DNA of 44,798 nt from NCBI GenBank assembly GCA_027449865.1, contig DAIDKV010000225.1, positions 1-44,798 on the forward strand, in the 5' to 3' direction. The DNA is from Planctomycetales bacterium. Its GTDB lineage: Bacteria; Planctomycetota; Planctomycetia; Isosphaerales; Isosphaeraceae. The notes below the pieces were generated by a model, which was not told the DNA's origin, searched no databases, and saw nothing but the letters and a program-made list of their open reading frames with translations. Positions 1-44,798 of the stretch are shown in pieces. Within the stretch, counting starts at the first letter, position 1. Each line of letters opens with the position of its first letter. Position numbers and translations under genes: made by a program.

Positions 1-15
1 GGGTCGGCCGCCCTT

Positions 16-663
16 CTAAGCCCGGTGTCTCATCCCCATCGCCTTTTCGGGGGCCGTGCCCAGCCGAGCGAGGATGCCCTGCATCTCACCGATTTCCCGG
101 GTCTGAGTCGCCACGATATTCGCGGCCAGGCTCCGGATCCCCGGCTGCGCGGCGCGGGTCCGCGCCTCTCTGGCCCCGGCCATGCCCATGCCGTCTCCCA
201 CGATCGTCATGGTGTGGTGCTCGATCATCATCGTCAGGAACGCCCGATCGAAGGCGGTCCCGCGCTGCGAGCCGAGGGAGCGGAGGTCGGCGACCTCGTC
301 GGCGGCCTCCACGGGCCGGTAGTTCCGGACGCCGTCGACGGCGAGGTAGCGATTCATCCGGGCGATCTCGGGCCGCTGCTCGGCGATGATTTGCCGGGCT
401 AGCCCCTTCACCTGGGGGTCGGTCGCGTAACGAAGCGCCAGCCGCGACATGTCGATCGCCATCTGGTGATGCGGGATCATCCCCGTCAGGAAATTGATCT
501 CGAAGCCCACCGTCGCGCGGTCCGCGAGCGGCGCGGCCTTCGTCAGGACGGCCGCGATATGCACGGCGGCCGGGGCCGGGGCCATCGCGGTCATCTGACT
601 GAGCGCCAGCCGGTCTTCCAGGGGGCCCAGGGACTCGGGCCGGAAGGCGTGTCGCTTCTGCAT
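16..663 (-). CDS. Secreted DUF305 protein (copper-associated)
   Basis: This 215-residue protein carries two copies of the DUF305 signature: MIPHHQMAI in the N-terminal half and MIEHHTMTI in the C-terminal half, each followed by a helical stretch. His/Met-rich DUF305 proteins often sit beside copper resistance genes and are thought to bind metal outside the cytoplasm. The N-terminus contains GPLEDRLALS, which resembles the LEDR/LEPR-type signal common at the start of exported planctomycete proteins. The ATG at 663 is preferred over an in-frame ATG at 723 because GGGAG lies 7 nt upstream. It is the last gene of the leftward copper cluster. Metal binding is inferred from the family and context. 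Confidence 0.85.
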   Translation of the reverse strand: MQKRHAFRPESLGPLEDRLALSQMTAMAPAPAAVHIAAVLTKAAPLADRATVGFEINFLTGMIPHHQMAIDMSRLALRYATDPQVKGLARQIIAEQRPEIARMNRYLAVDGVRNYRPVEAADEVADLRSLGSQRGTAFDRAFLTMMIEHHTMTIVGDGMGMAGAREARTRAAQPGIRSLAANIVATQTREIGEMQGILARLGTAPEKAMGMRHRA

Positions 664-719
664 AATATCTCCCGAATTGGTTGCGGTCCTCGGCGGAAGG
701 CCGAGGCCCGAAGGGTTGC

Positions 720-1415
720 TCAATGGGCGTGAGCGTCGTGTTCGCCCTTCGCGGCCGGGACCTGAGCGCCGAGGAATTTGTCCGGATACGCCTGGATCTG
801 CTTGAGGCAGCCCTTGCAGCAGATGAAGGTGGACTTGTCGCCGCGCGTGACCTTCAGCGGCCCGCCCATCGAGTCGAGGTCCTCCTTGCTGACGGGGCAG
901 GTCTTCAGCGCGGCGACGGCCTTCGCGTCGGCCTGGGTCGCCTTACTGACGACCAGGTCGTTGCCGGCCGCCAGGGCGAAGGGGACGGAAAAGCTCGCCG
1001 ACGTCTCCGCCGCCTCGGGCAGGCCCTTGATCTTGAACTCCACCCTGGCGCCGCTCGCGGGCAGCTTGCTGAGATCGACGGCGGTCCCGAGCGAGGCGGC
1101 CGGACGGCCGGGGCTCCCGGCTGCCGGGGCAAGCTTCCGCTCGAACCAGGGCTTCGGCGAGTTCGGATGGTAGAATGTCGCGGTTCCGGTCAGCCGAGAA
1201 GCCCCGACCGGCTTGTCCTCGTGGCTCCGCGGATAGACCTTGAGCCCGTCCTTCGCGAAGACGACCTCGAAGTGATACTCCCTGGTCATCGCCACCTTGC
1301 CGCCGTGCAGGGGGGCGCCGTGCTTGTGGCCTTCGTCGGCCGAGGCGATCCCGCCCAGGCCGAGGGCCAGGGCCGCGGCGAATGTCGTTAGCCGATGGAT
1401 CGAAACCGTCTGCAT
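720..1415 (-). CDS. Secreted protein with C-terminal YHS-like metal site
   Basis: The predicted product has 231 residues. A hydrophobic N-terminus ending near GIASADEG looks like a signal peptide, followed by the His-containing HKHGAPLHGG. The C-terminal ~45 residues contain a CPVS motif and a downstream ICCKGC pair, a YHS/TRASH-like heavy-metal site. The CusB-like adaptor at 6620-8335 carries a related block (CPVT...WTCCEAC). The tail is His-rich (GEHDAHAH). The ATG at 1415 is chosen because the signal peptide begins there; the reading frame stays open upstream but that part reads like out-of-frame sequence. The role is probably periplasmic metal binding or delivery to the efflux system. The exact family is not recognised. 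Confidence 0.8.
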   Translation of the reverse strand: MQTVSIHRLTTFAAALALGLGGIASADEGHKHGAPLHGGKVAMTREYHFEVVFAKDGLKVYPRSHEDKPVGASRLTGTATFYHPNSPKPWFERKLAPAAGSPGRPAASLGTAVDLSKLPASGARVEFKIKGLPEAAETSASFSVPFALAAGNDLVVSKATQADAKAVAALKTCPVSKEDLDSMGGPLKVTRGDKSTFICCKGCLKQIQAYPDKFLGAQVPAAKGEHDAHAH

Positions 1416-1498
1416 GGATCTTGTCCTGTCCGAATCGGGTGGGGTTTTGGGTAAGAGCCCCCCGGAATCCGTCCCGGGGAGCGAACCGGTTCTCGCGA

Positions 1499-1894
1499 TC
1501 AGCGGCGCTGGAGCGCCATGTGGCAGTAGGGGCAGCTCCCCGGGGTCGCGCTGACGACGGAGGGGTGCATCGGGCAGGAGTACTGGCCCGCGGCGGCGGC
1601 CGGCTGGGGGGTGGCCTGCGGATAGGCCGCATGGGCGTATCCGGTCGAGGGCGCGGGAGCATAGGCTCCCATGTTCATCCCGGGCATGGCCATCCCGGAC
1701 ATGCCGCACCCCCCGCCGCAGCCTCCTCCCCGGCCGCCGTAGTAGCTGCCGCCGAACGTGTGTCCGCCGCCGTAGCCGCCGGTGTTCCGATAACCGCCAC
1801 CGCCGCAACCGGCCTGGGCCAGGGCGTGAGACATTGCTAGGCCCCCGATCGCGAGCAAACCGGCGAGGGCCATCGTCTTCAAGGTCGATCGCAT
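1499..1894 (-). CDS. Secreted Gly/Met-rich protein with heavy-metal-binding domain
   Basis: The product has 131 residues. A signal peptide (about residues 1-27) is followed by a glycine-rich stretch with Cys and Met clusters (CGMSGMAMPGMNMG). The C-terminus is a heavy-metal-binding domain, about residues 105-128, with the pattern YxCPMHP...GxCPYCHMAL. This domain is common in Cus-type adaptors and copper ATPases. The ATG at 1894 has GGAG upstream. A paralogue with the same three-part layout lies at 39595-40029. It is likely an extracytoplasmic Cu/Ag-binding protein; that function is inferred. Confidence 0.85.
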   Translation of the reverse strand: MRSTLKTMALAGLLAIGGLAMSHALAQAGCGGGGYRNTGGYGGGHTFGGSYYGGRGGGCGGGCGMSGMAMPGMNMGAYAPAPSTGYAHAAYPQATPQPAAAAGQYSCPMHPSVVSATPGSCPYCHMALQRR

Positions 1895-2007
1895 GTCATT
1901 TCTCCGGAAAGGAGCCAAGGGGAGGATCGCGCGGCGGCACCGGCCGCCGCATGCCTTGGGGACGATCGGCCCGCCCGTGAGCCCTCGGGCAGGACGATCC
2001 ATTCGGG

Positions 2008-2472
2008 TCAGCGGGCGTTATGGCCGCCCATGGCCTTGACCATCTCGCGGCAGCTCGCCGCGCACTTCTTCAGGGACTCGATCGTCTCCTTCATCCCGGG
2101 GTCGGAGAGCTTCTCGCACTCGGCGATGCACGCCTCGCAGCTCTCGGCGCAGGCGTGGCAGGTGAAGGTCATCAGCGGGCTCATGCGGGCGACGAGCTTG
2201 GCCGCGGTGCTGCACACCTCGCCGCAGTCGACGCAGAGGTGCATCGCCTTGGCGTGCTGGGCCTTCCCCGCCTGGACCTGCTTGTAGCAGTGATGGAACC
2301 CCTGGTTGCACTCCTTGGCGCAGTCCGAGCAGGCCTCGGCGCACTTCTCGTGGATGTCGCCTTCAACGTGCGCGTGCGCCTTGCCGTCCTGGGCGAGGGC
2401 CGCGCCGCCCGTCACCGCGGCGAGCCCGGCGGCGCTCGCCGCGAGGACGCCCAACAATTCCCTGCGATCCAT
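2008..2472 (-). CDS. Csp-like cysteine-rich four-helix copper-storage protein
   Basis: The product has 154 residues. A twin-arginine-like N-terminus (MDRRELLGVLAASAAG) is followed by AAALAQ-type cleavage residues, so export is likely, possibly by Tat. The mature part holds 15 cysteines, mostly spaced as CxxxC or CxxC on predicted helices (CAEACSDC, CVDCGEVC, CHACAESCEAC). This matches Csp copper-storage proteins and the DUF326 cysteine-rich family, four-helix bundles that load many Cu(I) ions on inward-facing cysteines. A close paralogue is at 39008-39445. It lies 90 bp downstream of the CusA-like gene, so the two are probably co-transcribed. Confidence 0.88.
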   Translation of the reverse strand: MDRRELLGVLAASAAGLAAVTGGAALAQDGKAHAHVEGDIHEKCAEACSDCAKECNQGFHHCYKQVQAGKAQHAKAMHLCVDCGEVCSTAAKLVARMSPLMTFTCHACAESCEACIAECEKLSDPGMKETIESLKKCAASCREMVKAMGGHNAR

Positions 2473-2562
2473 GGCTCTTCTCCTGGTGCATGCGGGGCGA
2501 GGTCGTGCTCACGTCTTCCGCCCTGGCCGGCCTCGCCCCTGACCCGGCCGCGGCGTGTCTCG

Positions 2563-5500
2563 TCAATGAGGGGTGTGCCCCTCGGCGGTGGCGGTCGCCG
2601 TGGCGGCGCGCCGGGCCGGGACGGTCCGGACCCGCTCGTCGAAGGCCCCGAGATGATGGATCTTCCGCCACTGCCACTGCTTCACCGCGAAGTAGAGGAC
2701 CGGCAGGAACACGTCGATGACCTCGTCGGCGATGAGGAGCCCGCCGAGGACGGGGGCCGCCATCGGCCGGATGACCTCGGCCCCGACCCCGGAGGCCCAG
2801 AGCATCGGTGCGATCGAGATGATCGTCGTTCCCTCCGTCAGGAGCTTCGGCCGCAGCCGGTGGATGGCCCCTTCGAGGATCGCCTCCTTGAGCTCGGCCA
2901 CCGAGCCGATGGCCTCCAGGCCGCCGCGCTCCTCGATCGCCTCCCGCAGATACACGAGCATCACGATCCCGGTCTCGGTCGCCATGCCGAAGCAGGCGAT
3001 GTAGCCGACCCAGACGGCGACAGAGAAATTGAACCCGAACAACCACTGGAAAATGGCCCCCCCGGCCAGCGCCCCGAGGACGCTCGTCATCATCAGCCCG
3101 GCGTCGATCCAGCTCTTGTAGGTCAGGTAGAGGATCAGCACGATGACCGCGATGACCGCCGGGAAGACGACCTGCAGGGTCTTCCTGGTCTTCAGCTCGT
3201 TCTCGAACTGGCCCGACCACTCGACATACATCCCCGGCGGAAGCTTCACCTTGTCGGCGACGACCCGCCTCGCCTCCTCGACGAAGCCGACCTCGTCGCG
3301 GCCCGTGACCGTGAGCTGGACGTAGGCCCGCAAAAGCCCGTTCTCGCTCTTGATCATCGAAGGTCCCTCGACCACACGGACGTCGGCCACCTCGGAGAGC
3401 GGGATTTGCGTCGGCTGGACGCTCGTGCTGGCAGAGCCGCCGGAGGGGCCGGCCATGCCCATCCCGCCCGGCGCGTCGGGACCGGCCGGGGCGGTGCTGC
3501 CGCGGGCCGCGATGAGCGTATGCTTGAGCGCCTCCTCGTCGGTCCGGAAGTCCCGGGCGTAGCGGACGCGCACGGGGAAGCGCCTCCGCCCCTCGACGGT
3601 CATCGTGAGCGGCTTGCCGCCCATCGCGACCTCGACCACGTCCTGGACGTCGCCCACCTGGATGCCGTAGCGGGCGGCCTTCTCGCGGTCGATGTCGATC
3701 TCGACATAGCCCTTGCCTACGATCTGGTCGGGGACGACGCCGTTGGCCCCGCGCACCCCGCGGAGCACCTCGGCGATGTCCTGGCTGAACCGCTGGATCT
3801 CGTCGAGGTCGGCGCCGAAGACCTTTACCCCCACCGGCGTGCGGACGCCCGTGGCGAGCATCTCGATCCGGTTGATGATCGGCTGGGTGAAGATGTTCCC
3901 CCAGCCGGGGACCTGCAGCGCCGTGCCCATCTCGTCGACCAGATCCTGCTTCGACTTCTGCCAGAGGAAGAGCCGGTCGGAGAAGGGTTTTTCGAGGGAG
4001 GAGCGGAGGGCGAACAGCTCGGCCGAGGATGGCGCCCGGAGGGCGAGCTTCTTCCCCTCCCCCCGCTTCACCAGTTCGTCCAGTGCCGCCTCGGTGACCT
4101 CCGCGACGGCCCGGTCGAAGATCTCCCAATTGAGCGACTTCATCCGCTCCTTGAGCTTCTCCTCGTGCGCATGGACCAGCCGGTCGGTGATCCGGGTGAA
4201 GAGCGTCTCCCGGGCCCTGCCCAGGACTTCGCCCGCGAGGTCCGCGGCGTGCTCCCACGCTCCCGGCGGGGGCGAGAGGAGGTCCGAGCGATCTTCGAGG
4301 ACTCCCAGGGCGACGAGCCGCCGGGAGGCGTCCTTCACGACCGCCGACACGTCGTCGAAGCGAGGCTCGAGGGCCATCCGGTCGCCGTAGGTCGCGCCAA
4401 GCTCCTTGGAGAGGGCTTCTCCCTCCGCCGGTGCGAGCGGGCGGCGGACCAACTTCGGGTCCACCCGCGCGAGCAGCGAGTCGACCGCCTCGCCGGCGAG
4501 CAGCGAGCCCAACACCGGCCGATATTCCTTGATCCGCAGGAGGGCCACGTCGCGCAGCGTCTTGTCGACGCGCATGACGACCTCCATCGCCGCCTCGTTC
4601 AGCAGCGCGTCGCGTTCCTCGTTCGTCGCCGGGGCTTTCAGCAGCCCCTTGGCCTCGAGCGAGGCCAGGGCCGCCCTCACCTGGATCAGCGCGTCGTCGA
4701 ATTTGAGCTTCCGCTTCGGCCAGAGCCCGCGGTCGTAGAGGTTGATGATCGTCTCCACCATGTCGAGCGGCGACGGGTCGGTCGCGGTCTCCGCCCGGCC
4801 CGCCTTCCCGACCACCGTCAGCACCTCGGGGAAGCCCCGCAGCACGGCGTCGCGGGCCTTCAGGTCCATCGCCGCCTGGGTCACCGACATCCGGGGGACG
4901 CTTGTCGGCATGTCCAGGATCGAGCCCTCGTCGAGCGGCGGCATGAACTCGCTGCCGAGCCGGGTCGAGGCGAGATAGCCGCAGCCGAGGATCACGACGA
5001 AGAGCCAGCAGACCAGGGTCGTGCGGTCCATCAGCCAGGAGAGCATCGGCTTGAAGATGGTGATCATCGTGCGCACGAGCCAGCTGTCGTCCTCGCCTTT
5101 GATCCGGCCCCGCAGGAAGATCGGGATGAGGGCCGGTACCAGCGTGATGGCGAGGAGCGCCACCCCGATGAGGGCGAATGTTTTTGTCCAGGCGAGCGGG
5201 TGGAACATCTTCCCCGACCGGCCGGTCAGGGCGAACACCGGGAGGAAGGAGACGATGGTGATCAGGATCGAGAAGAAGATCGGCCGGCCCACCGTCCGGC
5301 AGGCCGGGATGATCGTGTCCAGGACGTTGCCCGTCACCCGGCGGTTGCCGAAGCGGCGCGTGAGGTGATGCGCCGCGTTCTCGGTCATGACGACCGCCTG
5401 GTCTTCGAGGATGCCCACCGAGATGGCGATCCCCGCCAGGCTCATGATGTTCGACGGGATGCCGAAGATCTTCATCAGCAGGAAGCTGAAGAGGATCGCC

Positions 5501-6603
5501 AGCGGCAGCGTGATCGAGACCACGAACGCCCCGCCCAGGTGGCCCATGATGAGAACGATCATCACCGTCGAGATGATGATCTCTTCGCGCACCGTGTCGG
5601 AGACGGTCTCCAGCGCCTTGTTGATGAGCGGCGTCCGATCGTAGAAGGGGACGATCATCACCCCCTCGGGGAGCCCCGCCGAGAGGGTGGTGATCTTATC
5701 CTTCACCCGCCGCGTGACCTCGAGCGGGTTCTCGCCGAACCGCATCATCACGACGCCGCCGACCACCTCCCGGCCGTCCTTTTCGAGCACGCTCCGCTTG
5801 AATCCCGGGCCCATCTGGACCGCAGCGATGGTCTTCAAATAGATGGGGACGCCCCCGCGCTCGGCGACGACCGTCTTCTTCAGGTCCTCGATATTCTTGA
5901 TCCAGCCGACCGAGCGGATGAGATATTCGGCGTTGCCCTTGTGAATCACCCGGCCGCCCACGGCCGAGTTGGAGCGCTGCACCGCCGAGTAGACCTCGCC
6001 GAGGCTGACCCCGTAGGAGCGGAGCTTGACCGGGTCGAGGTCGATCTGGTATTCGCGCGGCGCCCCGCCGACCGAGGCGACTTCCGCGACCCCGGGGACG
6101 GAATTGAGCTGGTAGCGCACATACCAATCCTGGATCGCCCGGAGCTCCCCGAGATCCGTCTTCTCGCCCTCGACGGTGTACCAGAAGATCTGGCCCACGG
6201 CTGTGGCGTCGGGCGCCATGTAGGGCGTGACGCCCTGGGGGAGTTCCGGGGCGACGGTGGCTAAGCGTTCCAGCACGCGCTGCCGGGCGAAGTAGTAATC
6301 GGTCGCGTCGTCGAAGATGACGTTGATCATCGAGAAGTTGAACTCGCTCGACGACCGGACGACCTTCACCCCGGCGAGCCCCTGGAGCTTGGTCGTGAGC
6401 GGATAGGTGACCTGGTCCTCGATCTCCTGGGGGCTGCGGCCCATCCAGTCGGTGAAGACGATCACCTGGTTCTCGGACTGGTCGGGGATGGCGTCCACCG
6501 GCATCGTCATCAGGGCGCGGAAGCCCGCGACCCCGACCACGATGGCCGCGAGGATGACGAGGAAGCGGTTCCGGATCGACCACTCGATGATGCCTTCGAT
6601 CAT
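2563..6603 (-). CDS. cusA: CusA-like HME-RND Cu(I)/Ag(I) efflux pump with a large insertion
   Basis: This 1346-residue inner-membrane proton/metal antiporter has the full HME-RND layout: N-terminal TM1 (RFLVILAAIVVGVAG), porter domains, GILEDQAVVMTENA in TM4 with a conserved Asp, and GMATETGIVML near the C-terminus with a conserved Glu. The Met triad of E. coli CusA (M573, M623, M672) appears conserved at about M565 (DMPTSVP), M615 (PLDMVET) and M915 (RIEMLATG), which supports Cu(I)/Ag(I) rather than Zn/Co. Family members are about 1050 residues. The excess sits between about residues 630 and 885, a charged, helical, non-hydrophobic block inside the periplasmic loop. The stop of the adaptor gene lies 16 bp upstream, so the two form one operon. 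Confidence 0.95.
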   Translation of the reverse strand: MIEGIIEWSIRNRFLVILAAIVVGVAGFRALMTMPVDAIPDQSENQVIVFTDWMGRSPQEIEDQVTYPLTTKLQGLAGVKVVRSSSEFNFSMINVIFDDATDYYFARQRVLERLATVAPELPQGVTPYMAPDATAVGQIFWYTVEGEKTDLGELRAIQDWYVRYQLNSVPGVAEVASVGGAPREYQIDLDPVKLRSYGVSLGEVYSAVQRSNSAVGGRVIHKGNAEYLIRSVGWIKNIEDLKKTVVAERGGVPIYLKTIAAVQMGPGFKRSVLEKDGREVVGGVVMMRFGENPLEVTRRVKDKITTLSAGLPEGVMIVPFYDRTPLINKALETVSDTVREEIIISTVMIVLIMGHLGGAFVVSITLPLAILFSFLLMKIFGIPSNIMSLAGIAISVGILEDQAVVMTENAAHHLTRRFGNRRVTGNVLDTIIPACRTVGRPIFFSILITIVSFLPVFALTGRSGKMFHPLAWTKTFALIGVALLAITLVPALIPIFLRGRIKGEDDSWLVRTMITIFKPMLSWLMDRTTLVCWLFVVILGCGYLASTRLGSEFMPPLDEGSILDMPTSVPRMSVTQAAMDLKARDAVLRGFPEVLTVVGKAGRAETATDPSPLDMVETIINLYDRGLWPKRKLKFDDALIQVRAALASLEAKGLLKAPATNEERDALLNEAAMEVVMRVDKTLRDVALLRIKEYRPVLGSLLAGEAVDSLLARVDPKLVRRPLAPAEGEALSKELGATYGDRMALEPRFDDVSAVVKDASRRLVALGVLEDRSDLLSPPPGAWEHAADLAGEVLGRARETLFTRITDRLVHAHEEKLKERMKSLNWEIFDRAVAEVTEAALDELVKRGEGKKLALRAPSSAELFALRSSLEKPFSDRLFLWQKSKQDLVDEMGTALQVPGWGNIFTQPIINRIEMLATGVRTPVGVKVFGADLDEIQRFSQDIAEVLRGVRGANGVVPDQIVGKGYVEIDIDREKAARYGIQVGDVQDVVEVAMGGKPLTMTVEGRRRFPVRVRYARDFRTDEEALKHTLIAARGSTAPAGPDAPGGMGMAGPSGGSASTSVQPTQIPLSEVADVRVVEGPSMIKSENGLLRAYVQLTVTGRDEVGFVEEARRVVADKVKLPPGMYVEWSGQFENELKTRKTLQVVFPAVIAVIVLILYLTYKSWIDAGLMMTSVLGALAGGAIFQWLFGFNFSVAVWVGYIACFGMATETGIVMLVYLREAIEERGGLEAIGSVAELKEAILEGAIHRLRPKLLTEGTTIISIAPMLWASGVGAEVIRPMAAPVLGGLLIADEVIDVFLPVLYFAVKQWQWRKIHHLGAFDERVRTVPARRAATATATAEGHTPH

Positions 6604-6619
6604 GACCTGCCTCCCCTTC

Positions 6620-8335
6620 TCAGTGCCGGTGGGCGGCGGCGGGGGCCGCGGCCGAGCGGTTGGCCTGGCCGCGAAGGGCAGGCGGGCCGCCCTTCGCCGC
6701 GCTCTTCGGATTCAGCCGGTTCTCGGCGTCGATGAGGAACGAGCCCGCGGTAGCGACCCTCTCGCCAGGGGCGAGCCCTTCGAGGACCGGATAGACGTCT
6801 CCGGAGACGGGGCCCAGGACGACCTCGCGCCCCTCGAAGACGCCCGGCTCGGTCTCGACATAGACCAGCTTCTTCGTGCCGGTGTCGATGACCGACGACT
6901 CGGGAACGGTGAGGACCTCGTCCTTCGGCGTCGGGGCGAGCCGGGCGAGATACTTAGCCGGCTCGGCCTTGAGCTTCGGCGGGCACGCCTCGCAGCACGT
7001 CCAGATCTTCCCGCCCTCCACCTCCGCGGGGACCGGCTCGCCCATCGCGCCGAGCTTGAGTGTCGTCACCGGGCAGATCTTCTGCTCGGCCGCGGTGAGG
7101 CTCGCGTGCCTCGCATGGGGCTCCTTCGGCCCTGAGGCGGCGAGCCGCGACCGGAACGCGGGCGTGTCCGCCACGGGCGTGTTGAGCCTCACCGTCGCGA
7201 ACATCCCCGGTCGGAGACGATAGTCGGCGTTTTCGAGGTCGTAGCGGACGTCGACGGTTCGCGTCGCGGGGTTGAGCGCCGGGGCGATGAAGGCAATCTT
7301 TCCCCGGAAGATCTCGCCGGGATAGGCCTCCACACGGGCTTCGACCGCCTGGCCGACCTTCAGGGCCGAGAACTGGTCCTCATAGACCTGCGCCTGCACC
7401 CAGACATGCGAGAGATCGGCGACCTCGAACAATGCGTCGCCCTCGGCCACGTACTGCCCCTCGACCACATTCTTGCGGGTGACGACGCCGCTGATGGGGG
7501 AGAGGATCGGAACGTTGTATCCCGCCTTCCCGCCCCCGAGGATCTGGTCGACCTGCTGCGCAGTGATCCCCCAGCGGGACAGCTTCTCGCGGGCGAGCCG
7601 GACCATTTCCCCCTCGCTGCCCAGGAGCGAGCGGCCGATGGCGCTCTGCGCCGGGGGGCGTTCCCTCGCCGAGCGCTGGGCGAGGAGGAGTTCCTGGATG
7701 GCCTGGTACAGCTCGGGGCTGTAGAGCTCGGCGAGCGGCTCCCCGGCCTTCACCGAGTCGCCGTTGAAGTTCACGTAGAGCTTCTCGATCCGGGACATGC
7801 CCCTGGTCTTCGAGGAGATGCGTGCGAGCCGCCTCTCGTCGTAAGTGACGGAGCCCACCGTGGTGATGGCCTCGGAGAGCGGTGCGTAAGCGATCTCGCT
7901 CGTCTGGATCCCCGCCTGGACCACCCGCATCGGGCCCAGGGCAAGCCGCGAGACGACCCCCGCTGGCAAGTTCTCCTTCTCGCCGACCTTCCGCTTCGAG
8001 AGTGGCATCCCGCAGATCGGGCAGCTCCCCGGCTGCGGCTGGATGACCGTCGGGTGCATCGGGCAGTAATATTCGACGTCGGACGCGGCGGTATGGGCCG
8101 AAGCTGCCGGCCGCGTCCACTTCTCGTAGTGATTCCAGATCGTGTCCCAGTAGCCGAACACCAACCCCGTGGCGGCCATCAGCGCGACGAAGCGGAGCCG
8201 GAGCTCGACGACCTTCACCACCATCCGGAACTTCTGCCAGCGCGTCAGGGGCGGCTCGGACGGGCCGTGTGGCGGACGCGCGGACGCTTCGACCGGGGCC
8301 GCATCGGGCCCCTGGACATTCGCTTCCCAAGACAT
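6620..8335 (-). CDS. cusB: CusB-like periplasmic adaptor with two metal-binding modules
   Basis: This 571-residue membrane-fusion protein links the RND pump to an outer-membrane channel. An N-terminal membrane anchor (about residues 47-62) is followed by a heavy-metal-binding domain at about 89-113 (YYCPMHP...CPICGMPL). The usual hairpin, lipoyl and beta-barrel parts come next (for example VLTVPESSVIDTGTKKLVYV near the end). An extra YHS-like insert at about 417-460 carries CPVT and WTCCEAC and resembles the 720-1415 protein. The tail is His-rich. The ATG at 8335 follows GAGGGGG. A second metal site inside the adaptor is less usual and suggests metal hand-off within the complex. Confidence 0.93.
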   Translation of the reverse strand: MSWEANVQGPDAAPVEASARPPHGPSEPPLTRWQKFRMVVKVVELRLRFVALMAATGLVFGYWDTIWNHYEKWTRPAASAHTAASDVEYYCPMHPTVIQPQPGSCPICGMPLSKRKVGEKENLPAGVVSRLALGPMRVVQAGIQTSEIAYAPLSEAITTVGSVTYDERRLARISSKTRGMSRIEKLYVNFNGDSVKAGEPLAELYSPELYQAIQELLLAQRSARERPPAQSAIGRSLLGSEGEMVRLAREKLSRWGITAQQVDQILGGGKAGYNVPILSPISGVVTRKNVVEGQYVAEGDALFEVADLSHVWVQAQVYEDQFSALKVGQAVEARVEAYPGEIFRGKIAFIAPALNPATRTVDVRYDLENADYRLRPGMFATVRLNTPVADTPAFRSRLAASGPKEPHARHASLTAAEQKICPVTTLKLGAMGEPVPAEVEGGKIWTCCEACPPKLKAEPAKYLARLAPTPKDEVLTVPESSVIDTGTKKLVYVETEPGVFEGREVVLGPVSGDVYPVLEGLAPGERVATAGSFLIDAENRLNPKSAAKGGPPALRGQANRSAAAPAAAHRH

Positions 8336-8506
8336 GGATCCATTCCCCCTCGCGGCCGAGGCACGCAGGCCCGGGCCGGGATTCACCCGCAAAACGAAAT
8401 CGCGATGGGTGTTAGCGTAGAGGCGCTGAGGCGGTGACCCGCGGACGGACCGGGGACGCCGACGCCTACCACATGCGAGACGAGGATCGCCTCGCGGGGG
8501 AAGGGA

Positions 8507-8977
8507 TCAAACGAGGAGGTGGAGGGTGCGCAGGTAGAGGGGGGATTTCGGCGCGCTCGGATTCGCCGAAACCGGCCGAAACGCGGACAGGAAAGGCCTC
8601 GGGACATAGCCGAGATACGCGATGATCTCGTCATGGCCCTGATGGCTGCGACTCTCATCGGATGTGCGGGAGTCGGGCTTTTGGGCCGGGGCGGACGGGG
8701 CGTTCGAGCGGCACGCGCAGGAGCTTCCCGGCCGGGCATCGAGCCTTACCGGGGAGGCCGACCATTCGACACCCTCGGGTCGGGCGATGCCGGGGCGTGG
8801 GGCGAAGGATTCGGACCGCCCGCAGCATCGGCAATCGGCCGCCGGACTCGACGCGCAGCACGCCTTCGGGGCTTTGACCTCCGCACAAGCATTGGCCGCG
8901 CCGCCGACCGACAGCATCCCCGCGAGCGCCATCAAGGCGATCCAGGCGGGATTCAGGCGGTGGCGGCGAGTGGTCAT
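8507..8977 (-). CDS. Cys-rich secreted protein, unknown family (paralogue at 37355)
   Basis: The product has 156 residues. A signal peptide (about residues 1-30, ending ...GGAANACAE) is followed by paired cysteines (ACCASS, CRCC, CACRS). The middle is Pro/Ser-rich and the C-terminus ends in SPLYLRTLHLLV. I do not recognise a named family. The protein at 37355-37828 shares the layout: a Cys-pair region, a C-x-C-R-(S/A) motif followed by a Pro-rich segment, and a similar ending (RPLYVLTTHLRF). Both sit first in a copper cluster, so a small exported copper-binding protein is a reasonable guess. It precedes the CusB-like gene on the same strand. Confidence 0.7.
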   Translation of the reverse strand: MTTRRHRLNPAWIALMALAGMLSVGGAANACAEVKAPKACCASSPAADCRCCGRSESFAPRPGIARPEGVEWSASPVRLDARPGSSCACRSNAPSAPAQKPDSRTSDESRSHQGHDEIIAYLGYVPRPFLSAFRPVSANPSAPKSPLYLRTLHLLV

Positions 8978-9290
8978 GTCGATTCTCAGGTCCGCAAAAG
9001 AGGACGAGCGACAACCTGGGCCATTCTACCCGGCAAACCTTCTGAGGACAAGTTCGGCTGAAAGCCGGCCTTTGCTGGAGTCAAACTCGTATCGCATCGG
9101 ATATTGTTACGATGCGTTCCTTCGTCTTGTTCGGGCAAGATGCCAATTCGGAAAAATCGGCGCGGCCGGCATTTTCGGCGAAAGCGACGGCCCCGCTTCG
9201 TCCGATGCTCCCTCCGGGCTCATTGACATCGGCGATGCCGATCGCGCATCCGGTACGCGCGACGCGGCGGAACACGGAGGAATGCCGGCA
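8978..9290. promoter_or_regulatory. Divergent intergenic region between the efflux operon and the TolC-like gene
   Basis: This 313-bp gap separates the leftward copper operon from the rightward outer-membrane gene, so it must hold promoters for both. A perfect 7-bp inverted repeat (CGCATCG at 9093-9099 and CGATGCG at 9110-9116, 10-nt loop) lies in a locally AT-richer stretch and is a candidate operator. No classical CueR or CopY operator was recognised. No copper-responsive regulator gene was recognised anywhere in the window. Confidence 0.4.
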
Positions 9291-10853
9291 ATGAGACGAA
9301 ACTGGTTCCCCATCCTGGCCGGAGGGCTCGTCTTCGGGTCAGTGGGCTGCGCGCAGGTGGCGAAGCGGGCCGAGCCGGCCGGGGAGAAGGCCGCGGTGAA
9401 GCACGATGGGGCGGTCGCACCGACATCCTTCCACCCTCCAGTCCTCCCCGGCGCGGGTGAGCCGATGTCCGCCGCGATCGCGCCGGCACCGGGAGTCCCC
9501 GCCGAGCTTGCCGGGCCCCAGCCAGTCGATGCCTATATCCGCCGGGCACTCGCCGAGAATCGCACCGTCCAGGCGGCGTTCCATAACGTTCAGTCGCTGA
9601 AGTACCGCATCCCGCAGGTGACGACACTCGATGATCCGGTGGCCTCGAACACGATCTTCCCGATCCCGAGCGTCGCGCCCCAGTACAGCCTGATGGGCTA
9701 CAACCCTTACAACCTAACCCTCGCCCAGCAGTTCCCGTGGTTTGGGACGCTCCGGCTCCGCGGCGAGGTGGCCGAACGCGACGTCCAGGTCGCCCTGGCG
9801 GAACTGGCCGCGGCGCAGCTCGACGCGGTCGCGGCGGTCAAGCGCGCCTATTTCGACCTCTACGTGAGCCAGAAGACGGAAGAAGTCCTGGTCGAGAACC
9901 GGAAGATCCTCGAGGACTTCCGGACGCTCGCCAAATCCCGACTCGGCACGGGCGGCACGCAGCAGGACGTGCTCCGCGCCGAGGTGCTCATCAGCGAGCT
10001 CGACCGCGAGGAGGCGACCATCCGGCAGGGGATCGCCACGGCCCGGGCCTCCCTCGCCCGGCTGCTCCATGTGAGCCCCGAGACCGACCTCAGGGCCCTG
10101 CCGGAGCTGCCGCATGCCGCGATCCCGGCCGAGATGGAGCGCCTCTACCAGCTGGCCATCGCCGCCCGGCCCGAACTCCAGGGGCGGCTCGCCGCCGTCG
10201 CCCGCGACGAGAAGGCGGTCGAACTCGCGAGGAAGCGGTTCTATCCGAACGTCACCCTCGGCCTCACCTACATGGACATGGAGAAGACCAACGCCATGAC
10301 CCCGCAGACGGCGGGGGGCATGCCCAATATCGGGTTCTTCGTCGGATTCAACCTCCCCGTCTACCGGGCGAAGTACCGGGCCGGGGTGTGCGAGGCGGAG
10401 GAGCGGACCAAGGCGGACGCGAAGCTCTACGAGGCCCAGCGTGACGAGACCTTCGGAGAGATCAAGGAATTCATGGTCCAGGCCAAGGTCCAGCAGAACG
10501 TCATCGCGCTCCTTAAGGGGCAAATCCTCCCGCGGACGAACTCCACGCTCGAACTCGCCCGAAGCGACTACGCTAAGGGCAATGTCGACGTGGCGACGGT
10601 CTTCTCAGCCCTGCGGGAGGTGCTCCAGATCCAGCTCCAGGTCGCCCAGGTCGAGGGCGAGCTCGGGAAGGCCCTCGCCTCGCTCGAACGCGCGGTCGGC
10701 GTCCAGATTAACGAGCAACCGCCTACGCGCGGGGCGGAGGCCGCGTCCCCCACCCCGAATCTGCCCCCTCCCCCCGACGGCGGGACCGGCCCATTCCGGC
10801 CCGAGGCACCCGCATCGGAGCGGCCCGAGCAGCCGAGGCCCGAGCCGCTCTGA
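9291..10853 (+). CDS. TolC/CusC-family outer-membrane efflux protein
   Basis: This 520-residue protein is the expected outer-membrane channel of the tripartite pump. The N-terminus is hydrophobic with a Cys at GSVGCAQ, so it may be a lipoprotein like CusC, although the lipobox is imperfect. Two OEP-type repeats are visible: long helices rich in Ala/Glu/Gln (VKRAYFDLYVSQKTEEVLV) and beta-strand segments around FPWFGTLRL and GFNLPVYRAKY. A Pro-rich tail ends the protein. The ATG at 9291 has GGAGG 10 nt upstream; an ATG 9 nt earlier lies too close to that site. It is transcribed divergently from the adaptor and pump genes. Copper specificity follows from context only. Confidence 0.9.
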   Translation: MRRNWFPILAGGLVFGSVGCAQVAKRAEPAGEKAAVKHDGAVAPTSFHPPVLPGAGEPMSAAIAPAPGVPAELAGPQPVDAYIRRALAENRTVQAAFHNVQSLKYRIPQVTTLDDPVASNTIFPIPSVAPQYSLMGYNPYNLTLAQQFPWFGTLRLRGEVAERDVQVALAELAAAQLDAVAAVKRAYFDLYVSQKTEEVLVENRKILEDFRTLAKSRLGTGGTQQDVLRAEVLISELDREEATIRQGIATARASLARLLHVSPETDLRALPELPHAAIPAEMERLYQLAIAARPELQGRLAAVARDEKAVELARKRFYPNVTLGLTYMDMEKTNAMTPQTAGGMPNIGFFVGFNLPVYRAKYRAGVCEAEERTKADAKLYEAQRDETFGEIKEFMVQAKVQQNVIALLKGQILPRTNSTLELARSDYAKGNVDVATVFSALREVLQIQLQVAQVEGELGKALASLERAVGVQINEQPPTRGAEAASPTPNLPPPPDGGTGPFRPEAPASERPEQPRPEPL

Positions 10854-10861
10854 CGCATCCC

Positions 10862-11362
10862 CTACATGGACATGCCCGCACCGGGGGTCGCCGCCGGCAC
10901 GAGACTCGGCGGCTGGCGGAACGGATATCCGAGGCTCGGCGGCATCACCCCCATGCCGCCGAGGCCTGCGGGACGCTGGCCCATCCCTCCGCCCAGACGC
11001 ATCCCGCCGGGTGCCGCGAAGGGCGAAGCCATCCGGACACCCCGCGACCCCATCGCGCCGGGGAGCGGTGAGAGGCTGAAAGAGGTCCGGGCCGACCCCA
11101 TCGCCGCGCTCGGCCGGGAGCGATAGCTGAGGGAGCTTCCTCCACCCATCCGGGAGGGCATGAAGCCTTCGAACATCCCGCCGTAGGGGATGATCATCGG
11201 TCCGCTGCCCGCCACTCCCATGCCCGGGCTCGCGTAGCTGGAGGCGGCGCCATAGCCGCCCAAAGACTCAGATCCAGGGCCCTGCCCCCTGGCCACGCCG
11301 GTAAGCGACGCCATCCCTCCCAGCGCGAAAGCCGCGATCGTCTCTCGCAAGCCCAATTTCAT
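10862..11362 (-). CDS. Secreted Met/Gly-rich protein
   Basis: The product has 166 residues. The signal peptide (MKLGLRETIAAFALGG... ending near VARGQ) is followed by low-complexity sequence rich in Gly, Met, Ser and Pro with recurring GGM and PGM motifs (GGMRLGGGMGQ). No domain is recognised. It converges on the outer-membrane gene with only 8 bp between the stops. Met-rich exported proteins beside Cus pumps commonly bind Cu(I), so that role is inferred. The ATG at 11362 follows GGGGTG. Confidence 0.7.
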   Translation of the reverse strand: MKLGLRETIAAFALGGMASLTGVARGQGPGSESLGGYGAASSYASPGMGVAGSGPMIIPYGGMFEGFMPSRMGGGSSLSYRSRPSAAMGSARTSFSLSPLPGAMGSRGVRMASPFAAPGGMRLGGGMGQRPAGLGGMGVMPPSLGYPFRQPPSLVPAATPGAGMSM

Positions 11363-11892
11363 GACCGCACCCCTTCCTATAGCTGGTACGAGCCGACCGG
11401 AAGCCTGAGCCCGTTAGATGAATCGGCAGACCCCGTGCCGATCTCCTGCCCGAGGCCAGGCCAATTGCACCGGCAGCTTCATCCGAGCTCATCGACCCGG
11501 GGGCTGGCGCAGGAAGTGAGCCGACACGTCCGCCGAAAAAACCGATTGATCATGTACGTGAACCGGTCCAGCATCGCCCTGGACGCAGCCGCTGTCCCTC
11601 ACCGCAGGATCTGTCATCCGCCGCGACTGGAAGGCGTACGCCACCATGTAGTCCCGACATTTCACCACCGGTTGGGGCCAGCTCATCGGAATCGGCGTAT
11701 AGGGCCAGGCCCTATCCCAATTCTATTCTACCAAACACCTAACGCCCCAAACGTCATCCGGGAACTTGACCTTCTCGGGAATTTGGTGTCGAATGCCCGA
11801 TTCGGCCGAACCAGCATCGCCCCGATCCTTGTCCGGGAGATCACGCGGCTCGCGACGCCGAAACCCACTCTCACGACGCAAGGGCGGCACCC
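11363..11892. promoter_or_regulatory. Gene-free gap with a possible promoter for the helicase gene
   Basis: No convincing gene is seen in these 530 bp. A candidate sigma70-type promoter faces right: TTGACC at 11766-11771, a 17-nt spacer, and TCGAAT at 11789-11794, about 100 bp before the helicase start. The -10 match is weak. The gap marks the boundary between the copper cluster and the defence-like island. Confidence 0.3.
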
Positions 11893-14412
11893 GTGGTTGA
11901 TTTCAAGAAGCGTCTGTCGGGGCGAGGCGCGGATAAGCTCGTCGACCCCGTGAAGCTGTACGAGACGCTGGACCGGGCCCACGACAAGGGACCCCTGCGC
12001 CCGGCCCAGGTCGCCGTGCTCTCGGATTGGTTCGCCAACCACCAGGACACGCGGGATAATATCGTCAAGCTGCACACCGGCCAGGGCAAGACCCTGATCG
12101 GGCTCCTGATGCTCCAGTCCCGCCTCAACGCGGGCAAGGGCCCTTCCCTGTATCTCTGCCCCGACAATTACCTGATCGACCAGACCTGCGACCAGGCCAG
12201 GCAATTCGGGATCGCGACCTGCACCGCGACTCCGGAACTCCCGGACGAATTCCTCAACGGCGGCAAGATCCTGGTGACCTCGGTCCAGAAGCTCTTCAAC
12301 GGGATGACGAAGTTCGGCCTGAACCGGCAGTCCATCCCGGTCGGCTCGCTGCTCATGGACGACGCCCACGCCTGCGCCGACATCGTTCGCGAGGCGTGCC
12401 GCATCCGCATCCCGAAAGAGGAGCCCGCCTACCACGCGCTGCGGACGCTCTTCGAGGACGACCTGGAATCCCAGGGGGTGGGCACCTTCGCCGACATCTG
12501 CAACAACCAGCGCGACGCCATCCTGCCCGTGCCGTACTGGGCGTGGCTGCCCCGCGAGGCGGAGGTCGCCCAGATCCTCTCGGACAATGCGAAGCGGGAA
12601 TCCGTCCGGTTCGCCTGGCCGCTCCTGAAGGACATGCTGAGCCGGTGCCAGTGCATCGTCTCCGGCGTCGCGCTCGAGATCGAACCCTACATCGCTCCGC
12701 TCGCCGCCTTCGGCTCCTATTGGGGGGCGCCGCACCGCATCTTCATGTCCGCCACCGTCACCGACGACGCGTTCCTCGTCAAGGGGCTCCAGCTCAAGCC
12801 TGAGACCATCACCCGGCCCTTGAGCTACGCGAAGGAGACCTGGTCGGGCGAGAAGATGGTCCTGCTCCCATCCCTCATCCACGATTCGCTCGACCGGGAG
12901 TCGATCGTCAAGGGCTTCGCCGCGCCCAAGCCCAAGCGTCGCAGCGGCCTGGTCTGCCTCGCCCCGAGCTTCAACCGGACGCGCGACTGGGCGGGCTACG
13001 GCGCCGCCGTCACTGACAAGGATTCCGTGTCGGGGGCGATCGACGACCTGAAGAAGGGCCGGTATGAGAAGGCGGTCGTCCTGGTCAACCGCTACGACGG
13101 CATCGACCTGCCCGACGAGACGTGCCGGATCTTGATCTTCGATTCGAAGCCGTATTCCGAGAGCCTGATCGACCTCTACCAGGAACTCTGCCGGCCGGAC
13201 AGCGACGCCACGCTCATGCGGACCGTGCGCTCCGTCGAGCAGGGGATGGGCCGCAGCGTGCGCGGCGAGAAGGATTATTCGGTGATCATCGCGATCGGCC
13301 CCGACCTCATCCGGCTCATCCGGGAGAAGTCGACGCGACGCTACCTGTCGCCCCAGACGGCGGCGCAGATCGAGATCGGCCTGGACATCGCCGACATGGC
13401 CAAGCAGGAGATCGAGGAGGGCAAATCCCCGGGCGACGCCTTCAACGGCGTGCTAAACCAGTGCCTCGGCCGCGACGCCGATTGGAAGGCCTTTTACGTG
13501 GAGCAGATGGACAAGGTGACGCCCGCTGGGGCGAACGAGGGCATCCTCCGCCTCTACGCCACGGAACTCGCGGCCGAGGAGGCGTACAACGCCGGAGACT
13601 ACGCCACGGCGAGCAGGACCATCCAGGCGATGCTGGACTCGGGCGTCGTGAACCCCGCCGATAAGGGCTGGTACGTCCAAGAGATGGCGCGCTACTACTT
13701 CCAGGCGGATCGCAAGGAGTCGCAGAAGCTCCAGGTTGCGGCCCACAAGAACAATCACATGCTCCTGAAGCCCCGGTCCGGCGTCACCGTTGCCAAGCTG
13801 ACCATCGTCAGCCAAGGGCGCGTCGAGCGGATCGCCGACTGGGCCCGAGAGCTGGGCAGCTACGCCGATGTCGACATCCGCATCACCGACATCCTGAACT
13901 CCCTGGTCTTCGGCACGAAGGCCGATAAATTCGAGCACGCGCTCGACGAGCTGAGCCGGGCGATCGGCTTCGCGGGCGAGCGGCCCGACAAGCAGTGGAA
14001 GGAAGGCCCCGACAACCTCTGGGCGGTCGACGCGACCCAATACCTCCTCTGGGAGTGCAAGAGCGAGGTCAACGTCACCCGCGCCGAGATCGACAAGCGC
14101 GAGGCCGAGCAGATGAACCGCTCCAGCGCCTGGTTCGACAAGCACTACCAGGGGATGAACGTGAAGCGGTTCATCATCCATCCGGCCAACACCGTGCAGA
14201 GCGCCGCGGCCTTCACGCACGAGGTGGAGGCGACCCGCGTGGCCGAACTCCGTTCCCTGGTGAAGTCGGTGAGGGAATTCTTCAAATCGTTCGAGGGGCA
14301 GAACTTCAAGGACCTCTCGCCCAAATACATCCAGCAGATGATCGACGCCCACCATCTCGCGGTCTCGGACTTCCTGAACGGCTACTCGAAGAAACTCCGC
14401 CATCTGAAGTAA
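11893..14412 (+). CDS. DEAD/DEAH-type helicase with C-terminal PD-(D/E)XK-like nuclease
   Basis: This 839-residue protein carries SF2 motifs. Motif I is TGQGKT (about residues 60-66), motif II is MDDAH (about 155-159), motif III-like is MSATV (about 284) and motif VI-like is QGMGRSVRG (about 448). Near the C-terminus, [19 protein letters not shown] (about 705-725) has the D...ExK spacing of a restriction-endonuclease-like fold. It is probably an ATP-dependent helicase-nuclease acting on DNA and a candidate phage-defence effector. The start is GTG at 11893 with only a weak purine-rich site upstream, so the start is moderately uncertain. A 92-residue gene follows after 90 bp on the same strand. 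I cannot match it to a named defence system. Confidence 0.75.
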
Positions 14413-14502
14413 TCAGCTCGCCCACGGGCTTCGCTGAATCAACGCAAGGTCCTTCATCAGCCCAAGGTTCGCCCCACGGCGACACCGGCCCAGGAGACAT
14501 TC

Positions 14503-14781
14503 ATGGCACGCTTCACCCCGCTGCTGCAAACGATCCTCCAGAAGAAACTCGACCGGGGGATGCCGAGGGATCGCGCCTTCGTTGACGTGCGTAAAGACAA
14601 CCACAGGTCGATCGCGGAGTGGTACGAGCACGTCGAATCGATCGTCGACCGTTTCGACGGCGATCCGCCCGCGGAATGGCAAGGAGTGATCGGGAAAGTT
14701 CGCGAGGCCATCGCGCTCGAGCGAGAGCTGCTCAAGGACCTCGACGAACTCGAAGAGTCCGGCTGGGCGACGGCGAAGTAA
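14503..14781 (+). CDS. Small helical protein of unknown function, partner of the helicase
   Basis: The product has 92 residues and is predicted to be almost all helix, rich in Arg, Asp and Glu (ERELLKDLDELEESG). No signal peptide, cysteines or known motif are visible. The ATG at 14503 has AGGAG 6 nt upstream, good support for translation. It lies 90 bp downstream of the helicase-nuclease on the same strand and is probably co-transcribed, so it could be a regulatory or adaptor subunit. It is the last rightward gene before a convergent one. Confidence 0.65.
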   Translation: MARFTPLLQTILQKKLDRGMPRDRAFVDVRKDNHRSIAEWYEHVESIVDRFDGDPPAEWQGVIGKVREAIALERELLKDLDELEESGWATAK

Positions 14782-14823
14782 TTCCCGCTCCGTCAATCGC
14801 GCGACCTGGTGCGTCTGAGCCGG

Positions 14824-16110
14824 TCATGAGGGGCGACCCCCCTCGCCTTCTTTGCCCTTGGCAATCTTGCGCAGAACCGTATGGTCGTCGCCGAATTTGC
14901 ACAGCCCTGCGCAGTGCTCGCACAGTTCGCGGAAGAGGATGTAGCGCAGCTCGAGGCCGCCTAGGTCGCTGAAGGCCGGGCGGCGCAGCTGCGCCTGGAT
15001 CTCCTTCTCCCGGCCGTTCGGCGCCACCAGGTAGAAGTGCAGGGACGGGTCGCCCACCGACCTGGCGAGATCCACGAGCCGCAGGATGCCCGAATAGATC
15101 GACGTGCTCTTCTCGACCTCGAAGGCGCACACCACCTTTCCGGTGTCGGGCCGGAGCCATAGCACGTCGATCAGGGCGATCGTTTGGGCCGTCTCCTCGG
15201 CGAGGCCCAGATCCGGCAGCCGCTCCACGGTGAGCGAGGCCAGGCTCTGGCCCTCGTAGCTGCGCCCACGGTCGTTCGTCGCCACGTGGACCGCGTAGCC
15301 GAGCGCGCGTCCGACGGTCGTCAGCATGTGCTGGATCTTGAGATGATCGTTCTCCTCGGCCCGATCCTCCTCGACCTCGCGATGACGCCGCTGGACGATT
15401 TTCTCGACCTCCGCCCGCTCGCGGGCCAGCCCTTCGGCCAGGTTTGAGCCGATCAGGATCTTGCCCACGCCGATGTCGAACAGCAGCCCCGCGAAGGCGC
15501 CGAGGTCGTTGGAGAGCGGCGGGCGTAGCCCGGAGTTGGCGGACTTGATCACCTCGCGCATCTGGAGATAGTCCGCCCAGGAGCCGAGCTTCTTGGAATC
15601 CGCGAACAACGCGTTGAAGCCCCGAACGATCGCGGTGTTGAACGGCGGGAAGAGCGTTGGGTGGAGGAAGTAAAGGATGTTCGCCACGGCGGGCCCGAGG
15701 CCCTTGATGCGGCGGCGGTCGAGTTCCAGGATTTCCCGCAAGAGTCGCTCCTCGCCGGGCGTGCCGAGAGTCCGCTCCAGGAGCTGGCCGAAGGCTCGCT
15801 TATTCTCCTCGTCCTCGTAGATGTCCGGGATGCGGAGCTTGGGCTTCCAGTAGAAAGGGTGGGCCGCCCCTTCGAAGACCTGCTTCTGCTCGGTAATGCT
15901 CTGGAGCACGGTCTCCAGCGGCGACCCTTTGAAGTCGGCCCCGAACGAACCCTCTTTGATCGCCTTGACGACGTCCATCACGCCGCGGCGGATCGAGCGA
16001 AATGCCTTCAGCCGCTCCGGGCTGCGGACGAACCAGGTGTTATAGACCGACTCCGGATCGCTCCGGTATCGCCTCACGATCTCGCCCAGATCCTCCGTCG
16101 TCGTCTGCAC
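14824..16110 (-). CDS. HhH protein with C-terminal restriction-endonuclease-like domain
   Basis: The predicted product has 428 residues. The middle carries a helix-hairpin-helix-like element, [17 protein letters not shown], that would contact DNA. The C-terminal third has IDVLWL followed about 17 residues later by [12 protein letters not shown], a D...ExEK arrangement resembling a PD-(D/E)XK nuclease core. Paired cysteines near the end (CEHCAGLC) could bind metal. The GTG at 16110 is preferred over an in-frame TTG at 16152 because GAGG sits 8 nt upstream. It converges on the helicase operon, leaving 42 bp. A DNA-cleaving defence role is inferred; the specific family is not recognised. Confidence 0.7.
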
Positions 16111-16220
16111 TTGCGCACCCTCGTTGCGGCTTGCCCCAGAAGACTTATACAAACGCGGCGGGCGGGTGATGTCAATCGCTAACGCAGATGGGTGGCGGCG
16201 CGGAGGCGGCGGCCCCTTGT

Positions 16221-17327
16221 CTACACACCGCCCTCGGCCAGCGAATAATGCGTACTCCTGCCTCCGGCGGCGTCCTTCACCAATATCCTACGCTTCACGA
16301 GGTCCATGATATCACGATGAGCGGTGTCCTGGGAGCATTTGGCGAGCCTTGCCCATTTGGATGAGGTGAGGTTGCCCTCGAACCCGTCCAGCAGCCGATT
16401 GAGGACCTTGCGTTGACGTTCGTTCAGCGATTCGCCCGCGTGTTCCTCCCAGAATCTCGCCTTCTTCAGGACCCGGGCGAGCGTCGCCTCCGCCCCGTCG
16501 ATCGCCCTGCCCAGGCAGCCGAGGAACCATCCGATCCAGCCGGTGGCATCGAGCGTCTCCTTCTGCGTGCGCTCGAGGATGGCGTAATAGTCGTTCCTCT
16601 CGGCCCGGATCTGCGCCGACATGCTGTAGAACCGGCTCGGGCTCCCCTCCGAGCGGGCCAAGGTCATGTCGGCGATGGCGCGGGCGATGCGGCCGTTGCC
16701 GTCGTCGAAAGGATGGATGGTCACGAACCAGAGATGGGCCAGGGCGGCCTTCAGCACCGCGTCGATACCGGACGGGCCGTCATACCAGGCGAGGAATGCG
16801 GCCATCTCCCGTCCGACCCGGGCCGCCTCCGGCGCCTCGTAATGCACCTTCTCCTTGCCGATCGGGCCCGAGACGACCTGCATCGGGCCGGAGCCGTCGT
16901 CCCGCCAGGCCCCGACCTGGATCCGATGCATGCCGCTGCGCCCGGTCGGGAACAGGGCCGCATGCCAGGCGAACAGGCGCTCCTCGCTCAGGGGCCGGTC
17001 GTAGTGCTGGGTGGCGTCGAGCATCATCTCCACCACGCCTTCGACGTCCCGCTCGGCGGGCGTCAAGGCCCCGATATCCATGCCCAGGCGGCGGGCGATC
17101 GAGGAGCGGACCTGGTCCCGGTCGAGGATCTCGCCCTCAATCTCGCTGGACTTCAGCACATCCTGGGTCAGGGTGTCGAGGACGGCCTCCGCGCGGAGCC
17201 GGAAGCCGAGGGCCTCCATTCGGCCGATGAGCCGGCCCTGCCGGTGGCGCACGGTGGCGAGCGGGGCGGAGATCGCCTCCTCGTCCCAATGAAACCTCGG
17301 CCAGTCGCTCTGCTGGTGGATATACAC
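16221..17327 (-). CDS. fic: Fic-family AMP-transferase (class II) with C-terminal winged helix
   Basis: This 368-residue protein has the Fic catalytic loop [12 protein letters not shown] at about 205-216, with the catalytic His and the Mg/ATP-binding Asp and Asn. SSEIEG at about 60-65 fits the inhibitory (S/T)xxxE(G/N) helix placed before the Fic core, which defines class II proteins that inhibit themselves. The last ~60 residues look like a winged helix ([23 protein letters not shown]), suggesting that the protein binds DNA. The start is GTG at 17327, with GGAG 6 nt upstream; that Shine-Dalgarno lies inside the palindromic repeats at 17330-17430. Autoregulation is therefore likely. The target protein of AMPylation is unknown. 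Confidence 0.92.
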
Positions 17328-17329
17328 AC

Positions 17330-17430
17330 TATTCTCCGCATCTTTTGCGGAGAATAATACTCCGGATTCTCCGCAAGGGCAAGGCGTTTCTCCGCAGGAC
17401 GTGCGGAGAATAGGTCCGCTATTCTCCGCA
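17330..17430. promoter_or_regulatory. Palindromic operator array upstream of fic
   Basis: Six copies of TATTCTCCGCA or its complement lie at 17330-17340, 17346-17356, 17366-17375, 17388-17396, 17402-17412 and 17420-17430 (the third and fourth copies shortened by 1-2 nt). Copies 1/2 and 4/5 form perfect inverted repeats, each with a 5-nt spacer, with centres 56 bp apart. Copy 1 contains the fic Shine-Dalgarno, so a bound protein could block both transcription and translation. The winged-helix tail of Fic is the obvious candidate binder. The array also lies upstream of the divergent Cas4-like pair. Confidence 0.85.
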
Positions 17431-17513
17431 GCACTTCCCCACCTTCCGCTCGACTTTGCCGAGAATTATGGTTGTATCAGAACGATTTAACGTAGGAGCG
17501 AGAGGAGCCATTG

Positions 17514-17783
17514 GTGACGCAAATGCTTGAAGGACAAAAGGATCGGCAGGATGTAGTGACGGCGCACGAGATCGGGACCTTTGTCTTCTGCCCCGAGCAG
17601 TGGCGGCTGGAGTACGGCCTGGGGCTCGAACCGGGCAACCAGGCGGCCCTCACTACCGGAACCCGGCATCATGCACGCAAGCAAACGGCCGAGCGGACCG
17701 CCGGTAGACTGCAGCAGTTCGGGCACAATATGATCGCCGCCGCCCTGATCCTCTTCTTCATCCTGTGGATCCTCGGTCGATGA
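17514..17783 (+). CDS. N-terminal half of a split, membrane-anchored Cas4-like protein
   Basis: The product has 89 residues. Its start, VVTAHEIGTFVFCPEQWRLEY, matches the N-terminus of Cas4/RecB-type nucleases, in which a conserved Cys before a P..W motif is one ligand of a 4Fe-4S cluster. After a charged linker it ends in a single transmembrane helix (MIAAALILFFILWIL). The GTG at 17514 is preferred (GAGGAG 6 nt upstream) over TTG at 17511 and ATG at 17523. Its stop overlaps the next start as ATGA, so the second gene is probably translationally coupled. It has no nuclease core of its own. Confidence 0.72.
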   Translation: MTQMLEGQKDRQDVVTAHEIGTFVFCPEQWRLEYGLGLEPGNQAALTTGTRHHARKQTAERTAGRLQQFGHNMIAAALILFFILWILGR

Positions 17784-18065
17784 CCCCGGGCCAATCGCTC
17801 CCCCTTTGGCCGATCGCGGCCGGCGTCCTCCTCGCAGGCCTGCTCCTCGTCTTGGCCGCCAGGAGAGTGCGGAAGGCCCGCGGCCTCGCCTCCGGACGGA
17901 CGCTCGCCCTCGACGACGTGACGCTTTATTCGGCACGCTACCGGCTTACCGGGCGTCCGGACAGGATCGTGCGGGTCGGGAAAAAGGTGATCCCGGAGGA
18001 GTGGAAGTCGGCCCGGCGGCTCTGGCCAGGGCACATCGCGCAGATGGGAGTCTACTTCCTGCTCA
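17780..18065 (+). CDS. Cas4-like nuclease gene, 5' exon (interrupted by a group II intron)
   Basis: This is the first exon of a gene whose coding sequence resumes at 20481. It begins with a transmembrane helix (LPLWPIAAGVLLAGLLLVL), then carries the nuclease core: YRLTGRPDRIV and IPEEWKSA (D...ExK) followed by GHIAQMGVYFLL, typical of Cas4/RecB PD-(D/E)XK proteins. The exon ends after the first base of a codon. Unspliced, translation would run into the intron and stop at 18091. With the 3' exon the gene is 513 nt (170 residues), in frame. The start overlaps the upstream stop (ATGA). Confidence 0.82.
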
Positions 18066-18744
18066 GTGCGCGACGGAAGCATGCTTGCTGAATGGGCCAT
18101 CACGAGAAAGGAGGATCGAAAAGCCCCATCCCTCATCTCAGGTGAGGATGCACCCTTGGGGCGAAGCCGTCGGGGCCCTCTCCCGGCGGTGAGATAGCTG
18201 CCCCTGAAAGGCGGGGTGAGACGCGACGTAGACCGTCGAGAGGCCCCGCTTGGTGGAGGCGTGGCACGGAGATCCACAAGAAGCGGGTTTCGGCCTACGG
18301 GAAAAAGTACCCCCATCCCTCCAACTCTACGTAGCAACCCTCCTGAGCGGTCATACCGGCTGGCCTGTGGCGCCACAGGGGGCGGGGATGGCGACCATGG
18401 CGACCTGAAGATGAGTAGCGGGCCGCACGAAGCACGCCGAGGCGACTCGCCGTGCGGGTTCCGGGGACGGACCTGGGTTACCCCTCGGATGGTCGGGATC
18501 CCGCGGAGAGCGGATCGGGCCAATCGGTACTCGCCTCCTAAACCATGCCGCTGGAGTCAGCAAGCGTGAACGTCGGAGACCCGCCGAGGGATGCCAAGGT
18601 GAATGGGCCACCGATGCCCTCGGCGGGAGTCGGAGCCGCCATAGTAGCGAGGAACCGGGGGAGAACCCCGGGGAGCGAAGGGCGGCAGTCTGTCGGGAAT
18701 GCCGATGCAGAGGTAGCCGGTCTAACACATAGGGGAACGTACCT

Positions 18745-20409
18745 ATGGATATCGGCGAAATGCAGAAGCGTCTCAGCCTCAAGGCCGAACGGGAGCCGGG
18801 CCATCGGTTCGACGACCTGTTCAGCCTGATCTGTCGCGAAGACTGGCTCATGCTCGCCCATGACCACGTCGCCAGCAACGCCGGGAGCCAAACGGCGGGA
18901 TGCGACGGGGTCAACATGAGGGCTTTCGACGAGGACCTGGGGGATAACCTCGGGGCCCTCCGAGAGGGCCTGAGGGATGGGACGTTCCGACCGAGCCCGG
19001 TCCGCCGAGTGTTCATCCCGAAATCGGGTGGGAAGCTTCGCCCGCTGGGCATCCCTTCCATCCGCGATCGGATCGTTCAGGAGGCGGCCCGGATGGCCCT
19101 GGAACCCATCTACGAGGCCGATTTCCTCCAATGCTCCTACGGGTTCCGTCCCAATCGATGCACGATGGACGCCATCGATCACGCCCGCTGGTACATGCAG
19201 GAGAGCTTGAGGTTCTTCTGGGTCATCGAGGGCGACATCTCGTCCTACTTCGACGCGATCAACCACCGGAAGCTGATGAAGCTCCTGGGGCGTCGCGTCA
19301 AGGACGGGCGGTTCCTCGACCTGATCTGGAGGTTCCTCCGGGCCGGCGTGATGGAACGGAAGCTGTTCAAGGACACGATCACCGGCACGCCGCAGGGCGG
19401 GATCGTCAGCCCCCTCCTGGCCAATGTATACCTTCATGAATTGGACAGATTCATGAAGCGGTACACGGACCTCTCCGAGTGGGAGAAGACCAAGCGCCGG
19501 AAGGCCGGGCTGGGGAACGTCGCCTATGTGCGCTATGCCGATGACTTCGTCGCCCTCTGCAACGGCACGAAGGACCAGGCGCAGGCCCTCCGGGATGAAC
19601 TCCGAGAGTTCCTCTCGCGGGAACTGCACCTGACCCTCTCGATGGAGAAGACGAGGGTCACGCACCTCAACGACGGGTTCGACTTCCTGGGCTTTCAGAT
19701 CCGGCGAGGCCGCGCGATGAACGGGGGGATGACGACGCGAGTTACCATCCCGCCGAAGGCGATCAAGAGGCACCTGGACGTGCTGAAGGCCGCCTTCTCC
19801 CCGTCGACGCACGGGGACTCGGTGTCGCTGAAGCTCCCGGAGGTCAGCAAGGTCATCTCGGGATGGTGCCGCTACTACCAGTACACGGGCCGGGCCGCGA
19901 CCCAATTCAGCCGGGTCGGGCACCGGGCCTACTGGCTGGCGGTCCACTGGCTTGCGGGCAAGTACAAGACTTCCTGCAAGGGGGTCATCATGCGGTTCGG
20001 CCGAGGTTCGACCCTGGGGACGACCGAGGCGCGGCTGGTGATGCACTCCGACTTCAAGTCACGCCGCTATCGGGGGCGCCTCCGTCCGTTCCCGAACCCG
20101 TACACCAGCGCGGAGGCCCTGATTCGGGAGAAGTTGCCCGAGGGGCAAGATCGGCTGGTCATCGAGAGCCGGAAAGGTTCAGAGGATCGCCGTCGAGAGA
20201 TCATGGCCCGCGACGACTACCGCTGTCGCTGGCCGGGGTGCGGCGTGCCGGTCACGCTCGGGACGGGGCATGTGGACCACATCCGTCCGCGGTGCGTCTT
20301 CGGTTGGAAGCCGGACGCGGACAAGCCGGAGAACCTGTGGACGCTGTGTCTGGAGCACCACCGGATCAAGACTGAGAACGACCGACAGAGGGAGAGCCGT
20401 GTGCATTGA
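18745..20409 (+). CDS. ltrA: Group II intron reverse transcriptase/maturase with HNH endonuclease
   Basis: This 554-residue intron-encoded protein has RT fingers and palm motifs: RPLGIPSIRDRIVQ, GDISSYFDAI, GTPQGGIVSPLLAN, and the catalytic YADD at about 264-267. A maturase (domain X) region (SGWCRYYQYTG) follows. The last ~60 residues form an HNH endonuclease (CRWPGC...HVDHIRPR...LCLEHH). Such proteins assist splicing and drive retrohoming into DNA. The ATG at 18745 follows GGGGAA. Unusually, the stop codon (20407-20409) lies inside domain V rather than within domain IV, so ribosomes would pass through the ribozyme core. Confidence 0.95.
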   Translation: MDIGEMQKRLSLKAEREPGHRFDDLFSLICREDWLMLAHDHVASNAGSQTAGCDGVNMRAFDEDLGDNLGALREGLRDGTFRPSPVRRVFIPKSGGKLRPLGIPSIRDRIVQEAARMALEPIYEADFLQCSYGFRPNRCTMDAIDHARWYMQESLRFFWVIEGDISSYFDAINHRKLMKLLGRRVKDGRFLDLIWRFLRAGVMERKLFKDTITGTPQGGIVSPLLANVYLHELDRFMKRYTDLSEWEKTKRRKAGLGNVAYVRYADDFVALCNGTKDQAQALRDELREFLSRELHLTLSMEKTRVTHLNDGFDFLGFQIRRGRAMNGGMTTRVTIPPKAIKRHLDVLKAAFSPSTHGDSVSLKLPEVSKVISGWCRYYQYTGRAATQFSRVGHRAYWLAVHWLAGKYKTSCKGVIMRFGRGSTLGTTEARLVMHSDFKSRRYRGRLRPFPNPYTSAEALIREKLPEGQDRLVIESRKGSEDRRREIMARDDYRCRWPGCGVPVTLGTGHVDHIRPRCVFGWKPDADKPENLWTLCLEHHRIKTENDRQRESRVH

Positions 20410-20427
20410 AAGGTGCACGCACGGTTC
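20394..20427 (+). ncRNA. Group II intron domain V
   Basis: This 34-nt hairpin has the conserved bacterial domain V form: GAGCCGTGTG on the 5' strand, a GAAA tetraloop, and CACACGGTTC-type complementarity on the 3' strand (CGCACGGTTC). The AGC catalytic triad is present at 20395-20397. It is the catalytic centre of the ribozyme. Confidence 0.9.
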
Positions 20428-20430
20428 GGC

Positions 20431-20477
20431 GGGGGGAGTCGGGAAACGGGCTTCGGCACCGCGCCCGGCTCCTACCC
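20431..20477 (+). ncRNA. Group II intron domain VI with bulged branch-point A
   Basis: The stem pairs GGGGGGAGTCGGG (20431-20443) with CCCGGCTCCTACCC (20464-20477), leaving a single unpaired A at 20474. That A is 6 nt before the last intron base, the expected position of the branch-point nucleotide that attacks the 5' splice site. Confidence 0.88.
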
Positions 20478-20480
20478 AAC

Positions 20481-20707
20481 TCGAGGAACGCCACGGCGTT
20501 CGCCCGCCCTACGGCTACGTCGTGCTCGGGACCGGCCAGAGGCACCGCGTCGAGAACGATGCGAAGCTCCGGGCGTGGGTCCTGGACTTGGCCGGCCAGA
20601 TTCGTGAGGCTCGCATGCAGCTTAACCGCCCCCTCCCCGTCCGACCGAAGCCGAACCTGTGCCGGTCTTGCGGGCAGAAGCAAAACTGCTCGCTGAGGAT
20701 TGGTTGA
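20481..20707 (+). CDS. Cas4-like nuclease gene, 3' exon
   Basis: This exon completes the gene begun at 17780-18065. Spliced, the junction reads VYFLL-IEERHGVRPPYGYVV, a natural continuation of a Cas4/RecB-type fold. The C-terminus carries CRSCGQKQNC, three cysteines spaced like the C-terminal 4Fe-4S ligands of Cas4. The fourth ligand would have to come from the separate upstream protein at 17514-17783. The exon has no start codon or ribosome-binding site of its own, so it is expressed only if the intron is removed. Confidence 0.82.
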
Positions 20708-20737
20708 CCCGGCTTCATCAACCGATACGGGCGACTC

Positions 20738-23583
20738 TCAGCCGCACTTGATGCAATCGTCGGTGATAAATGGTGTGGCGTCTTTCACCGCCGGCGGCAG
20801 GCCAGGCCCGACGACCGGACGCATCGACGCTTCGCGGTCGGCAAGCTCGGCATTCAGCGCGAGCAGGAACGCGAGCGGGTCATCCTTCGCCTTCATGCCG
20901 TAAGCGGTGCGCACGGCGGCGTCAAGCGTTTCCAGGGTGCTTCGAAACGAACTCTGACCAGGTTCGTCCAGCGTCCGGTAAAGATCGCGGAGGCTCCAGC
21001 CCGTTTCCGACATGATCTTTAGGCGTAATTGCCGGAGAGATACCCCGGCTTCCGCAATTCTACGTGCTTGAGAAAGCGTCGGCGATTGCGGCCACGGATA
21101 CGAATCAAACACACTCTCAGATGTATAACTAAAATCACCTTTCAGTGTTCCGCCACGCGAGTTGGCCCATTCCCAATGCGTAAGTGACTGGATAACCCCG
21201 AACGAATAATCGTCGCAGAGGGAAAACACTGTCAGCTTTGTGTCGGGATGAACCTTGCTATCAACGAACTCGAATATCGGTCTTCGGGTCGTGCGGGAGC
21301 AGGCAATATATCGGGGGATGCCGGCAATCGCGGACATCGTGCCGGGCTGATAGTCCCGGAACATCCACCAGCGGTTTGCCATCCGCGTCCAGCGGGTTTT
21401 CTCTTTGCCTGTCGCCTTTTTCTCCTGCTCCGCCTTTTCCAGGACTTTGTGCTTCACCTTCTCTTCGAGATGCCTGAAGGCTTCTGGATATTGCATCGCC
21501 TGGATGAGATCGCGTTGTCCAAGGTCGATGATCCAGCGTGTCGGACCGTATTTTTCCACAAGATCGCGGCCAATCATATACGGGAAAATCACCTCTCGCA
21601 GCTTGGGGTTGCGACTAATAAGCTCCTCCGCTTCCTCAGGGGTCAGGAAGAATCCCTCGTTCACCGGATTTTGGCCTTGGAAGCACCGCTTGGGTTGTTG
21701 ATTCGCCCTGAGCAGCTGAGCCGTACTTGTGTCGATTTTAGCTGATAAGGAGCTATTGATTCGGTCCAGTTCCACGACCGTCCATTCGCTTTCCACGCGA
21801 TCGCCAAGCTGCCGAAAGAGCTTCTTTTTGCCATCCGCTTGGCCCTTAACCCAATTGACGATAGATACATGCACCGCTGCGTCCCCGTCCCAGACCTGTG
21901 TCGAAACCGCCTCCGTGATTGTACCTCCATGTTCCAAAATGTAATCAAGGCTCGCCTCGCGTGACTCGTTCTGACGAATCGAATTCGTGCCTACCAATCC
22001 GGCACGTCCTCCTTCAGGCAAGCGGTCATGCGCCGTGCGGAACCAATGCACGCAGTAATCCGCCATCTTGGGGACGTCGGGGTACGCAGCGTACAGCTTG
22101 TTCGCGTAATCGTAGCCATGTTCTTTTGCCAGATAGCGTGAGCCCAGATACGGAGGGTTCCCCACAATCGCGTGGGCCTTCGGCCACTGGCAGAACAGGG
22201 CATCCTCCGCCTTGATATTGTCGTCCAGGTTGTCCAGCGGCAGGGCTGCGTCGAACTCGATGGGCAGGTCAAGCTGCTCCGCGTCAATCCACGCGTGGCT
22301 CTCGTCGATCGCCAGCTCCTTGGCGATCATGAGCGTGACCTTCGCCAGTTCCACGGCGAACTCTTCCTTGTCTATGCCGAAGAACTGCCTCGTGCTGACA
22401 AGGGAGCGCGTGCCGACGGCAGCTTGCGCCTTCCTGCCGAACTCGGCATGGACTTTCGCCATGAGGCTGAGTTCCAGCCGTTTCAATTCTCGGAAGGCGA
22501 CATAGAGGAAGTTTCCGCTGCCGCAGGCCGGGTCGAGCACGCGAAAGCTCCGGAGTTCCTCCAGCAAAGCGCGGAGGTCTTTCAGTGTTTTCGCCGTCTC
22601 GATTCGTTCGCACCACGGCCTGACGATGGTCGGCAGAACGACCTTCTGGATATCCGCCTCCGAGGTGAAATGCGCCCCGTAGGCGTGCCGCCGTTCCTTT
22701 CCCATGCTGCTCTGGAAGAGCGTGCCGAAGATGGGCGGCTGCACCTTGCTCCAGTTCTCCTCGGCGGCTTTCAGCAGCAGGTCGATCTCCTCGGAGTTCA
22801 GCTCCAGGGGTTGACCGTCTGGAAGATGCCGCCGTTGAAGTAGCGCACGCCCTTGAACCGGCCGCCCTTGGCCGGGGATTGCGAGTTCATCTGGCGGAAC
22901 AGGCCCCCGACCAGGTCGTAGGTGCTCTCTCCGCGCTTGCAGTCGTCCAGCAATTCGCTGAAAAGTCCCCTCGGGAGCAGTTCTGCATCCTCGGAGAACA
23001 TCGCCACCACGCATTGCAGGGCGAATCGCTGGGCCTGCTCACGATCCTCGCCCCTCGCAACCAGCGAATTGAACACACCCGCAACGTTTGCCGCGGCCGC
23101 ACGCGTCACGTCAACGCGGTTGTTGCCGAACTGGGGCTTCTTCTCGACGGGGAAGAGGAAGTTGAACGCCGTGTACCGCTGCGGCAGCTCTTCCAGGGTC
23201 ACCTTGTCCACCGGGTCGTTGAGCTGCAAGTCGAAGTCGTAAATCCAAAACTCGTCGAAGTTGCAGAGGATGACGTAGCGCGGACGCTGAGGCACGAGCT
23301 GGAGCCAGTATTCGAATGCTTGCGTGTAGTGTTTCTGGAGCTTCTCCCCGCGCTTTTTCATCTCCATCAGCAGGCGGGGCCGCCACAGCAGGTCGGCGAA
23401 CTTCGTGCTTTTGGTCCCTTTCACCCGGAATTCGAGCGTGGCCCCGGCTTCCTTGTAGCCGCCATGACCGAACGCCTTGAACAGGCGGTCGCAGAATACC
23501 TGCGCTTCGCCCTTCTCGTCCCCTTTCAGGGTACGGGCGTACTCGATGAATTGGCGAATCGGCTCAACGGCTGCGGTCGTCAT
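20738..23583 (-). pseudogene. MmeI-like type IIG restriction-modification enzyme, broken by a 1-nt frameshift
   Basis: Read together, the two frames encode a ~948-residue fused endonuclease-methyltransferase, close to MmeI (about 919). Residues 64-76 carry FADLLWRPRLLMEMK, which matches the D-X9-ExK catalytic site of MmeI. A helical spacer, methylase motif I (DPACGSGNFL), motif IV (NPPYLGS) and a target-recognition region follow. The frame breaks in a run of four C on the coding strand (+ strand GGGG, 22807-22810): the first frame stops just after IFQTVNPWS, while one extra C would give TVNPLELNSEEI. This is either a real inactivation or a sequencing error. GC is visibly lower than in neighbouring genes, suggesting separate acquisition. 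The stop lies 30 bp from the convergent Cas4-like gene. Confidence 0.85.
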
Positions 23584-23620
23584 ATTTCATAAAACCCCTG
23601 ATAAGCAAATCCGCGAGCCT

Positions 23621-24349
23621 TCACTGGTTCCCCTCTTCTCTCGAATCCCGCTTCCGCCCCGCCGGCCGTTTCGGCGCGGACTTCAACACAGTTATGGCCG
23701 GAGTCGCCGGAGTCCGAGCCGACACGAACTGGTGATGCAGCAAGAAGCGCTGGTCGCTATGCTCGCGCTGGTGTTCCGATTCCCTTGACTGGTCGTCGCC
23801 CTGCCGAACCCGGGATTCCGTCCACTCGCCGGGCGGGTCCATGCCGAGGGCCGCGTGATGCGTGCGGATGTTGGACAGGACGTTGCGCATCGCTCGGGGC
23901 ACGTCGCCGTCCAGGACGTAGCCCAGCATGCCGCCGTGGTGGACGTGGCGGCCGTACTTACCGTCCACGAAGCGCCGCATCCCCTCCTTCACGTACTCGT
24001 CGGCCAGCGACTTCATCACCCCCTTGACCCTGGCGTTGAGCCGCTTGGCCTCCAGGCAGAAATACAGGTCGCCGTCGTGGCCGGGGAAGAAGACGATGTC
24101 CTTCCTCCCCGTCTCCTTCGCCAGGTCCACGTCGATCTCCACGTCCTCGTAGCGGATCAGGAACCGGTGGGCCTGGCGGTCGCGCTTCTTGAGCATCGCC
24201 GCGTAGAGCCGGATGGACGTGTCCTCCTCCAGCTCGTCGGGCTCGGGGGGCGCGATCAGGGCCCAGGATTCGAGCACGAGTCCGATCACGGTCCCCACCC
24301 CGCCTTGCGTAATGAAGTCGTCCCAGGCGCTGCTGTCGCCGATCGTCAT
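23621..24349 (-). CDS. PD-(D/E)XK-like nuclease coupled to a DNA methylase
   Basis: The product has 242 residues. GRKDIVFFPGHDGDLYFCLEAKRL places D84 and E100-x-K102 in the order expected of a restriction-endonuclease-like active site; E72 and D74 (VEIDVD) may add to it. The last ~60 residues are charged and low in complexity. The start codon overlaps the stop of the large methylase (ATGA), so the two are almost certainly made together. It is likely the cutting subunit of a methylase-protected defence system. The exact family is not recognised. Confidence 0.7.
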   Translation of the reverse strand: MTIGDSSAWDDFITQGGVGTVIGLVLESWALIAPPEPDELEEDTSIRLYAAMLKKRDRQAHRFLIRYEDVEIDVDLAKETGRKDIVFFPGHDGDLYFCLEAKRLNARVKGVMKSLADEYVKEGMRRFVDGKYGRHVHHGGMLGYVLDGDVPRAMRNVLSNIRTHHAALGMDPPGEWTESRVRQGDDQSRESEHQREHSDQRFLLHHQFVSARTPATPAITVLKSAPKRPAGRKRDSREEGNQ

Positions 24350-27300
24350 GCGTCCCCCTCGGATCGCATGAGGATCGTGCCCGCGATCTCGTCGGCGTCA
24401 TTGAGCGCTGCCGTCGCCGACCAGAAACGGCGCCCAATGGGCTTGATGACGTAAAGAAGGCTCCCGTCGAACACCTTCAGTCCCCGCGCCAGCTCGAACG
24501 TGCCCCTCCCCCTGGCCGCCCCCTCCTGGAGCCGCTGGAGCGCGGCGAGCACGTCCCTGGTCGCCCCCTCGATCTGCCCCGGGTCCTCTTCTCGTCTCGT
24601 CTTCTGCAGGACCACCATGCCGACGCCCAGGCTGCCGTCGGCCATGGACTTGCCGTGGACGCGGTATTTTGCATTCGCCCATCCGTTGAGCGTCGAGCAG
24701 AGGAGATCGATGTAGCCCGCATAATCGTCGGGCCGGGCCGGCAGCAAGGCAGGCACGTCGATCCGCGCGCGGGTGGGCCTCACGCTCGGGATGACGATGT
24801 CGACGGTATCGGCGATGAGTTTACGCTCGATGGGATCGACGTCGAAATACTCAGCGACGAGCGCCTCGGCCCATGCCTGGGCCCGCCGCACGCCCTGATC
24901 CCTCCCGAGGGCCGCCTCCCCAGCTTCCCTGGCCACTGTCGCCATGAGTCGCCCGGCTTCCGCGATGATCTCGGCCCCACGTTTCGGACGGTCGGAGTGT
25001 TCCGGCAGCGGGAACGGCAGGCGCATGAGGTCGTCGATGTCGACCATGGCACGGCTCACCCCCCAACTCGCGGAGGTATGGAAGAGGAAATACCGGGCCA
25101 GGCGCGATCGCAGATAGAAGGTCAAGAAGGCCAACAGGTCGGCGTCCGCTGGCGGCCCGTGGATCCCGCGGATGCCATGCCGGTAGGCGACGTTGAAATT
25201 CGCGAACGCGACCTCGGGCTCGTTGGAGAAGCCGGTCTTCACCAGGACCAGCGGCTTCCTAAAGATGTCGGTGTTGCTGATGCCGCGACGCAGTTCCAGC
25301 ACGAGCTCGTCTTCGACGTCGCAATCCTCGGGGAAGAGCAGCAGGTCCAGTCGGTGCGTGTTCCGTTCGATCCGCGCCGCGCGGCGCAGGGTGAGCTCGC
25401 GCCGGGTCTGCGGGGCATCGTTCGGACCGAACGGCTCGAACCCCTCGGCGACGATCCATCGCTTGGGCACGCCCTTGCCCCGCTGGCCCAGGACGTCCCG
25501 AAGGCGGGGATACAGGCGCAGCCGGTCCAGGAGACGGCGGTCGCGCGAGGTTCCCCAGTAGCGTTCTTTCCAGATCATCGGGGCGTCGTCCCCGCGGAGG
25601 TCGTCGAGGACCTCCCGGACGCTGAGGTTCGCCCGGTCCTGCGGAAGGATCGAGATCACCTCGGCCTGCGTCACCGCCCAGTCGGTCTTGGGCGACCAGT
25701 ACTGGATGCGGTGGCCGCTATTGGCCGGCTTCTGCTTGCCGTAGCGGACGACCAGGGCGGGCGCCTCCGCGTCTTCGAACAGGAATCGCTGGAAGTCGGC
25801 CAGATTGAGGATGCGGCCGACGGAATGGGACCGGAACCACCGATCTTGGAACTCGACGGCGCTCTTCGTGTGGTTGAACAGCAGGCCGTGCGGCAGGACG
25901 AAGCAGACGGAGCCATCCTCGGCCAAGTGTTCCGGCGCCTTCCAGATGAAGGCGGCGGCGATCTGCTTGCCGGGGAACGGCAGCTTGCGGTGTGCACACC
26001 AGTCCGCCGCCGGTGCCGACGCGCCCCTCACCTTGGCCCACGGCGGGTTGCCAATCACGTAGTCCACTTTTCTCGGCGCGGCATGGTCGGCGAAAAAGTC
26101 GGCGCAGCGGATGGTCGCCGCCTCGGCCCCCTCGCTCGCGACCAGTCTCGGCAACACCTTGACCTTCTTCAGCACGCGGCGGATGTCCGGGGGCGAGAGC
26201 TGGTCGAGGAAGGCCAGGTAGAGGCTGAAGGCGGCGATCAGGCAGGCGGTGCGGTTCTTGTCCACCCCGTACAGGTTCGTTTTCAGGATCGACGTCAGCC
26301 CCTTGAGCTTCGCGTCGTAGCCGGCCTTGGGGTTGGCCCGGGCCCATTCCTCGGCCAGGCGGTTGAACAGGCCGACGAGGAAGATGCCCGAGCCGCAGGC
26401 AGGGTCGAGGAACCGCTTGCCGAGCAGGGAGTCTTCCCCGTCCAGGGCGGAGTCGATGACCAGTTCGGCCAGGAATCGCGGGGTGTAGAACGCGCCCGCT
26501 TCCCGCTTCTCGCGGATGCCTGCGGCCTTCAGGAAGTGCTCGTAGATGGCGCTGATGGTCTCGATCGGGATGATCCCGAATTCGTAGGGCCAGAAACTCC
26601 GCTGGCGGGTCCTCGGGTCGGTCCCCTGGATGAAGTCGTTCAGGATGTCGAGATGCTCGCCTCTGATCTGCGCGGCCTCAGCCTCCAGGTCCTCGCTGAA
26701 CAGGTCGCCGTTGAAATCCTCGCCCAGCTGCGAGAACAGCGCGTAGAGGTCAGCCTTGGCCTGCGAGCGTGATTTGCGGCCGAGGATGTCCGCCAGGCCC
26801 TCGGCCCCGTGGATGCCCGCTTCCTCAAGGTACTTCCGGTCGATCACCTTCCGGTCGAACAGGTAGCAGGTGAAGACGATGCGGCAGAGCAAGGCGTCGA
26901 GGGAGGCGGGGTCGAGCCGGGTCGCCGGCACCTCCGCGAGCAATTCGCGGGCGGCCTCGAGATGCCGCAGCAGGTTGCGGTCCACCCGCTGCCGCGGGTC
27001 GAAGACCCGCCGGTGGCGGTGATAGTATTCGCCGGTCTCCACGGCCACGAGGAACGCCCGCAGCCGCTCGGCCACGCGGTCCAGGCGCTCTACGAGGCCG
27101 TCCGGGGCGGCGCCCGGGCTATCGGCGACGGCGGGTTGCGAAAGGCCGGAGTAGATGTGGACCTCGTCAGGCCCGATCAGCGCGAGGATCGGGGCGACCC
27201 CTTGGTTCCAGAAGGTGCGATGCAGGGCCAGCACCTCGGACGCATCGAGGCGGTCCACCGTCCGGAAATAGACGATGGGGCTGCCCTCCTGGCACAGGAT

Positions 27301-27462
27301 CCCGGTCAGTTCCAATTCTTCGAAGGCCCGACGGAGCACATGCGCCTGGGGGACCGCACCGCCTTCGGCGTCGAGATCGGCGGGCGTGGCGAAGAAATCC
27401 GGCGGTTGCTTCCCGTCGATACCGAAATCGGACAACCAATCGGGCGAGGGGCGGGCGCTCAT
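24346..27462 (-). CDS. Large N6-adenine DNA methyltransferase (type IIG/Eco57I-like)
   Basis: This 1038-residue protein has methylase motif I FLDPACGSGIFL at about 350-362, preceded by AGAFYTPRFLAELV (the F-x-TP motif seen in many N6-adenine methylases), and motif IV VIGNPPWAKV at about 470. A long C-terminal region with target-recognition-like blocks follows. The N-terminal ~300 residues show no clear D...ExK site, consistent with cleavage being supplied by the coupled downstream gene. The ATG at 27462 overlaps the upstream HTH gene stop (ATGA). BREX-type PglX methylases look similar, but no other BREX gene is seen. Confidence 0.85.
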   Translation of the reverse strand: MSARPSPDWLSDFGIDGKQPPDFFATPADLDAEGGAVPQAHVLRRAFEELELTGILCQEGSPIVYFRTVDRLDASEVLALHRTFWNQGVAPILALIGPDEVHIYSGLSQPAVADSPGAAPDGLVERLDRVAERLRAFLVAVETGEYYHRHRRVFDPRQRVDRNLLRHLEAARELLAEVPATRLDPASLDALLCRIVFTCYLFDRKVIDRKYLEEAGIHGAEGLADILGRKSRSQAKADLYALFSQLGEDFNGDLFSEDLEAEAAQIRGEHLDILNDFIQGTDPRTRQRSFWPYEFGIIPIETISAIYEHFLKAAGIREKREAGAFYTPRFLAELVIDSALDGEDSLLGKRFLDPACGSGIFLVGLFNRLAEEWARANPKAGYDAKLKGLTSILKTNLYGVDKNRTACLIAAFSLYLAFLDQLSPPDIRRVLKKVKVLPRLVASEGAEAATIRCADFFADHAAPRKVDYVIGNPPWAKVRGASAPAADWCAHRKLPFPGKQIAAAFIWKAPEHLAEDGSVCFVLPHGLLFNHTKSAVEFQDRWFRSHSVGRILNLADFQRFLFEDAEAPALVVRYGKQKPANSGHRIQYWSPKTDWAVTQAEVISILPQDRANLSVREVLDDLRGDDAPMIWKERYWGTSRDRRLLDRLRLYPRLRDVLGQRGKGVPKRWIVAEGFEPFGPNDAPQTRRELTLRRAARIERNTHRLDLLLFPEDCDVEDELVLELRRGISNTDIFRKPLVLVKTGFSNEPEVAFANFNVAYRHGIRGIHGPPADADLLAFLTFYLRSRLARYFLFHTSASWGVSRAMVDIDDLMRLPFPLPEHSDRPKRGAEIIAEAGRLMATVAREAGEAALGRDQGVRRAQAWAEALVAEYFDVDPIERKLIADTVDIVIPSVRPTRARIDVPALLPARPDDYAGYIDLLCSTLNGWANAKYRVHGKSMADGSLGVGMVVLQKTRREEDPGQIEGATRDVLAALQRLQEGAARGRGTFELARGLKVFDGSLLYVIKPIGRRFWSATAALNDADEIAGTILMRSEGDA

Positions 27463-27713
27463 GAGCCGTCTGCCCCCTTCCCGCCCGGTCCGGCATCGGG
27501 CTCCCCGAGGAGTTCGTAGACCCAACCGCTTGAAAGCCTTCGGGAACGGATCTTGTAACCGCGTTGCTTCAGGAACAGGATGTCGCGATAGATGGTCTGG
27601 TCGCAGACCTGGAGCTTGGCGGCGATGGCGGGCGTCGAATAGCTTCCCTCCCGGACCAGTTCCAGGAGGTTTTCCAGGCGGTTCGTGACCGCAATTGCCC
27701 GCTCGTACCTCAT
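27459..27713 (-). CDS. Small HTH regulator of the methylase-nuclease operon
   Basis: The product has 84 residues. The N-terminal ~55 form an HTH of the DeoR/HTH_11 type (YSTPAIAAKLQVCDQTIYRDILFLKQRGYKI), in which the second helix reads DNA. The C-terminus, SSGWVYELLGE, looks like a short wing. No WYL or other ligand domain is attached. It is the first gene of the operon; its stop overlaps the methylase start. The ATG at 27713 follows GGGGGAG. It probably represses the operon by binding the inverted repeat around the promoter. Confidence 0.8.
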   Translation of the reverse strand: MRYERAIAVTNRLENLLELVREGSYSTPAIAAKLQVCDQTIYRDILFLKQRGYKIRSRRLSSGWVYELLGEPDAGPGGKGADGS

Positions 27714-27723
27714 CTTCGTAGCT

Positions 27724-27774
27724 CCCCCAGCCTATCTCTAACCGGTGATGTTAGACTTGTCAATGCACTGGGGG
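27724..27774 (-). promoter_or_regulatory. Promoter and operator of the HTH-methylase-nuclease operon
   Basis: On the minus strand, TTGACA (27763-27758) and TAGAGA (27740-27735) are separated by 17 nt, a good sigma70-type promoter. They are flanked by a 7-bp inverted repeat, CCCCCAG at 27724-27730 and CTGGGGG at 27768-27774. A dimer bound there would enclose the promoter; the proximal arm also overlaps the Shine-Dalgarno region. Confidence 0.6.
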
Positions 27775-27966
27775 AATTTTTGTTCAGGAAACGCGACGTC
27801 GCCGCAAGGGCTACAGGCCCGGAAGGCTGCTGGTGCCCATAGATGCCGCAAGACTGCACATAATCTGTTGGAGATCGAGCCTCGATGCCCGATTTCCTGT
27901 CCTTTTCCTGAATGCCCCTTGCTTCCACTCCCCCGGTCGGCGAGATCCTTGGAACTCTTACCGGAG

Positions 27967-28464
27967 TTATCCACAGGCCGTGGACGTTAAGTAAGTTATA
28001 ATAATACTTGAAGTTAAGTAGTTAGCTCTCCTGTATCCCATTGATTCGGCGCGTAAAATTGGCGATCCATGCGCCTAATAGGCCGAACGTTTGCGCCTAA
28101 TAGGCCGGTCGATTTGCGCCCAATAGGCCGCGCTCCGTGCGCCCGATAGGCCGTGTCAATTCACAGTGCCCCGATGTGTTTCTTGCCGACGAAAGTCTCT
28201 GGGAAACCGGAAAACGTTTGCGCCTAATCGGCCGTGGCCGTGAGATTCTGGCCCCCAGGGGGGTATGATCGTCGTCCGGCAGCTTCCCACCCGGATAACG
28301 GCGGCGAAACGATGAGTTTTGCGCCCAATAGGCCGTCCCGAAACGGTGCGGGGACCCAATATTGCGGCTAATAGGCCGTGTCCGACTACCCCCGCTCCAG
28401 GAACTTGCGGCTAATAGGCCGTGCCCACCCCGCAGTGTTGGGACGAGTTACGCCCAATAGGCCG
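27967..28464. other. Plasmid replication origin (oriV)
   Basis: The segment has the standard parts of an iteron origin. A perfect DnaA box, TTATCCACA, lies at 27967-27975. An AT-rich stretch at about 27985-28026, with two GTTAAGTA repeats, is the likely unwinding element. Nine iterons follow at 28071-28464. The rep gene ends 6 bp beyond the last iteron, so the origin is downstream of rep. No coding sequence is seen from 27714 to 28469. Confidence 0.85.
28071..28464 (+). repeat. Nine replication iterons
   Basis: The consensus is GCGCCYAATAGGCCG (15 bp). Copies lie at 28071, 28093, 28116, 28139, 28220, 28321, 28364, 28407 and 28450 (start positions). The first four are spaced 22-23 bp apart, two helical turns. 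Then there are gaps of 81 and 101 bp, and the last four are spaced 43 bp apart, about four turns. The core TAATAGGCC or CAATAGGCC is nearly invariant; variants are CGATAGGCC at 28139 and TAATCGGCC at 28220. They are the expected binding sites of RepA. Confidence 0.9.
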
Positions 28465-28469
28465 TCCTG

Positions 28470-29399
28470 TTATCCAGCGACCTCGTCGAATTTCAATGAT
28501 TTAGACGCGATGCCGCGGGCCACCCGGCGCCGCGTGTGCCTGCCGGACTCGTAGCGGGGATCATCGATCGCGAGCTGGTCGCGCTTGAGGAAGCAGACGA
28601 TCTCGTCCCCCTCCTCGTTCTTGTGCAGCGTCGTGGTGTATTCCGGCAGCGAGTCCGCCTCGATCACCTTGCGGACATCGATGGCGAAGTCAGAAAACCT
28701 GGAGGTCGACCCGGACTTTTCATAGAGCTGGCGCATGGTGAACTGCCAGCCGCCTTCCTGCTGGCCTGCGTGCTTCCTCGCCACGCGATAGAGCCAACGC
28801 TCGATCCCCCCGGTGAGCAGAAAATAATCCTCGTGGATGGTGAGGACCCCACCCTTCATGAGGATTCCCTCGTAGAGCCAGTCGGGCAGCGTCATCGTCA
28901 TCCCGATCGTCTCGCCGGTCTTCTCGTCCGTCACCTCCGTCCAGCTCTCGAGCCAGTGGAACGACGCGGCCTTCTTCTTGCCTTCGGCGCGGATATTGGT
29001 GCGGACGGCGGTATGCGTCAGCCTTTCGAGGGCGGCGCGGAGGCGGAGGTAGTGCTCACCGCCGGTGGCGCGCCGGATGGATTTCAGCAGGTTGTGCGGA
29101 TGGAAGCGGACGACGCGGCTGGGCGTCTGGCCGCGGTCGAGGGCCTCGGTGATCTGCGTCGAGGCCCAGATGAGGATGTCGGCGTCCCAGATCGTCGCGA
29201 GCCCGAATTTCGGATTGGCCGAGACCTCCACCCAGACGTCACCGACATGGTATTCGATGGGCGTGTAGCGCGGCTTCTTGGCCAGGCTGAAGAAGGGGCG
29301 CTCCATCGTATCCCGCTGGTCGCGGATCGGGATGTCCGCGAAATTGGCGGCGAAGAGGTCGGGCTGGTGATCGCCCTTGGGCGGCAAGCGTTTTGTCAT
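28470..29399 (-). CDS. repA: Plasmid replication initiator RepA (RPA family)
   Basis: This 309-residue protein matches the replication initiator protein A family (RPA): DTMERPFFSLAKKPRYTPIEYHVGD, then TIWDADILIWA, then a winged-helix-rich core (RRATGGEHYLRLRAALERL). These proteins bind iterons and open the origin together with DnaA. The ATG at 29399 follows AGGACC. The iteron array begins 6 bp after the stop codon. The family is best known from alphaproteobacterial and other plasmids, so the replicon may have a broad host history. Confidence 0.92.
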   Translation of the reverse strand: MTKRLPPKGDHQPDLFAANFADIPIRDQRDTMERPFFSLAKKPRYTPIEYHVGDVWVEVSANPKFGLATIWDADILIWASTQITEALDRGQTPSRVVRFHPHNLLKSIRRATGGEHYLRLRAALERLTHTAVRTNIRAEGKKKAASFHWLESWTEVTDEKTGETIGMTMTLPDWLYEGILMKGGVLTIHEDYFLLTGGIERWLYRVARKHAGQQEGGWQFTMRQLYEKSGSTSRFSDFAIDVRKVIEADSLPEYTTTLHKNEEGDEIVCFLKRDQLAIDDPRYESGRHTRRRVARGIASKSLKFDEVAG

Positions 29400-29590
29400 G
29401 GTCCTGTGCTATCAGTGCATCCGGCGACTCGGCTGCGACTCGCATAAAAGGACCCGGCGTCAGCAGCCGATCGCCTCGCGAACCATAGATCAGTCTCGGG
29501 ATCGTATCAATCGAAATACGCGGAGCGACGCATCCGCCACCCACCTCGCCCCGCTCGGCGGAGGCCCCTCGCCTCCCCCTCGCCTCGCGC

Positions 29591-29911
29591 CTATTTCAGG
29601 TAGCCGTTGGAGCGGAGCCAGGGTTCGACGGCCTGTTCGAGGATGTCCTGCAGCGTGTTCGGCTCGACGCCCGCGAGCTGACGTTCGAGCGAGGCACGCT
29701 TGAGCGCGGCCGAGAAATCGGCCCGCATCCGGGTGCTTAAGGGGACGCGGGACAGTGCGGCGGCCGTAGTCGGCGTAGGTGTAGGCGCTGGCGCCTCGCC
29801 CTGCGAGGCCTCCGGAGTGGCGTCCTTCCTGAACACGAATGCCTTCTCCTTCTCGGGATCGACCGCGGGTGTATTCTTGAGACCTTCAACTAATGCGCGT
29901 CGTTCGGCCAT
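29591..29911 (-). CDS. Small ParA partner protein (ParB/ParG-like role)
   Basis: The product has 106 residues. The N-terminal half is Pro/Thr/Ala-rich and probably disordered (APAPTPTPTTAAA). The C-terminal half is helical (STRMRADFSAALKRASLERQL...) and could be a ribbon-helix-helix or small helical DNA-binding domain. A perfect AAGGAGG lies 5 nt before the ATG at 29911, and the gene starts 11 bp after parA ends. This place and size are typical of the centromere-binding partner in type Ib partition systems. No ParB HTH motif is seen, so the assignment rests mainly on context. Confidence 0.7.
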   Translation of the reverse strand: MAERRALVEGLKNTPAVDPEKEKAFVFRKDATPEASQGEAPAPTPTPTTAAALSRVPLSTRMRADFSAALKRASLERQLAGVEPNTLQDILEQAVEPWLRSNGYLK

Positions 29912-29922
29912 GAGTCCCTCCT

Positions 29923-30609
29923 TTACGCGACTGCTGCTTTTTTCGATTTGACCGAGGACGGCTTCCGGCCCCTGATCTTGACGGCACCCGGCAGGATCTC
30001 GCGGAACAACAGGTCCGCCTCCTCGGCGGCCTCCTGGGCCCGCGAACCCAGATTCCAGACGACGGAGCCTTGGCCCGGAGCGTCGGCATAGACCTGACGT
30101 AGGACGAGGGCCCTCGTGGCCAGGGGAAGGTCGAGCGCCGCGGCGGCGTCCATCATGTCCTTGGTCAGCCGGTAGTTCTTGCCGATCATGCTCAGCACGA
30201 TCACGGCCTCGGGCTTGCCGGCCCTTATGTCTTGGGCCTGGCGGAGAACGTCGGTCGCCTTGGCAAGCGCCCGCACCTCGAGCATACTGGCCTTGCACGG
30301 CACGATCGCGAGGTCGGCGCGGAGCAGCAGCGCGCGGCTGGTCTCCGTCTGGCTGCCCGGCCCGTCGGCGACCACAAAGTCCGTCTCCTGGCACAGCTGA
30401 GGCAGGTCGTTCAGGATCATGTCGGGGTTGTCCAACCGGACGGCCCTCACCTCAGGCACCGCCTCCCGGATCCATTCCGATGAGGACTGCTGAGTGTCGC
30501 AGTCGGCCAGCGTGACGCGGTGCCCCTGCTTGTGGAGCCAGGCCGCCAGGTGGACGGCCAGGGTCGATTTGCCCACGCCGCCCTTAGAATTTGCTACAAC
30601 GATAATCAT
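29923..30609 (-). CDS. parA: ParA-family partition ATPase
   Basis: This 228-residue protein has the deviant Walker A box KGGVGKST at residues 9-16, the ADCDTQQSS switch region and the VVADGPGSQTE Walker B region. It is short and lacks the N-terminal HTH of type Ia ParA proteins, so it fits type Ib or MipZ-like partition ATPases. It would move plasmid copies by ATP-dependent nucleoid binding. A 7-bp inverted repeat lies about 50 bp upstream. A lysine-rich C-terminus (KIRGRKPSSVKSKK) may help nucleoid binding. Confidence 0.92.
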   Translation of the reverse strand: MIIVVANSKGGVGKSTLAVHLAAWLHKQGHRVTLADCDTQQSSSEWIREAVPEVRAVRLDNPDMILNDLPQLCQETDFVVADGPGSQTETSRALLLRADLAIVPCKASMLEVRALAKATDVLRQAQDIRAGKPEAVIVLSMIGKNYRLTKDMMDAAAALDLPLATRALVLRQVYADAPGQGSVVWNLGSRAQEAAEEADLLFREILPGAVKIRGRKPSSVKSKKAAVA

Positions 30610-30657
30610 GCTTTATCGCTTAAATGATTTCCGTCCGGCTGGCAAGCATTATGTGCA

Positions 30658-30675
30658 GCCGGACGACTGTCCGGC
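30658..30675. promoter_or_regulatory. Inverted repeat upstream of parA
   Basis: GCCGGAC at 30658-30664 and GTCCGGC at 30669-30675 form a perfect 7-bp stem with a 4-nt loop, about 50 bp before the parA start. It is a candidate operator for the partition operon. A short RNA hairpin is the alternative. Confidence 0.45.
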
Positions 30676-30771
30676 CGTCTTTCAGGCCAGCCAGCAGGAA
30701 AGCTAGCCATCTAGCTTGCAACCCCTCCTCTCACCCGCTTTCCCGCGGTGATTGGGGTCCGACAACAATCA

Positions 30772-31313
30772 TGAAAGAAAGCCTGAAAGAAAGCAGGCCT
30801 GCATGAGGGACGGTAAGCCATCCCGATGTCAATCCAGCTGTCATGCCTACCACGGCCTACCGACCGCGAATGTTCTTGCGAGCCCCTCGATCGGCAGCAA
30901 GACAGACGGCAAGAAAGCAGGATGGAAAGCAAGCAGGATGGAAAGCAAGAAGGCAAACCGACAGGATGTCTCGCAAGACGTCCATTAAGACAGCGGGATT
31001 TGAAGTAAGGCCGCATGAAAGTTATATGCCAGGAAAACTGCCCGGCGAAGCAAACCAGAAATCCAGAATGAAACACGGCTTTCATGAAAGACCGCAAGAA
31101 AGCCAGAAAGCAAACAAGCCGGAGGGGTTGCCTTCCAGACTGCTAACTGTCGGTGACATCTATAGCATCCAGCTCACGAAGCCATGCCGCAACTCGGGCA
31201 CATCGTGTGCAGGGTCAGTAAGGAGCGTTCCGCCCCCCCGTGTCAGACCGCCAAGGTAAGGGGCTTGACAGATTGCAAGAATGTCAGTGAGACAGATGGA
31301 AAGCAGGATGTCT
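30772..31313. repeat. Irregular direct repeats, candidate plasmid centromere
   Basis: No gene is convincing between 30610 and 31671. The stretch is full of purine-rich repeats. TGAAAGAAAGC occurs twice (30772-30782, 30784-30794). A 16-bp unit, CAGGATGGAAAGCAAG, is tandemly duplicated at 30918-30933 and 30934-30949. CAGGATGTCT occurs at 30962-30971 and 31304-31313, and shorter AAGAAAGC and CATGAAAG words recur between. A palindrome, GCAGGCCTGC, sits at 30793-30802. Repeats next to parA are commonly the centromere (parS/parC), which is the interpretation here. From 31314 to 31671 I see nothing definite. Confidence 0.5.
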
Positions 31314-31671
31314 ATCTGGCATGAAATCCCGCTTTCACGGTGAAAATCACCCCTAAGCACCGCTTAGGGAAGATGTCTGACGAAAACAGTTTAATCTGCT
31401 CACACAGCAAGTTAGATGGCTGAACGACGATTGACGCATCGTGATGAAGGAAGGGGAGGGGCCGAAACTCCACCCCCGGCAGCTGTCAGGAAGGCAACTG
31501 ACCCACGGCCGGTGAAGGGGTGAAAAGCGACCCCGCGAGGCGGTGGATCGGCCATAGGCCCACGGAAAGAAGTCGCGGAGGGCGAGGCCGGCCGGGGCGG
31601 TTTAGGGATCGCCGCCTCTGCGCATTGCGGTGAAGCGGCGAGGGTGGCCGGGCCCGCGGCCCTGACCCGGT

Positions 31672-32250
31672 TCAAACGACCGGAACCGGCTGGAAGTCCG
31701 CGTCGACGAGCTCCTTGGCCCAATCCTCGCCGAGGGTCGCCTCGGCGGCGTAGAGTTCGGCCCGGAAGGCTTCCAAGGCTTCCGGGTTGATCCGGCAGCC
31801 CGCCCGCTCGGCGATGATGGTCATGGCGTGGTAGATGCCCAATAGCCGATCTCCGCGGCCTTCGATATGGTAGCGGAAATCATCGGGGATGAATGCCCCG
31901 TCGAAGAGGCCCTCTTCCCGGGCCTTGTTCTCCAGATGGGTCATCCAGTCCCCGAGCCGGCTGGCTTCGCAGCGGATGTCGTGGAATCGCCGCCTTACCG
32001 CCCGCAATCGGACCCGCTGGAGGCCGGGCAGAGCGTGCCGTGCAAGCGAAAGGCCGAAGGCTTCGCCCGCGGAAAGCGGCCTTGGCAGCTTGCACGGACC
32101 GGCTGCGGGGCCAGCGTGCCGCGTCGAGGCCGAGGGTCGCGCCTCGCATTCAAGTCGGGGGAGGAGGCGGTGAGAGACGAGGAGAGTGGGCCCGGCAGGG
32201 GGTGCCGGGCCCTGGTAGGGGCAGGCCGCATCCTCGACGAAAACCTTTAA
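31672..32250 (-). CDS. Hypothetical protein downstream of ardC, start codon unresolved
   Basis: An open frame of up to ~192 codons follows ardC and overlaps its stop in the -1 frame. The C-terminal ~90 residues read like a real globular protein (GDWMTHLENKAREEGLFDGAF, then YHAMTIIAERAG). The N-terminal part (VFVEDAACPYQGP, LLVSHRLLPRLECEA) also looks protein-like, but it has no ATG, GTG or TTG near its beginning. The first usable starts are TTG at 32007 and ATG at 31944. A frameshifted or decayed gene, a non-standard start, or frameshifting from ardC are all possible. No family is recognised. Confidence 0.5.
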   Translation of the reverse strand, partial: LKVFVEDAACPYQGPAPPAGPTLLVSHRLLPRLECEARPSASTRHAGPAAGPCKLPRPLSAGEAFGLSLARHALPGLQRVRLRAVRRRFHDIRCEASRLGDWMTHLENKAREEGLFDGAFIPDDFRYHIEGRGDRLLGIYHAMTIIAERAGCRINPEALEAFRAELYAAEATLGEDWAKELVDADFQPVPVV

Positions 32251-33152
32251 GGGTTCGTTAACGACCCGTCGCCCGGCTGGAGGCCGTGCAGGAACTCCAC
32301 GGCCTTTTGGGCGTAAGCGGCGGCCTGGAAGATGGCCCGCTTGTCCTCCCTCAGGACTTGGAGCCAGTGGGCGAGATAGCTCGCGTGGTCGTCGCGTGGC
32401 TCCGGCGTGATGCCCAGGTCGCAGGCCAGGAAGGCGGCCCCGATCTCGGCCACCAGCTCTTCGCGGGCATAGCCCTCGTCGCCGAACCGCTTGCGGCCGA
32501 AGTCGCGGTCGAGCCGCGCCGGATGCTTGGTCCAGTGGGTCAGCTCGTGGGCGAGGGTCGCGCAATAGCCCTCGGCGTCGCGGAACGACTCGAAGGGCGG
32601 CATCTGGACGTGGTCGCTGCCTTGCGCGTAATAGGCCTGGTTGCCGCCGTGGCGGATGTCGGCCCCGGTATTGGCGAAGAACAGGTCGGCGGCCTCGATC
32701 CTCTGCACCGGGTCGAGTTGCGGGGCGGCGATGGCGTAAAAATGCGGCGGGAGGCCCTCGATCTGCTCGGCGTTGAAGACGGTGTACCCCTTCATGAAGT
32801 AGATGTCGCGTTCGGCGTCTTCGCCGTCCTCGCCGGTCTCGGTGCGGGTGATGCGGTCGGCGTAGACGACCAGCGAGCCCTTGGCCCCCTTCTTCACGCA
32901 GGCTTTCAGCGCCTTGGCCTGGTTGAAGGTCATCCAGTAGGGGGCGGCGAAGCGCTGCATCTCGGCGGCCATCCACAGCATCAGGACGTTCACGCCCTTG
33001 TAAGGCTCGCCGTTGTGCCGCAAGGGGCGGTTGATCTTGCCGGCCATGTGCTCGGCGTTCCAGGGCTTCAGCCAGGGGCGGACGCCCTTTTCCAGCTCGG
33101 CGATGATGGCGTCGGTGACGCGGGCGTAGACGTCGTGGCGTGCGTTCTGCAT
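32247..33152 (-). CDS. ardC: ArdC-type antirestriction zincin metalloprotease
   Basis: This 301-residue protein has the ArdC layout. The N-terminal ssDNA-binding-like domain contains RPWLKPWNAEHMAG and YKGVNVLMLWMA. A C-terminal zincin domain has HELTH at about residues 202-206 and a downstream Glu-containing helix (YAREELVAEIGAAFLACD). ArdC proteins protect incoming plasmid DNA from restriction during conjugative entry. The ATG at 33152 has AAGGAG 6 nt upstream. A perfect inverted repeat lies 26 bp further upstream and may be an operator. Confidence 0.92.
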   Translation of the reverse strand: MQNARHDVYARVTDAIIAELEKGVRPWLKPWNAEHMAGKINRPLRHNGEPYKGVNVLMLWMAAEMQRFAAPYWMTFNQAKALKACVKKGAKGSLVVYADRITRTETGEDGEDAERDIYFMKGYTVFNAEQIEGLPPHFYAIAAPQLDPVQRIEAADLFFANTGADIRHGGNQAYYAQGSDHVQMPPFESFRDAEGYCATLAHELTHWTKHPARLDRDFGRKRFGDEGYAREELVAEIGAAFLACDLGITPEPRDDHASYLAHWLQVLREDKRAIFQAAAYAQKAVEFLHGLQPGDGSLTNP

Positions 33153-33178
33153 GGGTCTCTCCTTCGTTGCAACGGTCT

Positions 33179-33203
33179 GGGTGAATGCGCGCGGCATTCA
33201 CCC
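33179..33203. promoter_or_regulatory. Perfect inverted repeat upstream of ardC
   Basis: GGGTGAATGC (33179-33188) and GCATTCACCC (33194-33203) form a 10-bp perfect stem around a 5-nt GCGCG loop, 26 bp before the ardC start. It is a good candidate operator. The absence of a T-run argues against a terminator. Confidence 0.55.
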
Positions 33204-33623
33204 GGGACGAAGGCGAGTCCCGAAACGGGGGGAGGGCGGTCAAGGACGGCCGCGCGGAGGGGCACCCGCTCTGCACAAGCAGGGCGCGGAAGAGCGGGGA
33301 GGGGGCCGCGGAGGCCGCCGCGAGGGTCACCCTTGACCCCCCGGGGGATCGCCCCCATTACCCCGCCAGCGGGCGGGAGGGCGGCGACAGCCGGTCCCGA
33401 AGGGACGGCAGCGCCAGCGGACCCCGGGAGCACGCGGCCAGCGTCAGCCGGGGCGGCCAGCCTGACCGGAGCATCCGCTTCCACTCACGAAGGGGAGAAC
33501 GAGGCACCTCGCTCAACCGGTGACATGGCAACGCGAATTACGAATCCCTTTATTCTACGACCACTTGTGGTAACACTGTCGGGAAGAGACTTTGTTGCGT
33601 CAAACCACCCGAAGCCGAACGAC
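33204..33623. other. Gene-free GC-rich region with long inverted repeats
   Basis: No gene with a credible start is seen. GGTCAAGG at 33238-33245 is complementary to CCTTGACC at 33331-33338, and GC-rich palindromic stretches lie between and beyond them. The function is unknown; it may be structured DNA in the plasmid backbone. Confidence 0.35.
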
Positions 33624-33817
33624 ATGGCATTGATAATCTGCAAGGACTGCAAGAAGGAATTTACAGTAGCACCGACGCCAAACGCTGCCCTCACTGCGGG
33701 GCAAATAAGCCGGCCGGCAAAGGTTGCCTCATCTCCGTCATAGGCATGATGGCAATAGGAATCTTGGGCTCTGCGGGAGACGGCAAGCCTGTGGGAATAA
33801 AATCGATGGGAGTATGA
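33624..33817 (+). pseudogene. Small zinc-ribbon membrane protein, frameshifted
   Basis: The ATG at 33624 opens MALIICKDCKKEF, the first half of a zinc ribbon. In the ATG frame the second CxxC is lost. In the +1 frame from about 33670 the sequence reads STDAKRCPHCGANKPAGKG, followed by a hydrophobic helix (LISVIGMMAIGILG) and a stop at 33815. The two halves clearly belong together, as in small zinc-ribbon/one-TM proteins, so one nucleotide is missing (or two are extra) near 33663-33672. It may be a recent mutation or a sequencing error. Confidence 0.7.
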
Positions 33818-33857
33818 TGCCCGGGCTGGTCGCGCTAGACTTCGGCCCCGGCTCTCA

Positions 33858-34274
33858 TTACTTCGACCCGGTTTGCTGGCCCAGGGCGATGTTGAACAAC
33901 CTATCCATGCCCTGCTCAATACCGAGAGTGAGTTGGTAGTCGGACGCATTCACGGCGATCTTCTGCATTTCTTCCTCGGCCGACACGTTATTGCCGTTCG
34001 GATTCAGCTCATCGGTGGTCGCCCGCGTGACCGTTCGATAGTCGGTCGCGGCGATGGGGGTGCCCGCGAGATGCGCGGAATGGGTGCGGGCGACAGGGAG
34101 TGCGCCGACCGAGGCGGCCAGCAGTTTGCGGAAGTCCGGCGCCTGCACATCCTTGGCCCGATAGCCCGGCGTGTCGACGTTCGCCAAGTTCGAAGCCAGC
34201 ACCTGATGCCGCTGCGACAAATACTTCAGCTTCTCATCTACGATACGGGAAATGTCAGGGTAAATTGAGGACAT
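33858..34274 (-). CDS. flgB: Orphan flagellar rod protein FlgB
   Basis: This 138-residue protein has the family signature ASNLANVDTPGYRAKDV near the N-terminus and the C-terminal helical segment typical of FlgB (NNVSAEEEMQKIAVNASDYQLTLG...). FlgB forms part of the proximal rod of the flagellar basal body. The length is normal. The ATG at 34272-34274 follows GAGAGG. No flgC, fliE or other flagellar gene is nearby, so it is out of its usual operon. It may be an extra copy carried on the plasmid. Confidence 0.9.
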   Translation of the reverse strand: MSSIYPDISRIVDEKLKYLSQRHQVLASNLANVDTPGYRAKDVQAPDFRKLLAASVGALPVARTHSAHLAGTPIAATDYRTVTRATTDELNPNGNNVSAEEEMQKIAVNASDYQLTLGIEQGMDRLFNIALGQQTGSK

Positions 34275-34378
34275 TGTGCTACCTCTCGGCCATTAGAGCT
34301 ATAATAATACATCGTTATTTGTGGTTTGCAACTCCGGATTCAGCGGGCAGGGACGCTTACGGAGCAGGGCCGCGGCCT

Positions 34379-34543
34379 CTATCGGAGCCGATTCTTGCGA
34401 GCCAGCTCCTCCTCGTAATAACGAAACGCGCGTTCTCGTGTGGCCTCAGCATCGGGGAGGCCTTTCCGCTCGACGCACAGCTCCACGAACGCGGCGAACG
34501 CGCACCCGTGGAACAGGTCGATCGTATCCAGGTCATCGCTCAT
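34379..34543 (-). CDS. Small hypothetical protein (54 residues), coupled to the upstream gene
   Basis: A short open frame begins MSDDLDTIDLFHGCAF and ends YEEELARKNRLR, predicted helical and charged. Its ATG (34541-34543) lies inside the end of the upstream gene (11-bp overlap), a pattern of translational coupling. The composition is protein-like and the codon use agrees with neighbouring genes. Function unknown. Confidence 0.55.
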   Translation of the reverse strand: MSDDLDTIDLFHGCAFAAFVELCVERKGLPDAEATRERAFRYYEEELARKNRLR

Positions 34544-34970
34544 GACTACCGTATCCGCTGTTCATCGAGCCTGTATAACGCCTTCCGGTGATGCGGGCAA
34601 AGACTTCCTCGGCCTGCTCGCGGGTGGCGAAGTCGCCGATGCAGTCGAGCCCCTGGCCGGGGATGTGGCCGAACAGGCTCCAGGACCGGGCCTCGTTATT
34701 GGGGACCTGCTCGCAATAAGGACCGCTACCTTCATCGAATCGCCGGACGCCGTGGACCTCATAGGCGTCGAAGCGGGTCGGCAGCGAGCCGTCTGCTTCC
34801 GGGCAGCCCGCGGAACGTGCTCCCGCCCCGAAGGCGGCCGCGAGGGCCGCCTCCACCTGCCAGATGGAAACCTCGTGGAAGTCGAGGTCATCCGAGCAAC
34901 GGGTTTCGAGCGTTGCGATAGCGAAATGTTTGCGGGAGAGGTCCGTGAGGATGCGATGCAGTGGTTTCAT
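34533..34970 (-). CDS. Conserved-looking plasmid hypothetical protein
   Basis: The product has 145 residues and looks globular, with no signal peptide or membrane segment. Features include LTDLSRKHFAIATLETR at the N-terminus and a C-terminal ATREQAEEVFARITGRRY helix. No motif identifies a function. It is part of a tight leftward set of small plasmid genes (34.4-36.8 kb) with strong Shine-Dalgarno sites, near an orphan methyltransferase and ArdC, a typical early-entry or backbone module. Confidence 0.65.
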   Translation of the reverse strand: MKPLHRILTDLSRKHFAIATLETRCSDDLDFHEVSIWQVEAALAAAFGAGARSAGCPEADGSLPTRFDAYEVHGVRRFDEGSGPYCEQVPNNEARSWSLFGHIPGQGLDCIGDFATREQAEEVFARITGRRYTGSMNSGYGSHER

Positions 34971-34983
34971 GGGCAGGGTCCTT

Positions 34984-35439
34984 TCAGTTGCTGGTTGATT
35001 CGCCGGTGATCAGGCGGCAGAGCCTCTCGGCCTTCTCTTCCGGCATGGCGCTTTCGATGCGGTCGATGGTCCGTAGCGGCCGCTTTCCGGTGTCTTCGTC
35101 CAGCACATCCCAGTCCTCGATCACGACGGTGGACGGGAGGGTCGTGGACACGTCCTCGATCACGCCACCCCGGACGGTGATGACCACGATGGAGGCGCGG
35201 CTGTCCGATCCGGGTCGCGGGTCCTGCTCGAAATCGATCGTGACCGAGCGCTCGTACTCCTCGTCTTGGGCTTCATCGACGAGGGCGGCGAGGGTAATCC
35301 CGTCGCATTCCTCGACGACAGAAGCAGCCTCGGCGGTTCGCTCGCGCGCGACCGCGGCGGCCGCCTCCGGCGAATCGGCCTCAATGCCGTCGAAGCGCAG
35401 CCGCATCTCGCGGTAGATGTGGACGTTGTATTGCGTCAT
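34984..35439 (-). CDS. Conserved-looking plasmid hypothetical protein
   Basis: The product has 151 residues and is acidic. The N-terminus (YNVHIYREMRLRFDGIEADSPEAAAAVA) resembles domains of about 60 residues that end in an A-rich helix, and a segment of alternating beta strands follows (SIVVITVRGGVIED). The sequence rich in Glu/Asp could mimic DNA, but this is speculation. The ATG at 35439 has AAAGGAG 7 nt upstream. It starts 16 bp after the methyltransferase gene ends. Function not recognised. Confidence 0.65.
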   Translation of the reverse strand: MTQYNVHIYREMRLRFDGIEADSPEAAAAVARERTAEAASVVEECDGITLAALVDEAQDEEYERSVTIDFEQDPRPGSDSRASIVVITVRGGVIEDVSTTLPSTVVIEDWDVLDEDTGKRPLRTIDRIESAMPEEKAERLCRLITGESTSN

Positions 35440-35455
35440 GGGAGTTCTCCTTTCG

Positions 35456-36208
35456 TTAGCGTTGTTTTTCGAAGATCATGCACACGTCGTGCAAGCCGGG
35501 GATGAAGCAGCTGCGATAGACCTTCTTGCTACTGCTCGCCCCGTGACTGAAGCGGATGATGTCCGTGCAGTGCTGGGTGAGGCCCGCCGCGAAGGCGAGC
35601 CGCTTGGTGTGATAGACGAGGGGGACGTAGCCCGCCTCGCGATCGCTGTAGTCGCCCATCAGGACGGCGAGCTTGCCCGCCGGCTTCAGCGCCTGGGCGC
35701 TGTTGCGGATGAACTGGCCGTAGCGGCGGAGGAAATCCTCGAGCGTCGGGGCGCGCGACAGGTCCCGTGGGTCGTCGGCATAGAGCTTCTGCCGCCAGTA
35801 GGGCGGGTGCGCCCAGATGAAGTCGAACGATTCCGGTGCCGGCGCCTGGCGCGGGTCGCAGGCGTCGTAGTCCTCGTGGATGTCGAAGGAGATGCAGGGG
35901 ACGCCGAGTTCCTGGCAGACGTCGCGGGCGGTGCCGCTGCCCGTCATCGGGTCGAAGACCAGGCCGGGGCGGAAGTAGAGCAGCAGGTCCCTGATCAGGT
36001 TGCCGCCGCAATTGCCCGGCCACTTCCTATCGCCATACTCGCCGGCGCGGTGGAAATGGTAGAGGCTCGTGAGGTGAGGGACCGGGCTCGCGTTCCTGGG
36101 GGCCAGCGGCAGCCGGGCATAGACCGGCTGTTCCGGCTGGTCGCGGTCGATGCGAGGCACTCGCTTCAGGCGTGCGGCGTAAAAAGGATTGATGATCGCG
36201 TAGCTCAT
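35456..36208 (-). CDS. Orphan DNA methyltransferase
   Basis: This 250-residue protein has AdoMet motif I DPMTGSGTARD at about 86-96 and the catalytic motif IV HPPYW at 134-138, in the order motif I then IV. The usual D/N/S of (D/N/S)PP(Y/F/W) is His here, which is unusual. It looks like a small plasmid-borne amino-methyltransferase (N4C or N6A) with no adjacent nuclease, probably for anti-restriction. An AAGGAGG site overlaps the 3' end of the upstream gene, so the two are translationally linked. Confidence 0.8.
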   Translation of the reverse strand: MSYAIINPFYAARLKRVPRIDRDQPEQPVYARLPLAPRNASPVPHLTSLYHFHRAGEYGDRKWPGNCGGNLIRDLLLYFRPGLVFDPMTGSGTARDVCQELGVPCISFDIHEDYDACDPRQAPAPESFDFIWAHPPYWRQKLYADDPRDLSRAPTLEDFLRRYGQFIRNSAQALKPAGKLAVLMGDYSDREAGYVPLVYHTKRLAFAAGLTQHCTDIIRFSHGASSSKKVYRSCFIPGLHDVCMIFEKQR

Positions 36209-36210
36209 GA

Positions 36211-36513
36211 TCAGGCCTCCTTCCTGCCGCGGATTGCTTTCTCGATTTGCCGCTCCCGGCGTTTGATCGCTCGACGCAATCCGGGCTCGTACTGGTCGCC
36301 TCGCCAGGAGTTCGAGCCGAACTCCACGTCACAGTCGGCCAGCTTGGCGATGTCGAGGACGGCGACATGGGCGGCCTGGTCGAAGACGACGGCCAGCTTG
36401 ACGCTGCCCCTCTCCCCGGAATCGCGGAACACGACGGCGTAGAAGGGTGCGCCGCCGATGCCGTTGCGGTGGTGGTCGATGTTGAGAATGCGAATTGAGA
36501 TGTCGTTGGTCAT
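36211..36513 (-). CDS. Conserved-looking plasmid hypothetical protein
   Basis: The product has 100 residues with an alternating beta-rich N-terminal part (APFYAVVFRDSG, KLAVVFDQAAHVAVLD) and a basic helical C-terminus (RRAIKRRERQIEKAIRGRK) that could bind nucleic acid. The ATG at 36513 follows AAAGGA. Its stop is 2 bp before the methyltransferase start. No family is recognised. Confidence 0.65.
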   Translation of the reverse strand: MTNDISIRILNIDHHRNGIGGAPFYAVVFRDSGERGSVKLAVVFDQAAHVAVLDIAKLADCDVEFGSNSWRGDQYEPGLRRAIKRRERQIEKAIRGRKEA

Positions 36514-36575
36514 GGTGTGATTCCTTTCAGGTGATGGGGGGCGGGCGATCCGACCCGCCCCGGTTGATCGAGCGG

Positions 36576-36788
36576 TCAGTCCTTCTTCTCCGTGGCGACG
36601 CGGAGGGTGATGCGGCCATCGAGCGGGACGGCCTCGAGCTGGACGTTGAAGCCCTTGCCGTCGGCGTGCGGCCAGACGCTGCCGATGCGGGTCCAGAATC
36701 CCTTCTGCCCCTCGCGGTCGCGGACCTGGTAGGCGACGTGGCTCGGGCCCTTCGAGGCGGTCTCGTGGTTGTTCTTGCTGTCAGACAT
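36576..36788 (-). CDS. Small plasmid backbone protein of unknown function
   Basis: The product has 70 residues: a short disordered N-terminus, then VAYQVRDREGQKGFWTRIG, VWPHADGKGFNVQLEAVPLDGRI. This pattern recurs in small proteins of plasmids in several phyla, as far as I recall, but no function is established. The ATG at 36788 has AAGGAG 8 nt upstream. It is the first gene of the leftward plasmid set. Confidence 0.7.
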   Translation of the reverse strand: MSDSKNNHETASKGPSHVAYQVRDREGQKGFWTRIGSVWPHADGKGFNVQLEAVPLDGRITLRVATEKKD

Positions 36789-36837
36789 GGTCGAATCTCC
36801 TTCTCTTCGTGGTTCCGGCCGCGACCATCGCGGCCTG

Positions 36838-36972
36838 ATGTCACCCGCAGAAAAGCCGCCCAGCCCGGGGCGAAGCGAGCGCCAGCGACCGGGCAAGCGG
36901 AAAATTGGGGGAGACCCCAGGGGGAACCGATTTTCCGCTTGCGCGGACCGGCGGCGGCTTTAGGCGTGACAT
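36838..36972. repeat. Nested inverted repeats in a gene-free gap
   Basis: Three nested pairs are visible. The outer pair is ATGTCAC (36838-36844) and GTGACAT (36966-36972). The middle pair is AAAGCCGCC (36852-36860) and GGCGGCTTT (36953-36961). The inner pair is GCAAGCGGAAAAT (36893-36905) and ATTTTCCGCTTGC (36930-36942), a perfect 13-bp stem. The whole 135 bp could extrude as a long hairpin. Candidates are an oriT-like, attC-like or single-strand-origin element, or the leader of the genes to the left. From 36973 to 37354 nothing else is recognised. Confidence 0.55.
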
Positions 36973-37354
36973 GACAAGGGCCGCGTGTCGGGGCTTGAGG
37001 AAGGGACGAGGGGAGGGGCGAGCGGGATCAGCAGGGACAGGCCGAGGGCGAAAAGTCAGCGTCGGGGCTTGCGGAGGTGACGCGCTGCAGGAGCGTATCG
37101 TCCGGGCTGCGCAGCTCGGATGCGCAATGGAAGGGCGACAAGAGCGTGAGCCTCCACTGCCGGATGGGCCGATGGCAGAATAGGCCGGTACGCCCGCGTG
37201 ACACCCCGGAAACCCGTTCGGGACCAGCCGACTTGCCCTCAAGTTCCGACGAGCTAGAATCGAATAAATGGCAAAGAAGTTCCGCTCAGATCGAACAACC
37301 TCTGCCGGGCCAGCGTCTTAGCTGTTAGGGTTCTCGTTCGCCGAAAGGCTCGTC

Positions 37355-37828
37355 ATGACTGCTTTCCGCCAATGCCTGCGTCGCCCAACGGTCGCCTTCG
37401 CGGCGATCTGGGGCGTCTTCCTGGCGTTGGCGGGGACGACGCAGGCCGGCGTGGACTGTCCGAGGGCCGGGGACTCGGCGGCCTCGTGCTGCGCGGGCCG
37501 TCCGGATACCTGCAGCCGCGATTGCTGCACGCCTCCGGCTTCGGGCCTGTCCCGGGGCCGGACCGACGATCTCGGGGTTTCGCCTGGGCAATCGGCCTCC
37601 CGGGTTGTTTGCAACCCGGCGGCATGCGAGTGCCGCGCCAGCGAGCCAGCGGTGCCCGGCCCGGAGCCGGGAGGCCCCACGCCGGAGGATCGCTCCGATG
37701 GCAGGAGCGTCCCTCTCGCCTCCCAGGGGCGCACAACATCTCTCGCCCCGGCGACTTTCGTGGTGGAATATGTCGGGGGGCGTCTCCACAGGCCCCTCTA
37801 CGTCCTCACGACCCATCTCCGCTTCTAA
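37355..37828 (+). CDS. Cys-rich secreted protein (paralogue of 8507-8977)
   Basis: The product has 157 residues. A signal peptide (TVAFAAIWGVFLALAGTTQAG) is followed by a Cys-rich region (ASCCAG, CSRDCC, CNPAACECRASEP), a Pro/Gly-rich segment and the ending RPLYVLTTHLRF. The layout, the C-x-C-R motif and the C-terminus match the protein at 8507-8977. Both lead a copper cluster. No named family is recognised; copper binding is inferred from the cysteines and the neighbourhood. The ATG at 37355 follows GAAAGG. Confidence 0.7.
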   Translation: MTAFRQCLRRPTVAFAAIWGVFLALAGTTQAGVDCPRAGDSAASCCAGRPDTCSRDCCTPPASGLSRGRTDDLGVSPGQSASRVVCNPAACECRASEPAVPGPEPGGPTPEDRSDGRSVPLASQGRTTSLAPATFVVEYVGGRLHRPLYVLTTHLRF

Positions 37829-37839
37829 ACCCACCACCA

Positions 37840-37896
37840 GGCGGGCGTCCGCCCGCCCCGCTTGCGGCTGCGCTTAGGATCCGCCTCCAGCGGATC
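37840..37896 (+). terminator. Tandem hairpins after the Cys-rich gene
   Basis: Two perfect hairpins follow the stop codon: GGCGGGCG/CGCCCGCC (37840-37857) and GATCCGC/GCGGATC (37878-37896, 5-nt loop). No clear T-run follows, so they may terminate weakly or protect the mRNA 3' end. Confidence 0.4.
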
Positions 37897-38087
37897 TAGG
37901 CCCCGCACGCCATCCCCCGATTAACTCGCCTCGTCCTTGCCGACGCCCTCGCGCCGAAGGGCTTCCACATGCCTGGGCCTTCGCGCCTCGCGTTCCGGCA
38001 CGGACCTAGGACATTCCGGCGATGGCCCGCATCGGTTGCGGTTCGTCGCGGACGGACTTTCCCTTCCTCTCCCGGGGAGTTGGAACG

Positions 38088-38420
38088 ATGCGCCTCATGA
38101 AATCGGCAGTGCTCGCATGCGTCTGCTCGGCCGGCGGCCTGGTCTTCGGGACTGCGCCGGCGAAGGCCCAATGCGGGGGCGGTGGACAGGGTTGCGGCAC
38201 CAACTGGACGGGCTACACCACGCGGTCTTACGGCTCCTATACCTACGCGGGCGGTTACGCCCCGGCCCCGAGCTATGTCGGGGCGACTTCCGGCGTCCTT
38301 ACATCGCGGACGGCCTATTACGACCTCCCAGGCTACGGCGGTTCGCCTTCGGCGTATCACGAGTTCGGGACGGGCCGGAATGTCTACCTGGCGAAGCCGT
38401 GGCTTCAGCCGTTGCGATGA
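38088..38420 (+). CDS. Secreted Gly/Tyr-rich small protein with C-terminal PWLQPLR
   Basis: The product has 110 residues: a signal peptide (ACVCSAGGLVFGTAPAKAQ), a short Cys/Gly segment (CGGGGQGCG), then a Tyr/Gly/Ser-rich low-complexity region, ending NVYLAKPWLQPLR. The next gene shares this C-terminus (LARPWLQPLR). The ATG at 38088 has GGGGAG upstream. No family is recognised. It belongs to the rightward copper module and may be an extracellular metal-binding or surface protein. Confidence 0.65.
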   Translation: MRLMKSAVLACVCSAGGLVFGTAPAKAQCGGGGQGCGTNWTGYTTRSYGSYTYAGGYAPAPSYVGATSGVLTSRTAYYDLPGYGGSPSAYHEFGTGRNVYLAKPWLQPLR

Positions 38421-38489
38421 TGCCGGAGTCGAAGGGCCTGCCTCGAGCAGTCCCAGAACGAATTCACAGCCTGTCCAGGGAGAAGAACG

Positions 38490-38810
38490 ATGAATCGCCT
38501 TCGTCTCTTGCTAGTCGGCGTCGCGGTGATCGCTGGCCTCGGCTTCGAGGCCTCGCTGGCGATGGCTCAGGCGCCGGCCGCGCCTTCGACCCCGCGATAC
38601 GTCTACGGCCTCGGCCCGAACGGCTACGGCTATTACTACCACCCGACCGCCCCGGTCCCGGCTCCCGCCGCGTCGCCGACCTATCGTGGGGGGTTCTACT
38701 CCGCCCCGGCCCGCAGCTACAGCCGGAGTCCGCAGGCGGGCCGCCCCGTCCAGGACTTTACCGGGCGGCATGACGGGCTGGCGAGGCCCTGGCTCCAGCC
38801 GTTGCGGTGA
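38490..38810 (+). CDS. Secreted small protein with C-terminal PWLQPLR
   Basis: The product has 106 residues: a signal peptide (LLLVGVAVIAGLGFEASLAMAQ), then Pro/Ala/Tyr-rich sequence (YGLGPNGYGYYYHP) and the ending GLARPWLQPLR shared with the upstream gene. The conserved tail on two otherwise divergent exported proteins suggests a functional or sorting signal. It lies 69 bp after the previous gene on the same strand. Function unknown. Confidence 0.65.
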   Translation: MNRLRLLLVGVAVIAGLGFEASLAMAQAPAAPSTPRYVYGLGPNGYGYYYHPTAPVPAPAASPTYRGGFYSAPARSYSRSPQAGRPVQDFTGRHDGLARPWLQPLR

Positions 38811-39007
38811 CGCGCGGCCGGGGAGGAGGAGGCCCGTCCGCGACCGGGCGGGTCTCACCCGTCGGTGATGTCGCTATCGATCAGGGGCAGGAGGCGATGG
38901 CCCGCAGCGGATGGACCATCGTCCCCTTCCCTTGAGGGCGGAGGGCGGACGGGAGCCCGCGTGGGGCGGGCCTTCTGCACCTGGTTCTGCAACCATAGGA
39001 GAACGAT

Positions 39008-39445
39008 ATGGACCGAAGGGAATTGCTGGGCGTCCTCGGGGCCACCGCCGCCGGGCTCGCTGCCGTGACGGGGGACGAGGCCCGCGCCCAGGAGCCGGGC
39101 GGCGACATGCACGACCGTTGCGCGAAGGATTGCGCCGCGGCGATGGTCGCCTGCAACAAGGGCTTTCATCACTGCTACCGGCAGGTCGCCGAGGGCAAGC
39201 GGGATCACGCCAGGACGATGCATCTGTGCGTGGACTGTGCCGATATCTGCGGGACGGCGGCGGCCTTGGTCGCCCGCATGAGCCCGCTGATGGCTCACAC
39301 CTGCCGGGCGGCGGCCGATTGCTGTGAGGGCCTGATCGCCCAATGCGACAAGCTCGGCGACCCGGAGATGAAGGGCGTCGCCGAGGCGTGCCGTGCCTGC
39401 GTCAAGTCGTGCCGCGAGATGGTCCAGGCGATGGGAGGGCGGTAG
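39008..39445 (+). CDS. Csp-like cysteine-rich copper-storage protein (second copy)
   Basis: The product has 145 residues. The start MDRRELLGVLGATAAGLAAVTG is nearly the same as in the 2008-2472 copy and has the same Tat-like twin arginine. The mature part has 14 cysteines in the same helix positions (CAKDC, CVDCADIC, CCEG, CRACVKSC) plus conserved HHCY and ARMSPLM. It is a clear paralogue and probably stores Cu(I) outside the cytoplasm. One helix has lost cysteines (AAAMVAC), so its capacity may differ. Confidence 0.88.
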   Translation: MDRRELLGVLGATAAGLAAVTGDEARAQEPGGDMHDRCAKDCAAAMVACNKGFHHCYRQVAEGKRDHARTMHLCVDCADICGTAAALVARMSPLMAHTCRAAADCCEGLIAQCDKLGDPEMKGVAEACRACVKSCREMVQAMGGR

Positions 39446-39594
39446 CCAAGCCGCTGAGCCTGGGACTATGGGCGGCTCGTGCCTGTAAGGCGGGCCGTCC
39501 TGGTAAACTTTAACGGGTCAGCGTCCGCGACGCCGAAGAGCCGGGCTCCGCTTTGCGTCGGGGATTCTCTGCCTTGGAGCCCTGGAGCACCTTG

Positions 39595-40029
39595 ATGCGA
39601 ACGTCCTTGACGATGGTGGCCGTAGCGGCGGTTCTCACGACGCTCGGCCTCGGCTCGGCCCATGCCCAGTGCGGCGGCGGTGGTGGCGGCTACTACCGGG
39701 GCGGCGGCTACGGCGGCGGGCACACCTTCGGCCAGAGCTACGGCGGCTATGGTTATGGGGGCGGCGGCGGTGGCTGCGCAATGATGATGGGTGGCATGAA
39801 CATGGGCGGGATGTCGATGGGGGGCATGCAGATTCCCGCGACTCAAGCCCCTGCGGCGGCCATGCCGGGCATGAACATGAATGGCTACGGTGCTCCGGCG
39901 GCGGCTCCCGCTCCCGCACCGGCCCCACCGACGGCCGCCGCCGCTTCCTACCACTGCCCGATGCATCCGAGCGTCGTGGCGTCATTTCCGGCGAAATGCC
40001 CGTATTGCGGGATGGCCCTCACGAAGTGA
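39595..40029 (+). CDS. Secreted Gly/Met-rich protein with heavy-metal-binding domain (second copy)
   Basis: The product has 144 residues with the same plan as 1499-1894: a signal peptide (about 1-24), a Gly-rich region with shared GGGHTFG, Met clusters (MGGMNMGGMSMGGM, PGMNMNG), and a C-terminal heavy-metal-binding domain at about 119-142 (CPMHP...CPYCGMAL). The ATG at 39595 follows GGAG. A strong hairpin terminator follows 93 bp after the stop. It is likely a Cu/Ag-binding exported protein. Confidence 0.85.
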   Translation: MRTSLTMVAVAAVLTTLGLGSAHAQCGGGGGGYYRGGGYGGGHTFGQSYGGYGYGGGGGGCAMMMGGMNMGGMSMGGMQIPATQAPAAAMPGMNMNGYGAPAAAPAPAPAPPTAAAASYHCPMHPSVVASFPAKCPYCGMALTK

Positions 40030-40121
40030 ATTATTGCTCCGCCCGTCGAATGAACTGGCCTCGACGCCTTGCGGCGTCTTCGGTAAATTTCGGCCCGCCC
40101 CGCTCTCTCCGGGGACGGACA

Positions 40122-40165
40122 GGCGGCGAATCGGGAGGTGTAGAGCCCTCTCCCGGTTCGCCGCC
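40122..40165 (+). terminator. Strong hairpin terminator
   Basis: GGCGGCGAATCGGGAG (40122-40137) pairs with CTCCCGGTTCGCCGCC (40150-40165), a 16-bp stem with one T-G wobble and a 12-nt loop, followed by TTTGTT. It lies between two convergent genes and may act in both directions. Confidence 0.7.
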
Positions 40166-40186
40166 TTTGTTCATCCGGCCGCACGA

Positions 40187-41257
40187 TCACTTCGATGTGT
40201 TCGCCCGGATCGCCTTGGCACGGGCCTCAAGCTTCGCCGCTTCGGCGGCCCGGCCGGTCTTCTTCAGGAGCGCGGCGTAATCGGCGAGGGCCTTGGCCAT
40301 GCCGGGTGTCTCGGACACCCCGTGCTTCTCGTAGATCGCCATCGCCCGCTTGCAGCACGCCTCCGCCTCGGGGAGCCGGTCCTTCGCGGTGCTGACCTTG
40401 GCCATCTTGCACAGGCAGGCGGCGACGTCGGGGTGGTCCGGCCCCAGGGCCTTCTCGAAGATAGCCATCGCCCGCTTGATGAGCGGCTCGGCCTGGTCGG
40501 GCTTGCCGCTTTCGAAATACAGCCATCCCAGGGCATCGAGGCTCACGGCGACCTCGGGATGCTCGGCCCCGAGGGCCTTCTCGCGGATGGCGAGCGCCCG
40601 CTTGTAGAGCGGCTCGGCCTCGGCGAACTTGCGCTCGTCGAGATAGAGGGTCGCGAGGTTGAATAGCGTCGGGGCGGCGTTCGCGGGGTCGAAATCCTTC
40701 TCGCGGATGGCGAGCGCCCGCCTGTAGAAGGCTTCGGCTTCGGCCTCCTTGTGCTGGAGATGCGCGACGGTGGCCAGATTGTCGAGGATGGCGGCGACGT
40801 TCGGATGCTCCGGCCCCTTGGTCTTCTCGGCCAGGGCGAGGGCCCGCTTATAGAGCGGCTCCGCCTCATCGGGCCTGCCCTCGGCGTCGTAGAGGCAGGC
40901 GAGCGTGTTCAGGCTCTGCATCACGTCGGGGTGCCCGGCGCCGAGGGCCTTCTCCCGCCAGGTGAGGGCCCAGATCGCGAGCGGCTCGGCGTCCCTCGGC
41001 CGGCCCTCCGCGCAGAGCACCCAGGCCAGGTGGTCGAGGGTCGTGGCCAGCCGGGGATCGTTGTCGCCGAAAGCCCGGGCCTCCTTCTCGGCAGCCCTAA
41101 GCGACGTCCCGGCCTCGGCGAACCGACCCTCCTGGAACGCCTTCCACCCGGCGTCGTGGGCCTTCTGCCAGCTCGCCTCGCCGGCCAGGGCCGGGGCCAT
41201 GCCGAGGGCCAGATACGCAACTGCGGGGAGAAGCCAGGCGGATCTCAGGATGCTCAT
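40187..41257 (-). CDS. Secreted TPR-repeat protein
   Basis: The product has 356 residues. A signal peptide (WLLPAVAYLALGMAPALAG) is followed by about seven tetratricopeptide repeats of the 42-residue TPR_10/12 type (EAEPLYKRALAIREKALGAEHPEVA), then a short Ala/Lys-rich end. TPR arrays bind other proteins; a periplasmic scaffold role is likely. Such proteins are common in planctomycetes, so its link to copper is only positional. The ATG at 41257 is preferred over an in-frame ATG at 41272 because GAGG sits upstream. Confidence 0.85.
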   Translation of the reverse strand: MSILRSAWLLPAVAYLALGMAPALAGEASWQKAHDAGWKAFQEGRFAEAGTSLRAAEKEARAFGDNDPRLATTLDHLAWVLCAEGRPRDAEPLAIWALTWREKALGAGHPDVMQSLNTLACLYDAEGRPDEAEPLYKRALALAEKTKGPEHPNVAAILDNLATVAHLQHKEAEAEAFYRRALAIREKDFDPANAAPTLFNLATLYLDERKFAEAEPLYKRALAIREKALGAEHPEVAVSLDALGWLYFESGKPDQAEPLIKRAMAIFEKALGPDHPDVAACLCKMAKVSTAKDRLPEAEACCKRAMAIYEKHGVSETPGMAKALADYAALLKKTGRAAEAAKLEARAKAIRANTSK

Positions 41258-41546
41258 CGGGGTTTGCCTCATTCATCGGGGAGAGGGTCGGGACGAACCG
41301 CGAACGACGTATCCCTTGCATGGACGATGCGGCAAATGCATAGGAAGCCTCGTGCCGCCAGCCGTCGATGATGGAGGGGGTCGGTGCTTAAACGCTATGC
41401 CGTTACGGTTTTGCGTGACGAACGCTTTCGGAAATACCAGGCGGCAACGAGGCGGAGTTGCTGTCCAAAAAAGCAGTCATGCTGCGAATTCATGCAGCGG
41501 GAGAGGGGTCGGCGATGGGCCACCCCTGGCATGACCGAGCCCTTGC

Positions 41547-41816
41547 TTAACCTTCTTCCCGAATCCGGGAAGAGATCCACAGGGCCCAATTCTCCACGGC
41601 GACCGTTATGTCCCAGGTCTTCCGGTGCTCGGGGCAGGCGCGCAGGGAAAAATCTGCCGCCGGCTCCGGCTTCCCCCGCGATTTCCAGCGTCGGATCACC
41701 TGCAAAGCCTCGGCCGGCGTCTGGCCGTTGCCCGCGACCCTCCAATTGTCATTATCCGGGGTGGGAATCGGGTCCGACCCCGCGACCACCACATGCCCCT
41801 GATAGGTCCAGATCAC
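41547..41816 (-). CDS. Small hypothetical protein, tandem duplicate (downstream copy)
   Basis: The product has about 89 residues. QTPAEALQVIRRWKSRGKPEPAADF, RACPEHRKTWD and WALWISSRIREE align closely with the neighbouring gene at 41825-42115. The start is taken as GTG at 41816: AAGGAG, overlapping the upstream stop codon, lies 11 nt before it. This overlap suggests coupling of the two copies. No family is recognised; the conserved Cys-Pro-Glu-His could bind a metal. Confidence 0.6.
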   Translation of the reverse strand: MIWTYQGHVVVAGSDPIPTPDNDNWRVAGNGQTPAEALQVIRRWKSRGKPEPAADFSLRACPEHRKTWDITVAVENWALWISSRIREEG

Positions 41817-41824
41817 GATGAGAG

Positions 41825-42115
41825 CTACTCCTTGCGAATCCGGTAATGGATCCACAGGACGCATTTTTCCATCGCATGCATCAGGTCCCACCGATGACGG
41901 TGCTCAGGGCAGGACCGCAATGCGAAATCGGCGATCAGCTCCTGCCGCATCTCGTCCTTCCAGCGGCGGATCAACTGAATCGCCTCCGCCGGTGTTTGCC
42001 AGGGCGCCTTGACCGGCCAGTCATCATTCGCGGGCCTCGTAAGCGGGAGAGCACCCACGATCCAGGGTGGCCTGTAGTTTTCCCAATTTTCTATGCTATT
42101 TGGATGCCTGATCAT
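41825..42115 (-). CDS. Small hypothetical protein, tandem duplicate (upstream copy)
   Basis: The product has 96 residues: an N-terminal variable part (NWENYRPPWIVGALPL) and a conserved C-terminal ~60 residues (QTPAEAIQLIRRWKDEM, RSCPEHRHRWD, VLWIHYRIRKE) shared with the next gene. The two sit head to tail with an 8-bp gap. No clear Shine-Dalgarno precedes the ATG at 42115. Function unknown. Confidence 0.6.
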   Translation of the reverse strand: MIRHPNSIENWENYRPPWIVGALPLTRPANDDWPVKAPWQTPAEAIQLIRRWKDEMRQELIADFALRSCPEHRHRWDLMHAMEKCVLWIHYRIRKE

Positions 42116-42274
42116 ACTGTAGCATTATACATAAATTTCCCGCTCTTGCCAAGCGGCCCCGCCGATGGGCCTGCTCAGCCCCCTGTGCCAGACAATTAAT
42201 AATTAATTTTTATTTTTAACTTATTATGATAATTCTTTAACCAATAAAACCTCGCTGTTTATCAGGCCATCTCC
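42116..42274. other. AT-rich divergent intergenic gap
   Basis: The segment around 42195-42250 is strikingly AT-rich for this replicon (ATTAATTTTTATTTTTAAC). It separates two divergent transcription units and probably contains promoters, though no clean -35/-10 pair can be fixed. The base composition suggests that the helicase to the right came in separately. Confidence 0.4.
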
Positions 42275-44798
42275 TTGTCAGATACCAATATATCAACTCT
42301 AAGTCCCCTCGACCGCCGGTTTGTCCAGCGGCTCATGAAATTTGCATCCAAGGGATACAGGTTCGACGGCAGTGATCATGCTCTCAAGCCCGGAACCCAG
42401 TACGAAGCTTTGGACGGCTACCTTCGGGGACTCAAGAATGGTCACCGCCACGGTTACTTTGATATCCCGACCGGCGTTGGCAAAACCGCCATTTTCATGT
42501 CGCTGATCGAGAATTACCTGGATGCAGCAAAAGGCCAAGATGATGAGAAGCGCGTCCTGGTCGTAGTCCCGAACGTGACTTTGGTGAAGCAAACCGCAAA
42601 TGCCTTTGCCAAATTCATGCCTGAGATCGCCCCCAAACTCGAGGCGGATGACGACTCAGGTCACTCTATTGACTGGGCGAGGAGCGACCTCGGCCTGCAA
42701 TACGGAAAGCTCAAACATGCCGACAAGAAACCCCGCGTCCTCGTCACGACCTATGCCTCGTTGAGGCGCGATGCCGGCAACAAGGTGTATGATCCGCGGG
42801 ATTATGGCCTGGTCGTCTATGACGAGGGGCACTCAATCACCGCCGAGGAAGCGGGCAAGGCCGTCGGAAAGTTCGAGTATGCCCTGCAACTGGCGGTCAC
42901 CGCGACGCCCGATTACTCGGAAGACAAGCGCGTCGGTCAGAAGCTCGCCCTTTGCTATTACCGTCTTCCTCTCGCCGAGGCGATCAATAGGGGCGATCTC
43001 TGCGGCGTCCGGCCGATCCTGATTAAGACGGAGTACACGGTCGACAAGGCAAAGGTCGAGGAATACATCCGTGCAAACAAGAGCAATTCTCTTTCAGACG
43101 CCCAGCTTCAGGAACTGTTCAACGTCGAGGCCCGCAACCGTTCCGTCATCGATACGTATCTATCTGAGCGCGACCCGGACAGCGGTGAGCGATTCCTGGG
43201 CCAGCAAGGACTGATCTTCAGCGGCGGTATCAAGCACGCAGATGATCTGGTCAGCCAGTTCCATAAGGCTCTGGGAGAAGATCGGTTCGCGAAGATCCGC
43301 CGTTGGCTTGAGGACGAGAATGTTGAGATCGCGGCAGCGATCCATAGCGGGTCGAAAGGTGCGTGGCTACGCCCCGGCTTGCTGACTGACGTAAATGGCA
43401 ATGCGTTGCCGAACCGGAAACGCCAGTCACAAAGCGAATGGTACAGCGAAGACGAAATTCGCCTCTTGCACGAGCAGGGGAAGATTCTGCTCATCATCTC
43501 CGACAAAAAATTACGTGAGGGGTATGACTGCCCTAAGGACAATATCGTGATCGATATGGTGGATCGGCTGTCGGTGCTCGATGTAACGCAGCGAATTGGC
43601 CGCGGATTCCGGCTCGATCCGGACGATCCGGACAAGGTTTGCACTCCTATCAATCTTGTCGACGTCAACACGCACGAGATCTATAAGGATCGCCCGCAGC
43701 TGCTTCCCGTCTACGCAGCCGAAATCCTCGAGGGTGCGGAATTCCGGAAGCCCATGAAGCGAAAGCTTACCAGGAAATTCAGCCACGAAATACCCGAGGC
43801 GGAAGAGGCGCTTGATCATGGAAAATTCGAAGTGATCAGCGACCAAACCGTGGTGCACAGCTATAACAACCGCAAGGGGCGTGAAGCCGCGATCGCCCCC
43901 CCGGCCCCGGATGGCTGGATGGCCGGGAGTGCTATCACCAAGGAATATGGGGGCGGCAACACGACCAACGAAGCGAATATCCGGGCTCTGGGCAAGAGAA
44001 AACTTGCCGAACTGCTGGCTACGGGCATGGACGAGGCCAAGGCATCGCGCGAGGTCGAGAAAAAATGGGTCCAACTGAACCTCAAAAGCGGGAAGATAGC
44101 GTGGCGCATAAGCCCCGAAGGGCTGCAGGAACTGATCCAAGCCGGTAAGATACGACTGACGAAAGCGCCTCCGGCCAAATTGGGCTGGATGTCGGGGAGT
44201 GCTATCTTGAAGGAATATGGTGGCAGCGGTGCCACCCACGACGCGAGCATCCGGTCCCTGGCGCAGGAAAAGCTAATGGCGCTTCGCGGGGCGGGAATGG
44301 ACGAGGTCGAGGCCGCGCGTGAAGTCGAGGAAAAATGGGTCCGGTGGGCGCGTCCCAAGAGCGGTAAAGACGCCTGGCATGTCAGTCCCGAAGGTCTTCA
44401 GGAATTGATCGAGGCACGCAAGATCCAAACGATGAAAGCGCCTCCGGCGAAGTTGGGTTGGATGTCCGGGAGTGCAATCGCTAAAGAATATGGAGGCAGT
44501 AGTACGTCCCACGACGCGAATATCCGGGCGCTTGGTCAAGAGAAGCACGCGGCACTGCGGGCGGCAGGCTTGGACGAGTCCGACGCCGCGCGCGAGGTCG
44601 AGGACAAATGGGTCCAGTGGGCCAGCAAAGCCGGTAATGAGGCATGGCGGATCAGCCCCGAGGGGCTCCAGGATCTGATCCAAACCGGCAAGGTTCGCAC
44701 CATCCGCGCCCCTGAAGCAAAGGAAGGTTGGATGTCGGGAAGCATGATCAAAAGAAAATATGGCGGCACACTCGAGAATCACGTCGCCCACATCAAGG
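42275..44798 (+). CDS. SF2 helicase with C-terminal tandem repeats (partial, runs off window)
   Basis: The frame is open from about 42248 to the window end (841 codons from TTG at 42275; ATG at 42335 is an alternative). SF2 motifs are clear: motif I PTGVGKTA at about 65-72, motif II YDEGHS at about 182-187, an AVTATP-type motif III, and motif VI QRIGRGFRLDP at about 439. This is the type I restriction/DEAD-like helicase core. From about residue 546 the protein becomes ~90-residue repeats, each starting GWM(S/A)GS. No nuclease is visible before the window ends. GC is lower than in the copper genes. A defence or restriction role is inferred. Confidence 0.85.
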   Translation, partial: MSDTNISTLSPLDRRFVQRLMKFASKGYRFDGSDHALKPGTQYEALDGYLRGLKNGHRHGYFDIPTGVGKTAIFMSLIENYLDAAKGQDDEKRVLVVVPNVTLVKQTANAFAKFMPEIAPKLEADDDSGHSIDWARSDLGLQYGKLKHADKKPRVLVTTYASLRRDAGNKVYDPRDYGLVVYDEGHSITAEEAGKAVGKFEYALQLAVTATPDYSEDKRVGQKLALCYYRLPLAEAINRGDLCGVRPILIKTEYTVDKAKVEEYIRANKSNSLSDAQLQELFNVEARNRSVIDTYLSERDPDSGERFLGQQGLIFSGGIKHADDLVSQFHKALGEDRFAKIRRWLEDENVEIAAAIHSGSKGAWLRPGLLTDVNGNALPNRKRQSQSEWYSEDEIRLLHEQGKILLIISDKKLREGYDCPKDNIVIDMVDRLSVLDVTQRIGRGFRLDPDDPDKVCTPINLVDVNTHEIYKDRPQLLPVYAAEILEGAEFRKPMKRKLTRKFSHEIPEAEEALDHGKFEVISDQTVVHSYNNRKGREAAIAPPAPDGWMAGSAITKEYGGGNTTNEANIRALGKRKLAELLATGMDEAKASREVEKKWVQLNLKSGKIAWRISPEGLQELIQAGKIRLTKAPPAKLGWMSGSAILKEYGGSGATHDASIRSLAQEKLMALRGAGMDEVEAAREVEEKWVRWARPKSGKDAWHVSPEGLQELIEARKIQTMKAPPAKLGWMSGSAIAKEYGGSSTSHDANIRALGQEKHAALRAAGLDESDAAREVEDKWVQWASKAGNEAWRISPEGLQDLIQTGKVRTIRAPEAKEGWMSGSMIKRKYGGTLENHVAHIK
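43907..44798 (+). repeat. ~90-residue coding tandem repeats in the helicase C-terminus
   Basis: Repeat starts (TGG of GWM) lie at 43916, 44186, 44459 and 44729, periods of 270, 273 and 270 nt. Each unit has GWMSGSAIxKEYGG, then NIRALGQEK, AGxDExxAAREVExKWV and SPEGLQELI. The last copy is cut by the window edge. Helical content and the KEYGG...IR pattern suggest small HTH-like modules that may bind DNA. Confidence 0.85.

Follow-up and report, generated by a model that had tools for sequence, protein, structure and literature searches.

Sequence comparison confirms that a group II intron interrupts, in frame, the gene for a putative Cas4-like nuclease subunit in a Planctomycetales bacterium (contig DAIDKV010000225.1; the whole stretch analysed, 44,798 nt, is called the window here). 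The preliminary description of this DNA had taken the gene for that of a Cas4-like nuclease. The likeness to Cas4 holds, but the gene does not encode the whole nuclease; the N-terminal part corresponds to a separate upstream ORF at 17511–17783. The joined 170 aa are the C-terminal part only of a Cas4-like nuclease, and the two-gene layout is conserved. Together, the two genes (N and C) span a putative Cas4-type PD-(D/E)XK nuclease, with the break falling after motif I and before the catalytic core. The intron resides in the C gene of this conserved two-gene Cas4-like unit. The reading that we regard as probable is that the unit encodes a two-subunit membrane nuclease, that splicing is aided by the maturase, and that the intron is a selfish element and not a switch.

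Table 1. Features of the two-gene unit and its intron in the window.
Feature	Position	Strand	Description and evidence
N-subunit ORF, TTG start, 90 aa	17511..17783	+	Cysteine motif CPEQWRL; motif-I histidine in GxxxH; hydrophobic stretch at the C-terminal end
Exon 1 of C-subunit gene	17780..18065	+	Hydrophobic stretch, then D, ExK, Q, Y motif residues
IBS1 (CTGCTCA)	18059..18065	+	7/7 pairing (one G-U) with 18412-18418
Group II intron	18066..20480	+	2415 nt, GUGCG...AC; Rfam RF00029 at 3' end; absent from 27/27 strong homologues
EBS1 (TGAGTAG)	18412..18418	+	In 11-nt predicted hairpin loop
RT/maturase of 554 aa, HNH-like region at its C terminus	18745..20409	+	RVT_1 E 1e-34; GIIM over cut-off
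Domains V + VI	20392..20480	+	Rfam Intron_gpII RF00029, 62.3 bits (gathering 40)
Exon 2 of C-subunit gene	20481..20707	+	Cysteine triad CxxCGxxxxC and stop; translation, alignment

As previously proposed, the exons join in frame at 18065/20481. The joined exons (286 + 227 = 513 nt) form one uninterrupted frame, 170 codons followed by a stop codon, which reads ...VYFLLIEERHGVRPPYGYVV.... Aligning homologues over this junction had been suggested as a check. A search of 45 genomes of the order gave 35 match rows, two of which are the exons themselves. Among the other rows, 27 have E < 1e-20, all outside the window's own genome, and all 27 of these strong homologues continue without a gap through residues 88–104, which span the junction. 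Stop codons are seen near the junction in two of them (L023 at Q88 and L024 at Y92) and farther past it in L016. A weak match, L021 in G010, has a two-residue gap at the junction. One of the 27, the locus L038, is syntenic and intron-less; its C protein is 85% identical to that of the window, and the two loci agree in all 14 bases leading up to the junction and in the 4 that follow it.

The conserved residues of Cas4 are divided between the two ORFs. N contains a single conserved cysteine, C27, together with the histidine of motif I, His54 (both invariant in 17 aligned N rows), and three cysteines and the D-ExK-Q residues are in C. In 16 aligned C rows, the PD-(D/E)XK and QxxxY motif residues are invariant; the invariant columns are D61, E74, K76, Q88, and Y92 in exon 1 and C156, C159, and C165 in exon 2. 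Thus all four conserved Cas4 cysteines are present in the aligned rows, spread over two chains. Broken copies such as L023 are omitted from these alignments, and L014, whose N is damaged, was left out. The Cas4 profile is covered at positions 6–48 by the N half (weakly, E 0.18) and at positions 57–178 by the C half. The N ORF also gives a partial PDDEXK_1 match (positions 4–44, E 0.007, below the cut-off), and no PDB relative was found for the N half. The C half scores 52.7 against TIGR00372, below the cut-off of 65, and 32.0 against PF01930, above the cut-off of 22.7. The best match of its predicted structure (pLDDT 85) is a type I-C Cas4, and the model also matches the folds of Dna2, MGME1, and the Argonaute-associated Cas4 family (ACE1) nucleases. 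Dna2, MGME1, and the ACE1 nucleases are single polypeptides and are not known to have membrane helices.

CRISPR-associated, solo, and MGE Cas4 proteins (COG1468, PF01930; 8d3l) likewise have the PD-(D/E)XK core with GRPD, ExK, and QxxxY in this order, and four cysteines in the 1+3 layout seen in the N/C pair. Unlike the pair, they are one polypeptide, whereas the pair consists of two with hydrophobic stretches at the split. The hydropathy peak is at least 1.95 in each half (17/17 N rows and 16/16 C rows), against at most 1.59 in the Cas4-family controls, all five of which are single-chain. MGE-Cas4 proteins are described in PMC5704561, among them a clade that seems to be linked to Burkholderiales conjugative plasmids. 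The accessible parts of the literature searched, which is mostly non-subscription and includes PMC5704561 and PMC5352709, give no account of a Cas4 that is split or sits in the membrane, nor of a Cas4 gene interrupted by a group II intron.

The intron ends, domain V, branch A, and IBS1/EBS1 pairing given in the preliminary description are all borne out. The Rfam Intron_gpII match ends exactly on the proposed 3' border (20480). The branch-point A at 20474 is bulged in the MFE fold, 7 nt from the 3' end of the intron. On its own, the EBS1/IBS1 pairing is weak; two sites pair 7/7 with IBS1, against 0.65 expected in shuffles. The other of these, 18344–18350, was rejected: in the fold its bases are already paired, and the equivalent site of a related intron (G039) pairs only 5/6. 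In the G039 intron, the hairpin loop that aligns with the EBS1 loop pairs 6/6 with its own, different 5' exon, and another, non-corresponding site outside that loop pairs better (7/7). A search for EBS2, confined to the window intron, gave no convincing candidate, and no Rfam family matched domains I–IV of this intron. From the parts recognised, the intron is apparently intact.

The ORF inside the intron encodes a group II RT/maturase, which scores 354 bits against TIGR04416 (cut-off 300). Its translation contains YADD, its HNH match is under the cut-off (13.5 bits; 21.4), and its stop codon falls within domain V. At E <= 1e-130, RT relatives are found in one of 392 genomes of the phylum, which is the window's own, and at 1e-60 in 3 of 45 genomes of the order, own included. 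At 1e-100, there are 15 plasmid records with relatives, the top-scoring of which is 41% identical. An IMG/VR scan with the RT found no relative.

The intron may instead be an effective knockout, splicing poorly here, with the C subunit no longer made and the gene decaying. We consider this unlikely. In its favor, the pair is dispensable cargo, as several of its copies are damaged: N is broken in L014 and L016, and C in L016, L018, L023, L024, and pPL62-2. Of the three C-half cysteines, L014 is missing the second, and the motif Asp is absent from L023. Exon 2 also shows 7 nonsynonymous changes in the window against 1 in the intron-less relative, an excess that is not significant (P 0.18). Against decay, the examined ribozyme parts and the maturase frame look intact, and both exons are open and retain the residues invariant in the aligned rows. 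The C gene on the window branch has 17 nonsynonymous to 19 synonymous changes, a rate ratio of 0.32, although the constraint recorded on this branch may predate the insertion of the intron.

The preliminary description had further stated that the intact product depends on splicing and that splicing could regulate it. The first part agrees with the translation, in which the unspliced C loses its three cysteines. The presence of the cysteine triad would thus be decided by splicing, as expected of a dedicated regulatory switch for the nuclease operated, for example, by infection or temperature. Such a switch is very improbable. With the window included, the intron is present at this site in one of 28 strong loci, the intron most closely related to it in the order resides in an unrelated gene, and an Rfam scan found neither a riboswitch nor an RNA thermometer in the window. 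Splicing as a regulator of the C gene is unsupported. The intron is most likely a selfish element that lowers the output of its host gene.

The N ORF and the interrupted C ORF share four bases, in which the ATG of C overlaps the stop of N as ATGA. Among 23 distinct loci, none has N and C fused. The overlap is 4 nt in 17 of the loci, 1 nt in two, and 10 nt in one. The frame of C relative to N is the same in 21 of the 23, which might suggest that programmed frameshifting at the overlap fuses N and C into one chain, leaving no two-subunit enzyme. We find this highly doubtful because the overlap length varies; moreover, in L015, the stop of N is in the same frame as C and the C start is 3 nt downstream, and in B. 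subtilis, the two ORFs are separated by a 4-nt gap. Each half alone resembles a part of Cas4 and some copies are broken, but it is scarcely credible that the two ORFs are the remains of a normal single-chain Cas4, as the split point and hydrophobic stretches are the same in 23 loci, in finished plasmids, and in a second phylum. Weighed against the 23 loci, both the frameshift and the pseudogene readings of the split were set aside.

The pair is carried by two finished planctomycete plasmids, and a divergent version of it by Bacillus subtilis plasmids. Carriers of the pair include Singulisphaera acidiphila pSINAC03. Support for a common origin of the Bacillus and planctomycete pairs is only 88/82, and the Bacillus branch is long. 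In the annotation tables of four finished plasmids, the N half is a hypothetical protein, and because of this, all that these records show of the enzyme is an isolated C-terminal fragment. The neighbors of the pair span type I, IIG, and III restriction genes and Gabija, and the idea that it is part of one fixed restriction system was dropped. Neither cas1 nor cas2 was found among the sampled neighbor genes, barring RT-domain cross-matches of the maturase. A C-profile search of the phylum gave 2 of 392 genomes, own included; the second contains a one-chain Cas4 beside a Cas2-like ORF (by eye) and a repeat array. IMG/VR scans with the nuclease C half found no relative. A search of phage records gave five weak matches, which are mycobacteriophage exonuclease records, and one with the Bacillus C half gave none.

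Both proteins probably lie together in the inner membrane. Jointly they would make one active site, to which N contributes His and C contributes Asp, ExK, and Gln, and a single Fe-S site with one Cys of N and three of C. Carried by plasmids and defense islands, they would probably trim or degrade DNA at the membrane. In the window, the maturase would aid splicing via EBS1/IBS1 and so restore the C subunit. Unspliced RNA would yield a 103-aa stump with the hydrophobic stretch and D-ExK-Q and without the three cysteines. Taken as a whole, the proposal is a Cas4-like two-subunit membrane nuclease of cross-phylum plasmids, whose separately made, translationally coupled halves complete the active site and Fe-S cluster only when N and C meet, and whose assembly here also depends on a ribozyme. 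We put the chances for and against this full proposal at about equal.

Ll.LtrB, in the ltrB relaxase gene, likewise interrupts a protein-coding gene that is cargo of a mobile element, and has an RT/maturase of the same broad kind, although LtrA and the window RT score only 214 bits (phmmer). The host protein of Ll.LtrB depends on splicing. The two introns differ in their host genes, a relaxase for Ll.LtrB and a Cas4-like nuclease subunit for the window intron. For Ll.LtrB, PMC6003770 points to general host-gene repression and not to a tuned switch. Introns in the cargo of mobile elements follow a known pattern; what is novel is the split, putatively membrane-bound Cas4-like pair. If the halves form one enzyme, a nuclease active site, and probably an Fe-S cluster, would be built across two membrane proteins. 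If true, a DNA-cutting enzyme would be confined or controlled in a new manner at the membrane, the site of entry and exit of conjugating or phage DNA. The intron-bearing copy is a natural experiment on the ability of a bacterial ribozyme to occupy such a gene without destroying it.

What is unexpected here is not the intron but a split, predicted membrane-anchored Cas4-like pair encoded by two adjacent genes, N and C, the latter interrupted by the group II intron. The intron observation of the preliminary description is correct; taken alone, it adds a further case to a known pattern.

N is a 90-aa ORF carrying cysteine and GxxxH motifs, and its stop overlaps the ATG of C at 17780 as ATGA. For PDDEXK_1, N covers positions 4–44 and the exon-1 ORF 109–172, both under the cut-off. 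For TIGR00372 (Cas4), N covers positions 6–48 (E = 0.18), and the intact C of locus L002 covers positions 57–178 (E = 4e-14), under the equivalog cut-off. Both halves are seen at 23 distinct loci, the window included. A start codon gives a 4-nt overlap at 17 of them; the others have a 1-nt overlap (2), a 10-nt overlap (1), a start 3 nt past the stop (1) or a damaged N (2). N-C fusion is seen at none of the 23. The split gene had been described as a Cas4-like nuclease; the Cas4-like assignment stands, but C is only one half, N being a separate ORF at these loci.

Of the 22 non-window C halves, 16 were aligned; the N alignment has 17 rows, from the same loci and the window. L014, L016, L018, L023 and L024 were excluded as damaged (early stops or lost frame), and L025, though readable, was not selected. 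D61, E74, K76, Q88, Y92, C156, C159 and C165 are invariant in the C rows, and C27 and H54 in the N rows. Among excluded loci, Y replaces the second cysteine of the triad in L014, and G replaces the motif Asp in L023. The peak 17-residue hydropathy is 1.95–3.21 toward the C terminus of N and 2.35–3.17 near the N terminus of C, compared with at most 1.59 in five one-chain Cas4-family controls.

In the model of the C half (L002; pLDDT 85), a helix at 10–33 precedes a PD-(D/E)XK-like core. The PDB entries that it matches best are type I-C Cas4, Cas4/Cas1, MGME1, Dna2 and ACE1, with query TM-scores of about 0.5. N is modelled as helical (pLDDT 78), and no PDB sequence match was found for it. Cas4 is one chain, whereas here two ORFs are seen, and the TIGR00372 score is under the equivalog cut-off, although the PF01930 match is over its own; the pair is therefore filed as Cas4-like, not as Cas4. 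PMC5704561 describes MGE-Cas4, one clade of which is apparently associated with conjugative plasmids; the main text of that paper does not contain the word "transmembrane".

The joined exons are 513 nt long, corresponding to 170 codons and a stop, and read VYFLL-IEERHGVRPPYGYVV at the junction in phase 1, as had been proposed. At E ≤ 0.001, C is matched in 20 of 45 genomes of the order, its own included. The 35 match rows comprise the two window exons, 27 others with E < 1e-20 and six weak or partial ones. Aligning homologues over the junction had been suggested as a check, and all 27 strong rows span it without a gap, although a stop comes a few residues ahead of it in L023 and L024 and farther on in L016. 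L021, a weak or partial row, has a two-residue gap past the junction. The best homologue (genome G042, 85%) lies at the syntenic intron-less locus L038, where two type IIG-like genes, C, N and Fic keep the relative order that they have in the window; 14 bases upstream and 4 downstream of the junction are identical.

The intron is 2415 nt long, with the 5′ end GUGCG and the 3′ end AC. Its domain V and branch A agree with the borders, as claimed: the Rfam Intron_gpII match (20392–20480, 62.3 bits) ends exactly on the proposed 3′ border, and A 20474 is bulged in the predicted fold. Rfam domain I–IV families did not match the intron even with a lax threshold. The intron-encoded ORF shows GIIM above its cut-off and HNH under its cut-off, and its stop falls within domain V. 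The stretch before it is single-copy in its own genome, where two further Rfam group II matches are one decayed element (truncated RT, 33% identical) and one under the gathering score. The decayed intron (L076, G000:C11) adjoins a frame resembling a serine recombinase.

IBS1, CTGCTCA (18059–18065), pairs 7/7 with two intron sites, 18412–18418 in a predicted 11-nt loop and 18344–18350 in a stem. Since the expectation from shuffling the intron is 0.65 such sites, this pairing alone is weak. The nearest intron found within the order, that of genome G039 (RT 53% identical), begins within a different reading frame, at L068:6244. At the same alignment position its hairpin loop carries TTCGTC, and this pairs 6/6 with GACGAG, the end of that intron's own exon. 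The claimed IBS1/EBS1 agreement holds, and the loop varying with its target is the best evidence for the proposed borders. Three points weaken it: an 8-column alignment gap lies immediately 5′ of the loop; the G039 intron also pairs 7/7 at its position 597, within a stretch missing from the window intron; and the chance figures, 0.005 and 0.003, were calculated after the loop was chosen. The L068 host frame contains Walker A and B-like motifs, so it probably encodes an AAA+ ATPase. The intron there (L068:6244–8053) is inserted directly after the Walker B-like VFVDE, and the contig stops within its RT.

Unspliced C is an ORF of 103 residues, of which the last 8 are intron-encoded and the other 95 come from exon 1; it retains the D-ExK-Q residues as well as the hydrophobic stretch, but the three cysteines are lost. 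Between the window and G042, with L003 as the outgroup, C has 17 nonsynonymous and 19 synonymous substitutions on the window branch (ratio 0.32) and 8 and 14 on the intron-less branch (0.21; P = 0.59). For exon 2, the counts are 7/8 and 1/7 (P = 0.18). This pattern fits continued function of C and gives no date for the insertion. In a relaxase gene, spliced Ll.LtrB is reported to attack the ligated mRNA via EBS-IBS pairing, lowering expression (PMC6003770). Because the window intron would be expected to behave likewise, lower C output seems likelier than a regulatory switch.

Features of the window and their coordinates
Feature	Positions	Strand	Description
Cysteine-rich proteins	2008–2472; 39008–39445	-; +	Opposite contig ends; 91/154 aligned columns identical; presumably copper-storage-like
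Efflux set	2563–10853		Presumably RND-type; beside 2008–2472
Helicase	11893–14412	+	Candidate defence family PDC-S28, 1009 bits
DUF4172-Fic gene	16221–17327	-	Adjoins N; 85–89% identity in four other pair loci, L038–L041
N	17511–17783
C exons	17780–18065; 20481–20707
Intron ORF	18745–20409		Group II RT/maturase
Replication/plasmid genes	28470–33197		RPA-type replication initiator PF10134, ParA-like, ArdC-like (family clusters)
Lone ORF	33858–34274	-	Presumably resembles flagellar rod protein FlgB; plasmid genes around it

The RPA-type, ParA-like and ArdC-like genes of the window suggest a plasmid; no overlap was found between the contig ends. A homologue of the helicase also adjoins the pair in L043.

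The pair is also found in plasmid records. MOBF conjugative plasmid pSINAC03 of Singulisphaera acidiphila encodes a hypothetical protein (25321–25587) and a PD-(D/E)XK nuclease family protein (25584–26093), and PALBO2 of Paludisphaera borealis carries the pair and a mobF gene. pPL62-2 of SH-PL62 has a broken C half, and no N half was found on it. N and C are both found in three Bacillus subtilis plasmids. On a B. subtilis plasmid with conjugation genes, a Helicase_C_2 helicase and a small ORF precede an 81-aa N (CPHSW, G, H, hydrophobic tail), which 4 nt separate from a 162-aa C (hydrophobic head, GRPD, ELK, QxxxY, CxxC....C). L086:42454–45775, on a B. subtilis plasmid, contains in succession a DinG/XPD-like helicase, a small ORF, N, C and an hfq-annotated gene, which may be one operon; L091 shows this order too. 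In the C-core tree, the 17 split rows are grouped to one side of a branch (support 88/82), and the position of Bacillus is unsure because its branch is long and the bootstrap is not settled.

Neighbourhoods were mapped at 27 loci (the window and L038–L063); at some of these the pair is partial or broken, or the flanks are short. Gene clusters of MobF type (7 loci), ArdC (5) and the replication initiator RPA (3), named by Pfam from one member each, are seen among them. At least 12 of the 27 have restriction or Gabija genes no more than about 6.5 kb from the pair, five by similarity to the type IIG genes of the window (itself included) and seven by PADLOC, which was run on 10 chosen neighbour proteins and matched 8. 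The mobility genes and the varied restriction or Gabija neighbours therefore indicate that plasmids and defence islands often carry the pair as cargo and that it has no single fixed partner.
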